A stretch of 50,563 bases of DNA from the IMG/VR virus record IMGVR_UViG_3300028045_000024, positions 1 through 50,563 of that record; one strand, 5' to 3'. This document shows positions 1 through 50,563 of the stretch, one piece after another (positions within the stretch are counted from its first letter, which is position 1; every line of letters starts with the position of its first letter). Both the position numbers and the translations under genes were made by a program. The notes under the pieces are model-generated. The model saw nothing but the letters and a program-made list of their open reading frames with translations. It ran no database searches and was not told the origin of the DNA. The DNA is from a virus.

Positions 1-100
1 ATCGGTGGCGCGCGTCCTGGAAATGCGAGTCGACCGTCCTGGAAATGCGAGTCGACCGTCCTGGAAATGCGAGTCGACCGTCCTGGAAATCACGCCAGCT
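1..100. repeat. 22-bp tandem repeats, left end of contig
   Basis: Three full copies of a 22-bp unit (13-34, 35-56, 57-78) and a 12-bp partial copy (79-90) lie between a unique 12-nt lead (1-12) and CACGCCAGCT. Each unit contains the palindrome GTCGAC. The same block is found at 50420-50563 with five full units, so the two window ends overlap. This could be a circularly closed assembly, a true terminal direct repeat, or a packaging or origin-related iteron set. No gene is present. Confidence 0.9.
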
Positions 101-120
101 CGTGTTCGAGCACTGGCGTG
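91..120. other. Large stem-loop beside the tandem repeats
   Basis: CACGCCAG (91-98) pairs with CTGGCGTG (113-120). The stem continues as CTCG (99-102) with CGAG (107-110) around a TGTT loop, leaving a 2-nt CA bulge (111-112). The result is a 12-bp stem directly abutting the 22-bp repeats. It has no T-tract, so it is not a terminator. A role in packaging or replication initiation is inferred from position only. Confidence 0.6.
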
Positions 121-253
121 ATAGTGCTCTGGGTCCTTAGGTCACGAGGTCACGAGGTTGTCTAGGGACAGAATCGGCTCGGACAACACAAAAGTGTCCC
201 TTTTTTTGAACAGGAACTCTGTGATAGTGACTTCTGGGTCCTTAGGTCACGAG
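118..253. repeat. Direct repeat pair in the control region
   Basis: A 31-nt block at 118-148 recurs at 221-253 with a 2-nt insertion. Both start GTGATAGTG and end with GGGTCCTTAGGTCACGAG. Next to the first copy, GTCACGAG is itself repeated (141-148, 149-156). Between the blocks, GGGACA (165-170) or GGACA (181-185) can pair with TGTCC(C) at 195-200 just before seven T residues (201-207), a possible weak rightward terminator. Confidence 0.6.
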
Positions 254-351
254 TCTACGCGCACCTATGTGGCGGCACCGGCCGCGATGAAAACAGATGC
301 ACCCTGGACGCGCAGGCCCTGCGCAAGCTGGGTTCACTTTGCGCTCGTTTT

Positions 352-640
352 CTGCCACCTGCCACCTGCCACGCGATTTCCAACCTTTCTGTACATTTTC
401 CTAAAACGTTGCAATACCTAACATTTACCCTATTTTTCTCTACTAGGGATAAAATTTTCGTGGCAGCATGCCGATTCCACCATAACTGGCGTGTCCAGGG
501 GAATACCCCTGCCACAGGGCCGTGGCAGACGTGCCATATCGCGAGTTTTTATCGCCATTCATAATTCCAGAATAATTTGACACGAGTATTTATCTCGGGT
601 ATTATGGAAAACGTGGCAGGTGATGCCACGCCCGTGGCAG
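352..640. promoter_or_regulatory. GTGGCAG box array and AT-rich stretch; putative origin/operator
   Basis: The 7-mer GTGGCAG or its complement CTGCCAC occurs eight times: 352, 359 and 366 (three in tandem), 460, 509, 522, 613 and 634. The pair at 509-528 forms a perfect palindrome with a 6-nt spacer. GTGGCA at 613-618 and TGCCAC at 624-629 form another, at the predicted transcription start. An AT-rich stretch (about 373-460) separates the boxes. Such clustering is typical of replication origins and of multi-site operators; which one applies is inference. I see no convincing gene in 1-668. Confidence 0.6.
577..605 (+). promoter_or_regulatory. sigma70-type promoter for the rightward early operon
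   Basis: A perfect -35 TTGACA (577-582), a 17-nt spacer and -10 TATTAT (600-605) face the 669-5594 operon. The spacer contains CGAG-7nt-CTCG, a small inverted repeat that could be an operator. The GTGGCA palindrome at 613-629 covers the expected start site, so a repressor bound there would block initiation. Confidence 0.8.
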
Positions 641-668
641 GCCTGTTGCGGTAACTTTGAGGTGCAGA

Positions 669-1172
669 ATGAGTAACTACGAGAGAGAGTATGTGCTGGA
701 TCGGTTCAGGATGTGGGACGGATTATCGTTGACCATCATCTCCAGCGACCTTGACGGCACGTTCAGATTCGTCACGCCGGGGGGAGAATACCATGTAGAA
801 GTGTTCTTCCACGACGGCCGGTTGTCACACGCCGAGGTCATGCAGGTTGACAACGACGGGGACGTGACCACCACCCATTACGATTACAACGACGTGTGCG
901 GAGAAGAGGACTTTGTGGGGAACTGGACCACACCAACCAACCACCGCAGAGACCTCACGCCAGACGGCGCACAGCTACTGGTGGAGCGATACCGCCGCAC
1001 CGAGGAAGAGTACACCGAGTGGCGCAACGAACTGTACGGCGAGTGGCTGGCGCGCCATGGGCTAGACATCGCCACCGTGGATGAGGAGTTGGAAGCGCAG
1101 GCCCTGCGGCAGACATCTCTCGTAGAGAAGCATCGATATGCGGTCATTCAGATCCACATGATGGAGGCATAA
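669..1172 (+). CDS. Hypothetical early protein, 167 aa
   Basis: First gene of the rightward early operon. I chose ATG 669 because GAGGTG lies about 6 nt upstream; an in-frame TTG at 657 is less likely. The protein is acidic and unrecognised. Its C-terminal third contains EWLARHGLDIATV, which resembles KWLNRHGLRVETV in the gene at 3085, so the two early proteins probably share a C-terminal module. The position right behind the strong promoter suggests an early host-interaction role, but nothing in the sequence proves it. Confidence 0.7.
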   Translation: MSNYEREYVLDRFRMWDGLSLTIISSDLDGTFRFVTPGGEYHVEVFFHDGRLSHAEVMQVDNDGDVTTTHYDYNDVCGEEDFVGNWTTPTNHRRDLTPDGAQLLVERYRRTEEEYTEWRNELYGEWLARHGLDIATVDEELEAQALRQTSLVEKHRYAVIQIHMMEA

Positions 1173-1173
1173 C

Positions 1174-1428
1174 ATGGGACAGGTACAAATAGTAGACAAG
1201 CGCGGAAGCTTATATCTCCTACGCCATCCCAGACATGACGTGTTTACGGTAGCGCGCATTGACTGGGATCTGGAGAGAGTCTGGTCTGTCATACCACCAG
1301 ACCAGCGGGGCATGTCTCTTCCATTCACTGAGGGTCGCCTTATCGACCCGGTGGGGGTCATCTGCGGATGGTACTCCCGCGGCTACGCCAGAAAGAACTG
1401 GCGACTCGAGGTGAACAATGGGGTTTGA
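1174..1428 (+). CDS. Hypothetical early protein, 84 aa
   Basis: Small gene starting 1 nt after the stop of the previous one and overlapping the next by 11 nt, the compact arrangement usual for phage early operons. The protein has alternating hydrophobic and charged residues with several Trp and Tyr and no recognisable motif. Function unknown. Confidence 0.6.
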   Translation: MGQVQIVDKRGSLYLLRHPRHDVFTVARIDWDLERVWSVIPPDQRGMSLPFTEGRLIDPVGVICGWYSRGYARKNWRLEVNNGV

Positions 1429-1654
1429 GAAGCCGGTATCCAAGATGGCATTCTGGCGCCAGCAGGCGATAGGGCGCTGGGAGAACCGCATCGTTCGTAA
1501 ATACTGGGCCAGAAACCCAGAGTGGTCACCACGAGAGCTGATAGCAGAAATCAAGCGCCACCATGACTACTGTGGCGTCCGACTGTACGTTGCCATTCGG
1601 CGCGTCTCCCGGCTGGCAGGAGCGGATGGAGGGTGGCACCATGGGATTTCATAG
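1418..1654 (+). CDS. Hypothetical basic early protein, 78 aa
   Basis: ATG 1418 follows GAGGTG within the end of the previous gene, so translation is probably coupled. The protein is strongly basic (many Arg, Trp, His), with a predicted helical core around WSPRELIAEIKRHH. It could bind nucleic acid, but no family is recognised. Confidence 0.55.
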   Translation: MGFEKPVSKMAFWRQQAIGRWENRIVRKYWARNPEWSPRELIAEIKRHHDYCGVRLYVAIRRVSRLAGADGGWHHGIS

Positions 1655-2000
1655 TTGCCTGTGTAACGGGTGTGGCAAGCCCATCATCGGACACTACGCG
1701 CTGGACCGTGCTCCCGTATGGATGACTCGGGTGGTCGCATGGATGCCAGACGGGACGAAGATCGAGGGTGTGTACGACGGGTATGGGCGCGCCATACCAT
1801 ACACTCACCACCCGATGCCCTTTGCCAAGGGTCCGTTCCTGCTTGACGAAGATGCCCAGTGGGTGGACGTGTGGCACCAAGAGTGTTCGCACGCTAGGCA
1901 CGGAGGCTACTTGCCCGCACGCCATGCTGAATGTCAGGGCTGGTTCTTTCAAGGCACCCTGTTCCACCTGACTCCGATGGAAGAGTCATGCTCAGGATAG
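1641..2000 (+). CDS. Hypothetical Cys/His-rich protein, 119 aa
   Basis: ATG 1641 is preceded by GGAGG and overlaps the previous gene by 14 nt; an upstream in-frame ATG at 1563 lies deep inside that gene and is less likely. The N-terminus has a Cys-x-Cys-x2-Cys cluster (CLCNGCG), and later Cys and His residues (WHQECSHARH) could complete a zinc site. It overlaps the methyltransferase start by 13 nt. A small zinc-binding early protein is the best description. Confidence 0.55.
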   Translation: MGFHSCLCNGCGKPIIGHYALDRAPVWMTRVVAWMPDGTKIEGVYDGYGRAIPYTHHPMPFAKGPFLLDEDAQWVDVWHQECSHARHGGYLPARHAECQGWFFQGTLFHLTPMEESCSG

Positions 2001-3097
2001 GTAGTTTGTTTTCTGGTATTGGTGGTCTCGAGCTTGGGCTTGAGGCCGCCCTGGACGCGCACACAATTTGGCAAGTAGAGAGGGATGAATATGCAAGACA
2101 AGTACTCGAAAGGCATTGGCCTAGCACAGCTCGAGATGTTCACGACATCCGAGAAGCCGGAGCGCACAACCTCGCCCCCGTTGACATCATCGCGGGTGGC
2201 TTCCCCTGCCAAGGCTTATCCGTGGCCGGTCAGGGCAAAGGCCTCGAGGACGAGAGATCGGGTCTCTGGTTTGAAATGCTACGAGTCGTTCGCGAACTAC
2301 GACCACCAGTCGTCATCCTGGAAAACGTGCCCGCCATCAGAACACGAGGACTCGACGTTGTACTCGGAGGGCTGGCCAGCAACGGGTACGATGCAGAATG
2401 GGGTGTGTTCGGCGCTGCCGATGTCGGTGCCCCCCACCGCCGACAACGGTGGTACTGCATCGCCTATCTACCCAACGCCAGTGGTGTCGGATCGGCCATC
2501 GAACTCGGGAGGTCAGAACCCGGGACCATCAAGGCTCTCACTGAAGGGCATGTCCAGGGCGGGGCAGTGGCCAACACCGCTGGCATCAGACGGGAAGAAG
2601 GACCCCACCGGGAGCCTGGCTCGGGTCATCCAGTGCGGCAGCAAGAGTGCCCGCAGGGATGGAACGCCGAGACCAGACTGGCCAACCCCCAGAGCATGCG
2701 ACGGACACAAACCACCGGGAGGCACCAACCCAGCGAAGCACGGACTACAACGACGAGTGTGGTCAACCCCGCTGGTGCACGACGCGGCGAACAACGGCGG
2801 CCCGGGTCAGCACAGGCGGAACTCGCCACCACTGAACGCACAAGCGCAGGGTCCCAGCATGACAGGCTCGCTCAACCCCGAATGGGTAGAGCTGATTATG
2901 GGTTTCAGGGCTGGACATACACAGGTGCAGACGTAGAGGCGTGGGAGCAGGGCGTCTCCAGGGTGGTCGCCACCGGAACGCTCCCCAACAGAGTGGATAG
3001 ACTTAGATGCCTAGGAAACGCAGTTGTGCCCATGTGGGCCTACTGGGTGGGCCTGAAGGCTAAACAATTAATAGGAGAGAGACTATGTATTTTATAG
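1988..3097 (+). CDS. DNA cytosine-5 methyltransferase (Dcm-type), 369 aa
   Basis: Transfers a methyl group from S-adenosylmethionine to cytosine C5, probably to protect phage DNA from host restriction. Motif I FSGIGG is at residues 8-13, the catalytic Pro-Cys in GGFPCQ has Cys74, motif VI ENV is near 112-114, a QRRQRW-like motif VIII follows, and motif X GNAVVP is near 343-348. The long target-recognition region contains repeated Ala-Asn-Thr/Asn-Pro stretches as in other phage enzymes. ATG 1988 is chosen because motif I starts right after it. The +1 frame of the same DNA is open and conserved-looking (2091-2936). No partner restriction enzyme is seen. Confidence 0.93.
   Translation: MLRIGSLFSGIGGLELGLEAALDAHTIWQVERDEYARQVLERHWPSTARDVHDIREAGAHNLAPVDIIAGGFPCQGLSVAGQGKGLEDERSGLWFEMLRVVRELRPPVVILENVPAIRTRGLDVVLGGLASNGYDAEWGVFGAADVGAPHRRQRWYCIAYLPNASGVGSAIELGRSEPGTIKALTEGHVQGGAVANTAGIRREEGPHREPGSGHPVRQQECPQGWNAETRLANPQSMRRTQTTGRHQPSEARTTTTSVVNPAGARRGEQRRPGSAQAELATTERTSAGSQHDRLAQPRMGRADYGFQGWTYTGADVEAWEQGVSRVVATGTLPNRVDRLRCLGNAVVPMWAYWVGLKAKQLIGERLCIL
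2091..2936 (+). CDS. Possible overprinted protein inside the methyltransferase gene, 281 aa
   Basis: An uninterrupted +1 frame lies wholly within the cytosine methyltransferase gene. ATG 2091 has GAGAGGG ending 6 nt upstream; ATG 2085 is also possible. The product has four W/Y-[PS]-T-P motifs (codons at 2469, 2568, 2679 and 2760), an SSSWKTC segment over the ENV motif, WPATGTMQNG, and an ending LNPEWVELIMGF. From memory these are hallmarks of a phage protein family found near or annotated as cytosine methyltransferases. It may be a real second protein, or the family itself may be a frame artefact of Dcm genes. Confidence 0.4.
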   Translation: MQDKYSKGIGLAQLEMFTTSEKPERTTSPPLTSSRVASPAKAYPWPVRAKASRTRDRVSGLKCYESFANYDHQSSSWKTCPPSEHEDSTLYSEGWPATGTMQNGVCSALPMSVPPTADNGGTASPIYPTPVVSDRPSNSGGQNPGPSRLSLKGMSRAGQWPTPLASDGKKDPTGSLARVIQCGSKSARRDGTPRPDWPTPRACDGHKPPGGTNPAKHGLQRRVWSTPLVHDAANNGGPGQHRRNSPPLNAQAQGPSMTGSLNPEWVELIMGFRAGHTQVQT

Positions 3098-3570
3098 AGA
3101 CAAAGAAGAACGGAAGGGTCACAGGATCACGGTATGTCGGAGAATACGGAGACAGTATGCCAGACGACTTCCATGAGACGAGGACCCACTTGATTGAATT
3201 AATGGGGACCCTCAAGATTTCCACTGTGTTCTTGGGGCTAGAGCACATGGGGGGGATGCTTTACGAAACTCTTGTGTTCGACGCTGGATGTGCGGTGGGT
3301 TGGCCAGAGAGATACAGGAACTACGAAGACGCGGTTGCTGGCCATGCGAAGATTGTGCGCCAGCATAAGCCAAGTGAAGAACAGGTTGTTGCAGAACTGC
3401 ACAGTCTGATCCTAGACCAATACGGTAAGTGGCTGAACAGACACGGCCTGCGCGTAGAGACCGTCAACACGGAGAACGAGACGGATGCCTACAACAGAGC
3501 ATCCCCCACCGAGCAGGCACTGTTCGACTACATAACCAAGGGCATGGATTTGGAGGTGTGCGGTGAGTGA
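3085..3570 (+). CDS. Hypothetical early protein, 161 aa
   Basis: ATG 3085 lies 7 nt after GGAGAGAG and overlaps the methyltransferase stop. The C-terminal part contains KWLNRHGLRVETVNTENE, related to the C-terminus of the 669-1172 product. The N-terminal half (Tyr/Gly-rich) is unrelated to it. Function unknown; its conserved tail suggests a module reused in early proteins. Confidence 0.7.
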   Translation: MYFIETKKNGRVTGSRYVGEYGDSMPDDFHETRTHLIELMGTLKISTVFLGLEHMGGMLYETLVFDAGCAVGWPERYRNYEDAVAGHAKIVRQHKPSEEQVVAELHSLILDQYGKWLNRHGLRVETVNTENETDAYNRASPTEQALFDYITKGMDLEVCGE

Positions 3571-3814
3571 TTACATACGAGTTCCTGTTAGTCACAAGGA
3601 GTCTGCAATAGTCAGACTCCAGAACATTGCGTTTGTCACCCCGAGACCCAGACACGAGGGTCCGGGGTGCCACATCTCAATTACCTGCGCGTGCTCGCAG
3701 AGCATGAGACCCGCCAAGCTGGCCGTCATCCGCACCACCATGAGTCTGGAAGAGGTGGCCAACCTGATGGGTGCACCCGCGGCGCCGCACACAGGCAACT
3801 GGAGGAAGAGATGA
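3563..3814 (+). CDS. Hypothetical early protein, 83 aa
   Basis: Starts at GTG 3563 with GGAGGTG just upstream and overlaps the previous stop by 8 nt. The protein carries a CHISITCACS segment with three Cys and ends in basic residues. No family recognised. Confidence 0.55.
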   Translation: MSDYIRVPVSHKESAIVRLQNIAFVTPRPRHEGPGCHISITCACSQSMRPAKLAVIRTTMSLEEVANLMGAPAAPHTGNWRKR

Positions 3815-4032
3815 TCATGTCCATGAACGCGATACCGACAGACGTGCGACTGGCAATCCTTACCTGGGCCAGACACATCGCATCCAGATACAGCGTAGAG
3901 TTGGTGTTCGAAATGGGAGGCGGTGAGCCTCTCGGATTCTTGCCCAGCACTACAGTCAAAACAGCTACCGCCATACGGGCGGAGTACGACCTGATGATAT
4001 CAAACCTGAACAACGCCCGAGCCTGGGTGTAG
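3811..4032 (+). CDS. Hypothetical early protein, 73 aa
   Basis: ATG 3811 has GGAGG 5 nt upstream and overlaps the preceding TGA in an ATGA junction; an alternative ATG lies at 3817. The product is small, with a helical N-terminal half (DVRLAILTWARHIASRY). No known motif. Confidence 0.6.
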   Translation: MIMSMNAIPTDVRLAILTWARHIASRYSVELVFEMGGGEPLGFLPSTTVKTATAIRAEYDLMISNLNNARAWV

Positions 4033-4040
4033 GAGTTACC

Positions 4041-4274
4041 ATGATTGAAATAATAGCAGCAGCACTTCTCTTCGCAGTCGCATTCTGGGCGGGCCGGTGG
4101 TCCATGATGATGCCCGGATGGATTGAGAACAAACAACGGGCAGGTAACGAGGCCGTGCGGTACTTCCGAGTTAAGGGCACCGTCGATGGCGAGTGGCATT
4201 ACATGCTGCTCACAGAAGCTGAAGTCCACCGCGGAATTGAACGAGCCGAGAGCCACCCGGAGGACCTCCGATGA
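4041..4274 (+). CDS. Small single-pass membrane protein, 77 aa
   Basis: Residues 3-18 (EIIAAALLFAVAFWAG) form one hydrophobic segment at the extreme N-terminus, followed by a charged 55-residue tail that would face the cytoplasm or periplasm. AGGAG precedes ATG 4041. Small early phage membrane proteins often act in host takeover or exclusion, but no specific function can be read here. Confidence 0.65.
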   Translation: MIEIIAAALLFAVAFWAGRWSMMMPGWIENKQRAGNEAVRYFRVKGTVDGEWHYMLLTEAEVHRGIERAESHPEDLR

Positions 4275-4393
4275 GACCAAAAGAAAACGTCCAGGTACTA
4301 CTGCTCACAGAAAGTGAGTCCCCCATTGACGATGACCAAACCGATTTGTTTTCAAATTGGGATAACGAATGCGCCGGTATCTGCGGCGTTTAA
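4271..4393 (+). CDS. Small acidic protein, 40 aa
   Basis: A 40-codon gene, M-R-P-K-E-N-V to G-V, starting at ATG 4271 in an ATGA overlap with the previous stop and preceded by GGAGG (4259-4263). It is acidic (SPIDDDQTDLF) with two Cys near the end. It fills the gap before the next gene exactly, which supports it being real. Confidence 0.45.
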   Translation: MRPKENVQVLLLTESESPIDDDQTDLFSNWDNECAGICGV

Positions 4394-4408
4394 CAACAGG
4401 AGAAGAAG

Positions 4409-4687
4409 ATGAGTAAATATAAAGTAGAGACAAAAAGCCAACTACAATTGGACGCCATTCAAGGTGTTTGTGATTCCATTGGCAAACTCGACGACAGTTT
4501 TCGCTCAAGAAATGATGGTGGGCATACCATCCTGGGCGCCATCGAACAGCAGACTGAAGCAATCGTCCGTCTAGGAGACATCATTGAGAGTGCGGTGGAT
4601 ATCTATTGCGAAGTCGTGGGGTATCCGGAGCATGCGAAGGTCACTGGCCAAAAGGCTGATAAAGGAGAAGAAGATGAGTGTAAATAA
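4409..4687 (+). CDS. Hypothetical protein, 92 aa
   Basis: ATG 4409 follows AGGAGAAGAAG. Acidic helical protein with an [21 protein letters not shown] region. Its ribosome-binding site and first codons (4398-4414) are repeated identically at the SSB start (4663-4679), a local duplication of a translation-initiation region. It overlaps the SSB gene by 14 nt. Confidence 0.6.
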
Positions 4688-4994
4688 AGTAATTCTAGTA
4701 GGCAACCTGGGTGCAGACCCGGAGTCCCGCGGAGCAGTAACCAAACTGCGCTTGGCAACCACCGAGCGCAGGAAGCAGGACGAGGAGTGGGTTGACCACA
4801 CCGAGTGGCACCGGGTGGCTTGCTTTGGCCGGACGGCAGAGAACGTCGCAAAGTATTGCAGCAAGGGCAAGCAGGTCTACATCGAGGGCAAGCTGCGCAC
4901 CACCAAGTACACGGACTCCAATGGCAATGACAAGTGGTCTACTGAAGTCATTGCCGACAGAGTAGCGTTCCTGGGAGGCAGGGGGGATGAGTAA
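4674..4994 (+). CDS. ssb: Single-stranded DNA-binding protein, 106 aa
   Basis: OB-fold SSB. It opens with [17 protein letters not shown], the classic SSB start, and has [21 protein letters not shown] and [17 protein letters not shown] in the usual order. ATG 4674 is set by this start and by AGGAG upstream. It coats single-stranded DNA during replication and recombination. The protein ends at GGRGDE straight after the OB fold, so the usual acidic DDDIPF-type tail that recruits partner proteins is missing. A similar tip is found instead on the ERF annealase (12365 end). Confidence 0.92.
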
Positions 4995-5304
4995 CAATAG
5001 AACTGAAATGTTTATCCTGTCAAAGCTGAAGGCCGCGCAGTCTGGCGTGATAACCGACGCAGACCACAAGGAGTTCTTCGACGCAGTTCGAGAGGTGGCG
5101 TGCGCGCCCCTCTGGCGGTCTGCCAGAAGAGAGAGTGGCCTTGCCAAGTTCGAGCGTGAGAGTCGTCGGTGCGTTCACCCTGGAGGAGTTCACCCGAAAC
5201 TGGCATATACAGTCGAGGGGACCCCGGAGTATGATGAACACAAGGTACTCTCTGAGAGGGCGCAAGGAATCTTTCAACGACTGAGGATAAAATGTGGCTA
5301 CTAG
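4987..5304 (+). CDS. Hypothetical early protein, 105 aa
   Basis: ATG 4987 overlaps the SSB stop by 8 nt. The protein is basic in the middle ([18 protein letters not shown]) and otherwise helical. Its coupling to SSB hints at a role near DNA, but no family is recognised. Confidence 0.6.
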
Positions 5305-5594
5305 ATTATGCTGGCCTTTTGGGGTGCATGGGACTCTGTACCGACTCTGATTACTCAGAAGAGTTTGGGTTCATTGTTCGCAACATCAGTGCTCGAAAGA
5401 AGCACCGGGTCATGTGGGCACAGTCGGTTCCAGGGGATGATAGTGACCTTCACATAGTGGTGCGGGTGGCGCTTGTTTCACCCGTTGCGTGGGTGGATAT
5501 CGACCTGCGCATCGACAAGGAGTATTTACTTGAGGCATCCTTGCTGACCTTGTCCACTTGCACTCACCTTGCGAGTGAGGTAAGGTTACCTTAA
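5292..5594 (+). CDS. Hypothetical early protein, 100 aa
   Basis: Last gene of the rightward operon. It overlaps the previous gene by 13 nt and the convergent gene at 5586 by 9 nt. It shows alternating hydrophobic segments (DLHIVVRVALVSPVAWVDIDL) that look like beta strands. No family is recognised. A strong terminator follows within 80 nt. Confidence 0.55.
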   Translation: MWLLDYAGLLGCMGLCTDSDYSEEFGFIVRNISARKKHRVMWAQSVPGDDSDLHIVVRVALVSPVAWVDIDLRIDKEYLLEASLLTLSTCTHLASEVRLP

Positions 5595-5888
5595 TAGGCT
5601 TCCTATAGCTACATGCCTACACCTGGGGTCCCCGGTCACCGTTTCTCTCTCTGGTGGCCGGGGGTCTTTTTTTTCAATGAAGACGGGAGTGCCCTCGCCG
5701 ACCCAGGCTCCGATGACTTGACTGTGCAGATAGTCGAGAGCCTCCCATCGGTCAGCGCCATCAGCCATGATGATCTCCACGCACTTCTCATAGTCGTAGG
5801 CAACAACCGGATGCGCAAACCCAGCTCGTTCTGCTGTACCTATGATCGCATCGTCAAACCCTATTGCATACTGCTTCTCATCTTCCAT
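5586..5888 (-). CDS. Conserved phage hypothetical protein, 100 aa
   Basis: Last gene of the leftward replication operon. Residues 1-70 contain the pattern FDDAIIG, VVAYDYEKCVEIIMADG and HSQVIGAWVGEGTPVF, which I recall from a widespread family of small phage proteins of unknown function. The last 25 residues (from KKDPRPPERE) are encoded by the terminator hairpin of the opposite operon and probably represent a non-conserved extension. It overlaps the methyltransferase by 11 nt. Confidence 0.75.
   Translation of the reverse strand: MEDEKQYAIGFDDAIIGTAERAGFAHPVVAYDYEKCVEIIMADGADRWEALDYLHSQVIGAWVGEGTPVFIEKKDPRPPERETVTGDPRCRHVAIGSLLR
5627..5674 (+). terminator. Rho-independent terminator of the rightward early operon
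   Basis: CCCCGGTCACC (5630-5640) pairs with GGTGGCCGGGG (5653-5663) over 11 bp, extendable to 14 bp with wobbles. Eight T residues follow (5667-5674). It lies inside the C-terminal codons of the convergent gene 5888-5586, so coding sequence and terminator share the same DNA. Confidence 0.88.
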
Positions 5889-6393
5889 TTAAATGCCCCC
5901 ACGAATCCCAGCCCTCTCGTTCACGACGCGCAAACATCTCCAGCCTGGGTCCAGTACTCCTAGCCTCAATTAACTCATACGACTGCTCGGGCTTTCGAGA
6001 GTGCTCGCGCAATGGCGCGTGGAACACGGACCTCAAGTCCTTGCGCGTAGTCCTGGCCTTTGGCCCGCTGCCCCTCACCGCAAACAGTAGCAACTCATGC
6101 TGACCACGCAAGTACTGCCCCAGCCCAGCTCGGGGCTTTACCCATACAGCGTTGGTTATGTACCTGAACCCGAGGGCCTTGGTGAGCCACAGGGCGTCTG
6201 GCAGGAAGTTGTTGGTTGCCCACATCCATAGGTGGCAGTCCTCCGCCGGAGTCCACACGCCGCTCTGGTAGATCACACGAGGCATCTCCTTGGTGTGCAG
6301 TAGTGGGTAGTGCCTGTCTGCTCCCCGCTTTATCTTACCACCGCCTCGTTCCATCCAGGGTGGATCCATTAGGATGCATCCGTACTTATTCAT
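5878..6393 (-). CDS. MT-A70 family N6-adenine DNA methyltransferase, 171 aa
   Basis: Residues 8-14 read ILMDPPW, the DPPW catalytic motif, followed by HYPLLHTKEMP, LWMWATNNFLPDAL, FRYITNAVWVKP and GLGQYLRGQHELLLFA. This is the typical order of the MT-A70 family. It methylates adenine N6 with S-adenosylmethionine, probably to shield phage DNA. The end, with RLEMFARREREGWDSWG, is the normal family ending, so the gene is complete. It overlaps the helicase stop by 8 nt. Confidence 0.92.
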   Translation of the reverse strand: MNKYGCILMDPPWMERGGGKIKRGADRHYPLLHTKEMPRVIYQSGVWTPAEDCHLWMWATNNFLPDALWLTKALGFRYITNAVWVKPRAGLGQYLRGQHELLLFAVRGSGPKARTTRKDLRSVFHAPLREHSRKPEQSYELIEARSTGPRLEMFARREREGWDSWGHLNGR

Positions 6394-7897
6394 GGATTAT
6401 CCCGAGCTGCCTGTACAGTGCGTTCCGCTTCCGAACACCTCCGTTGAGCGGTCCCCAAGGGTCTCGGATGTCAATGACCAGGGTGCTCTGCTTGCCGGGG
6501 TGCGGTCTCATGATTCTCCCACAACGCTGTTCCAGCCTGGACATGCTAGACGTTGGAGTTGCCAGCACCACAGTGTCTAGCCGTGGGATATCCAACCCCT
6601 CATCTGCCAGCTGGGTAGCAAAGACAACCCGGATAGATCCGTCTCGAGCCTGGCTCATGATCTCCTCGCGCTTCTTCCCAGGCACCGTTCCAACCATGCA
6701 ACCCGGACGTATCCCCCGCAGGGCCACAAGATCCGACAGGTCCTCGCAATGCCCTACTCTGTCCGACAGAACCAGAACTGACCGGCCGTCATTGTGTAGA
6801 GAACTAATCAGGTCAACCAACATGTTGTTCCTGTCCTCATCCAACGTGATGTCCGTCACCGCCTGGGTGTACTCATCGCCGCGGCGGGCACTCGTCCATG
6901 TGGTGTGCATCGTTCGCACCCTGGGCACAGATATAAGACCGCGTCCTTCCAGCTCCCCGTGCGATATCCGCCAAATGATGTCCCCAAACGTCCATGTCAT
7001 AAACTTCGTTAACCCGTCTGCTCTAGACGGAGTCGCCGTAAGACCGTATCTCTTTCGACAAGCCAAGGCCGACATGACCTCGACGAACGTCTCCGCTGGA
7101 GCATGATGGGCCTCGTCCAGTATGACCATACCGAACCCCTGCGACCACTCGTACAACTCCATGAACGTCCTGTTCTTCAGGGTCTGCACCGTGGCAATCA
7201 CCACGTCCCCGTCGATATTTTTTCCCAAGCCCCTTAGCCCCACACTAACTCCGGGTAACCACCCCACGACCCGCTCTCTCCACTGTGAAGCAAGGTCTCC
7301 AGTATGAACCAGAACCAGCGTTTTAACCTTCGCCTTTGCGATAAGGCCCACACCAATAGCAGTCTTGCCAGCACCGCAGGGGGCACACAACACTCCGTTA
7401 CCCTTGGCGATAGCTGTATCAACCGCCTCTAGCTGGTAATCGCGCAGCGTTATGCCCTGCGCCAGTTCTGCTATGATCGGAGTTCCGTCGTACAGGACCT
7501 CCTTCTCCGAGACCCGGAACTCCTCACTCCGCGCAAACCTGGGCAATATCAGTCCGTTCGTCCAGGGGTGGTCGTACGGCAGACGACCGGAGGGGTATAT
7601 CCACCTTGGCGGCATAGCGACCTTCCTGCCAGACTTGCGCATCTTCTGCGCCTGGGTCCACTTAGGGTTGGTCAATCTAAACTCGGGCAGGAGATCCTCC
7701 CCCTCCCCGGGCCTGAAATACAGCCCTCCACCGTGTACGCACCTAACCGATGGCTTCTTTGAATCTATCTCATTCTTTGTGGCGCTACGTCGAACCCAGT
7801 CTGGCACCTCTTTTGACTTCATCACTTCATACCTTCCTGCGAAAGAGTTCCACACCTCAACCCAATACCTACGCTTATCACCCCACCGAACGTGCAT
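6386..7897 (-). CDS. SF2 DNA helicase (DEAH), 503 aa
   Basis: ATP-dependent helicase or translocase. Walker A CGAGKT is at residues 174-179, Walker B DEAH at 261-264, motif III LTATP near 286, then QLADEGLDIPRLD and motif VI QRCGRIMRP near the end. The first 140 residues form an unassigned N-terminal domain. GGAGGAG sits 4 nt before ATG 7897. The gene overlaps the primase-helicase by 20 nt. It probably works in phage replication or recombination-dependent restart with the RusA resolvase of the same operon. Confidence 0.93.
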   Translation of the reverse strand: MHVRWGDKRRYWVEVWNSFAGRYEVMKSKEVPDWVRRSATKNEIDSKKPSVRCVHGGGLYFRPGEGEDLLPEFRLTNPKWTQAQKMRKSGRKVAMPPRWIYPSGRLPYDHPWTNGLILPRFARSEEFRVSEKEVLYDGTPIIAELAQGITLRDYQLEAVDTAIAKGNGVLCAPCGAGKTAIGVGLIAKAKVKTLVLVHTGDLASQWRERVVGWLPGVSVGLRGLGKNIDGDVVIATVQTLKNRTFMELYEWSQGFGMVILDEAHHAPAETFVEVMSALACRKRYGLTATPSRADGLTKFMTWTFGDIIWRISHGELEGRGLISVPRVRTMHTTWTSARRGDEYTQAVTDITLDEDRNNMLVDLISSLHNDGRSVLVLSDRVGHCEDLSDLVALRGIRPGCMVGTVPGKKREEIMSQARDGSIRVVFATQLADEGLDIPRLDTVVLATPTSSMSRLEQRCGRIMRPHPGKQSTLVIDIRDPWGPLNGGVRKRNALYRQLGIIHE

Positions 7898-9983
7898 CGG
7901 ACTCCTCCTCGATCTTCATGTAGACCATCTCCCGCACGCCAACGCTGGTGGTCACCCGCTTCTTCACAAACCTCAACTGGGTCAAAATATCAACGACCCT
8001 CTTTGTTCTACGGGTGTTCATGTCGCGCGAAGTCAGTCCCAACACCAGATACATCTCGCATACACGGACATACTTAGGGGTGACGGTGGCGATGTGCTGT
8101 TCAATCAACTGCCTCCAGGTATCCTCCACCTGATATCTCACCTGCATCTCACGCAAAAGCTCCTCCTCCACCGGGGTCATCCACCATTGGCACGAGATTT
8201 CTGGGTGTCTATTTCGAAACGCGACAAGCGCCTCCGCCCACATCTGAGACCTTATGTCGTTCAGATAGTCCCTGTCCACCGTGGTGACATTTACAGGCCA
8301 AAACCTGCGCGCGCCGCTGGGATCAGAAAGAAAGGACGACTCATTAGTTGATGCAGCAAACACCACATGTCTCGCAACCTCTTCAGCCCTGGACTTGTAT
8401 GGCGCTCTGAAATTATCATGCGTGGCTGTTAAGAATGCCTTGATTTGAGAGTTGGCCCGACCTCGAAACGCATCAAGCTCGGCGATCTCATATATCCAAG
8501 CCCGAGCGATTTGAAGGAACGAGTCCTTTGTGAAGTCCATGGGGGTGTCCGAGAAGTACTCTCCCCCCAGAATCCGCAATCCGCTGCTCTTCCCCACACC
8601 CTGTGGCCCAAATAGCACGAGCGTGGCATCCGCCTGACACCCCGGCTTAAACGCCCGGGCAATAGCCTGGATCGCCCAGCGGGCACTTATCGAGCGGTTG
8701 ATCGGGGTGTCTGCACATCCAAAGCCCCTCAAGAGCCACTCCTCCAGCCTGACTGTTCCATCCCACTCCTCGTTCTCGATCCTCTCCTGGAGCGGGTTTC
8801 GCTTGTTTCTCGTAGAGTGCAGGTTGATTGTCTCTCTGACCACAGCCGACGAGAACACAGTGCCGTACACCCTGGTCAGCCAAATGGACAGAGACGTGTC
8901 GTCCTCGTCCTTCCACGGCCGGTCGCCCTCCTCTGGAGTAGTAAGCCATACGCAGTTGTCGAAACTATTCAGCCATACCTTTCCCTTCCATCTAGTATCG
9001 TGCTTCAGTATGTAGCTCAGATTGCTGGCGGTAGGGGTAGGGCATCCGGTAGACTCTCCACGCCTCATCTTCATAGCAAGGTACGGCAAGACCACGTCTT
9101 CTGGAACGCCCTCCTCCTCTCCCGGGCGTACAAGACCAGGAAAGGGCAGGAACTTTTTGTGTGGAGTCTTATCATGCCCATGGTTTTGGGACGTACAAAC
9201 CAGCCATACGCCGAACTTTGCTCGACGAAGAAACGCGCTACCTATCGTGCTATCTGCCATATCTGGGCATGAGCACTTAACCTTGTCCCCAAGTGATGCG
9301 CTGTTGCCCCAGTCCAGGACATGCAGCTCTCCGTCGTAGGTCATCACCTTGGTGTCCTCTGGCGCCTTCTCCATGGTGATTAGATCGTTATGGTCAACAG
9401 GCTCGCTACTCTTGAGTATCATGTCCACATCCAACGCCCGGGCGTCGTCTTCGTAGAACACAACATACTCGTACATGTCCTCGTGCTGCGAGCATGGGGC
9501 AAACCACATGCGTGCGGGATCTTTGCATGATGGGTCTGGAGCCAGCCCGTTAGCCTCGGCAAACTCCATGGCCCAGCGAATTAGCAGCCCAAACTCCGAT
9601 CGACTCACAGACCGGCTGAGTGGCAGAACGAGCCGCGTGCGTGGGTCTGATGGGGTGTGAGACCATGTGGTGTGTATCGCACACCTCCAGTCACCAAACA
9701 CGCTCTCTATATCAGTGACGCTGCACCCAGAATCAAAATCCAGCGACAGTGCGTACACTTGAGCCACCGATTCATTACTGCGCGTTGAACCCTCGTCCAG
9801 CTGGTAGAAGCCCAGGAGTGGTAAGCTCTTCTTGGCCGGGTACGAACGACCCTTCTCTCTCGCTATTCGAAGCCACTCTCCCGCAACAAAGTAGTCGCAA
9901 AACTTGTCCCACGCGATTGAGTCTACTCTTGCTGGCTTCTTTCGGTTCAGTCCTGTGAAAATGCTACACCTGATTTTCTCCAT
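7878..9983 (-). CDS. Replication protein: primase-polymerase-like domain fused to VapE-type helicase, 701 aa
   Basis: The N-terminal part (about 75-130) has YALSLDFDSG and HTTWSHTP with RTRLVLPLSR, resembling archaeo-eukaryotic primase domains. A CSCP/Cys/His-containing segment near 240-280 may be a zinc ribbon. The C-terminal part has a P-loop FGPQGVGKSS (about 458-467), EIAELDAF and VVFAASTNESSFLSDPSGARRFWPV, characteristic of the virulence-associated E family. It would prime and unwind DNA at the origin. ATG 9983 directly follows the RusA stop with GGAGGAG upstream. No DNA polymerase gene is present, so host polymerase is presumably recruited. Confidence 0.9.
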   Translation of the reverse strand: MEKIRCSIFTGLNRKKPARVDSIAWDKFCDYFVAGEWLRIAREKGRSYPAKKSLPLLGFYQLDEGSTRSNESVAQVYALSLDFDSGCSVTDIESVFGDWRCAIHTTWSHTPSDPRTRLVLPLSRSVSRSEFGLLIRWAMEFAEANGLAPDPSCKDPARMWFAPCSQHEDMYEYVVFYEDDARALDVDMILKSSEPVDHNDLITMEKAPEDTKVMTYDGELHVLDWGNSASLGDKVKCSCPDMADSTIGSAFLRRAKFGVWLVCTSQNHGHDKTPHKKFLPFPGLVRPGEEEGVPEDVVLPYLAMKMRRGESTGCPTPTASNLSYILKHDTRWKGKVWLNSFDNCVWLTTPEEGDRPWKDEDDTSLSIWLTRVYGTVFSSAVVRETINLHSTRNKRNPLQERIENEEWDGTVRLEEWLLRGFGCADTPINRSISARWAIQAIARAFKPGCQADATLVLFGPQGVGKSSGLRILGGEYFSDTPMDFTKDSFLQIARAWIYEIAELDAFRGRANSQIKAFLTATHDNFRAPYKSRAEEVARHVVFAASTNESSFLSDPSGARRFWPVNVTTVDRDYLNDIRSQMWAEALVAFRNRHPEISCQWWMTPVEEELLREMQVRYQVEDTWRQLIEQHIATVTPKYVRVCEMYLVLGLTSRDMNTRRTKRVVDILTQLRFVKKRVTTSVGVREMVYMKIEEESDARSVG

Positions 9984-10394
9984 TTACTCCTCCAAAGTAA
10001 TCATTACCGCAGGTCCCTCATCTCGAGCTGCGTAAAGTTTTTGAGCACTGACGCGCCAAACAGTTTTGTCGTCCCTGATAACCCCAGACATGACTAGCGC
10101 GTCGAGCGCACACTTTACCACATTATCAATGTCGGGCTTGACATCACAAGGGATCCTTTCGTCCGGGTCTTTTTTTCTGAGGAGACGCTTTGGTCTTGAG
10201 AATATTGCCGTGATAGTGACAGAGCAAAGCGCGTCGATTGGCGCCTTCATCCATGCATTGCGAAGGATGAGCGCCGCCCCTCTCTCCCACTCGGCAGTCC
10301 CCTTGGGGGTGTACGCCCGCCCAGTTGCCCGGACAAACTTTGGCCTTCCTTTCCCCACGGGCTGGCCTGGAATGACTGCATCAAGTAGACTCAT
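9984..10394 (-). CDS. rusA: RusA-like Holliday junction resolvase, 136 aa
   Basis: Contains VIPGQPVGKGRPKFV near the start, CDVKPDIDNVVKCALDALVMSGVIRDD (shown here only as the family pattern PDxDN...LDAL..GVI.DD) and a beta-rich end. The Asp residues in that pattern are the RusA metal ligands. It cuts four-way junctions made by recombination or replication. ATG 10394 has GGGGAG 5 nt upstream and overlaps the regulator stop by 14 nt; ATG 10397 is also possible. Confidence 0.92.
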   Translation of the reverse strand: MSLLDAVIPGQPVGKGRPKFVRATGRAYTPKGTAEWERGAALILRNAWMKAPIDALCSVTITAIFSRPKRLLRKKDPDERIPCDVKPDIDNVVKCALDALVMSGVIRDDKTVWRVSAQKLYAARDEGPAVMITLEE

Positions 10395-10611
10395 CATTAC
10401 TCCCCAGGGCATCCAGTACCCCAACCACTGTCTCATCAGACCAACCAAAGACCCGGCGTAATTCTGCGAAATTATGCAGATTTGGGGTACGCATACCGGT
10501 CTCCCAACAGCTCACTGTTGCGCGGTTTGTACTTAGCCTATCCGCCAGCCCAGTCTGGGTCATCCTTTCGGCCCGCTTTCTGGACAGAAGAATCAGTTCT
10601 GAAAGTTCCAT
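10381..10611 (-). CDS. Cro/CI-type helix-turn-helix regulator, 76 aa
   Basis: HTH_3/XRE fold: LILLSRKRAERMTQTGLADR, then LSTNRATVSCWETGMRTPN, with the SxxxVSxWE-type recognition helix. ATG 10611 is preceded by GAGG 5 nt upstream; a longer in-frame reading through the promoters is rejected. It is the first gene of the leftward operon and lies next to the overlapping divergent promoters at 10640-10690, its most likely target. It would balance replication and recombination gene expression. No integrase or second repressor is seen, so lysogeny control is not supported. Confidence 0.88.
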   Translation of the reverse strand: MELSELILLSRKRAERMTQTGLADRLSTNRATVSCWETGMRTPNLHNFAELRRVFGWSDETVVGVLDALGSNDEST

Positions 10612-10639
10612 ATCGTCCTCACTTGTTAGGTCTGCACAA

Positions 10640-10668
10640 ACTATACCCCACATAAAAACATTTGACAA
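10640..10668 (-). promoter_or_regulatory. Leftward sigma70 promoter for the replication operon
   Basis: Read on the minus strand: -35 TTGTCA (10668-10663), 17-nt spacer, -10 TATAGT (10645-10640), 29 nt before the regulator ATG. Its -35 shares five bases with the -35 of the rightward promoter, so only one polymerase can bind at a time. Confidence 0.7.
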
Positions 10669-10690
10669 TAAAAAACACAAATGATAGGTT
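10662..10690 (+). promoter_or_regulatory. Rightward sigma70 promoter for the recombination operon
   Basis: -35 TTGACA (10662-10667), 17-nt spacer, -10 TAGGTT (10685-10690), followed by AGGAG and ATG 10714. It overlaps the leftward -35 box. Confidence 0.7.
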
Positions 10691-10713
10691 AACCTCACAG
10701 CATAGGAGTTGTT

Positions 10714-11643
10714 ATGGATACGAAACAGAGAGAGCTTAGGAAGACTTTGTGTACAGGCACGAAGGTAGGACCCATACTCGGGGTGGGTAAATTTCGCACT
10801 GGCTATGATGTATACGCGCAGTGCAAGGGTCTGGTGGACGACAGGCCTGCATCGGACGCTATGATTCGGGGCATCGCCCTGGAGCGGGGGATCCTCGACT
10901 TGTATGAGGAACGTAAGGGAGTGAAGCTGGGCAGGGGCCTGGGGACCATTATTCATCCCACAGAGAACTGGATGGGCGCAAGTCCTGATGGATACTACAT
11001 TGACGAAGACGGCGCCATAGTTATAGTTGACGCCAAGACATCCCGCGTTCGAGATGCTTGGGGTCATCCTGGTAGTGATGACGTTCCCGTGGATTACGCG
11101 CTTCAGCTCCAGTGGTATGCTTTAATTCTGGCGGCGCACTTCGACCGGCCGGTTGTCGGACTGGATGTCATTACCTACTTCCCGATGCAGGATGAGATCA
11201 TCATCTACTCTATTGCGCCAGACGAGGTCATTCAGCAGGATATTGTTGAGCGATGTAGAAAGTGGTGGTGGAGATATATCGTTTCTAACGTGGCCCCTCC
11301 TTTGGACCACAGCAATTCCGCGGCGGAAGTTGTCAATAAAACGTCCCATACCCGGGGTGAGTTGATACAGATAGATGAGTCCGATGCGGTTTTCATCAAA
11401 GACCTCAAGGAAGTGAAGGCCAAGATCAAAGAGCTGGAGACCGAGAAGAAGGGTCTCGAGACTCAGATCAAATCTATAATTGGCGATGCAACCGGGATCG
11501 TGGGTGGGGGCGCCAGGGCCACATGGAAGGAGCAGCGAGGGCGATCTTCGTGGGACACAAAGCAGTTAGAGGTTGATCACCCAGAACTAGTAGAAAAGTA
11601 CAAAAAACATGGTAAGACCTACCGGGTCCTACGAATTAAGTAG
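10714..11643 (+). CDS. YqaJ-type viral recombinase/exonuclease, 309 aa
   Basis: PD-(D/E)XK nuclease. ALERGILDLYEER gives an early Glu, ENWMGASPDGYY the metal-binding Asp, IVIVDAKTS the D-x-K motif, and ALQLQWYALIL the following QxxxY-type helix. It degrades one strand of double-stranded ends to make 3' overhangs for annealing. The C-terminal part (from DLKEVKAKIKELE) is a coiled coil followed by a basic tail, longer than a minimal lambda-type exonuclease. AGGAG precedes ATG 10714. It pairs with the ERF protein 11 nt downstream. Confidence 0.9.
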   Translation: MDTKQRELRKTLCTGTKVGPILGVGKFRTGYDVYAQCKGLVDDRPASDAMIRGIALERGILDLYEERKGVKLGRGLGTIIHPTENWMGASPDGYYIDEDGAIVIVDAKTSRVRDAWGHPGSDDVPVDYALQLQWYALILAAHFDRPVVGLDVITYFPMQDEIIIYSIAPDEVIQQDIVERCRKWWWRYIVSNVAPPLDHSNSAAEVVNKTSHTRGELIQIDESDAVFIKDLKEVKAKIKELETEKKGLETQIKSIIGDATGIVGGGARATWKEQRGRSSWDTKQLEVDHPELVEKYKKHGKTYRVLRIK

Positions 11644-11654
11644 AGGAGAGAGAG

Positions 11655-12365
11655 ATGAAAAACTTAGCAACGGCAATATGTCAGGTAATGGCTGCGGCCA
11701 GCCACGTTCAGAAAACAGGGAACAACTCATTTCACGGGTATGCCTATGCCAGTGATGCCGACCTGTTGCGGGTCATACAGCCCGCGATGGCAAGTGCCGG
11801 ACTAGCAATGGTTCCGTCGCAGATAGCACAGACAGACACAAAACTAGACAAGGGCAAGGTGCAGACGGATGTCCATGTCCAGTACCTGCTGGTCCACACG
11901 AGCGGAGAAACCCTTGAGATCCAGGCAATTGGCCGAGGCATCGACAAGGAGGACAAGGGGCAGTACAAGGCGATGACAGGGGCGCTAAAGTACGCGCTGC
12001 GCCAGACCTTTCTGGTCCCCACTGGGGATGACCCAGAGGTTCACAGCGCTGTTCACCATGCTCCCGCAATCACTCAAGAGAGAAAGAAGGGCGCACCAGC
12101 AAAGAAGAGCGCGCCCCGCGCGCCCAAGCAGAACACAGGCCCGGATTGCCCAAAATGTGGTGGGCCGATGCACGACTTCGCGGATAAGCGCAGGGCTGGA
12201 AGCAAGGGACCCGCTTACAAGTGCAAATCTGGGCACTACAATAGCGCTACGCGCACCACCGAGGGGTGTGCTGGAGTTATTTGGGATCCAGAGGGGCGGA
12301 AGAATCCTGTCCCCCAAGAGGCTCTGACCGAGGAACCTTGGCCCGATGAGGAGGTGCCCTTCTAG
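11655..12365 (+). CDS. ERF single-strand annealing protein with zinc ribbon and SSB-like tip, 236 aa
   Basis: The N-terminal 125 residues match ERF proteins: MAAASHVQKTGNNSFHGYAYAS, then KYALRQTFLVPTGDDPE (family patterns; shown in part). It anneals complementary strands made by the YqaJ nuclease. After a basic linker, CPKCG and later CKSGH / GC form a four-Cys zinc ribbon (about 170-210). The protein ends WPDEEVPF, an acidic tip ending Pro-Phe like the tail of bacterial SSB. That tip may recruit host SSB-binding proteins. GAGGAGAGAGAG precedes ATG 11655. Confidence 0.9.
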   Translation: MKNLATAICQVMAAASHVQKTGNNSFHGYAYASDADLLRVIQPAMASAGLAMVPSQIAQTDTKLDKGKVQTDVHVQYLLVHTSGETLEIQAIGRGIDKEDKGQYKAMTGALKYALRQTFLVPTGDDPEVHSAVHHAPAITQERKKGAPAKKSAPRAPKQNTGPDCPKCGGPMHDFADKRRAGSKGPAYKCKSGHYNSATRTTEGCAGVIWDPEGRKNPVPQEALTEEPWPDEEVPF

Positions 12366-12377
12366 GGCTGCGCCGCT

Positions 12378-12403
12378 GCGCCCCCTGGGGCGCTTCTTTT
12401 TTT
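12378..12403 (+). terminator. Rho-independent terminator after the recombination genes
   Basis: GCGCCCC (12378-12384) pairs with GGGGCGC (12387-12393), followed by a T-rich run to about 12403. It ends the rightward 10714-12365 operon before the convergent holin-like gene. Confidence 0.82.
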
Positions 12404-12434
12404 ACTATTAGCGCCAGCCTTCTTCCGCGCTTTT

Positions 12435-12848
12435 TCATGGAGCTGGCTCAACAGGAGATGGGGTGCCTGTTACCTCCATTAAATCCAGTGTCCTAACTCC
12501 AAAAATTGAGGCGACTACAACGATAATCAGTATGAGCGTCTGCGGTGTCAGGAGGCTTTGGAGCCACTTCTGCTTAGTAAGCTGGGCCTCCGCCTCGGAA
12601 CGCTCGCGTCCCTCCCTGTACTTGCGGGCCTCCTCTGCCCGTTTTTCCTCCGACTCAGCGCGGGCCTTGAGGATATCTTTTAGCTCGAGCTGACTGGTCG
12701 ATAAAGAGACAAACCTCTCGGCCTGTCGCTCGTCTTGATGCGCCAACGTCAGACCAAGCTTGGATGTTTCGACCTTTAAGGAACTCACATCTCCCTCCAG
12801 GGAGGCAATTCTCTTTCCGTGTATTGTCACTGTCTCCTCAATGGCCAT
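12435..12848 (-). CDS. Holin-like coiled-coil membrane protein, 137 aa
   Basis: ATG 12848 has GGAG 6 nt upstream. Residues 1-105 form a long coiled coil (KRIASLEGDVSSLK and an Arg/Glu-rich EEKRAEEARKYREGRER). One transmembrane segment follows near the end (TLILIIVVVASIFGV), then a short Pro-rich tail. This layout fits XhlA-type holins or spanin-like lysis factors. It lies next to the endolysin on the opposite strand, which supports a lysis role, but the exact class is not certain. Confidence 0.65.
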   Translation of the reverse strand: MAIEETVTIHGKRIASLEGDVSSLKVETSKLGLTLAHQDERQAERFVSLSTSQLELKDILKARAESEEKRAEEARKYREGRERSEAEAQLTKQKWLQSLLTPQTLILIIVVVASIFGVRTLDLMEVTGTPSPVEPAP

Positions 12849-12864
12849 GTGTGCTCCAGGGTCT

Positions 12865-12893
12865 TTTGCGTTAGAATACCGTGTTCGTACAAT
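12865..12893 (+). promoter_or_regulatory. Possible promoter of the endolysin gene
   Basis: TTTGCG (12865-12870), 17-nt spacer, TACAAT (12888-12893). Start of transcription would fall near 12900, giving a very short leader that still includes AGGAG (12901-12905). The -35 is weak. Confidence 0.4.
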
Positions 12894-12910
12894 AATTGAT
12901 AGGAGTGGAT

Positions 12911-13747
12911 GTGCCAAAAACAATTCGACGTGGAGATACAGGCGGCAGCGTTGTGTCTATGCAAAGCCTTCTTGTGGAGCATGGCTATGAAACCGCAATA
13001 GACGGCGTGTTCGGGCCAGGAACAGAGGCAAAACTCAAGGAGTTTCAGGCCGACGAGAGCCTGGTTGCTGACGGGATATGCGGAGACAAGACGTGGATTC
13101 ACCTGGAAGACCTCGCTGACGTGCTGCACCTGCCTATAGACTGGATGAGCGTTGTCAAACTGCTGCCCCAGATGGCGCCGCAGAAATACCAGTTATCAAA
13201 GGCCCAGTGCCCCAGCAATCCCCCAGGCGTGTCTTTGCAGCGCATCGGATCTGACACTACAAACTGCGTGCTGTTTACATCATGGGTCATCTCAAAGGCG
13301 TTCGAAGGGGTATCCTTTTCTGGAGACCAGTGGTCACAGTGGATGGTCTCAGCTCCACCACCGTGGAACTGCGGGACAGGACACCCATCCACACCAGGAT
13401 ACGGGCCTCGAGTATGCATGCAGTGGGGAGTCGCCACAACAGCACCAGGACCCGGTGTTTGGCTCGTGCAGTACTTCACCACCACCGGAGGTCACAGTAT
13501 GCTCGTTGTGGACTACGACGAAGACACAGACAAAATACTGACCCTGGAAGCCAATTCGTACTATGAGCTAGATGGAGTGGGCTGGGCTGATATTGGAAAC
13601 ATCCGAGATGTGCCTAACCCTGGAGCTGACTGGCCATCCCGCGTGGAACAAACATGGTCCACCAGGATAGATTCGAAGGTCGCGGTTCATGTAGCCAGGC
13701 TTGAGATAGACCATGCATCCGTCAAGAAGTGGCTCAATCTCGCCTGA
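12911..13747 (+). CDS. Endolysin: peptidoglycan-binding domain plus cysteine peptidase-like domain, 278 aa
   Basis: GTG 12911 is set by AGGAG 5 nt upstream; an in-frame TTG at 12896 precedes the ribosome site and is rejected. Residues 5-70 are a PG_binding_1 domain (RRGDTGGSVVSMQSLL, DGVFGPGTEAKLKEFQ, DGICGDKTW). The C-terminal 170 residues look like an NlpC/P60- or CHAP-type peptidase, with Cys119 in TTNCVLFTSWV, His195 in GGHSMLVVDYDE and Asn215 in EANSYYE as the candidate triad. It has no signal peptide, so release would need a holin. It converges with the late operon and overlaps its last gene by 14 nt. Confidence 0.85.
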   Translation: MPKTIRRGDTGGSVVSMQSLLVEHGYETAIDGVFGPGTEAKLKEFQADESLVADGICGDKTWIHLEDLADVLHLPIDWMSVVKLLPQMAPQKYQLSKAQCPSNPPGVSLQRIGSDTTNCVLFTSWVISKAFEGVSFSGDQWSQWMVSAPPPWNCGTGHPSTPGYGPRVCMQWGVATTAPGPGVWLVQYFTTTGGHSMLVVDYDEDTDKILTLEANSYYELDGVGWADIGNIRDVPNPGADWPSRVEQTWSTRIDSKVAVHVARLEIDHASVKKWLNLA

Positions 13748-14051
13748 GCGCAGAGACTACAGCCTTGCTTCTCCGGCTCCCACGCTCCCGACTCCCCTTG
13801 CCACCATGAATGTCCTTGTCGGGATGACCAAGGTTGTCCTTCGCGTTCATTGCCACCAACTGCCCGCCGCCCTTATGCTGCCCTGTGTCGTGGACATGCT
13901 TATCAGTAGGTAGGTCTCCGTTCTCTTTCTCAAACGCACGCCGCGCCTTGTTGCGCTCCGAGCGCCGCGCAATCTGCTCCGGCTTTCTCTGGTACGCCTT
14001 TGCCCGCTCGCGTGCGGCCGGTGACATTGACTGGTAGTTATTCTTCGCCAT
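13734..14051 (-). CDS. Small very basic protein, 105 aa
   Basis: Last gene of the late operon. ATG 14051 chosen; a GTG at 14060 is also in frame. The N-terminus (SMSPAARERAKAYQRKPEQI, then ARRSERNKARRAFEKENG) resembles a family of short basic phage proteins with an RNKARR core and His/Gly-rich second half (KHVHDTGQHKGGGQLVAMNAKDN) that I recall from environmental podoviruses. That family's His/Asn pattern is HNH-like but no nuclease site is clear. Probably nucleic-acid binding. Confidence 0.7.
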   Translation of the reverse strand: MAKNNYQSMSPAARERAKAYQRKPEQIARRSERNKARRAFEKENGDLPTDKHVHDTGQHKGGGQLVAMNAKDNLGHPDKDIHGGKGSRERGSRRSKAVVSALRRD

Positions 14052-14439
14052 CGGCGTCACCCAATTTGCCCTCTGCCTTCAGCCTGTCATAGACCTTCTG
14101 AACCATGGGGCGCATAGTCCCACGGGCAATAGCCCCAATGATGACGCCATCCAGGGTTTCAAGGGCCATCGCGATAACAGGCGGCAAACCTCGCCATTCA
14201 AGGAATTCGTCAGCTTGCTCCGCTAACTCATCAATGACCTCCTCCATCTTCTGCTGGCCAGGCAATATGTCCCCTGCAACCTCCAAAATCAGGGATTCCG
14301 CAATAGGTTCGAGCTTCTCCCACTTAATGCCCAGGAATGGACCTCGGTTTTCACGACGTACTTCTCTGCGCTCTTTACGGAGTGCCTTCTTCTCGTCGGG
14401 GGTGAGTGTGTGTCTTTCTTCTTTGCTTAGTAAGGGCAT
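14038..14439 (-). CDS. Hypothetical late protein, 133 aa
   Basis: ATG 14439 is preceded by AGGAG; a longer GTG/ATG start upstream would overlap the fibre gene. The N-terminus is Lys/Arg/Glu-rich (DEKKALRKERREVRRENRG), then long amphipathic helices, including a hydrophobic stretch ETLDGVIIGAIARGT. It is not clearly membrane-spanning. It sits between the receptor-binding genes and the end of the operon. Function unknown. Confidence 0.65.
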   Translation of the reverse strand: MPLLSKEERHTLTPDEKKALRKERREVRRENRGPFLGIKWEKLEPIAESLILEVAGDILPGQQKMEEVIDELAEQADEFLEWRGLPPVIAMALETLDGVIIGAIARGTMRPMVQKVYDRLKAEGKLGDADGEE

Positions 14440-14452
14440 TGTATTCTCCTGG

Positions 14453-16762
14453 TTAACCGATAACTTTACCCGCACTAAACGACACGCCCTCGACCTGTAG
14501 ACTCCAGATGAAAATATCGTGGTTCGTTACCATGTGAATTTTCAAAATCAGGATGTCGCCCTCGTACATATTTGAGATGTCAAACTCGTAAGAGGTGGTG
14601 TCTAGCGTGTCTACAGTAGTGACGATCGTATTAGTGGTATTCAGAGCGGCAACGGTGTCATACGCAGGGGTGTCGGCTATCAATCGAGCAGTGGGCGTTA
14701 CCCCTCCTGCTGGGTCTGCCACCAGTACTCCCGCAACGGGTTGTGGGATTACACAACATGCGAGGTCCAGTGTCTGCGCGGTATCATGACTGTAGGTTAG
14801 CGTAAATTTAATTGGGAACGCTGTACATAGCCCACCGGGTACGTTTAGCTGCCATGTGATAAAGTCATTTCTAGTGTCGAGTTTGCCCTTCTTTACCTTA
14901 TGGTTCCACCCGGTTAGAGACGCTGCTGCTATCCCAGTCCCGACCTGAACTGTGTAGTCCTTAGCCCCCGCGCCTTCTCCCCACATATTTCCGCTGCCGA
15001 ACAAAGTCTGCTTCCACATGGCCAGCCCTTGCGCTAGCTGCTGCCCCCGGCCGTTCACACCGAACTGCGACGGCACGAGTTTTAGCTGCTCGAATGTGGG
15101 GACTATATTAGGCACTGCTAACGTAGCGACACGCACTCTGGCCCAATGGCCTGCCACCCCGTTAATCGTGGAGCTAGCCCAGGTTGTGGCTCCGTCAATT
15201 CCCAGCCTGTAATCCTCTGTATTGTTAGCCCGCAGGAACGCTTGATCGCCGTACCTGTACTGATTTGCTACCTGTACAGACTGGATGCCCACTGGCACCC
15301 ACGCGACCCCGCTGTAGATTTCAAACACATGTGTGCGTGCAGTCGCTGCAACCACCTGGGCAAACTGGGCTGTCCAGTGCTTGAGCTTAGCTCCAGAAGA
15401 ATCCACTCGGTTCGTACACCACATGATGGTTTCACCCACAGCCCCTGTTTGGAAGGAGAATGTAGACCCGTCTTTAGAACTAGCCTCGGTACTGACATCG
15501 ATGTAGCCCGCTGCACCGGTCGCATCGGTAGTGAACACTGTGTTGGATGTAGCGTACGCCGAACCCTCACCCACATACATCCCGCTTCCTCGCTCGGGGT
15601 GTCCAACTACACTGTCTGCTCCCCAAAGTTGAAAGCTCGTAGTGTCGTAGGGGTCTTCTGATGTGAAGAAGCTCCATGCATGGTCGCTATCTTTCCATGT
15701 TGACGGGATGCTGAATTTCCTATCCATTTGCGCAGTGATTCGTAGTAGACCACCTACGCCCGTAAGAGCGGGGTCCACCAGCAAATTGTAGGCGGACGCC
15801 TGAATTTTCCCGCCATACGCCTCGACCGTCACGGCATTTCCACTTACTTGGATGCCATTAGTCAGATTAAATAGGTTTAAACTAATCAACACCGCAGTTC
15901 CGGCAGTACAGATCACACCAGAAGTGACCGTTGACGCGCCAATATTAAAGTCTAACGCCTGTAATCTTCCAGCAGTACACTTTGCCCCAGCAGCTAACGT
16001 CGCTCCGGGCGGGATATGTACGGCTTGAACTGCCATCACACCTCCGTTGACTTCGAGCAAAGAGTCCGCTACTCCCGAACCCATTCGAAGCTCTAGTCCA
16101 ATGAGCTTGCCAGTGGTAACTAGCACCCCTCGCCCAGTCCCACCGGCACCGAGAAACTTGATGAACCGCACTCCGCAGACATTTCCACCGCCGATAGCAC
16201 ATTCGATCGCCCCAACTGCATCGGTAGGTATTGTGACGCTTACATTCTGTAGAGTGGTATCTATTCCCATTGTAACGCGAACGCCGGTTGCAGCCGCACC
16301 TGTGATGGAGGTGACCTCATACCCACCTATACCCACCAATGTTACACCCTGGGGGATAGTCAGCCCGGACTCGGGGTAGACACCAGGACGTATCTGTACG
16401 GTGTCCCCAGTGCCAGCTACTGCTATAGCTGCCGCGATAGTTAAGAATGGTAGGTCGAACCTGTCTACTAGACCAGTGCCATCATTGCCCAGCTTGTCCA
16501 CATAGACGACATTGCCTACTGGGAGTGTTGATATGCCACCACTTCCATTTGCAGCGGCAGTGATACGCCCTTGTGCGTCAACTGTGATATCCGCTGCTGT
16601 ATAGGCACCGGGTGTTACTGCCGTATTAGCTAGGTCGATTGTCCCAGTAGTGGTGATCGGTCCACCTGTAAGGCCGGTGCCGGTGTCTACTTGGGTTACA
16701 GTTCCGCCGCCTCCTCCAGGAATGGGAGCGACAATCTCTACTTTTAGTGTTGATGGGGGCAT
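14453..16762 (-). CDS. Tail fibre/spike with beta-helix domain, 769 aa
   Basis: The N-terminus has a Gly-rich linker and a repeat typical of phage fibres (TVTQVDTGTGLTGGPITTTG, then VTPGAYTAADITVDAQGRIT). Residues 95-330 look like a right-handed beta-helix of the pectate-lyase fold (DLPFLTIAAAIAVAGTGDTV, IRPGVYPES, LTIPQGVTLVGIGG). The C-terminal half is beta-rich with a jelly-roll-like end. It probably binds or degrades host surface polysaccharide. The start ATG overlaps the preceding stop by 1 nt (TAATG), as in the two genes before it. Confidence 0.8.
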   Translation of the reverse strand: MPPSTLKVEIVAPIPGGGGGTVTQVDTGTGLTGGPITTTGTIDLANTAVTPGAYTAADITVDAQGRITAAANGSGGISTLPVGNVVYVDKLGNDGTGLVDRFDLPFLTIAAAIAVAGTGDTVQIRPGVYPESGLTIPQGVTLVGIGGYEVTSITGAAATGVRVTMGIDTTLQNVSVTIPTDAVGAIECAIGGGNVCGVRFIKFLGAGGTGRGVLVTTGKLIGLELRMGSGVADSLLEVNGGVMAVQAVHIPPGATLAAGAKCTAGRLQALDFNIGASTVTSGVICTAGTAVLISLNLFNLTNGIQVSGNAVTVEAYGGKIQASAYNLLVDPALTGVGGLLRITAQMDRKFSIPSTWKDSDHAWSFFTSEDPYDTTSFQLWGADSVVGHPERGSGMYVGEGSAYATSNTVFTTDATGAAGYIDVSTEASSKDGSTFSFQTGAVGETIMWCTNRVDSSGAKLKHWTAQFAQVVAATARTHVFEIYSGVAWVPVGIQSVQVANQYRYGDQAFLRANNTEDYRLGIDGATTWASSTINGVAGHWARVRVATLAVPNIVPTFEQLKLVPSQFGVNGRGQQLAQGLAMWKQTLFGSGNMWGEGAGAKDYTVQVGTGIAAASLTGWNHKVKKGKLDTRNDFITWQLNVPGGLCTAFPIKFTLTYSHDTAQTLDLACCVIPQPVAGVLVADPAGGVTPTARLIADTPAYDTVAALNTTNTIVTTVDTLDTTSYEFDISNMYEGDILILKIHMVTNHDIFIWSLQVEGVSFSAGKVIG

Positions 16763-17079
16763 TAATTACCCCCTTGGAGGCTGTTTCCTTGCAGCCCCCT
16801 ACCCTGCAATCTTCTGCCCTGAAGTGCGTCCCCTTGAGTTGTGGAGCCTCCGCCACCACCTGCTGCTGTACCCTCGTGTACCACGCTCGCAAACAAGCCA
16901 CGAGCGTCCACAGGTAGCAAAGCTGCGCTATGTACCACGCTCGCAAACAGACCACGAGCTGCCACCGGGTTGAGTATACCGCTATGTACCACACTTGCGA
17001 ATAGACCGCGTGCCGCTATAGGATTTGGGTCTGCGTCATGGACCACAGATCCAAATAGTCCCTGCGCGTCTACAGCCAT
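16762..17079 (-). CDS. Repeat protein with four 18-residue repeats and LQG pentads, 105 aa
   Basis: Residues 2-70 are four near-identical repeats of about 17-18 aa with core ARGLFASVVH followed by P-(V/I)-A/D-A. A Gly-rich linker then leads to four pentads with Leu-Gln-Gly (ALQG, RRLQG, RGLQG, NSLQG), similar in spacing to pentapeptide repeats. Such repeats form extended or helical shafts. Placed between the lectin-like gene and the beta-helix fibre with TAATG junctions on both sides, it may be an adaptor or shaft segment of the receptor-binding apparatus. Confidence 0.7.
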   Translation of the reverse strand: MAVDAQGLFGSVVHDADPNPIAARGLFASVVHSGILNPVAARGLFASVVHSAALLPVDARGLFASVVHEGTAAGGGGGSTTQGDALQGRRLQGRGLQGNSLQGGN

Positions 17080-18119
17080 TAGCTAACCTCGAATTTCAAT
17101 AGCACTGTATCACCGCTCGACCATGCACCGCCCGCTGGTTTTGTCGGTGCTGTAGCCGTGGCGTATGTCGCCGCACCAGCCACTACGCTCGACCCTGTGG
17201 TATAGGTCGCGCCCTCACCAACGGCTGCCTCGATGCTGATACCCACGCCATCAGCATATCCGTGGGCGGTTACTCCATATATATTGGGAGTCACGCCCAA
17301 TTGTGTCCCGAGATTATTTACGTTCAGAACCACGTTGTCACCGCTGGCAGGGGTGCCGTCCGTAACTGTCGTGGCAGTGTTCAAGGGGCTGGCCAGTTCT
17401 GTGGTCTGCGCGGTTCCTCCGCTCGCTGGACTCCAAGAGCCGACCTCTGACACATCGGCTGTAGGTGATACCCTCGTCACAAATCGGCTAGTAGACCCTG
17501 GGTCTGCCATGTCATCATAGTGGACCAGTCCGGACCAGAACGTTCCATCCGCCAACCCAGCATTGATCACTCCGGATATCTGAAAATAACAACTTGTCTG
17601 GGCTACCCCGCCGGTGTCTGTCCAGTCCGAAGTAACAGCTACACCGTTCATCCACAGCTGACCGCTCCAGGTGGTTCCGCTCATATCGTACTTTATACCT
17701 ATGCTATGCCATGTTTGGCTAGGGAACACTTGGGTGGTCTGCTCTCTAAAAAAATTGTTAACGTAGAGGTTTAGTGTATTTCCCCCGGCACCCTGCGCAT
17801 AAATTCCTCTGCCGTTGCTTGTAGCGGTGACTTGAAAAAAATTATATCCCCAAAGTGGGCTGGCATTATTTAGGTACCAGTGGCTAGATAGCCATCCCTG
17901 TGGCGCCCCAATACCTAAAGGCGTTCTGGCCAACGAGCTGCCTCTCATGTTTAGTGAATAGCGCGTTGGGCTGCCCGCGTAGGTGAACTCTGGAGCCACT
18001 CCTCCAGATGCAGATGGCGCAATATTGTTAGCTGATGTGCTGCTTAAGTCCCACCCTGAACTATTTTCAAGCACTAACGCGATTTCCGGGCCCCACGCCC
18101 AAGACCATTTCAGACCCAT
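17079..18119 (-). CDS. Tail protein with concanavalin A/LamG-like lectin fold, 346 aa
   Basis: ATG 18119 has GGAGG 5 nt upstream; longer readings are rejected. The centre reads like a LamG/laminin-type jelly roll: SLNMRGSSLA, NTLNLYVNNFFRE, QTWHSIGIKYDMSGTTWSGQ, LWMNGVAV and GTFWSGLVHYDDM. This fold is common in phage receptor-binding proteins and minor structural proteins. The C-terminus is Ala/Thr/Gly-rich beta structure. It probably contacts host surface carbohydrate together with the downstream fibre. Confidence 0.75.
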   Translation of the reverse strand: MGLKWSWAWGPEIALVLENSSGWDLSSTSANNIAPSASGGVAPEFTYAGSPTRYSLNMRGSSLARTPLGIGAPQGWLSSHWYLNNASPLWGYNFFQVTATSNGRGIYAQGAGGNTLNLYVNNFFREQTTQVFPSQTWHSIGIKYDMSGTTWSGQLWMNGVAVTSDWTDTGGVAQTSCYFQISGVINAGLADGTFWSGLVHYDDMADPGSTSRFVTRVSPTADVSEVGSWSPASGGTAQTTELASPLNTATTVTDGTPASGDNVVLNVNNLGTQLGVTPNIYGVTAHGYADGVGISIEAAVGEGATYTTGSSVVAGAATYATATAPTKPAGGAWSSGDTVLLKFEVS

Positions 18120-18120
18120 A

Positions 18121-18354
18121 TTAACCTCCAAACGTGCCTGGATATAGCACATTAATCTCGGCTTCGGTTTTCTCTTCCCAATCACTGGGGGCGACCATGC
18201 CCTCGGGTGCAACAATGACGAACAAGAGACTGTCTTTGTCACAGTGTGGTGAACGCATACCCGGAACGGTGAACACAGTCATCGTACCGTCCACATCTGT
18301 GGCCGGGTCATACTGCCCATCAGTCTCCACGCCTGGTGTCAAATAAATAGCCAT
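18121..18354 (-). CDS. Small structural-region protein, 77 aa
   Basis: Starts at ATG 18354 in a TAATG overlap with the previous gene and ends 1 nt before the lectin-like gene. It is acidic and Pro/Gly/Val-rich with no recognised domain. Its position between tail genes suggests a minor tail or assembly protein. Confidence 0.6.
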   Translation of the reverse strand: MAIYLTPGVETDGQYDPATDVDGTMTVFTVPGMRSPHCDKDSLLFVIVAPEGMVAPSDWEEKTEAEINVLYPGTFGG

Positions 18355-18869
18355 TAGCCGTGCCTCACGAAGGTTACGGACGCAACGGTGTTTGTTCCGT
18401 CAGTCCAGATGATGGCGCTTGCAAAAATACCACTGATGTCCGTGATTCGTGTGGAGAACCTCCGTGGTTGGTTTGCGTTGGCCGTTCCATTAACCGTATC
18501 TAGTGGGATTTTAACAATGTACTCTTGTACGCTACTTATGCCCGTTGCGGTGTCGATGTTATCCACCAGTACGAACCCCCAGTGGAGGGGATTAGTTACA
18601 TCCGGAGAGTCTTTGTCGGAAAACCGAAACTTTAAGTACAAGTTTGCTGCTCCCGCGTTTGTCGCAACATCGACAAATACGTCCAGGTTTTTTACCCCAC
18701 GAACTGTGGCCGACGCGGTTTGACAACCGGCCGTGCCCTCTGCTGTTATAATTCCTGCCGCCTCTGGGTTGGCGATGTTTGGGATGGCAGACCCTACTGG
18801 AAGAACCACAACAGAGTCGTTGTCTCCAAGTCGGTATATGCGATTCCCTCGAGCGGTTGATGATGCCAT
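18354..18869 (-). CDS. Hypothetical tail-region protein, 171 aa
   Basis: Beta-rich, low-Cys protein (NLDVFVDVATNAGAANLYLK, WGFVLVDNIDTATG). Start ATG 18869 follows the previous stop by 3 nt. The sequence resembles virion surface proteins rather than enzymes, but no family is recognised. Confidence 0.65.
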   Translation of the reverse strand: MASSTARGNRIYRLGDNDSVVVLPVGSAIPNIANPEAAGIITAEGTAGCQTASATVRGVKNLDVFVDVATNAGAANLYLKFRFSDKDSPDVTNPLHWGFVLVDNIDTATGISSVQEYIVKIPLDTVNGTANANQPRRFSTRITDISGIFASAIIWTDGTNTVASVTFVRHG

Positions 18870-18872
18870 TCC

Positions 18873-19283
18873 TCACCCCAAGTGAAAGTGGATTACATTT
18901 TTGTCGATAACTGTGCCCACGCGCCTCTTGTACCACATTGTTCCGTTCGATGGAATCTCAAAAACATGCTTGCCATCTTTCCCAAGGAAAACTGGGGTGT
19001 GCGTTGGGGTCTCCTCGGTTGAAAGCCTGGTTGTCACCCGCCATGGCTGAATCCATAATGCCCGTCCGGCGGCCGCTCCCGTCCTCGCCAGAAACAGTGC
19101 GGATTCTCGGTGCTCAACTTTTGTGGCATCGGCCTTGGCCACAACCAGAACGTCTCCGGTATACCCAGAAACAACTACAATGTCGTTTTCCTCGATATCC
19201 TCGTCCTGGTAGGCGACGGCCCTGATTGTTTCGTATGGGTTTTGGTCTTTAATGGGGATTACCCCTGGTGCTATTCTTGCCAT
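18873..19283 (-). CDS. Hypothetical virion protein, 136 aa
   Basis: Starts MARIAPGVIPIKDQNPYE with AGGAG upstream. Beta-rich; segments such as EENDIVVVSGYTGDVLVVAK and LFLARTGAAAGRALWI recall small decoration or head-fibre proteins with a beta-tulip-like layout, and broadly resemble the style of the 36980-37474 product. No firm family. Confidence 0.6.
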   Translation of the reverse strand: MARIAPGVIPIKDQNPYETIRAVAYQDEDIEENDIVVVSGYTGDVLVVAKADATKVEHRESALFLARTGAAAGRALWIQPWRVTTRLSTEETPTHTPVFLGKDGKHVFEIPSNGTMWYKRRVGTVIDKNVIHFHLG

Positions 19284-19296
19284 TGTTCTTCTCCTG

Positions 19297-22200
19297 TTAT
19301 CTGTTTCTGAAATCTTCTTCTGCCAAAGCTGCTTTTGCTGAGCGTATCGCGTTCTGTAATTCAGCCTTCCGCTCCTTAATAGGGTACTTCAATTCGCGCT
19401 CCGGCGCCTTGGGCCGAGGGGCGATCCCCATCAGTTTCGTCATCATATACGCCATACCAGGGCCATATCCCTTCACCCAGTTGGGGTTGTCAACAGCCGC
19501 GTAATATTGCGGGAGTTGGGTCCCCACGATGGGCATCGAGCGCATAAGGATGACGAAAGACCTCGCCTCCCCGTCAACGTAGGGTCGCCCGTTCTCATCT
19601 CTGCGGACGCCACCAAACATGAGTTTACTGGCAAGGGTGTCTGCCTCGTGCGGCCGGAGATAGGTTCTTCCGCCACCGACATACTGCGTGCCCCCACTAA
19701 AGTTCTTAAGGGCAATCTCTGTCATTGCGCTTAAGCCCGGGGTCATTGCGGAGGTTAGTGGGTCTATTACAAGCGCCGAGGTGGCGTCAGATGTCATCTG
19801 CTGGCCTGTAGGTGATGGCAGTCCAGCCATTTCAGGGACGCCCATCCCCATCATGTACGCCCACATTCCTGCGCCGAGCCACTGGTTGGCCATATCCAGG
19901 GGGGTGAACGGAGGGACTAGGATGTCTTGGTATGTGAAGTCGTAGCCCCGTTTCTTGTACCACTCTCTGACCTTGGGGTCCATAATGGGCATCGAGTAGG
20001 CAGTTGCCCGAGATGCTTGCCACCAGAACGGGATGTCCCGGTTCATGGCGTCCCTTGCCTCTTCATAGGTTTTAGCCTGGCCCTCTTCGCCTGCGCCCTC
20101 CAAGTGGTACGCAGCAGCCGGGATCGTGTCCAACCCCTGCTCCATCTCGCGGATACGCCCCAAAGTCCGGGCGCCCTTTCCTCGGCTAGGAAGTGGGAGG
20201 CCCATAACTCGGCGGCCTGTCATCCCGTCTCTGGTGGAGAGCAGCATGTTTCTGAATAGTTGCTCGGATGCCAGCCGTTGGAATCTCCAGAATGTGAATA
20301 TCTGGGCGAGGACGTTCACCTCTGTCTTCCCCAGCGGCTTCTTCCAGTCGTAAAGCGCATTCATCATCCCACGCTTTGCGTCAGTTCTGGACCCCCCGCG
20401 GTTAAGCAGCTCCATGTAAAGCCCTGCTCTCTGCCTCTGCTGGACAAACGTGGCATGCTTCTGTATCGCCTCATTCACCTTCTTCGCGCTCTTTGCGCCA
20501 GGGAACTTAGAATTGGGCAGGAACTCCCAGAGGCCCTTGTGAGCGTCTCTAAGCCCCTCGAGGAGGGTCTCTTGGACAAACGTATCCATGACCCCGTCTT
20601 CCGCCATCATTCGGCGAACAGTTCCGACAGTGTAAGAGCGCCCGTCTTTTAGCTTGATTACATCGTCAGCGGAGCCGCTCCAGATCTTACTAAGATTCGG
20701 GTTGAATAGTGCATTCATCGCAGTTCCGAGAACAGGAACTCCCTCAAGTGATGCCGATGCCTTGAACATTGCGTCCTGCATGGGGCGACCTATGAAGGGG
20801 AGGTTTGCCGGAAGGTTCTGAAAGCTGAGCTTCGCTGCCGTATGGAGACCTTCCTCCCAGAATATCTGAGAGAAGTCGCCCACGATGTTGTTGACCCAGT
20901 ATCTAGGGTTTGGGAAAAGAAGGCCGGTGGTAATTGACGCCCGGAAGTAGCCCAGGATTGTCTTGAGCTGAAGAATGGCCCGGGCCAGAGGACCTGCGGG
21001 GTCCTTGTTCTGCTGGACTTCCAGGCTCTTGACAATGCGTCCCGAGAGCCTCTCTAGGTCGTCCATGAGCTTTTGGGGCACAAACCCACTGTGCCCCGAG
21101 CCGTCTTCCGAAAGCCTCACCAGCTGGGCCGTGACTTCTCCCACGTCATCAATGTCCTTTTTGATGGCCCTTGTTGTTGTGGCGAGACCGAGTTCGACCA
21201 ACTTATTCAGCGCAGCTGCGGCAGCCTTTCCTCCTCCAACTCCCTTGAAGTCGCCAACCAAGATTTTATTCATGTTGTCAACAAGCTCGTCAGACATCGA
21301 CCCAAAGGTGTTTACTGCGACACGAGACGCCTCGTCCATTACAACGCCGTTTACCACGGCTTCCTTAAAGAAGGTGTATGCGCCATCATCTCCAGCGACC
21401 TTGACGTCCTTCCCGCTTTGGTCAAGGATCCTCTTGGTGCCCGATTTCATGGCATTCATGAAGGCTTCGATGCTTTCGGCATCCATCTTGCCTTCTCTCA
21501 TCAGATCGGAGAGTGTATTCATAGCCACATGCGCCAAGGCCCCAGCTTGTTGGGGGCTGATCTTTTCGCTGCTTGGGAGATATAGCCTGGAGAGGGCCAG
21601 AAGCGTCTTGTTGAACTTCTCCTGGGCTTCCTCTATCGTTGACGGCTCAACAAATTTGGGCATCTCCATCTTGGGGCGCTTTGACGCCGCGCTTGTGATG
21701 AGCCTGTCGGATGCATCGGCCACGCGAGCCAGGTAGGAGTCCTTGATGCCAACCTTGTCCAGTCCCATGAATATATTCATGACCTTCATGAACTTAGACC
21801 ACAGGCTCTCTGGTCGCCCTTTGATTTCGTCTGGTGACTTGATCTTCTTCATGATTGTCTGAAAAACAGGGCTTGTGAGCGTGTATGTAATCAACTCGTA
21901 TGGACCCGCGGCGGTGCCCAGGACCTGGGAGTTCCAGCTCTTTAGTATTGCGATCTCCTCGTCTGTAAGGTCTGCGCCATACTTTGCAAGCAGGGCGTCG
22001 TCACCGATTGCCCTCGTTAGGAATTTCGTTAAGTCATCAATCTCAGATGCCGCCTGCTTCGCTTCGTCAGACATCTTGACAACCCGGCGGCCCTCCCTGG
22101 AGAAGGGAAGGTAGTCCATCATCTTCTGGACCGTCGCAGTGTGAAGAAGCTCGTGAACGATTGTCACAGGATTTGTGCCGCCAAGGCCGAGTTCATCCAG

Positions 22201-25200
22201 GCCGTCCATGTTCCGCAGCCAAATCCCCATCGGGCGCACTTCATTATTTCTCGGGTTGATTTGGTACTTATAGTACCCCCGCACCCCGTCATCGAACGCA
22301 TCAGAGGACGCAGCAACCATAGGCATGTCTTTGGGAATGTAGTCCCTGATGTGGATCAAGATGGCTGCATCCTGCCTGGTGAAGCCCTTCACACCGTTCT
22401 TGGTGACAAGGTCGATGAAGTCCCTTGCATTATTGCCCACACTTGCCAACTTCTCCTCAATGTCTGCCGTGGCCTCTTTCTTCTGGGCCAATGTCATCTT
22501 TTTATTAAAGCTATCGTCAATTCCAGACTTAAGGTCAGATGCCCTGGTTTCTAGCTTAGATACTGTTGACTGGTTAGACATCGCCTGACGGGCCGCTTGC
22601 TCGAAGAGGCTGACGGGGGCTGTGTTCATGAAGGTCTCTGGGAAGTTCCCTCCCTTCACCTCCATCGCCTTGGTGCCGCCCAGATATTCTCTGAGTCGTT
22701 CAATCAGTTTTCCGCCCTTATATCCCCTGGTCACCAGAGATATGTCCTGGTTGAGCGAGCCGTTAATCTCTAGGGCTGTTTTGTATGCGTCCAGAACCCT
22801 TCCAGAGTATCCGGCTGCCGAGGCGCCTTGTCCGACTCCGCGCAAGTACTTGCCGACATCTAGCCCGATGGCGTTCCGCAGACTGTCCTTCAGGTCGTAA
22901 ACAAAGCTCCTAATGGGATAGTCTTTCGTAAACTCCTTATGGAAGAGGGTTCTATTCTTAAGCCCTGTTCTGTACACGGAGCGCATCTGGTTCATTAGGG
23001 ACCGGCCGAGTTCTTCGCCGCTCGTCAGAAGGGTGTCCGATCTCTGCTCAAGCTCCATAATCCCTTTGTCAAGGATCTCGAAGTCGTTTTGAGACAGGGT
23101 TCTGGGTGCTCCCGTTATCAGCTCCTCGAACGCCTTTGTCGTGATAGTGCCCTGGTTTTGTGCCTCGTCAAAGAATCGGGTGACCACATCTGCACCGTAG
23201 ATTTCATCCAGGTTCTTGCGCACCACGTCGCCCAGGAGCTGGTTTCCGCCATCGGCTGCCTTCAGGGCGCCTTTCAATGGGTTTATCTTGCCTGTGTAGA
23301 CTGATTGATTCAGCACTTTGGGCTTTATCGAATCTATGCTCCTATCGAACTCTTTCGCAAGAGCCAGGACGTTGTTGCCCATCAGTAGGCTTGAGCCGTC
23401 TTCCGCCACCTTGAGTGCTCCGGCTGCTGCTGCCGTTTCGTCTGCATTCTTGCGCAGTGCAGCGTTCATTGCCCTTATTTCTTCGGCAGTTGCGCCAGAC
23501 TTCTTCATTAAAATCGCAAGGTCAGAGCTTGCCTTCACATACTTGTCGTATGTCATAAGGAAGCCCTTCGCTCCAATAGCATTGGCCAGCTCCGCTTCAA
23601 GAGACATCTTGCTCTCGTCAGCCACGCTCAGTATCTTCGAGCCAAGAGAGGGCTGATTGTACCCCTCAACCTGGATAGCCCTGCCTCCGCCTACCGGAGC
23701 GCCTTTCACGGAGGTCTCGCCCAGTAGTTCGACCGGGCGCGCGTCAACGGACGGGGTCTTGCCGAACTGAATGACTTCATATACTTCTAGCTTTTTTGTG
23801 GCCGGATTTATGTTTCTAAGGACAAGTTTGTCGCCCTCGATGGATGCCACTCCGCCTGAACGAGCAGACTCTTGCCAGCCTCTAAACTGCTTTATCCCAT
23901 ACTCTCCGAGAAAGACGGTCTTCCCTGAAAGCACCCTGGGCTTCTTTGCTTCGGGGAGTTCTCCTTCTCTCCAGGTAACGGATGGCATCTGGGCGTCTTG
24001 GTTTTTCTGTTCCGCGAGGCGGTCACCGACCATGCGGTAAGACTTTCCGTCAGTGGTTTGGAACACCCTGCTGCTTGTTGAGCCAAATCCTGTGTGGATC
24101 TCATTGTGTATTCTTGCAAGATCTCTGCGGTTAAGGAGGTAGCTCTTTAGGTCAGATTTTTTTGGGAAAGCAACCATCAGCGCGGTGGTCACATCCCTTG
24201 GCGCGATATCGTTTTTTTCAAAGTTCTTGTACAGGAACCGAGACCCTCTCTTGAAAAACTCCTGCTGACCGACCGTTCCCATGCTGGAGAACCACGCCTC
24301 TACCTTCTCAAGTGCCCGGATTTTTTCCGTGTACTGCGCAGCGGCAATGGCGACAGGAGACCCCGAACGGGCAGGTCTTCCGGCAACAGCCCTGCCTAGT
24401 GATTTTCTTACCAGATCTGCCTGCTGGGCTTGTAGTTTTTTCCGCTTCTTTTGCAGATTGAAGAGCTGTGTCCTTCTCGCGTCCAGCTCTTTCGCAACAG
24501 GCCTAAGCCTCTTTGCTATATCAATAAGGTTTGTTGCGCCCCCGATAATATCGTTTCTGTAAAGGCCGTTCCTTATCTTCCAGGTCTCCGCATAGGCCTT
24601 TTCTGCCACCAGCTTGGCCTCTGATTCCTTAAGGTCAAGCTCCGCCTTTCTAAGGGCCGCCTTCTCCCTCTTCGCGCCCAGGGTATCCCCCGCTTTCTTT
24701 AGCCTATCGCGAGTCTTTCTGAGACCCTCGGCCTCCTTCTTTAGGGCAGATTCTCTCTTCGCAAACGCCCGTCCTATGTTCTCTGTGGAGGCTATCCCCT
24801 CATTGACATGGAGGCGCTCCCTGAAGACCTCGTACAGGTCCCTGTCCTGCACTTCCACTTCCTTAAGCCACCTCTCGTACCCGCCGTTCTGGATTTCCTC
24901 GGGGGTCATTTTGGCCAGCTTCTTCACCAACTTCTGCGCTGACGTGAGCCTGGCTGTCTGAAGCGCGCCGGAAGAGAGCTTGAGTCCCTTTCCGATAGCC
25001 TTTGCTCCCTTTCCTATTGGACCAAGGAGCAGCGTTGGGTCCGGGTCAATCAGGATAAGGCCCAACATTGGACCAAGGGCTGCCAGTGTCTCGAATGTCG
25101 CGTCTGGAACCGGGAACTCTGCTTTCCCAGCAAGACGGGCCTTCTTGTTCATTGCCGCAAGAGACTCGCTTTCTAGGAACTTTGGGGTCATGATCTTCCC

Positions 25201-26460
25201 GATGTTCCCAAAGTCATCAGTAATGTCATACCCGCGACGAATAAGCTCTATGTGCTCTGGAGTGTTCCAGCCACCCGCATGGATTGCCGCTCCAACAGAT
25301 GTGCCAAGGGAGAGGGAGCCTATGTAGTCAAGGATCCCCTGGTCCTCGATTGTCGTTCGCACATTATTGAACGAGGCGTCTACGGGCGATGCCCCAGCTA
25401 CAGTGGCTCGTATGGGTCCCATGATCGCAGCGAGCGCCCCACCGACAAGAGGAACGTCCCCGAGATACCAGGGGTTCGTTCTTATATCCTCTGTCTTCTG
25501 CTCCGGGTCTGCATCGACAAAGTATACACCAAGGTTCTTTTGCATAATTGTAGAGACTTTCTGGCGAGCCTCTGCCTCAGCCTCTTCGTAGAACTTGTCC
25601 CTTGCTTCTGGCGGGGCAGAACCCCCTGCCTGGGCGAGTTTATTCCTGTAATACAAATCTGCAAGCTTGCTGCGGGCACCGTAAATGTCAAAGGCATGAG
25701 TGCCGTCCGATGTTCTATATAGGGGGAGGTTGACCATATCGAGCTGCGGGTCCATAAATGCAGTCATCAGGTCGTCATCAAGGTCCATGCCCAGAAGTAC
25801 TGCTTCGGGCGAGCCAAACTTACTGGTCCCCAGGGCTTTTCTTTGCCTGCGCTGGATGTCCTGCTCGCCAGAAAGCCTTTCGGAAGAAACGGTCTGGATG
25901 TTTCCAGCCTCATCCCTGTAACTGCCCCCAATTAAAAAGGACTGTTGTCCCACGTTGGGCCTTGGCGTCACTGCCTCAAGTTTCTTGTTCTGATAGTCCT
26001 CTATTTGCCAGAACACATCCGCGGCCCTGTCCTCCGAGACCGGTATCCCGTGTCTTTTCTGGATTTCTATCGCTGCGATCTTCCGCGCTAGAGGGTTGTT
26101 TCTGACAGACTCGTCTGTCCTCAACTTCTCAAAGAGAAGCTCATACTGCATCGGAGAGCTGGGGTCGTGCCCAAGTTCGGTTGATAACCTATCCAGGGCG
26201 GCGTCCTGCTCGTGGGCCTTTGCGGCCGCCGCCTGCATGGCCATATGCCGCCGCATCGCGGTCTCCATCAAGGGCGCAGGCGCCTTTAACTTCCTGTCTG
26301 CATCAGTCTCACCGGGGAGAATGTACGGGCGCTCGTACTGCTTTTCTGTGAACGATTCCTTAGCCCCGATGGGCAGCTTTGCTAGCTCCCCGCTCGATAC
26401 CGCAGGGGTAAAGCTCTCTGGCTTTATCTTCAGCTCCACCGAATCATCGGGCGTCGGCAT
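19297..26460 (-). CDS. Giant internal virion/polyvalent protein with zinc-peptidase motif, 2387 aa
   Basis: ATG 26460 has GGGGAG 6 nt upstream; the in-frame start at 26487 is less likely. Hydrophobic stretches lie near residues 340-400 and 455-490. A long coiled coil spans about 565-690 (LRKTRDRLKKAGDTLGAKRE, NLQKKRKKLQAQQ). A metallopeptidase motif VTIVHELLHTA has His1436, Glu1437 and His1440. Near 1830-1990 lies the pattern RASITTGLLFPNPRYWVNNI with FTFWRFQRL further on, which I associate with large polyvalent phage proteins (LPD38-like). Such giants are packed in the capsid and ejected into the host, where enzymatic domains remodel the envelope or host proteins. At 14% of the genome it is the largest gene. 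Confidence 0.85.
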   Translation of the reverse strand: MPTPDDSVELKIKPESFTPAVSSGELAKLPIGAKESFTEKQYERPYILPGETDADRKLKAPAPLMETAMRRHMAMQAAAAKAHEQDAALDRLSTELGHDPSSPMQYELLFEKLRTDESVRNNPLARKIAAIEIQKRHGIPVSEDRAADVFWQIEDYQNKKLEAVTPRPNVGQQSFLIGGSYRDEAGNIQTVSSERLSGEQDIQRRQRKALGTSKFGSPEAVLLGMDLDDDLMTAFMDPQLDMVNLPLYRTSDGTHAFDIYGARSKLADLYYRNKLAQAGGSAPPEARDKFYEEAEAEARQKVSTIMQKNLGVYFVDADPEQKTEDIRTNPWYLGDVPLVGGALAAIMGPIRATVAGASPVDASFNNVRTTIEDQGILDYIGSLSLGTSVGAAIHAGGWNTPEHIELIRRGYDITDDFGNIGKIMTPKFLESESLAAMNKKARLAGKAEFPVPDATFETLAALGPMLGLILIDPDPTLLLGPIGKGAKAIGKGLKLSSGALQTARLTSAQKLVKKLAKMTPEEIQNGGYERWLKEVEVQDRDLYEVFRERLHVNEGIASTENIGRAFAKRESALKKEAEGLRKTRDRLKKAGDTLGAKREKAALRKAELDLKESEAKLVAEKAYAETWKIRNGLYRNDIIGGATNLIDIAKRLRPVAKELDARRTQLFNLQKKRKKLQAQQADLVRKSLGRAVAGRPARSGSPVAIAAAQYTEKIRALEKVEAWFSSMGTVGQQEFFKRGSRFLYKNFEKNDIAPRDVTTALMVAFPKKSDLKSYLLNRRDLARIHNEIHTGFGSTSSRVFQTTDGKSYRMVGDRLAEQKNQDAQMPSVTWREGELPEAKKPRVLSGKTVFLGEYGIKQFRGWQESARSGGVASIEGDKLVLRNINPATKKLEVYEVIQFGKTPSVDARPVELLGETSVKGAPVGGGRAIQVEGYNQPSLGSKILSVADESKMSLEAELANAIGAKGFLMTYDKYVKASSDLAILMKKSGATAEEIRAMNAALRKNADETAAAAGALKVAEDGSSLLMGNNVLALAKEFDRSIDSIKPKVLNQSVYTGKINPLKGALKAADGGNQLLGDVVRKNLDEIYGADVVTRFFDEAQNQGTITTKAFEELITGAPRTLSQNDFEILDKGIMELEQRSDTLLTSGEELGRSLMNQMRSVYRTGLKNRTLFHKEFTKDYPIRSFVYDLKDSLRNAIGLDVGKYLRGVGQGASAAGYSGRVLDAYKTALEINGSLNQDISLVTRGYKGGKLIERLREYLGGTKAMEVKGGNFPETFMNTAPVSLFEQAARQAMSNQSTVSKLETRASDLKSGIDDSFNKKMTLAQKKEATADIEEKLASVGNNARDFIDLVTKNGVKGFTRQDAAILIHIRDYIPKDMPMVAASSDAFDDGVRGYYKYQINPRNNEVRPMGIWLRNMDGLDELGLGGTNPVTIVHELLHTATVQKMMDYLPFSREGRRVVKMSDEAKQAASEIDDLTKFLTRAIGDDALLAKYGADLTDEEIAILKSWNSQVLGTAAGPYELITYTLTSPVFQTIMKKIKSPDEIKGRPESLWSKFMKVMNIFMGLDKVGIKDSYLARVADASDRLITSAASKRPKMEMPKFVEPSTIEEAQEKFNKTLLALSRLYLPSSEKISPQQAGALAHVAMNTLSDLMREGKMDAESIEAFMNAMKSGTKRILDQSGKDVKVAGDDGAYTFFKEAVVNGVVMDEASRVAVNTFGSMSDELVDNMNKILVGDFKGVGGGKAAAAALNKLVELGLATTTRAIKKDIDDVGEVTAQLVRLSEDGSGHSGFVPQKLMDDLERLSGRIVKSLEVQQNKDPAGPLARAILQLKTILGYFRASITTGLLFPNPRYWVNNIVGDFSQIFWEEGLHTAAKLSFQNLPANLPFIGRPMQDAMFKASASLEGVPVLGTAMNALFNPNLSKIWSGSADDVIKLKDGRSYTVGTVRRMMAEDGVMDTFVQETLLEGLRDAHKGLWEFLPNSKFPGAKSAKKVNEAIQKHATFVQQRQRAGLYMELLNRGGSRTDAKRGMMNALYDWKKPLGKTEVNVLAQIFTFWRFQRLASEQLFRNMLLSTRDGMTGRRVMGLPLPSRGKGARTLGRIREMEQGLDTIPAAAYHLEGAGEEGQAKTYEEARDAMNRDIPFWWQASRATAYSMPIMDPKVREWYKKRGYDFTYQDILVPPFTPLDMANQWLGAGMWAYMMGMGVPEMAGLPSPTGQQMTSDATSALVIDPLTSAMTPGLSAMTEIALKNFSGGTQYVGGGRTYLRPHEADTLASKLMFGGVRRDENGRPYVDGEARSFVILMRSMPIVGTQLPQYYAAVDNPNWVKGYGPGMAYMMTKLMGIAPRPKAPERELKYPIKERKAELQNAIRSAKAALAEEDFRNR
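22141..22155 (-). other. HELLH zinc-peptidase motif in the giant protein
   Basis: Codes His1436-Glu-Leu-Leu-His1440, an HExxH zinc-binding site, in the context TIVHELLHTATV. It follows a beta-rich segment (GVRGYYKYQINPR) as expected for a metallopeptidase active site. The third zinc ligand could not be fixed by eye. Confidence 0.65.
24400..24760 (-). other. Coiled-coil region of the giant protein
   Basis: Residues about 567-687 of the 2387-aa protein are a near-continuous run of Lys, Arg, Glu, Ala and Leu in heptad style. It separates the hydrophobic N-terminal third from the peptidase and C-terminal regions and may mediate oligomerisation inside the head. Confidence 0.6.
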
Positions 26461-26461
26461 C

Positions 26462-28405
26462 CTAGTCTCCCCGCCCAAGTTCTTCAATTAGCTTTTTTTC
26501 CTGTATCTCGTTCCTTATTTGCTGGATGCTTTTGCCTCCGAATTGCGGCATTCTGACCCCCTCCCTAGGGTCGTTCAGCGCGCCCCAGGCGCCCCTCTGC
26601 TCTCCTTCGAGGAGAAGCTCATCAACAGGGCGGAATTGAGGGGTGCGCGCAGGGACCGGCTTCATGAGCGGCGCTCCCGGGACCGCGCCCTCTAGAACGT
26701 CTCCCATCTGCGCGGCGGCCTCCTCCGAAAGAGCTGGGTTGAAGTCGTCGGGGTGATACCCAAGCCCCTCTCGGCGCTCAAGGTACGCATCGTCATCTTC
26801 GGGCATCACATCTGGGGCGGCGCCTTTTGAGCGCAGTCCCTTTAGAATGGCTTGGCCCTCTCTGCTGACGCTGGGTGCGTCCAGCCGGGATTCTGCGCGT
26901 CTTTCATCCAGCCTCTGCGGCATAGACTTTTTATCCTTTGGAATAAACCCGAGCTTCCGCTTGTCTATTTCTCTGTCCATAATACCAAGAACACCCTCTA
27001 GTCTTCTTATCGTGTTCTCGTCCATCCCTTCCGTATTGTTCGCTTTGTGCAAGTCCTCCCCAATCCTGCCTCTCATTATGTTAAACCAGTCGTCTGGGAT
27101 GCCCCCGTAAGACCCGAACTCCGTCTTAAGTTTTTTAAGGTCGCGAAACAGCTTCTCGCCCACCATCTCCGTTGCCGGATCTGGCCCCTCGTCCACAGCC
27201 TCGGACTTGTCCCACCACTTTTGGGCACGGGGATCTTTCCCGGGATATTCAAGGGCTTCTGCTCGAAGGCGCCCAAGATCTTGTTCTGACGTGGCCCTAT
27301 CCTGAATACTAGGGTCAACAGTGGCTGCCTCAACAGCACCGCGGGCACCCTCTTCTCTGCCCCGTCCTAGTCGCTTTGAAATATACCGCTCGGTAGCCTT
27401 TGGTCCCTTGTTAAGGGCGACCAGAAAACCCAGTCTCTCCCCTGGCTTGAGGTTCATCCTCTCTGCCATCTCAATAAATTCCGGGTCCCTGTATATATCC
27501 TCCGCCAATTGGCCCAGGTCCCCACCGAGCTGCCTGCCGCGCTCTGCGATCTCAAACTCATGAGACCGAGACCCAGCAGGCACATTCTCATCATACAGAC
27601 CCTGAAGGGCGTCGGGGTTCCTTCCAGCGCCTGCGGCCGGGTTGGCACCAGAACCCATAATTCTCTTGAAGTAGCCAGCTCCTGCAAAGCTAGGGTCCCT
27701 CGTCGCCTTCAGATACTCGTTTGAAATTCCGCGCATCCTGTTCTGATCATTATGAAGCCTTGTCTGCGCGGCTTCTGCTGCCTTAAATCTAGTTCTAAGC
27801 GCGCTGTGCTCACCTGGGTGGCTGGCCAAGATTGCGTTCTTGACCTCCTCTGGGGTCGCCGGAACCTCTAGCTGCTCTCCTACGATCTGCAAGAAAGACA
27901 TAAGGTTTCGTTGACCGGCTGCGTCGGTGGTAAACTCCTCCATCACTGTGCGCCCAAGCCCACGAAGAAAGTCCTGGTTCCCTCGCCCCTCCAGGGCGAC
28001 TCCGGGGTTTCCTAGGCCAAACTGCTTAACGAGCTTGCTTGCTGCCGCAAAGGCCTCTTTTGTCTTGTCGCCCCTTTTGAGCATGTCTGCATTTATCTTC
28101 CCCAACTCCGTCAGCTTGGTTGATAGGAATTTTGCCTTCGCCGAGTTCGATGATGCCTGAACTGACGCCATCGCAGATACGAGCTTATCGTTCATTTTCT
28201 GCTGAGAATCCAGCCACAACTTGTATTTGCCAGAGCGCAGTGCTTCGTCGGCAGCCACCTGAGCGTCCTGCAACTTGGAGATGGCCAAGGACTGCCCGCG
28301 TCGTTGTGTTTGCGTAGGGTCTTCGGCAATTGGACCAGTGCCAGCTCCCGCTACTGTCCAGGCGCGTCTGTTGTATGCGTCAAGTTTCTCTTCAAGAGTA
28401 GCCAT
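26462..28405 (-). CDS. Probable ejection/internal virion protein, 647 aa
   Basis: Almost wholly helical, rich in Ala, Glu, Arg and Lys, with a Pro-rich acidic C-terminal third (APDVMPEDDDAYLERREG, VPARTPQFRPVDELLLEGE). It has no membrane segment or catalytic motif. It lies between a small Gly/Ala-rich protein and the giant protein, matching the position of the middle ejection protein in T7-like phages, and is presumed to be delivered with the genome. It starts at ATG 28405 in a TAATG overlap. Confidence 0.7.
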   Translation of the reverse strand: MATLEEKLDAYNRRAWTVAGAGTGPIAEDPTQTQRRGQSLAISKLQDAQVAADEALRSGKYKLWLDSQQKMNDKLVSAMASVQASSNSAKAKFLSTKLTELGKINADMLKRGDKTKEAFAAASKLVKQFGLGNPGVALEGRGNQDFLRGLGRTVMEEFTTDAAGQRNLMSFLQIVGEQLEVPATPEEVKNAILASHPGEHSALRTRFKAAEAAQTRLHNDQNRMRGISNEYLKATRDPSFAGAGYFKRIMGSGANPAAGAGRNPDALQGLYDENVPAGSRSHEFEIAERGRQLGGDLGQLAEDIYRDPEFIEMAERMNLKPGERLGFLVALNKGPKATERYISKRLGRGREEGARGAVEAATVDPSIQDRATSEQDLGRLRAEALEYPGKDPRAQKWWDKSEAVDEGPDPATEMVGEKLFRDLKKLKTEFGSYGGIPDDWFNIMRGRIGEDLHKANNTEGMDENTIRRLEGVLGIMDREIDKRKLGFIPKDKKSMPQRLDERRAESRLDAPSVSREGQAILKGLRSKGAAPDVMPEDDDAYLERREGLGYHPDDFNPALSEEAAAQMGDVLEGAVPGAPLMKPVPARTPQFRPVDELLLEGEQRGAWGALNDPREGVRMPQFGGKSIQQIRNEIQEKKLIEELGRGD

Positions 28406-29097
28406 TACGTCCTCCAGGGCCTGTTTTCTCTAAAGTACTTTTCCAGCCGTTCGTAGTCATCGCCCCCTCGCGCAGCCCTAAGCTCACCTTGCCGCGTTGC
28501 TTCCGCCATCTCCTGGTTATGGATCATCTCACGCCCTTTTTCCACCGAGCCTTCCTGGATGCCTGACAGGGCGAGCTTGGCGCCCTTAGCAAACGCTGGA
28601 GACCCTAGGGCCTGTTCAATTCCTGCGGCGGCTTGCCCTCCGGCCATCCTCTCTTCCTCTTCAATCTGCCCAATGTCCTGGCGGATGTCGCCCATGACAT
28701 CGCGTTGGCCTGCGTAGAAGTCTTCAAGATACTGCTGGTGGGTCTTGCCGCTTTCGCGACCCTGGGTCTCTATAGCCCCGGCTGCAATCCTGGCGGCAAC
28801 GTCAGCCGGTGCCCCCGGTGTCAGCATCATTTGTTGGGTCGCGGCTTGTGCGCCGACACCCATGTCGATAGATGGTTGTGCCTGCCCGGGCATTCTTCTG
28901 GCTTCCCGCAGGAGTTCTTCCTCCCTTGCTTTCTTTCTGTTTTTCCCCATCAGACCGCCAGCGGCGCCCCCAAGGGCACTTGCGCCTGCGCCGATAAGTC
29001 CTGCGAATGGTTGTGCGCCTGGGATCAGTAGTCCTGCCGCTGTTCCCAGAGCAGAACCTATCTGTTGGCCTGTTTTCGCGCCTTTTTGTGAAGCCAT
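28405..29097 (-). CDS. Probable small ejection protein with hydrophobic N-terminus, 230 aa
   Basis: Residues 8-50 are Gly/Ala-rich and hydrophobic (GSALGTAAGLLIPGAQPFAG, LIGAGASALGGAAGG), resembling the membrane-inserting start of pore-forming ejection proteins such as T7 gp14. The rest is helical and acidic. The motif SALGTAAGLLIP recurs as SALGKAAGLLIP in the upstream gene 29109-29753, with matching DNA. Confidence 0.7.
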   Translation of the reverse strand: MASQKGAKTGQQIGSALGTAAGLLIPGAQPFAGLIGAGASALGGAAGGLMGKNRKKAREEELLREARRMPGQAQPSIDMGVGAQAATQQMMLTPGAPADVAARIAAGAIETQGRESGKTHQQYLEDFYAGQRDVMGDIRQDIGQIEEEERMAGGQAAAGIEQALGSPAFAKGAKLALSGIQEGSVEKGREMIHNQEMAEATRQGELRAARGGDDYERLEKYFRENRPWRT

Positions 29098-29108
29098 AAC
29101 TTACTCCT

Positions 29109-29753
29109 TTACGGTCTCTGCGGTCCCATGAGGGCGGGTGTTTCAGCGGGCGTCTCGACGGCCTCCTCCTCTTCCCCGAGCAGTGCTCGTTGGTACGCCT
29201 CCGTGGCTGCCTTCAGTGCGCGCTCGTTTATTCCAGGGCCTCCTGGGACGCTTGGGTAAGTGGTGGCCCTTGCGATTTCTGCTATGCGGCCATCCACATC
29301 GCGCGATGGAATCAGTAGTCCTGCTGCTTTTCCCAGGGCAGAGCTACTGAGTCCCTTTCTGACCCAAGGCGCCGGAGTTGCGGGAGGAAGTACAATTTCG
29401 GGTCCCCCAAAATATTCGAGGAGATGCTCTGTCGCGTTGCCGGGAGCGCGAGCGATACCGCCAATGAAGCCGCCTCCGGTTTGCCGATCTCTTTGGGCTT
29501 GCAGGATCTTACTAAGGGCATCGGTGCGTTTTTCGCGGTACACCCTATCAAGTTCCGCCTGGGCCTGAATGTTTCTAACGGGATCCTTCTGCGCCTCGAG
29601 GAGGCGGGATTCTCTCGCCGCCGCTGTGACGTCTTCCATCCCAGACTCAGCCATTTCGACGGCCTCCTGCGGGGTCATGCGGGGCTTGCTGCTTGTCCTT
29701 CTCGGCGCAGGATCCAGAAATGCGTCCAGCGACCGTGTACTTTCATCATCCAT
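29109..29753 (-). CDS. Hypothetical late protein, 214 aa
   Basis: Acidic and basic patches alternate; helical in the centre (AARESRLLEAQKDPVRNIQA). It contains SSALGKAAGLLIPSRD near residue 140, a copy of the hydrophobic motif found in the downstream ejection protein. It probably belongs to the same internal or tail-base assembly. No family recognised. Confidence 0.65.
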   Translation of the reverse strand: MDDESTRSLDAFLDPAPRRTSSKPRMTPQEAVEMAESGMEDVTAAARESRLLEAQKDPVRNIQAQAELDRVYREKRTDALSKILQAQRDRQTGGGFIGGIARAPGNATEHLLEYFGGPEIVLPPATPAPWVRKGLSSSALGKAAGLLIPSRDVDGRIAEIARATTYPSVPGGPGINERALKAATEAYQRALLGEEEEAVETPAETPALMGPQRP

Positions 29754-29761
29754 AATTCACC

Positions 29762-30526
29762 TCACCTAAAAAGAATATACCGCATTCCGCGTGTTCTTAC
29801 ACGACACTGCGTAACTTTATTATTGTCTTCACCTCGGGCTGGAAGCATCACCCTGATATCTGCGCTGTGCCATCCCTTTGTCATGCTCGTTATCAGCTTG
29901 TGCCCAGACCATGCGCGCCCGTAGCTGAAGTCAACCCCCAGCCCAGTACTCCCTGCGGGATCAAGCACCCCCGCCCCAGGGATATACCTTCGGGCGTTTA
30001 TGTGATCCATCACGCCGTCAACAAACAAAAAGAAGGCCGGAAAGTTCTTGCCATTGGCCATTACAACCCGAGGGAGGAACTGTGACGCATAAACCCCGTC
30101 GTTCTGGTGATTAAAGCTCCACTGCAATATGCATTTGGCGCCGGAAAAGGGAACGTAAAACCTAATCCCAAGCCCAGGGATTGCCACCGCTTCCCTTGAA
30201 AGGATCTGATCTGAAGGCTCATCATAGATGTCGTCTACAGAGGCTTGGGTAGTAGAACCGCCAAACATCTGGGCAAAGTAGTCTATGTTCGCCGTGCAGC
30301 CCACCATTTTTGTCCGAGAGATTGTTCCCTTCTGGATGTGCTTATTCTCAAACTTCAACGAAGAGTCGAGGTTGGCGGCGTCCAGGTGCCCGTTGATTAC
30401 CTCCAGAGATTGCTCTCCGGTTGCCGTTGGGTAGTACCAGTTCTCGGAGACATCCACTCCAGTGGGGGACGCGCCCGCTGCAAGAGTTCCAGAACCTGGG
30501 GTGTTTTTATAGGTTATGTTAGGCAT
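29762..30526 (-). CDS. Tail spike/collar-like structural protein, 254 aa
   Basis: ATG 30526 is preceded by GAGGT and overlaps the previous stop by 8 nt; the longer in-frame start is rejected. The N-terminal segment SLEVINGHLDAANLDSSLKF follows an INGxLDxxNL pattern common near the start of trimeric phage collar or fibre proteins. The remainder is beta-rich (GIRFYVPFSGAKCILQWSFN, DIRVMLPARG). It is likely a virion surface protein of the tail region. Confidence 0.65.
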   Translation of the reverse strand: MPNITYKNTPGSGTLAAGASPTGVDVSENWYYPTATGEQSLEVINGHLDAANLDSSLKFENKHIQKGTISRTKMVGCTANIDYFAQMFGGSTTQASVDDIYDEPSDQILSREAVAIPGLGIRFYVPFSGAKCILQWSFNHQNDGVYASQFLPRVVMANGKNFPAFFLFVDGVMDHINARRYIPGAGVLDPAGSTGLGVDFSYGRAWSGHKLITSMTKGWHSADIRVMLPARGEDNNKVTQCRVRTRGMRYILFR

Positions 30527-31499
30527 CTGGGTCCACCTCATTTGCGCGAAGAGCCAAAACGGACAGATTTGCTTTCCTGATTCTAGCGGTGACCGTCTTG
30601 TCGTGCATTGGGTCGCCACCCTTCCCCTTTATTATGGAGACGACTGCGCGAATGTACCGCACAGAGGAGATAGCACCCTTCACATTCTGCGCAGTTATCG
30701 TATTCGCAAGAGAGCTTGCGTTTATGATTGTTCTGATAGACACGTCCCTTCTAGACGGGAAGTTCTGACTAGAGACCACCAGAGATGTCGTCTTTGCCTC
30801 TTGGCCAAAGCATTCCACTCTCCTCTCGGTAACCCGATACCTGTAGGGTGCGCTTCCTGACGCCAAGCCCGTTGTGTCCACCCATGCGCTATCTCCCAGG
30901 TACAGGTGATACCAGTTCACATTATCGTTGCTTACTTGAATGCACACGGCTGCCCCGCTGGCTCCCGCAGGGGAGTTCCCGTCAATAGGGTCCCCGTCGC
31001 TGTCATAAAACTCGAACCGCTCAAACTGAACATTAAGCATAACCAAAAGGGCGTCCAGTCCAAAGCGGTCGTTGAACTGTGGATCCCCCAGAGGCACAGA
31101 TGCCGGAAGAGTTACCATCAGATTGTTTGCGGCCCCGTCCTGGATGGGTCCCCACACGCCATCATTTGGCGGGTAGTTCATGACTACCGACCCAGCCCCC
31201 GTCGTTGCGTTCCAATAACTCAGGCCCGTTTGCGTGCTCGATACTGTGGACCACCCACTGGTGTAGGCAACGCCAAGCATTGCTATTTGAGACGCGACGG
31301 TATCTGCGGCCGGGAACTCCGATGTCCCGCAGAAGGACAAAAACGAGGGTGTGTGGTTTTCGTTTAGGCACCCGTCCTGAAACGCCGTCTTTGTCAAGTC
31401 ATCAATGCCCTGCTGGCCTAATTGAATGAACCTGTTGGACAGACCCGTGGCCGTGTAGGCTTCTTCTTCCTCAAACGGAGTAAAGTTTATTTCACCCAT
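30519..31499 (-). CDS. Structural protein of the tail region, 326 aa
   Basis: Starts MGEINFTPFEEEEAYTATG, then a short helix (FIQLGQQGIDDLT) and a long beta-rich body ending in SVRYIRAVVSIIKGKGG. It is the middle of three adjacent proteins of similar size (254, 326, 285 aa) with short helical leaders and beta-rich bodies, probably forming related parts of a tail appendage. Confidence 0.65.
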   Translation of the reverse strand: MGEINFTPFEEEEAYTATGLSNRFIQLGQQGIDDLTKTAFQDGCLNENHTPSFLSFCGTSEFPAADTVASQIAMLGVAYTSGWSTVSSTQTGLSYWNATTGAGSVVMNYPPNDGVWGPIQDGAANNLMVTLPASVPLGDPQFNDRFGLDALLVMLNVQFERFEFYDSDGDPIDGNSPAGASGAAVCIQVSNDNVNWYHLYLGDSAWVDTTGLASGSAPYRYRVTERRVECFGQEAKTTSLVVSSQNFPSRRDVSIRTIINASSLANTITAQNVKGAISSVRYIRAVVSIIKGKGGDPMHDKTVTARIRKANLSVLALRANEVDPDA

Positions 31500-31501
31500 G
31501 A

Positions 31502-32359
31502 CTACCTCATCATCTTTAATATCACAAGTTCTCTACCGCCCACGCATACAATCCCATCGGACGCGGATACGCTGCCTCCTTTTAGGGACGCCGTGTTCAT
31601 CCCCAAGACCTCAACAGTAACGTCCCCAGGTGGGACATCAATTACGGCCTCGATGCACACGGGATACCCTATCTCATTGCCCGCAGCGCCCGCTGACGGG
31701 GAGAATATGCCCACTTCTGCCATTGGGGTATCGACTGAAGAACCCTTTGTCCCAATCCTGTCATTTGATATGTCTGCACCTCCAAACATCCCTTCAGATA
31801 CAACTGCCCCGTTGATGCGGAGCGCAAACATTTGACCCGCGCGTTGCTCTTCCTGTACCTGTAGCGTGGCCATAACCCAGAGTGTCGTATCTACCTCAAC
31901 AAAGAATTTTGCCTGCATAGGGCGCGGGTCCGTCATCCCCGGCTGCTGCTTTGGCGGGGTCTTGGCGCCGATGACCGACATCGTCGGATTCAAGTCAATC
32001 CTAACGCCCCCGTCTAGGTTGGGTCTCGTAGATACCGTATTGTGGGTTCCCACTTCGTCGATTGTTATCCATGCGCCACGAGTCCCTCCAGGGCTTCCGC
32101 CGCCATCTGCGGTGACTTGAGAGGCCGCAGGGCCTCTTGTGTTCACATACTCAAAGCCAACACCGACCGGATCGACGTAGGTGTCTGGGATGAACTGGGA
32201 CGCCCCAAATGCTGCTCCAGGGACAATGCCCGATGCGATGTTGTGCTCGTTGAGCTTCCCCTGGGCCTCCGTAGCTGCTGGCATGAACCCGTCGTTTAAC
32301 GACTCTTCATTGACCACCTGGGGAGTAGATATATTTGCGTCAGGAAATCTCCAACTCAT
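31502..32359 (-). CDS. Structural protein of the tail region, 285 aa
   Basis: Starts MSWRFPDANISTPQVVNEES with a leader ending GKLNEHNIASGI, similar in layout to the two genes downstream. The body is beta-rich (KFFVEVDTTLWVMATLQVQE, CIEAVIDVPPGDVTVEVLG). It overlaps the tail nozzle gene by 4 nt, so it is probably made and assembled with the tail. Confidence 0.65.
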   Translation of the reverse strand: MSWRFPDANISTPQVVNEESLNDGFMPAATEAQGKLNEHNIASGIVPGAAFGASQFIPDTYVDPVGVGFEYVNTRGPAASQVTADGGGSPGGTRGAWITIDEVGTHNTVSTRPNLDGGVRIDLNPTMSVIGAKTPPKQQPGMTDPRPMQAKFFVEVDTTLWVMATLQVQEEQRAGQMFALRINGAVVSEGMFGGADISNDRIGTKGSSVDTPMAEVGIFSPSAGAAGNEIGYPVCIEAVIDVPPGDVTVEVLGMNTASLKGGSVSASDGIVCVGGRELVILKMMR

Positions 32360-34668
32360 TGCTGCACCCTTGCTCCACCCGATGGGTGTGGGACGTAATC
32401 ATAAGAAAGACCTACAAACTCAATCTTTTCCGATGCGGTTAGAATTAACTTAAATACTTCGCACCCAGGAACAAACACCTTCGCCTTACACCAGTACGGA
32501 CGAGACCTTCTAATTGTTTCCCCAGTATCCAGGGTCGCCGTCCCGTAGAATGGAGGAGGGTCGTTCTCATAATACAAGGTCACCGTCTCTGTATGAATAA
32601 CAGACTTCCTCCAATCCCTGTAAACCTGAACAGAAAGGCTCTGAGATGAGCTTTCAATCATCCATATATAAACAGTAATCGGGGTCTTCGCGTCATACTC
32701 GCTTTCATTTAAAAGCCAGTTGGTTTCGATGGTGTAAGACCTCTGTGGAAGAGCGTACACCGTCGATGACACCTCTTTGTCCAGCACATACACAGACTCA
32801 GGAGTAAGGGCAGGCTCGGTCCCGACGCTCCCGGCCGCGAGCATGTATGCACGGTGATCTCTCGTCACGCAAACCGATGATGCGGAAATATCAGTCCTTG
32901 TCCTCCACCCCGTATTGGGCTGACGAGCGTCAAAGACGTAACATCGGTTGTTGGATTTTGACGAGTGCATAGGAACCCAGCAACGGTATTCTCCACTCGA
33001 AACGTCTACGGCCGCAACAGACTGCATCTCCCTTGATGTGTTTATGTACTTAAGCCCCTCTCTTATCGTGTCCGAGAAGTACTCAACACCGCCCGTTGAA
33101 TATGCATAAAACGCCTTCTTGCCCAGCCATATTGTATAGCCGCTCTCTGTGGTCGCAATAGAGCTGGGAGCCACGCACCCAAACTGACGACTGATAGTTG
33201 TGACCGAGAAGCCAGTAGCCTGGCTTGTGTCAGCAATAAGAAATGTAGAGCTTTCGGTAAAAACAAGAAGGCCCTCTGCGACAGGATACAGCCCCGTGAT
33301 GTCTCCGCCAGACGGGTCTGGATAGAAAAAGTCATCCTTAAGAAGAGTCCCCCAGCGCCCTGGCATTGAAAATCTTACAAGACCAGGATCTTCAGGAGTG
33401 TTTGCGAAAAACATTCTGCCAAACGCCTGACGACATAGCCGGAACCTCTGCATCGGAACAACGTCTGGGGCCTCCGCTACAAGCCAACCATCAGGCCCGT
33501 TGTCAACGTAGATCTCGGAGGATGTGTCAGGGATGGTTTGTGACGCGAAAACCCCGCCATCGCTGTTTGATGGGAGCAGGAATAGCTGATTCACAGACTC
33601 TGAGTTAATTGAGTCCCTTGTCCTGTACAGGTTTCTTCCCACGGTCCTGCTTTCGGAAGAAGACTCCTCAGGCAAAGAAATGTTTTGCCACAAGAGCTGC
33701 TTTAAAAGATTTTCTGGCCCTTGTGCTACCCCATCCGGGTACACCACGCCCGTTGGTGGAGCTGTGGGGAACAGAACATTTTCCGGGTACATGGCTGATT
33801 GCTGCGCGAACGACACGGTGTTGCTTCGAGGAGACAGAGGCGAGAAGTTCCCGTACTTGTCCACCCACTGGGTGACACCAGTATATGCCCCCGTAAGAAG
33901 CAGTCCTGGCGCGTACCCATTATTAAGAGCATCCCTAGACAATGAGCCTCCGACCCCGTTCGTGGGGTCAGAGTAGATTGTCCCGACACGGCCTCGACCA
34001 AATGCTGTATGCATCTGGGTGTTTGTTAGAACGACCGACCCCAGCCACCGGTCGTATATATCGGCGTCGTGACTAAACCCCTCACTATTTGGGCTGTATG
34101 ACTTGGATGTATCAGCCCCCAATGCGGTACTCGAAAATTCATAGGAGTCGTTTTGCGTTGGCCCAAGCAGAGATGGGGGACCAGGGGTCCTCGAATACCC
34201 CAATGGGGCGCAATGGCCGTCTTCATCATAAAACCTTGGGCGACCATCATGCTGACTGATAATGACTATGCCATTCGAGCATTGCTCGAACTGCGTCGGG
34301 AATGCAGGATATTCTGACTTAGGCTCGTTTGGCTTCCAGGTGTAGGCCGTCTGCCAAGTTCGAGACCACCCGTTGAACTCCAAAAGAACGTTCGTCGTTC
34401 CGTTATACGCAGTAGCAAGCAGAACTTCCTTTTGACCATCTCGAAGCCTACCGTGGAAAATGCCCTTCATCTGGGCGAAGGATGGCTGTAAGGTCTGGCC
34501 GTACGCAGGAATATAGGGCGCGGGACCAAGGATGCTTTTTAGCGTGCTTCTCTCCGTTTCCCGCATATTCTGGATCTCGTTAGCCAGGTTGTCGGGAGAC
34601 AGTATTTTGGTTGTAACGGCCCGGATGTTAAGCAACCCAGACCGCTTGGTAGGCCGCTCATCGGACAT
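32356..34668 (-). CDS. Tail tube/nozzle protein (T7 gp12-like position), 770 aa
   Basis: Large beta-rich protein. Repeated short motifs such as EVLLATAYNGTTNVLLEFNG, GIVIISQHDGRPRFYDEDG and GLLVFTESSTFLIAD suggest a propeller-like fold like that of tail tubular protein B. It follows the adaptor gene, as in podoviruses. It would form the distal tail tube through which DNA passes. It overlaps the following gene by 4 nt. Confidence 0.75.
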   Translation of the reverse strand: MSDERPTKRSGLLNIRAVTTKILSPDNLANEIQNMRETERSTLKSILGPAPYIPAYGQTLQPSFAQMKGIFHGRLRDGQKEVLLATAYNGTTNVLLEFNGWSRTWQTAYTWKPNEPKSEYPAFPTQFEQCSNGIVIISQHDGRPRFYDEDGHCAPLGYSRTPGPPSLLGPTQNDSYEFSSTALGADTSKSYSPNSEGFSHDADIYDRWLGSVVLTNTQMHTAFGRGRVGTIYSDPTNGVGGSLSRDALNNGYAPGLLLTGAYTGVTQWVDKYGNFSPLSPRSNTVSFAQQSAMYPENVLFPTAPPTGVVYPDGVAQGPENLLKQLLWQNISLPEESSSESRTVGRNLYRTRDSINSESVNQLFLLPSNSDGGVFASQTIPDTSSEIYVDNGPDGWLVAEAPDVVPMQRFRLCRQAFGRMFFANTPEDPGLVRFSMPGRWGTLLKDDFFYPDPSGGDITGLYPVAEGLLVFTESSTFLIADTSQATGFSVTTISRQFGCVAPSSIATTESGYTIWLGKKAFYAYSTGGVEYFSDTIREGLKYINTSREMQSVAAVDVSSGEYRCWVPMHSSKSNNRCYVFDARQPNTGWRTRTDISASSVCVTRDHRAYMLAAGSVGTEPALTPESVYVLDKEVSSTVYALPQRSYTIETNWLLNESEYDAKTPITVYIWMIESSSQSLSVQVYRDWRKSVIHTETVTLYYENDPPPFYGTATLDTGETIRRSRPYWCKAKVFVPGCEVFKLILTASEKIEFVGLSYDYVPHPSGGARVQQ

Positions 34669-34944
34669 CTACTTGCTCGCTTTTTCTGGGGCTTTTTTCA
34701 CGGGCGGCTTTTTAGCAACCACTCGCTTTGGCTTTGAGGACGCCTTTGGCTTTGGCGGAAGGACTGCGGTCATCTGCTTCGCAAGCTCAGACTCTTCAGA
34801 GATCATCTGACGGGCAAACCCGAATCTCTGAATCCATCCGTGCATCTGCCCCTTGCGGTACAGGGTTGCCCAGCAAATAAACTCCTCGACAGAGCCGTCG
34901 TCTCTAACCATTTTGTATACTTGGCCCGTTTTTAGCTTAGCCAT
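34669..34944 (-). CDS. Small basic protein, 91 aa
   Basis: ATG 34944 has AGGAG 7 nt upstream. The N-terminal 55 residues form a compact domain (YKMVRDDGSVEEFICWATLY, RFGFARQMISEE). The last 30 are Lys/Pro/Ala repeats (KPKRVVAKKPPVKKAPEKA) like histone tails. It sits between the two main tail genes. It could bind DNA in the portal channel or act in assembly; function unknown. Confidence 0.65.
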   Translation of the reverse strand: MAKLKTGQVYKMVRDDGSVEEFICWATLYRKGQMHGWIQRFGFARQMISEESELAKQMTAVLPPKPKASSKPKRVVAKKPPVKKAPEKASK

Positions 34945-34952
34945 CTCTTCTC

Positions 34953-36893
34953 CTATGAGTTTGGTGTGTTCCACCACTGCCTGTATCGAAGGCTTGTCCT
35001 GTAACCAGGAGTAGCCCTGGATAGGCGCTTAAGCATCGGAACGGCGGAAGACCGTAGGTCTCCGTACCTCTTAGACAGTGTTTTCAGATTCCTCTCGTAA
35101 CGCCCCTTTGCGAGGCGCATCATATTTATGTTGCCTTCCGTTTCATACAGCAACTGGAGCGCCCGGTCAACAAGCAGGTCGCACGCCTCTGCATGGATAA
35201 GTGGCGCGTCTTGGTCGTCCTTCAGTTCTTTGGGGCGGCGGATGCACCTAATCTCAAGTTCAAAGCGCGCGTTGGGCGTTGGGTACATCCCAATAGTCTG
35301 ATACCCATGAGTGTCCCTGAGTCTTCGGTGGTAGTCTGGAAGGATTGCTCCGTCGTCTATGAAGTACCCCTGGTTATCCCAGTCCACGTTCACCTCTGCC
35401 AGCAGGAGAAACGCCTTCGGGATATCCATCCTTTTGAATCCCTCAACCCACTGGCCAGGCTCTACAACGCCTGGGGTAGGGGTTCCTGTGTGTAAGATCT
35501 CATAGTTCGAGAAATCAGCAGTTATCCTTCTTCGGTAAATGCGAACATGCCAGCCACTCAGCCTGGAACTCACACGGACAAAGCCCTCGTTGGTGCCTGG
35601 AGGTATATTGCCGACGAAGGCCCCGTTGGCGCCTGCAACAGACGGTCCCGTTCCCATCATCATGAAGCCCTGCATGTACTGTATATTTGGAAGCGTAAGC
35701 AGAACCGCGGGTCCTCCCGCCGTGACCGTGACGCCTCCCTGGTCAGTGTCCGATGCGTTTGTGGCGGTAACTACAGCAGAGACAGGCGACGGCGCGCTCT
35801 CATAAAGAGGCTCACGATACCTATTCCTGGCTGCCTGAGATCTGTTTGCAGCACCCTTCCGTCCTGTCGCATCAGTCCATTCCGCCGATGTGGCCGCAAC
35901 CCCGTGCTCTGGGTTTTGCCAGTCATACGGGTTGTCATTCCAGAGGCTTAAGCCCTGGTTTCTGAACCAGATGTCCCGCTTGCCCCAGGTGTAGGTGATC
36001 ACATACTCAAACTGACCGGCTGGCTCTGGTCCCTTCCATCTCGGGTACTTCACAATTGCGCCTGCGTTATCATACTCCCCAAAGTCAACCTGATTAGACA
36101 GGGTCGCCAAAGGCGCCACGCTCGGTCCCTGTATTTGGATATGCTCCCGCCTGTAAATGACCCTTGGGATCCCCTTAGCAACGTCCGTGTGTCGGTCGAT
36201 AATGTTCTGTCGCTCTGCGTCTTCCTGCCCGATGACTTGGAGAGGCCAGGAATTGTTTGTCTTCCACAAGCGCATTGAGTGGACTTCGATAATATCGTCT
36301 GGGATTGCGTATTCGCTAGTATAAACCCGATACTGAAACGGGCCTGCACCAAACTTGTTCGTATCCCACGGCATCCAAAGGGAGATGACCTTTCCGGTGG
36401 CCGGAGTGGATAGAGGGGGCGAGCCAGGAGCGATGACCACCTGCTTCGGGCCATAATTAAGGTCCCAAACTGTGCGGATAATGTTTCTGTGCCACTCTCC
36501 ATCGGCATCTTGAATCTCAATGACCCGGCCGTCCCAGCTCCGGTCTGTTGGCCAGTCAGTAAGCACCCCTCCTGCGCCCACTGCATCCTGTTTGATCACC
36601 CATGGATTTGGTGGCAGCGTGGCTCCGGTTGAACCCTTGGGGAACATCGGGTCCCCAGCAACATCCCAAGTAATATCTGGGGCGAAGGTGACCGTATTGT
36701 TTGTGTCATTAATCACGTCTGGTTGCGTTGCGATTCTAAGAATTTCTTCAAAAAACAAAAACGGGGCTTCTAGCGCAATAAGGTTGTACGCCCGGTTGAT
36801 GAACTTATTCATCCGGTCTTCTGCGCCTGCGCTATTTTTCGGGCCATAATCAGCCTGGGCAAACATTGCGTTGCGGATGTCTTTCAAATTCAC
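34953..36893 (-). CDS. Head-tail adaptor / tail tubular protein A-like, 646 aa
   Basis: Starts at GTG 36893 with GAGG 6 nt upstream. The opening (MNLKDIRNAMFAQADYGP, FINRAYNLIALEAPFLFFEE) matches the helical start I recall for adaptor proteins of environmental podoviruses. The C-terminus has the helical HAEACDLLVDRALQLLYETE and a basic tail. The middle 400 residues form an inserted beta-rich domain, so the protein is much longer than the roughly 200-aa T7 adaptor. It connects portal and nozzle. Confidence 0.75.
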   Translation of the reverse strand: MNLKDIRNAMFAQADYGPKNSAGAEDRMNKFINRAYNLIALEAPFLFFEEILRIATQPDVINDTNNTVTFAPDITWDVAGDPMFPKGSTGATLPPNPWVIKQDAVGAGGVLTDWPTDRSWDGRVIEIQDADGEWHRNIIRTVWDLNYGPKQVVIAPGSPPLSTPATGKVISLWMPWDTNKFGAGPFQYRVYTSEYAIPDDIIEVHSMRLWKTNNSWPLQVIGQEDAERQNIIDRHTDVAKGIPRVIYRREHIQIQGPSVAPLATLSNQVDFGEYDNAGAIVKYPRWKGPEPAGQFEYVITYTWGKRDIWFRNQGLSLWNDNPYDWQNPEHGVAATSAEWTDATGRKGAANRSQAARNRYREPLYESAPSPVSAVVTATNASDTDQGGVTVTAGGPAVLLTLPNIQYMQGFMMMGTGPSVAGANGAFVGNIPPGTNEGFVRVSSRLSGWHVRIYRRRITADFSNYEILHTGTPTPGVVEPGQWVEGFKRMDIPKAFLLLAEVNVDWDNQGYFIDDGAILPDYHRRLRDTHGYQTIGMYPTPNARFELEIRCIRRPKELKDDQDAPLIHAEACDLLVDRALQLLYETEGNINMMRLAKGRYERNLKTLSKRYGDLRSSAVPMLKRLSRATPGYRTSLRYRQWWNTPNS

Positions 36894-36905
36894 TGCTCAC
36901 CTCAA

Positions 36906-36937
36906 CAAAAAGGGCGGGAAGTTTTAGCCTCCCGCCC
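36906..36937 (-). terminator. Intrinsic terminator/attenuator after the capsid block
   Basis: On the minus strand, GGGCGGGA pairs with its complement (36930-36937 with 36912-36919), followed by five T residues (36911-36907). It lies between the decoration gene and the adaptor gene inside the late operon, so it would reduce transcription of tail genes relative to capsid genes. Confidence 0.75.
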
Positions 36938-36979
36938 CATTTTACCCTTATAGAAAAACAAGTTCACTAAAGAATAAAA

Positions 36980-37474
36980 TTATCCGCAGCAGTTCAAGTA
37001 AGCATAGCCAAGCCCTGCGCCGCCCACTGCAATCGTGCAGTGACCTACGGTCGCCTCAACGACCCCTGGAGAGGCAGATACTTCGCCATTTCCGGCGGAA
37101 GTGACAAGACCCTTTGTTACAGCGCATGCGCCGTTATAGTCTGCCTGGCCGTGCCCCTTGCGGAGAAGAAAGCCATAATACCCAGCCGCAATAGCGTGCT
37201 GTGCAACACCAATGACCTTTGCAGGATGATTGGTTGTTGCCTGGATTGTAGCGTTCGCCTCTGCGCCATCGCGGGCACACACGGTGCCTGGAGAGAGCGC
37301 AATACCCGAGGTGTTCTTGACGTAGATCCAGACGCGACCTCCAGAATCCTGGGCGGTGTCTGTCGCCGCAAGTCCCGCTTGAGCACTTGCTGGCTCGACA
37401 TGAACGAAACCAAGAGGAGCCTGCTGATCTTCAGATACGGTTACTACCGCAATACCCATTGCTGTCATTGCCAT
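36980..37474 (-). CDS. Capsid decoration-like protein (DUF2190-like), 164 aa
   Basis: GGAGG precedes ATG 37474. The centre reads GGRVWIYVKNTSGIALSPGT and PAKVIGVAQHAIAAGYYGFL, matching the style of small capsid decoration proteins with a beta-tulip fold. It is placed directly after the major capsid gene. It would bind the outside of the expanded head and stabilise it. The terminator just downstream would keep its expression linked to the capsid. Confidence 0.7.
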   Translation of the reverse strand: MAMTAMGIAVVTVSEDQQAPLGFVHVEPASAQAGLAATDTAQDSGGRVWIYVKNTSGIALSPGTVCARDGAEANATIQATTNHPAKVIGVAQHAIAAGYYGFLLRKGHGQADYNGACAVTKGLVTSAGNGEVSASPGVVEATVGHCTIAVGGAGLGYAYLNCCG

Positions 37475-37485
37475 GATGAACCTCC

Positions 37486-38646
37486 CTACGCGATTGCGGA
37501 GCCGGTAACGGCGCCGTTAGCTCGAAGCTGGTTAGTGTGGATACCCATGTTCAAGACAATTTCGTAACGGAAAAGGTCTTGCTCGGGGATACGGAAAGGA
37601 CCACGAACAGAGAAGTCGCCCTTGGTTTCGCGACTTGCGTCGTGCCCGAGGGTGTATGCGTGCCAGCATGCGGTGTTGATGAAGTAGATAACCCCATCGT
37701 TAGCAGCATTTGCCGGAGCATTGGGAGTTCCGTCTCCAGCCTGATTCCAGGCTGCGTTTGTGATGTCGATGCTATCTTCAAGGTAGAAGTCTGCATCGAG
37801 GAACTTAACGCCTTGTCGGATTTGCTTGGGAGCGCGGTCACCGGCTTTTGTCGAGTCGGAGATGATGCGAACCTGCGAATCCAGGCTATCAAGATAGTTG
37901 AGGTAAGACGCTTCATCGCCCAACAGCAGGTCAACGGGACCCATTGTCTTCATCTGACGCGCTGCCGCAAAGTACACTTGACGCATGGTGCTTCGTCCAT
38001 TGGATGCAGCAAAACCAGCGGCGGGAATATCTCCCCACTGGTTGTACCATCCGTCCGTTCCGCCGGAAGTCAGCCCGTAGCGTCGATCGCTCGTGCCTAG
38101 CGGGGCGCCGCCAGTTTGCTGTGCCACGCGGCTGCCGAACTTAATAGCACCAGAGCGAGCCGCTCCGTTGGGGCTGTAAGTTGTAGCGCCGTTCAGGGTC
38201 GCAAACCCAGCAACACCAGGACCCGTTCCCTGGGCGAACTGCTCGGAGATTCGCTCATGGAAGTCAGCAAGGGCCAACTCTGGGTAGTGTTGAATGATTC
38301 GAGCAAGGTCCATCTCGCCATTTGCTTCAGCCAGGTCCTTTCCTGGTACGTCAAATGCGTAGATGAGTCGAGGTGCGTAAGTATCACCACGAGCTGCTGC
38401 CTGGTTACGTCCACCGGCAATGACTTCAGACCCTGTGACAACTTGAGTCACAGAACCGGGACCACCGGTAACTACAGCAAATTCACGGAAAGGGCCTTTC
38501 AGGACGCTGCGGTCCATATTTCCCTTGTTGATGATCCGATCCAAGACCGGATGCCATTTCGCGAATAGTTCAGAATATGATGGCATCAGTTCTTGAAGAG
38601 CTGTGGCCAACACGTCTGGACTGATTCCAGTTCCTACAGTAGGCAT
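37486..38646 (-). CDS. Major capsid protein, 386 aa
   Basis: Placed between scaffold and decoration genes. Segments such as LMPSYSELFAKWHPVLDRII near the start, SVTQVVTGSEVIAGGRNQAA, PRLIYAFDVPGKDLAEANGE and RYEIVLNMGIHTNQLRANG at the end fit an HK97-fold coat protein of podoviruses. No protease gene is seen near it, so scaffold removal may occur without cleavage, as in P22. It forms the icosahedral head. Confidence 0.85.
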   Translation of the reverse strand: MPTVGTGISPDVLATALQELMPSYSELFAKWHPVLDRIINKGNMDRSVLKGPFREFAVVTGGPGSVTQVVTGSEVIAGGRNQAAARGDTYAPRLIYAFDVPGKDLAEANGEMDLARIIQHYPELALADFHERISEQFAQGTGPGVAGFATLNGATTYSPNGAARSGAIKFGSRVAQQTGGAPLGTSDRRYGLTSGGTDGWYNQWGDIPAAGFAASNGRSTMRQVYFAAARQMKTMGPVDLLLGDEASYLNYLDSLDSQVRIISDSTKAGDRAPKQIRQGVKFLDADFYLEDSIDITNAAWNQAGDGTPNAPANAANDGVIYFINTACWHAYTLGHDASRETKGDFSVRGPFRIPEQDLFRYEIVLNMGIHTNQLRANGAVTGSAIA

Positions 38647-38649
38647 TTT

Positions 38650-39498
38650 CTATCTCCTAGCGTTTTTGAGTGCTCTGCGAGCCACAATCATGCGTTTATC
38701 GTCTAAAGACGAGGTTTCGTTGATGTCCATCATCTGTTGATCAGGTGATGAACGAGTGGTGGCTCCAGAGGTTATCTTCGCCGCAGGACGAGGATCCGAT
38801 TTCGGCCGAGGCCTAGATGCGTTTTCTGCCAACCGTAGTGCGTATGAATCGGGCACACCGTCCCGCTTTGCCTCAAGGGCGACTTTCATCGTCTCCCTAT
38901 CAAGGCTAAGAAGTTTCACGCCAACCTCCGGGTCCCACTGATTCTCTATCAAAATAGCTAGAGCCTCACGCTTTTCAGGGTCCTCAAAGATTTCGCTGTG
39001 TTTTTGTTTAAAGTTCTGAGCGTAGCTGGCTGCATCCCTATCTAAAGACGCATCAACCTCCGCCCTATATTGCTCGTATTCCCTCTGCACGCCTTCCCTT
39101 GCGGAAATCTCGGACTCATATTTTGACTGAAAGTCGGCCACGCGAGGATCTTCCTCACCGACCATTAGCGCGTCATTCAGACGACGGAGCTGGTCCATGT
39201 CGCCTTCCAGTGCGCCAAACTTACTGCCAAACAATTCCTCCATGCGGCCGTGGACCCCATGATACCTTTCGGGCAGGTCGTCAACACCACCCTCCCAAGC
39301 ACTAAAGTCAAACTCGGGAAGCTCCGGCTCTTCCTGAACGGGCGCTGGCGCCTCGTCAGGTGCCGCTTCTACCGCACCCTCATGAGAGGGAGCCGCCTCA
39401 GAATCGGAGGCAACAGAAGAATCAATGGCTGGAGAAGAAGATTCAGCAACCGGCTCGGCTGCGGCCCCCTCTAATGCCTGGGTCTCTTCTACGCTCAT
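38650..39498 (-). CDS. Scaffolding protein, 282 aa
   Basis: Very acidic, low-complexity N-terminal 75 residues (Ala/Glu/Ser/Pro), a helical middle and a basic C-terminal helix at 265-282 (LDDKRMIVARRALKNARR). In P22 and phi29 the basic C-terminal helix of the scaffold binds coat protein. The pattern KRM-x2-AR-x-AL in this helix recurs at the N-terminus of several other late proteins. It overlaps the upstream gene in an ATGA junction and lies 3 nt before the capsid gene. It guides procapsid assembly and leaves before packaging. Confidence 0.85.
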   Translation of the reverse strand: MSVEETQALEGAAAEPVAESSSPAIDSSVASDSEAAPSHEGAVEAAPDEAPAPVQEEPELPEFDFSAWEGGVDDLPERYHGVHGRMEELFGSKFGALEGDMDQLRRLNDALMVGEEDPRVADFQSKYESEISAREGVQREYEQYRAEVDASLDRDAASYAQNFKQKHSEIFEDPEKREALAILIENQWDPEVGVKLLSLDRETMKVALEAKRDGVPDSYALRLAENASRPRPKSDPRPAAKITSGATTRSSPDQQMMDINETSSLDDKRMIVARRALKNARR

Positions 39499-39812
39499 TT
39501 GCGCTTACCTGACTGGTTCAGCGCCTTGCGTGCAGATGATAAACGGATGACGGAGAGCTTTGGTGGGGATGCGTGCATGCCCAGCTCTTTTTCGATCGAA
39601 TCAAAGTCTTCGGAGGGACCCTCCTTTTTTCGAAGCTCCCACCCGTGCTTGTCAAGAGTTTCCATGAACTCCTCAGAACTACCGGCCTCATTAACCAGGT
39701 ACTCAACCATTTCTTCTTGAGTATAGTCCTTCTTCTCGCCTTCTTCGGGAGCCTCTTCAGAAACCTCTTCTTCAGACTCTACCTCTTCTTCCATTTCGGA
39801 TTCATACGGCAT
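39495..39812 (-). CDS. Mini-scaffold-like protein, 105 aa
   Basis: ATG 39812 has GGAGG 5 nt upstream; a TTG at 39824 is less likely. The first 35 residues are almost only Glu and Ser (EMEEEVESEEEVSEEAPEE), followed by a helical part and a basic C-terminus (residues 86-105: RLSSARKALNQSGKRK). The ending shares R-x3-AR-x-AL with the scaffold C-terminus. It looks like a short paralogue or partner of the scaffold that could modulate assembly. Confidence 0.7.
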   Translation of the reverse strand: MPYESEMEEEVESEEEVSEEAPEEGEKKDYTQEEMVEYLVNEAGSSEEFMETLDKHGWELRKKEGPSEDFDSIEKELGMHASPPKLSVIRLSSARKALNQSGKRK

Positions 39813-39853
39813 TTGGGCCTCCAATGGTCAAGTACAGCATTTTGTCAACAAAG

Positions 39854-40240
39854 TCAATCATTTCGAGCCTGTTGCCTTTTTTTCAGAAACTTCCCGCGCG
39901 CCTCATGGTCGCTAAAGCCTTGTTTTTTTGCCTTTTTGTCGCAGTGGTTTCTCACAGAATCGTAATGACTTCTCCATTCCTTACTGTCCTTCTGTACAAA
40001 CTTTGCATCAGGATTTTCTTTCTTGTAATTCCGGAGCTGCTCGTTTGTTTCAAACTTCTTTCCTATCTGCCCAAACTCTATTGGCTTGCTAAATAGGGCG
40101 CCAATGGCCAGGACCGGGGAGACCAGTCGTACCGCAGGACCAGAACAGTCTGGACATACAATACTATCGGCATCACGAAGAAGAACATACACCTCATTCT
40201 TTCCACATCCAGAGGTGCATCGAACATCGTAAAGGGGCAT
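39854..40240 (-). CDS. FmdB-type zinc-ribbon protein, 128 aa
   Basis: Starts MPLYDVRCTSGCG and continues to SIVCPDCSGP: two Cys pairs (Cys8, Cys12 and the CPDC pair) give a zinc ribbon of the FmdB type. The C-terminal 70 residues are basic and helical (EARGKFLKKRQQARND). Such ribbons occur near portal and scaffold genes in several phages with no known function. It may bind nucleic acid or a capsid partner. Confidence 0.75.
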   Translation of the reverse strand: MPLYDVRCTSGCGKNEVYVLLRDADSIVCPDCSGPAVRLVSPVLAIGALFSKPIEFGQIGKKFETNEQLRNYKKENPDAKFVQKDSKEWRSHYDSVRNHCDKKAKKQGFSDHEARGKFLKKRQQARND

Positions 40241-42052
40241 CTATAACTCCAGTTTTCCGCGCAAGGCGTTTGGAAGAGTGTTTCCGGCGCCGCCATTCTC
40301 CATCGGCATCGGCGGAGGCTCAAGCCCTGGCGGCATCCCTCCCGTGGCCACTGACTCCACCCCAGGCTGCGCAGCCGCGGCGGCGCCTCCTGGTTGCGCT
40401 CCCTGCTGCATCTGTGCCGCCATTGCCTGTTGCATCTGCTGCTGTTTGGCCGCCATTTCCTCCTGGGAGACAGCCAGGTCTTTCATATTCAACAGATCGA
40501 GAAGTTTTGCGATTAGTCGATTCTTGTCTACGTTTTCCGCTTGCATTAGTATGGGCAGGAATGACTGAAGGCTTCTAAGTTGTGCGAGCTTGTTATTCTC
40601 CGCCGGAGAGTAGGCGATAGCTTCATAGTCGTAATCAAAGCCGCCTGCTTCAATGGCGCCCATGCTTTCTCTGGATATAACCACTGGCTCCTGGGTGTCA
40701 GAGACCCGGGCGACCATCTGGCTTGTGGGGTCAAGGAACTCCTCGAAGAGGGCGATCGAGTTAAGGGCCAGGGACGCGATTACGTCATTGACTGCCTTGA
40801 TTCTGCGACCGTTTCTGGTTCTGGTTGCGGAGTCAGCAAGCGCAACCTCCGTCGCGACATCTGTAACGCCCACAACACCGCGGGAGTATTGGGGCACCCC
40901 GAGAACAAACTCAATGACCTGCTGGCAGCGGGCGCGCATTTTGTCGAAGGACGGTGTTAGTCCTGGCTGTGGTGTGGCCCCGAATAGGTCCTTTAGTGGA
41001 ACGTCTGCTTTTCCGTGAACGTCCACAACGGAACCCGGTTCGGAGGCATCTCGGATCGCCGTCTTAACCTGCTCAGGATTATCAACAAGAGCGCTTTGAA
41101 TAAGCGTAACAGGAATGGAAGACTGAGCATGCCATAACTCCAGGGTATCAAGTTCGTTTAGTCGCTGCTGAAGGCTTGAAATCAGAGCGATGTCCGATAG
41201 ACCGGCAAGGTCTTTCATGTTCTCGTTGAACTGGAGCATCGTGAATGGGTTGTCTGCGTATGTGTAGGGGAGGTCTCCCTCAAAGAGGGGCTTGTCTACT
41301 CCATCAATAATGTGGTAGTACTTTTTGTTTTCAAAGTCGTAGAACTCGTACACTGTGGCCCAGTTGTAGACGTCGTTCGACGCATTGTTGACCATACTCC
41401 TGTTTCCACTCACGTCCTTCAGCCAGCTCGGGTAGCCCCCAAAGTTCACCTCATCCATAACCTTGTGAGGGTAAAATCCCCCCTTTCGCCCAGGCTTCTT
41501 TATGCGCTTCTTAAACTCGTCCTTGGTGATGACGGAGACCTCGACGAGGTATCTAATATCTTCCCAGCGCGTGGCTGACATATCGAAGAAGACGTAACGC
41601 GGGTCTACGACCATGAACTCAACAGTCTCTCTCTTGAAGTTCCAGACGGTCTTCATGAATCCCCGGCCGCAGATTGCAGTTCCGATGCACAGGCGCCACA
41701 AGTCGGCATGGAGCTTCTGTCGGTAAAACACGTCGTTAATCAGTGCCTCTCTTACCGATGCTGGCTCTGTGTTTTCCTTTCTCCTGGCCGTGACCGTGAT
41801 CTTCGGGTTCGTCGGGCAGATGTTCGCAACCATCGTATCAATGTATGCGTACGGATAGTTGGTCTCAAAGTTGACATCATCATCAGTGACGCCCGTCTCT
41901 GCGGAGAATGCCCCCGTGGGTGATGAGTAGTCCTGGGACCAGTACTCCCCCAGATACCAGCGGCGCCAGGAGTCCCACATCTGGCGCTCCCCTGATGCCT
42001 TTGCCTGATGGGTCTTTATTATCCCCTGGATTTGCTCATTGGTTAAGCCCAT
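40241..42052 (-). CDS. Portal protein, 603 aa
   Basis: Begins LTNEQIQGIIKTHQAKASGE, then MWDSWRRWYLGEYW, and has FGATPQPGLTPSFDKMRARC and the long helix with VGVTDVATEVALADSATRTR typical of podovirus portals. The C-terminal 100 residues are Gln/Met/Ala-rich (QQQMQQAMAAQMQQGAQPGG), like the barrel extensions of large portals. It forms the dodecameric DNA gate. It overlaps the preceding gene by 1 nt. Confidence 0.88.
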   Translation of the reverse strand: MGLTNEQIQGIIKTHQAKASGERQMWDSWRRWYLGEYWSQDYSSPTGAFSAETGVTDDDVNFETNYPYAYIDTMVANICPTNPKITVTARRKENTEPASVREALINDVFYRQKLHADLWRLCIGTAICGRGFMKTVWNFKRETVEFMVVDPRYVFFDMSATRWEDIRYLVEVSVITKDEFKKRIKKPGRKGGFYPHKVMDEVNFGGYPSWLKDVSGNRSMVNNASNDVYNWATVYEFYDFENKKYYHIIDGVDKPLFEGDLPYTYADNPFTMLQFNENMKDLAGLSDIALISSLQQRLNELDTLELWHAQSSIPVTLIQSALVDNPEQVKTAIRDASEPGSVVDVHGKADVPLKDLFGATPQPGLTPSFDKMRARCQQVIEFVLGVPQYSRGVVGVTDVATEVALADSATRTRNGRRIKAVNDVIASLALNSIALFEEFLDPTSQMVARVSDTQEPVVISRESMGAIEAGGFDYDYEAIAYSPAENNKLAQLRSLQSFLPILMQAENVDKNRLIAKLLDLLNMKDLAVSQEEMAAKQQQMQQAMAAQMQQGAQPGGAAAAAQPGVESVATGGMPPGLEPPPMPMENGGAGNTLPNALRGKLEL

Positions 42053-42594
42053 TATTCTCCGCCTTCTTCTCGGTACTCTTCTCCAGGCTTGCCGTACTTC
42101 TTTGCTCGTTTTGCAAACGGAGACTCTTCGTTAGAAAACTTCTCTAAGTCTCTAAGCCCGTCAATTGATTTTTCAGATTCATCCCATGTACGTCTTCTTT
42201 CGGCACGCGAATTTAACCAAGGGCCTATGTCTCTCTCAAAAGACGGGGACAACTTAATAATACCATCCTTCTGAAGGTCTAAAAGTTCTAAAATGACATC
42301 ATCGGGAAGATGCGGCTCCTTGTCGTACAGCTTGGCCCAGACTGATCTGTCGGATTCTCGTGCATGATCGAATTCACGGCGCGCAGCGCTCGCGGCTTTT
42401 CTTGAGCTGTCTAGGGCATCATGGATTGTCTCGCCGCCTCGGGGAGATGCAACCACTTCCGGCACTGCGCCTCGGACATCTCCCGACAAGTCTTCTACAT
42501 CTCCACCGGCAGCCTCGAACTCCTCCACTTGGGGATGCTGTTGGGCCAGTTTTCTAGCAAGTGCTTCTCGTTTTTCTCTCATTAAGTCGGCCAT
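42052..42594 (-). CDS. Tagged late protein 1, 180 aa
   Basis: Starts MADLMREKREALARKLAQQ, the shared N-terminal tag (Lys8-Arg9, Ala13-Arg14). After a linker, the rest is helical and acidic (ASAARREFDHARESDRSVWA, ELLDLQKDGIIKL). It lies between portal and tagged protein 2. The tag resembles the scaffold C-terminal helix, suggesting packaging into the head. Function of the body is unknown. Confidence 0.7.
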   Translation of the reverse strand: MADLMREKREALARKLAQQHPQVEEFEAAGGDVEDLSGDVRGAVPEVVASPRGGETIHDALDSSRKAASAARREFDHARESDRSVWAKLYDKEPHLPDDVILELLDLQKDGIIKLSPSFERDIGPWLNSRAERRRTWDESEKSIDGLRDLEKFSNEESPFAKRAKKYGKPGEEYREEGGE

Positions 42595-43166
42595 TACTGC
42601 TCCCCGTAATACTCTTTAATAAATGCCGCATCTTCAAGGGCGGCCTTCTGCTCCTCGGCCATTCTTTTGAACTCTGCTTCCTGAGCCTGCAACTCTGCCA
42701 TCTCTGGGCGAACATCCCCGTGAGAGCCTCTGTCAATCAATTGGGCAATTTCGGCTTGATCGGCGGGATCCGCCAGCACAGGCGGCTTGGTAAGTCCGGC
42801 GTAATGGCGCCCAGCCCACTCTCGGCGATACTCTGGAATCCTATCCAAATGCGCAAAATATGCCCGTGCAGCAGGAGTCCGGTAGCGCATTATGTTCCAC
42901 TCCTCTGGGGGCAGGTCATAGGGGTTTAAGTAGGTGTCATCTACCTCATGGGGGTCAGTGGCCTGCGCAACCGCGGCCGACTTCTTCATCTCACGATCCT
43001 CCTCACCAGCGATGTCGGGGTCGAAGGTGGAGCGCTGAATGCCCCCCAGATGTGCGCCCGCTCTTGTGCCGGGCTTGCTTACACCACCATACGCTGGCTT
43101 ACCAGGGCTTTCTGCCAAAGCGTCTCTGGCTATCTTCATGCGCTTTTCTCTCATTAAGTCGGCCAT
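42594..43166 (-). CDS. Tagged late protein 2, 190 aa
   Basis: Starts MADLMREKRMKIARDALAES, the tag with the closest match to the scaffold end (KRM-x2-AR-x-AL). Its end AAFIKEYYGEQ is related to the FYGGD ends of two other tagged proteins. The DNA over the start (43144-43171) is identical for 28 nt to the start of the next gene (42572-42599), which points to duplication of the tag. Confidence 0.7.
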   Translation of the reverse strand: MADLMREKRMKIARDALAESPGKPAYGGVSKPGTRAGAHLGGIQRSTFDPDIAGEEDREMKKSAAVAQATDPHEVDDTYLNPYDLPPEEWNIMRYRTPAARAYFAHLDRIPEYRREWAGRHYAGLTKPPVLADPADQAEIAQLIDRGSHGDVRPEMAELQAQEAEFKRMAEEQKAALEDAAFIKEYYGEQ

Positions 43167-43354
43167 TACTGTGCTCCTAGTCCTGATTCGTACATTTCAA
43201 TCATTTGGTCATCCACTTCTTCCACGGGGACTCCAAAGTGGTTGGCTGTGGCGTGTTTTAGGTTTGCGGATTTCGCAATGGCGCTTCTTGTTTTTGAGAT
43301 AGCATCCGGTTCGACCTGGACGTTTTCATCAACCTGGATGTTTTCGTCAATCAT
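43166..43354 (-). CDS. Small late protein, 62 aa
   Basis: Short acidic protein with a near-repeat at the start (IDENIQVDENVQVE). The centre, SKTRSAIAKSANL, is reminiscent of the tag pattern (R-x2-IAKS) but internal. Lies between terminase and tagged protein 2 with 4-nt and 1-nt overlaps. Function unknown. Confidence 0.6.
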   Translation of the reverse strand: MIDENIQVDENVQVEPDAISKTRSAIAKSANLKHATANHFGVPVEEVDDQMIEMYESGLGAQ

Positions 43355-45054
43355 CGTCGCCTCCTTACAGAGCGGTATCGGCTGCGCCCGCGCTTTTTGT
43401 TCTTATCATCGCTCTCTGACTTTCTATATGCCTGTAGTTGGTTCCAAGTCAAATCCTTAAAGAGCACCACGTTCCCCTCTGTTCCTTTGTCAAGGGTTCC
43501 CTTGGGTCTTTGCGGAAGTCTTCTTGCGCCAACGACGGCTAATTGTAGCGCAGAAATCTTATCCCAGTGGTGTCTTTCTCTTCTCTTGGGTCCCACGCTG
43601 CCCTTTAGCATTTCTGATACGACAGATGTTTCCGTTCTTTTATCGTGGCGATACGAGCATAGTTGCCCGTAGGTGTCTTCGTCATTGATGACGAGTTCGT
43701 CCATCAGGGCGTCTTGTATCCATCCGATCATCTCTTCCAGTTTTTTGGAAGTACTTGTAAGCCCTGCCTTGTAGGGCTTCTCGTAGTAGAGGTTGGCGTA
43801 CTCGGCCTGCTTAGCGAGCGCGATGGTTGCGGCCCCAACGCCATTGGACTCGATGACGACCTTTGCTCGGTTGTACTTCTCTGCGACCTCGAGGAGCCTC
43901 CTGGTGAAGAGTATTGGCTCTGTGTGGTCTGCATAGCAGGCGACCTGTGTCCACTCTCCTTCATAAACTTTAAGTACTTGGAAAGACGCATGGTCTCGTG
44001 CAGCGTGTCCGGCGGGATCGACTCCGATGGCATAGATGGCTCCCTCTTCTGGCGGTTCGTACTCCATGTATGGGGCAGACCACTTCTCCATTTTCCTATC
44101 GCGGTGCTTTTTTAGCAAGCCCTCGTTGAAGATGGCCCGGTGGTTTGAAATCCAGCATGACAGGTCGTCGAAAGGATAGAACACACGAAACAGCGCGGGG
44201 TCTCTTCTAATCTGCGCATCCGTATTCATCATGAAGCGCCTGAACGCAAGGTTCTCCCTCTTCAGTCCAAGCTCTCCGTATTTCTCCATCAGCCGCAACT
44301 CTTCGAGAGATAGCTTGTCTTCTTTTCTCCATGGTCTTTGATTCAGCTTCCCATCCCAGAACGGAAAGAACGCATAAACCCACCGGCCGCTTCCGGCCTT
44401 CGCGTCGTTACATTGGTCGTGCCACCAGTCACCCGCATGCAGGGGTGTGGATTCCAGGATCATCAATGAGTGGTCCCGGTTAATCATCGACGGGTAAATC
44501 AGCGAGAACTGCCCCTCGGGGTCAGACCAGAACGGAAGCTCGGAGCCGTGAAAGGAGTCTGGAGACTGACCAATTCCCACGCTTCCTGACTCGCCCGACA
44601 TGACGCGCATCTTCCCGCCCCTGGCTGGGTCAAACGAGAGCTGGCGAACCTCCCTGGTGGCGCTTGTGGGGGTCCTGAGCTTCTCTGGCCATCGGGCGTG
44701 AGTAAAGTGAACTCTGCGGTGCAGGTACTCTGCGCGGTCCCTTGTATCCGCGATACAGACATGGTCCATTCCTGGTGTGTATGCGGTTTTCGCGTACGCG
44801 CACAGTTCCGCGGTCAGGGACTTCCCTGCCTGCCGGTAGCCCAGGAGAACGAGCCATTTAGTCTGTCCGTCTCGCGTCTTTGGTGGGTTGGAATAATATG
44901 ACAGTATAGTAGACTGCAAACTGTGTGTAATCTTATAGGGGTCAAACGGTACGGAGTTCCCGCTAGCCTGGTCGCGGATTTGTCCATACGCCCGTAGCAT
45001 GGAGCTTGGGGTGGGTGTTGGCGTGGGTGTTTTAGTCGTTGACCGCTTCGGCAT
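43351..45054 (-). CDS. terL: Terminase large subunit, 567 aa
   Basis: ATPase-nuclease that drives DNA into the head. Walker A-like GYRQAGKS is at 72-79, SFHGSELPFWSDPEG carries the Walker B-region acid, and the C-terminal nuclease starts at AIGVDPAGHAARDHASFQV with its metal-binding Asp; VVIESNGVGAATIALAK follows. The N-terminus has a Thr-Pro repeat linker. It overlaps the upstream small gene, a terminase small subunit candidate, by 23 nt. Confidence 0.93.
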   Translation of the reverse strand: MPKRSTTKTPTPTPTPSSMLRAYGQIRDQASGNSVPFDPYKITHSLQSTILSYYSNPPKTRDGQTKWLVLLGYRQAGKSLTAELCAYAKTAYTPGMDHVCIADTRDRAEYLHRRVHFTHARWPEKLRTPTSATREVRQLSFDPARGGKMRVMSGESGSVGIGQSPDSFHGSELPFWSDPEGQFSLIYPSMINRDHSLMILESTPLHAGDWWHDQCNDAKAGSGRWVYAFFPFWDGKLNQRPWRKEDKLSLEELRLMEKYGELGLKRENLAFRRFMMNTDAQIRRDPALFRVFYPFDDLSCWISNHRAIFNEGLLKKHRDRKMEKWSAPYMEYEPPEEGAIYAIGVDPAGHAARDHASFQVLKVYEGEWTQVACYADHTEPILFTRRLLEVAEKYNRAKVVIESNGVGAATIALAKQAEYANLYYEKPYKAGLTSTSKKLEEMIGWIQDALMDELVINDEDTYGQLCSYRHDKRTETSVVSEMLKGSVGPKRRERHHWDKISALQLAVVGARRLPQRPKGTLDKGTEGNVVLFKDLTWNQLQAYRKSESDDKNKKRGRSRYRSVRRRR

Positions 45055-45400
45055 AAGTTCCCTCTATTGTGGTGTACGATGCCTCTACTTCATCTTCCTG
45101 CACCTGGGTTAGCGCGTCAATCAGTTCGACGTAAGTGTCCCCGGAGTTCATCGCCGCGGCTTCTCGTGCGGCGAGAGATGCGAGCATAATCTCGGCCCAT
45201 TTGCAGGCGGCGTCTGCGGCAACGGGAGCGATGTGCCCTGCGAGTACATGTGTCATCACCTTTTGGGCAAATGATACAACGTCGTCATAGGACGATATTT
45301 CTGTTTCGGCGAACATGACGGCGAGTTTCTCGCGGTGTTCTACGGGAACTCGTTCCAGCCATTCAATGTATTCGTCAGGATCAAACTTACTGCGTCCCAT
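45032..45400 (-). CDS. Candidate terminase small subunit, 122 aa
   Basis: AGGAGA precedes ATG 45400. Helical throughout (FDPDEYIEWLERVPVEHREK, AADAACKWAEIMLASLAARE) and acidic at the end. Its size and its 23-nt overlap with the large terminase fit a small subunit that recognises the packaging site, but no HTH motif is clear. The alternative is an unrelated assembly factor. Confidence 0.55.
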   Translation of the reverse strand: MGRSKFDPDEYIEWLERVPVEHREKLAVMFAETEISSYDDVVSFAQKVMTHVLAGHIAPVAADAACKWAEIMLASLAAREAAAMNSGDTYVELIDALTQVQEDEVEASYTTIEGTYAEAVND

Positions 45401-45408
45401 CTGTTCTC

Positions 45409-46119
45409 CTAATCAGCTCTGTGTATTTCGCCATTGGAGTTCCACTCCCAGACGCTGCCGTCCCCGGCCTCAAAGTAAATGTTATCCGGCACTCCGTCTT
45501 CGTGCTCTGCCGATGTTTTGAGAAGTTTAAGTCCCACAAACTGTTCTGCGAGCATGTCTTCGACGGCAATTCTAACGGCATCGTCTGTCCTGGGGTCAGG
45601 AAAGTTGGCGTCTTCTATTTGGGCGTCAATCTCATCTCTTTGGTTTTGGTTGTTAACCTTTTGGGCCTCTTCCGCAGTCATGCCCTCCTGCTGGGCCTGC
45701 CACCAGGACGGGATGTCTCGTTCGTCGGTGTCCGTATTTCCCAGCTTGGATGGTGAGAATTGTGGCTTTGCTGCATGGCCGCGGCTTTCATACCACTTTG
45801 TAAGCTCGTCGGAAACGGGGGGTTTGCTTTCGCCCTTGTAGGAGTCGCCCATCTTGATTTTGAATGGGTCTCCGGCGCCTTTTGGCGGAAGATATTCTAT
45901 CTCCCTTTCTCCAGTGCTCTCAAGCGTACCTCCGCCTGGAAGATCTTCGCCCACACGATACCACTGACCGGGGGTAGAGGAAATCTGAATCCGTTGGCTG
46001 CCTGGTGAATCGGGGTCAGCCTCCATCACGTTGACATCAAACTGAGGGCGAGCAAAAGACGGCTTTTGGGAAAGCGATTTTGCAATCTCCATTCGCTTGT
46101 CTTTCAACAAATCTGCCAT
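45409..46119 (-). CDS. Tagged late protein 3, 236 aa
   Basis: Starts MADLLKDKRMEIAKSLSQK with the shared tag. The body has a small beta-rich region (RIQISSTPGQWYRVGEDLPG) and a second beta segment near the end (DNIYFEAGDGSVWEWNSNG). It overlaps the previous stop by 1 nt. Function unknown; the tag suggests head targeting. Confidence 0.7.
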   Translation of the reverse strand: MADLLKDKRMEIAKSLSQKPSFARPQFDVNVMEADPDSPGSQRIQISSTPGQWYRVGEDLPGGGTLESTGEREIEYLPPKGAGDPFKIKMGDSYKGESKPPVSDELTKWYESRGHAAKPQFSPSKLGNTDTDERDIPSWWQAQQEGMTAEEAQKVNNQNQRDEIDAQIEDANFPDPRTDDAVRIAVEDMLAEQFVGLKLLKTSAEHEDGVPDNIYFEAGDGSVWEWNSNGEIHRAD

Positions 46120-46928
46120 CAGTCACGCTCCTGGGTGTCTTTCATTGGGTCTCTTCTACCCTGCATATAGGCTTTCTCTGCGGCCGCTTCTCTAGCGGCT
46201 TTCATCTCGTCAACGTATAGTGGTACTGGGTTCCCATGTTGGTCACGGGCCATGGCCTCTTTGGGGACATTAGTCCACCCCAGCTCTTGCATGGCCAACG
46301 CTCTGTTTCGGGGAATGTCTTTTAGGCCTAGCTCTTCTAGCTTGGCTTTAAGGAGTTCTTCTCCTGGTGTTTTCTTCCAGCCCATCTGCGTTCTTGGGAG
46401 TCTGTCATCTATAGCTAAACGCTTGAGTTCTCTTAGTGCAGCCCTTCCTCCGCTCTCCGGGTTACCAAAGTCTAAGGCTTCTAAGATCTCCTGTACGCGA
46501 CCAGGACGGTCTTCCTGCGCACCTGGGGCGGTCATGTCTTCCGCTACCTCGTTCTGCAAGTCTTGCATGGCTTGCTTATCTGCTGCACCTAAAATGCGCA
46601 GATTAGAATTGAGGGCTTTTTTGTAATTCTCCCATCCCTTTAGTTTGTTTCTTTTTGTGGAGACCGTTTCGCCCCAGCTATAGTGTTTGTCTGGGGTAAG
46701 CCGCATGGCCCCCTCGGCGCCCCATGGACCAGCCCGCAAATCACTAGCGCTGTCTATTGTTTGATCTCGTACAAGGTCCCTGGGACGCCATCCTGGTACG
46801 TTCTCCCTAAGCCTATCCAAGATGTACTTGTCCGTTTCCCGGTCTGGCTTGTAGCCCTGGCGTTTTTTGCCCTTAGCTATGGCCTTCTCTACAATCTCCA
46901 TCCGCTTGTCTTTCAACAAATCCGCCAT
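46119..46928 (-). CDS. Tagged late protein 4, 269 aa
   Basis: Starts MADLLKDKRMEIVEKAIAK. The DNA over the start (46892-46935) matches that of tagged protein 3 (46083-46126) at 42 of 44 positions. The body is helical and basic (KLKGWENYKKALNSNLRILG, EELLKAKLEELGLKDIPRNR) with no known domain. It overlaps the preceding gene in an ATGA-type junction. Confidence 0.7.
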   Translation of the reverse strand: MADLLKDKRMEIVEKAIAKGKKRQGYKPDRETDKYILDRLRENVPGWRPRDLVRDQTIDSASDLRAGPWGAEGAMRLTPDKHYSWGETVSTKRNKLKGWENYKKALNSNLRILGAADKQAMQDLQNEVAEDMTAPGAQEDRPGRVQEILEALDFGNPESGGRAALRELKRLAIDDRLPRTQMGWKKTPGEELLKAKLEELGLKDIPRNRALAMQELGWTNVPKEAMARDQHGNPVPLYVDEMKAAREAAAEKAYMQGRRDPMKDTQERD

Positions 46929-47272
46929 CAGTCACCCCCGTAGAAGTCTTTTATATCTGCAAATCGGTTTGGCGCGGCCTTTGCGTTTTGGCCTGTTTTG
47001 ACGAATCCTTTCTGGGCCGCCTTTCTTTGCGCCCTGGTCATGGAGTACGGGTCTGCTATCTTCGTCGGCTCTGCCTGGGCTTTTTTAATGAAGTCTGGGA
47101 CGGGGTATTTCTTCTGCGGCTCTACTGCGTTTTTTGGGGGACGCCTGTCTTGTTGGTTGTAGGACCGGATCTGCTCCCTCTGTGAGGCTGTGGGCTTGCC
47201 CTTTATTCCCATGATTCCCTTTGTGGTCTCTTTCCCAGAAAGCAGCTCTCTTATCATGTCTGCAATATTCAT
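46928..47272 (-). CDS. Late protein with FYGG ending, 114 aa
   Basis: Basic, Gln/Arg/Lys-rich protein (REQIRSYNQQDRRPPKNA). Its start MNIADMIRELLSG is a weaker relative of the tag. It ends FADIKDFYGGD, very close to the end of the upstream gene (IREMKNFYGGDR). Probably part of the same set of capsid-associated proteins. Confidence 0.65.
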   Translation of the reverse strand: MNIADMIRELLSGKETTKGIMGIKGKPTASQREQIRSYNQQDRRPPKNAVEPQKKYPVPDFIKKAQAEPTKIADPYSMTRAQRKAAQKGFVKTGQNAKAAPNRFADIKDFYGGD

Positions 47273-47739
47273 CGATCACCCCCATAGAAGTTTTTCATTT
47301 CACGGATGCGTCTATCTATGTCGCTCATGGACTCTTCCGCCTCTCTATCCCGAGCGTCCTCCTGTTCAAAGAACTTTCGCAGTAAGTAGTAGCGCAGCTC
47401 TTCAGACATCTGTGGCAGTTGGTTGATTCCGCCCGAGAAGTCCATGCGCCGATGTTCGTTTCCTAGTCGTGACATGAACTCGTATCGTTCTTGTGGCTTT
47501 TCTGGGGCGATCCCGATGCCGGAACCCATTACGTCACTTCTCATTTTTTGCATCTGGGCGTCAGAGTCGGCTTGTTCTTTCTGCCATTCTGATGGGGCCA
47601 GGAGTTCTTCAAACAGGCGCTGGTCTTCCTTAGTCATCCCTGTGCCCCCGGGCGTCACCTTGGGGAGAGCACTCTCGGTCTCCTTAGGGAGAGCCTTCTC
47701 TACAATCCTCGTTCGCGCAGGCTTTAACAAATCTGCCAT
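47269..47739 (-). CDS. Tagged late protein 5, 156 aa
   Basis: Starts MADLLKPARTRIVEKALPK, the most diverged copy of the tag, and ends IREMKNFYGGDR. It thus carries both the N-terminal and the C-terminal shared motif. The body is acidic and helical (FEELLAPSEWQKEQADSDAQ). It overlaps the next gene by 4 nt. Function unknown. Confidence 0.7.
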   Translation of the reverse strand: MADLLKPARTRIVEKALPKETESALPKVTPGGTGMTKEDQRLFEELLAPSEWQKEQADSDAQMQKMRSDVMGSGIGIAPEKPQERYEFMSRLGNEHRRMDFSGGINQLPQMSEELRYYLLRKFFEQEDARDREAEESMSDIDRRIREMKNFYGGDR

Positions 47740-47742
47740 CGA

Positions 47743-48537
47743 TCACCTCGGTTCCGTCACCATAACATGTTTATGTATCGGTCTGTGTTCTTCGCGCTTT
47801 GGTGTCATATTCGAATCAGTTCCAAACTTAAATACCACTGACTCCATTGCCTTGTCCACGTCCCTTTTAGAAAGGCCCAGGGGGGTTTTCTCCAGCTCTT
47901 CGAAGAACTCCCTTCTCTTGTGCATCGGCTCTCCTTGCAGCGCAATGCCCGCCAGGTTGGACCAGTCCAGATTCATACACCACAGTCTAAACTGCGGGAT
48001 GTCGTTCAACTTTTTTGCACCTGCACACATGTGCGCAATCACAGCACGCTGATTGACTCGCGTTATCTTTGATATTTCAAACACACTCAGCCCACAAGCA
48101 TAAGACACCAGGGCACACACGTCATGCCCGTACCATGTTTCCGGTTGCCCCCGTAGATTTACTGGGATGGCATTTGCCAACTCCCATGGTTCTGGCATGA
48201 ATTGCCCAAAGGCATGGTCTACCGCATCAGGCCAGAAAGAAGGCGCGCGCAGCGCTCGCGGAGATTTTATCCAGGACAGTGCGTGTTCAGTGGATTCAGC
48301 CCAGGCAAGTAACTCCGCGGGGGGCGTGAACCTGGGTCCGGTGTACCTCCATCTGATTTCTCCGCTAAGGTACTCTACAAGGGCAACGATGTATCTGCGG
48401 CCAGAGCCTGTTAGCTTGACGGACTTTACATGCGTTTTCTCGTGAAGAAGGATGTGCCACAATGGGTCTATTCTCTTCTCTTTTGTCCTGGTGCTGGTAG
48501 CGTAAGCGCCCAGGCAACGGCCGGTGTCTACGTTCAT
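47743..48537 (-). CDS. First late-operon gene: HTH-containing protein, 264 aa
   Basis: ATG 48537 is the first start downstream of the probable late promoter; no good ribosome site is visible, and an in-frame ATG at 48642 (AGGGGG upstream) is a rival start. Residues 160-200 contain LVSYACGLSVFEISKITRVN with QRAVIAHMCAGA, a sigma-region-4/terminase-type helix-turn-helix. The N-terminal half is beta-rich and basic. Position at the head of the late operon suits a late-gene regulator or a DNA-recognition packaging factor. Confidence 0.65.
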   Translation of the reverse strand: MNVDTGRCLGAYATSTRTKEKRIDPLWHILLHEKTHVKSVKLTGSGRRYIVALVEYLSGEIRWRYTGPRFTPPAELLAWAESTEHALSWIKSPRALRAPSFWPDAVDHAFGQFMPEPWELANAIPVNLRGQPETWYGHDVCALVSYACGLSVFEISKITRVNQRAVIAHMCAGAKKLNDIPQFRLWCMNLDWSNLAGIALQGEPMHKRREFFEELEKTPLGLSKRDVDKAMESVVFKFGTDSNMTPKREEHRPIHKHVMVTEPR

Positions 48538-48660
48538 GGTGCCAATGTAGCGCAAATGACGTGTTTTGTAAAATTGGTACGTTGAAAAATGGGTCACGGG
48601 TTTCGAGGGGGGTACTATATATATACAATGGCGTGATAGCATCGGGGATGCCCCCTCAAC
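48538..48660 (-). promoter_or_regulatory. Probable late promoter region
   Basis: On the minus strand an AT run TATATATATAGT (48624-48613) lies about 75 nt before the first late gene and could be a -10 region. No matching -35 is seen, so an activator is probably needed. The iteron array just upstream (48681-48834) is a natural binding site for one. Confidence 0.45.
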
Positions 48661-48680
48661 CTGGGCCTGGCTGGCTACAA

Positions 48681-48834
48681 CATACGACAAACTTGTCGCG
48701 TATCCAAAGTCGCGTATCCAGGGTCGCGTATTATTTGTCGCGCATCCAAAGTCAGGAAAGGAAAAACGCGTATTGGTTGTCGCGTATTGGTTGTCGCGAC
48801 TTGCAATACACGAAAAACATGTCGTGTGTTCCAG
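48681..48834. repeat. 14-bp-period iteron array between divergent operons
   Basis: GTCGCGTAT occurs at 48695, 48709, 48723 and 48779, with variants GTCGCGCAT at 48737, CGCGTAT (in AACGCGTAT) at 48765, GTCGCGAC at 48793 and GTCGTGTGT at 48821. All fall on the same 14-bp register across more than 120 bp. It is non-coding and lies upstream of both the late operon (-) and the 48899 operon (+). It could be an operator bound by a multimeric regulator or a replication iteron set. Confidence 0.75.
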
Positions 48835-48846
48835 GGCGTCAACCCG

Positions 48847-48875
48847 TTGCATAACACTTCAATTGATGCTATTCT
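48847..48875 (+). promoter_or_regulatory. sigma70-type promoter of the right-end operon
   Basis: -35 TTGCAT (48847-48852), 17-nt spacer, -10 TATTCT (48870-48875), followed by AGGAGG and the TTG start at 48899. It reads away from the iteron array. Confidence 0.65.
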
Positions 48876-48898
48876 ATAGCCAGCTATAGGAGGCTGTC

Positions 48899-49024
48899 TT
48901 GTTCGATTCGCTTGTTTACTTCGTTGTTCTTTCTTTCATGGTTGTCGCGCTGATTTGGTGCGGTGTTCTAACCCTTGAGCGTCAGCAAGCGCTCGAGCGT
49001 GATTCTATTGTAGGTGTAAAATGA
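48899..49024 (+). CDS. 41-aa single-pass membrane peptide (TTG start)
   Basis: TTG 48899 follows AGGAGG by 5 nt. The product, beginning M-F-D-S-L, has one transmembrane segment (LVYFVVLSFMVVALIWCGVL) and a charged tail. Its TGA overlaps the next ATG (49021), an ATGA coupling that supports it being translated. First gene after the promoter at 48847. Confidence 0.65.
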   Translation: MFDSLVYFVVLSFMVVALIWCGVLTLERQQALERDSIVGVK

Positions 49025-49284
49025 GAATGACATTTGTTGAGTTTTATGAATACGAGTCTGACCGAAGCGGGTACTGTCCGGAGTGTGATCAGGTGACCCG
49101 GTTCGAGTATACCGATCCAGATACCACGCCATGCCATGGCGTGCCTTGTCCTGACTGTGAGTCGCCGGTTTATGGCGTTGACATGGCGATGGTCGCAGAG
49201 CTGATTGAAATAGTGGAAGAAGATGTAATGAGGGAAGGGATTCTACACAGGAAAGTTAGACTAGCAAAGGAGTTAGGACAATGA
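49021..49284 (+). CDS. Zinc-ribbon protein, 87 aa
   Basis: Two Cys pairs, CPEC (about 18-21) and CPDC (about 42-45), form a zinc ribbon; the rest is helical and acidic (ELIEIVEEDVMREG). It is coupled to both neighbours by 4-nt overlaps. Early phage zinc-ribbon proteins often bind host proteins or nucleic acid, but no specific function is recognised. Confidence 0.75.
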   Translation: MRMTFVEFYEYESDRSGYCPECDQVTRFEYTDPDTTPCHGVPCPDCESPVYGVDMAMVAELIEIVEEDVMREGILHRKVRLAKELGQ

Positions 49285-50027
49285 GACTATTACAAATAAG
49301 TTCAACAAATAAGAAGTTCAAAAAACTAGATAAGAGTAGAAAAGTCTACTCTATGTCGCTATTGTCAGGTCATACCTGTATATTCGCTCGAGAGTGTAAA
49401 GCGTCAGTTATGATGATGAATGGTGCTAGGCGCGTAGTGGATGGCGATCAAACCGTGTTTCGCTGTTTCAGTGCTTCACAAGAAGCACAGTACCCCGAGA
49501 CCTATCAGGCACGGTTAAGGAATACCGCACTGGTAAAGAAAGCATATAAGAACGGAGACGTTGAAGGCGTTGCTGACTTGATTGAAGACAGTCTAGTTGA
49601 CGCCATACCGAAAAAACATGTGGATAGTGATAACGTCTTGATCCGCCCGCATATCGGTGGTGGTTTCTTCGCGCTCTGGTATTTTGACGCGTGGCTGATA
49701 GTCGCGCGTCGACGCCCCAACTGGCGTCTATACGCTTATCTGAAAGCGCTCCCATTCTGGGTTAAGCGTATAAACTCCATACCTAATAACTTCCGACTGA
49801 TCGCCTCTCGAGGCGGAACACACGATCACCTGATCGCAGAGCACGGACTGCGCGAGGCTCTGGTCGTGTATTCCGAGGATAGTGCGCGGGCGCTTGGCCT
49901 CGAAATAGATAAAGACGACACGATCGCAGCGTATGGTGAGGGATCGTTCGCTTTGCTTATTCATTCAACGCAACCCAAAGGGAGCGCCGCCGCAAAGGCT
50001 GTTGCTAGGAATAGGGCTAGCCGATGA
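49281..50027 (+). CDS. Gp88-like phage protein, 248 aa
   Basis: Matches a family I recall as mycobacteriophage D29 gp88-like: YSMSLLSGHTCIFARECKAS, QTVFRCFSASQEAQYPETYQ, GGFFALWYFDAWLIVARRRP and GLREALVVYSEDSARALGLE. The Cys and aromatic pattern is conserved in these proteins, whose biochemical role is unknown. It forms the core of the small right-end operon and is coupled to both neighbours. Confidence 0.8.
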   Translation: MRLLQISSTNKKFKKLDKSRKVYSMSLLSGHTCIFARECKASVMMMNGARRVVDGDQTVFRCFSASQEAQYPETYQARLRNTALVKKAYKNGDVEGVADLIEDSLVDAIPKKHVDSDNVLIRPHIGGGFFALWYFDAWLIVARRRPNWRLYAYLKALPFWVKRINSIPNNFRLIASRGGTHDHLIAEHGLREALVVYSEDSARALGLEIDKDDTIAAYGEGSFALLIHSTQPKGSAAAKAVARNRASR

Positions 50028-50116
50028 AATACATTATCAGTACTGGCGCCCTATTGGTTGCAGCTGTAACCGTTAGCGCGCCCCTATTTGGCCTTCTCAT
50101 GTTGGCTGTGCTATGA
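50024..50116 (+). CDS. 30-aa hydrophobic peptide
   Basis: ATG 50024 overlaps the Gp88-like stop and its own TGA overlaps the next ATG (50113). The peptide is nearly all hydrophobic (ALLVAAVTVSAPLFGLLMLA), so it would insert in the membrane or be a signal-like peptide. The perfect ATGA junctions at both ends support translation. Confidence 0.5.
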   Translation: MKYIISTGALLVAAVTVSAPLFGLLMLAVL

Positions 50117-50355
50117 ATATATCTATAAAGATAAACGACGATAACCAGCTGTTTCTAGTTATTCCGGCAGAACTGGTATCCAGTACTGGCAACGAGTTTA
50201 TCGTCAATCTTTCAGACCTTGACGACAGCAAACTTTTGGAGACTGCTAGAACCCTCGAGCTTTCATCTTCAGGACTATTCAAGGTGCTGTATCCAGATAT
50301 CGCGCGGAAACTGGGTGACGAAATACTTAGCCGAGTATCACTGACTATTTCATGA
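50113..50355 (+). CDS. Hypothetical protein, 80 aa
   Basis: Last gene of the right-end operon. Beta-rich first half (NISIKINDDNQLFLVIPAEL) and a helical, acidic second half. Coupled to the 30-aa peptide by ATGA. No recognised family. Confidence 0.65.
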   Translation: MNISIKINDDNQLFLVIPAELVSSTGNEFIVNLSDLDDSKLLETARTLELSSSGLFKVLYPDIARKLGDEILSRVSLTIS

Positions 50356-50379
50356 AATAATCAGACACGACATCAAGTC

Positions 50380-50407
50380 AGGCGCTCCACTTGGGGCGCC
50401 TTTTTTT
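50380..50407 (+). terminator. Rho-independent terminator of the right-end operon
   Basis: AGGCGCTCC (50380-50388) pairs with GGGGCGCCT (50393-50401), one G-T wobble, loop ACTT, followed by seven T residues (50401-50407). It isolates the repeat region from operon readthrough. Confidence 0.88.
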
Positions 50408-50419
50408 GTCTGGAGTTTC

Positions 50420-50563
50420 ATCGGTGGCGCGCGTCCTGGAAATGCGAGTCGACCGTCCTGGAAATGCGAGTCGACCGTCCTGGAAATGCGAGTCGACCGT
50501 CCTGGAAATGCGAGTCGACCGTCCTGGAAATGCGAGTCGACCGTCCTGGAAATCACGCCAGCT
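50420..50563. repeat. 22-bp tandem repeats, right end of contig
   Basis: The 12-nt lead, five full 22-bp units (50432-50541), a 12-nt partial unit (50542-50553) and CACGCCAGCT repeat the left end exactly except for two extra units. This supports a circular or terminally redundant genome in which the repeat number varies or is uncertain. Confidence 0.9.

Follow-up and report, generated by a model that had tools for sequence, protein, structure and literature searches.

A helix motif shared by a putative scaffold C-terminus and unrelated head-block proteins of an uncultured marine phage family: a possible capsid-targeting label

Introduction

How phages choose the proteins that are packed into their heads is understood for very few systems. 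Internal proteins of T4 reach the prohead via an N-terminal capsid-targeting sequence (CTS) of about 10 residues (PMC7697877, PMC9026906). The accessible part of PMC5512222 describes T4 Alt as a head-packaged ADP-ribosyltransferase (ART) and yielded no scaffold-shared targeting tags. In P1, the N-terminal 30 residues of DarB suffice to send a reporter to the capsid (PMC9024508). In P22, basic C-terminal helices fasten the scaffold to the N-arm of the coat protein (PMC9965877), and cargo fused to the C-terminal part of this scaffold gets packaged in engineered particles (PMC9962691, PMC9965877). A cargo tag that mimics a scaffold, or that equals the scaffold's terminal helix, was not found in the open-access literature that was searched.

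Here we analyse a stretch of viral DNA (IMG/VR virus record IMGVR_UViG_3300028045_000024, positions 1 to 50,563; 50,563 nt, "the window"), in which five late proteins share an N-terminal tag that resembles the end of a putative scaffold. A first-pass annotation of this DNA knew of no described system of such a layout, a statement that overlooks the T4 CTS (PMC7697877, PMC9026906) and the P1 DarB signal (PMC9024508), both of which do a similar job. As on IPI, IPII, IPIII and Alt of T4, a short conserved N-terminal peptide is found on several otherwise unrelated head-block proteins, and an ART is among the (here putative) cargo, namely Alt in T4 and ART-PolyVal proteins in relatives of the window phage. 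The T4 CTS, however, targets the scaffold core and is removed by gp21, whereas the tag described here resembles the scaffold's own terminal helix, its motif occurs at either protein end, and searches of the window, the record of which may be incomplete, yielded no prohead protease (Peptidase_S78, with a positive control that was recovered; S77, a search that had no positive control). With no T4-like or HK97-like prohead protease found, a CTS release step would therefore be missing or different. DarB, a large injected defence protein, also has an N-terminal packaging signal, but Dar N-termini have no common consensus and no reported scaffold resemblance, whereas here one motif recurs on many proteins. 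P22 shares a basic helical scaffold C-terminus as the (here presumed) docking element, with the coat gene directly downstream of the scaffold gene in our locus; in P22 this element is a helix-turn-helix and its cargo fusions are man-made, whereas here natural phage proteins bear it. Polyvalent proteins are similar in that ART-PolyVal domains above the curated cut-off occur in some relatives' tagged bodies, but they differ from the window's own tagged proteins, in which no ART-PolyVal was seen.

Materials and Methods

Gene starts were called by a simple script, so individual starts may be in error. The N-termini of all window proteins were ranked by similarity to the last 20 residues of the putative scaffold. 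Searches with the portal protein and the terminase large subunit (TerL) yielded 86 further viral contigs, loci of which are numbered with an L. Several loci are close relatives of one another, which makes locus counts non-independent; we therefore counted clusters. "Block" denotes the terminase-to-capsid (head and packaging) genes. A position-specific model ("scaffold-trained") was built solely from 23 scaffold C-terminal 14-mers and scanned over all other proteins. In the reverse direction, a de novo motif was derived by expectation-maximisation on 272 non-redundant head-block N-termini, with scaffolds and acidic proteins left out. When a motif model was iterated on its own matches, it slid towards Lys/Ala-rich sequence and was dropped; the analysis relies on the scaffold-trained model and one de novo model alone. 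Contigs from a later capsid-protein search and from a bacterial-genome search entered no model and served as hold-out. The curated cut-off for ART-PolyVal is 31.2 bits.

Results and Discussion

Late genes and the putative scaffold

The late genes are located on the minus strand in the order helix-turn-helix-like gene, tagged block, probable small terminase, TerL, further tagged genes, portal, zinc-ribbon protein, small acidic protein, putative scaffold, capsid protein and tail genes (Table 1; genes are named by their lower coordinate).

Table 1. Coordinates of late-region features in the window.
Feature	Position	Strand	Remarks
Major capsid protein, proposed docking partner	37486..38646	-	phrog_9953 major head protein, E 6e-5; conserved N-terminal segment
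Putative scaffold, 282 aa	38650..39498	-	Directly upstream of the major capsid gene; assigned from synteny and predicted shape
Scaffold C-terminal helix, residues 265-281	38656..38706	-	Contains motif KRMIVARRAL
Small acidic protein, 105 aa	39495..39812	-	Adjoins scaffold; C-terminus SVIRLSSARKALNQSGKRK / SVIRLSSARKAL, scaffold motif in the same spacing
Portal protein, alternative docking partner	40241..42052	-	phrog_156; P22_portal PF16510, E 2.5e-10
Tag MADLMREKREALARKLAQQH	42535..42594	-	N-terminus of 180-aa protein 42052-42594; rank 4 against scaffold end, p about 0.03
Tag MADLMREKRMKIARDALAES	43107..43166	-	N-terminus of 190-aa protein 42594-43166; 12.9 bits (scaffold-only model); rank 2
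TerL	43351..45054	-	phrog_2; PF17289
Probable small terminase (TerS)	45032-45400	-	
Tag MADLLKDKRMEIAKSLSQKP	46060..46119	-	N-terminus of 236-aa protein 45409-46119; rank 3
Tag MADLLKDKRMEIVEKAIAKG	46869..46928	-	N-terminus of 269-aa protein 46119-46928; 8.4 bits (scaffold-only model); rank 1
Untagged 114-aa protein	46928..47272	-	Two-gene cassette with 47269, absent from nearest relative L006
Tag MADLLKPARTRIVEKALPKE	47680..47739	-	N-terminus of 156-aa protein 47269-47739; clear MADLL-set member, weak scaffold match

Synteny and predicted shape (an acidic disordered N-terminus, a long helical hairpin and a tethered C-terminal helix) suggest that gene 38650 encodes the scaffold. The protein matched no PHROG or Pfam family above cut-off and had no significant PDB sequence match, and its structural model gave weak fold matches only, with no informative structural relative. 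AlphaFold2 predicts an isolated helix at residues 265-281 (pLDDT about 80) behind a low-confidence, flexible linker. In an alignment of 31 scaffolds R269 and A276 are invariant, and R-x-x-[VAI]-A-x-x-A-[LFM] is retained at nearly all scaffold ends of relatives. The motif KRMIVARRAL, initially given as the end of the scaffold, is present, but the true end is KRMIVARRALKNARR and the motif stops five residues earlier. Likewise, the five tags initially listed as motif carriers are real, but the list was incomplete, because the motif recurs, with identical spacing, at the C-terminus of the adjoining acidic protein; roughly half of the relatives have it there as well.

Five N-terminal tags in the window

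All five genes reported to begin with MADL(L/M) (42052, 42594, 45409, 46119 and 47269) are open on the minus strand from the starts given. Across the 50.6 kb record, a DNA pattern for the first tag residues matches at these five positions and nowhere else; the reversed control gives no match. Four tags have Lys8-Arg9, as had been noted, and Ala8-Arg9 takes its place in 47269. Similarity to the scaffold end is highest for 46119, 42594 and 45409, each with a score reached by 0/300 shuffles, while the N-terminus of 47269 matches it no better than chance (p about 0.24). Under the scaffold-only model just two of the five tags in the window reach 8 bits.

The bodies of the tagged proteins, described as dissimilar, indeed have no convincing similarity once the first 24 residues are removed (best E 0.03-0.08), and no recognised domain (PHROG, Pfam) and no ART was seen in them. 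An exception to this dissimilarity is a 12-residue C-terminal end, including FYGG, that is common to the 46928 and 47269 proteins, with a looser version in 42594. This second shared end, [IM]K[DNES][FY]Y(G), is found at the C-termini of 46928-47272, 47269-47739 and 42594-43166 in the window and of 6239-6715 in L007; a looser regular expression hits 6/924 distinct C-termini vs 2/1004 internal 12-mers. It is possibly another docking motif.

The motif in an uncultured phage family

The pattern extends from one genome to an uncultured marine phage family. Portal and capsid proteins had no match in 50,697 cultured phage records, and TerL is only 21-26% identical to cultured phages among the matches listed. 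In closer relatives the wording of the tag differs and its pattern is kept (e.g. MDKLKKKRTELAKKL, MDKMRSKRMEIVKNYY, DLMAGARNAIAKKAL); some relatives have few tags or none. A relative of the family, L202 (CP070713.1; TerL 52% identity), is embedded in the chromosome of a Myxococcales MAG; it may be a prophage and so point to a host group.

At 10 bits or more, the scaffold-trained model found 30 distinct motifs in 30,245 N-terminal positions (the first 25 residues) vs 14 in 251,618 internal positions, of which there are about eight times as many. After the proteins had been clustered on their bodies, at least one N-terminal match was found in 19 of the 466 clusters; with one representative per cluster, 13 N-terminal matches were observed against a shuffled mean of 0.7 and a maximum of 2. 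The reverse test yielded the motif K-D-L-R-E-K-A-A-K-K-A-L in about 30% of the 272 N-termini; written more generally, the motif learned from these N-termini is R-x-x-[AIV]-A-[KR]-x-A-[LMF]. With a threshold of 6 bits, this de novo motif was recovered in 28 of the 30 distinct scaffold C-termini, against 1 after reversal and 2.7% after shuffling. It also matched 17 of 30 C-termini of the acidic protein (3 after reversal), and 0% of the C-termini of TerL, portal, TerS, capsid or labelled tail proteins. Tags are also confined in location: in 14 long genomes, 12/167 block genes have a tag of at least 10 bits vs 1/568 genes elsewhere (Fisher p=1.4e-7), and the single tagged gene outside the block lies just downstream of the capsid gene.

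Among the hold-out contigs, 9 of 109 new dissimilar N-termini passed 8 bits where 0.5 were expected. In the hold-out relative in the Myxococcales MAG chromosome the scaffold ends with ERRLFAVRRAMRVHNGGKR, and a neighbouring protein has MEEMRLNAAREAW after about 12 residues. The original idea of one motif shared by the scaffold end and many unrelated proteins is thus strongly supported in both directions and on held-out loci, and the comparison across related phages that the first-pass annotation had proposed shows a common pattern kept family-wide in tags and scaffold ends. Covariation by lineage, which the earlier hypothesis might predict, was not detected: a phage's tags were not significantly closer to its own scaffold than to others (p=0.30; 19 variants only), which agrees better with one conserved pocket throughout than with rapid co-evolution.

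Tagged proteins in relatives

Two tagged proteins of relatives have ART-PolyVal domains well above cut-off (L036, 12345-13910, 59.1 bits; L037, 9782-11353, 62.3 bits). A 1,013-aa protein of L044 combines GNAT and ART-PolyVal domains, and its C-terminus is formed by a related AARRAF end. The N-terminal tag is missing from at least two ART homologues (L091, L086), and Pfam was empty for most other tagged bodies, most of which have no known domain. An AlphaFold2 model of a tagged ART was set aside (mean pLDDT 38). Behind the tag, the proteins of L031 to L035 have a stretch that is shared in part, after which their bodies differ, an effector-like architecture; the proteins at L031 6498-7844, L032 6355-7341, L033 4553-6376 and L035 12427-13719, with divergent C-terminal bodies, look like a polymorphic effector series. 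The 105-aa family phrog_7595 is tagged in this phage family, and homologous proteins of cultured marine phages begin differently; this agrees with a family-specific tag, without proving that the tag was added.

A probable docking helix as a proposed cargo label

Because the motif residues (i, i+3, i+4, i+7 and i+8) lie on one helix face, the scaffold helix is predicted to be tethered, and P22, T4 and P1 offer precedents, we read the tag as a capsid-targeting signal of the scaffold-helix type. In our judgement it is probably a capsid-targeting sequence copied from the scaffold's docking helix, which would put tagged cargo into the procapsid. The tag would act as a short helical docking motif imitating the phage's own scaffold C-terminal helix, which itself probably binds the inner capsid protein shell, or the portal, in procapsid assembly, as in P22. 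Proteins with the docking helix at either end would bind coat or portal at scaffold-helix sites and in this way become procapsid cargo, and some of this cargo may then be injected into the host with the DNA, including the ARTs of relatives. We infer such loading from the head-block location of the tagged genes and from the ART-PolyVal effectors among the tagged bodies of relatives. The wider proposal, that throughout this marine phage family copies of the scaffold's coat-docking helix serve as an interchangeable label at either end of dozens of unrelated proteins and load variable effectors into the head, as a natural parallel to the engineered P22 scaffold-fusion cargo system, is evenly balanced between belief and doubt.

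The preference for a docking helix has to be weighed against three other readings. Tag and scaffold end could dock on another head-assembly partner, portal or terminase, so that tagged proteins would be packaging or portal factors. The tagged genes do adjoin the portal and terminase genes, and according to the accessible parts of PMC12005531 and PMC13386823 the P22 scaffold also touches the portal; ART-PolyVal cargo, however, suits injected proteins better than packaging factors, and we regard this reading as unlikely, although coat docking is not separable from it here. Even less probable, in our view, is a generic role of the tag as a basic amphipathic helix at the N-terminus that binds nucleic acids or membranes, with a scaffold likeness that reflects composition. 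Lys, Arg and Ala do abound in tags and scaffold ends, with net charges of +1 to +5, but the match is lost in shuffled and reversed sequences, TerL C-termini show no match although they are very basic, and the motif is lacking in genes outside the head block; we consider this explanation very improbable.

The DNA itself invites another interpretation, in which the tag is a recombination join, i.e. a repeated start region for cassette shuffling that implies no common protein function. Neighbouring tags have about 40-66 bp of near-identical DNA. Comparison of window 46119-47739 with L006 1928-2857 reveals a two-gene cassette (the 46928 and 47269 genes) that is present in the window and missing in L006, and its breakpoint falls inside the tag, within about 66 bp of tag DNA that forms a direct repeat. 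Against this, the motif is conserved at the protein level across genomes on bodies that are unrelated, it is also found at C-termini, and it equals the scaffold end; recombination may exploit the tag without being its purpose. A mere join is hence distinctly unlikely to be the explanation, if somewhat less so than a generic helix.

Should the docking helix work as proposed, the arsenal of proteins that an uncultured phage family injects could be listed by simply scanning for the motif, candidate host-takeover enzymes would come to light, and capsid engineering would gain a compact cargo tag. Such a helix would further suggest a way in which cargo loading evolves, namely by adoption of the docking helix of the scaffold.

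Other proteins of the window

Two further proteins of the window were recorded. A 2,396-aa late protein (19297-26487) has a VHELLH metallopeptidase-like motif and no Pfam match, and is likely a giant internal virion or polyvalent protein. A short protein (16762-17079) has near-repeats of ARGLFASVVH followed by LQG repeats.
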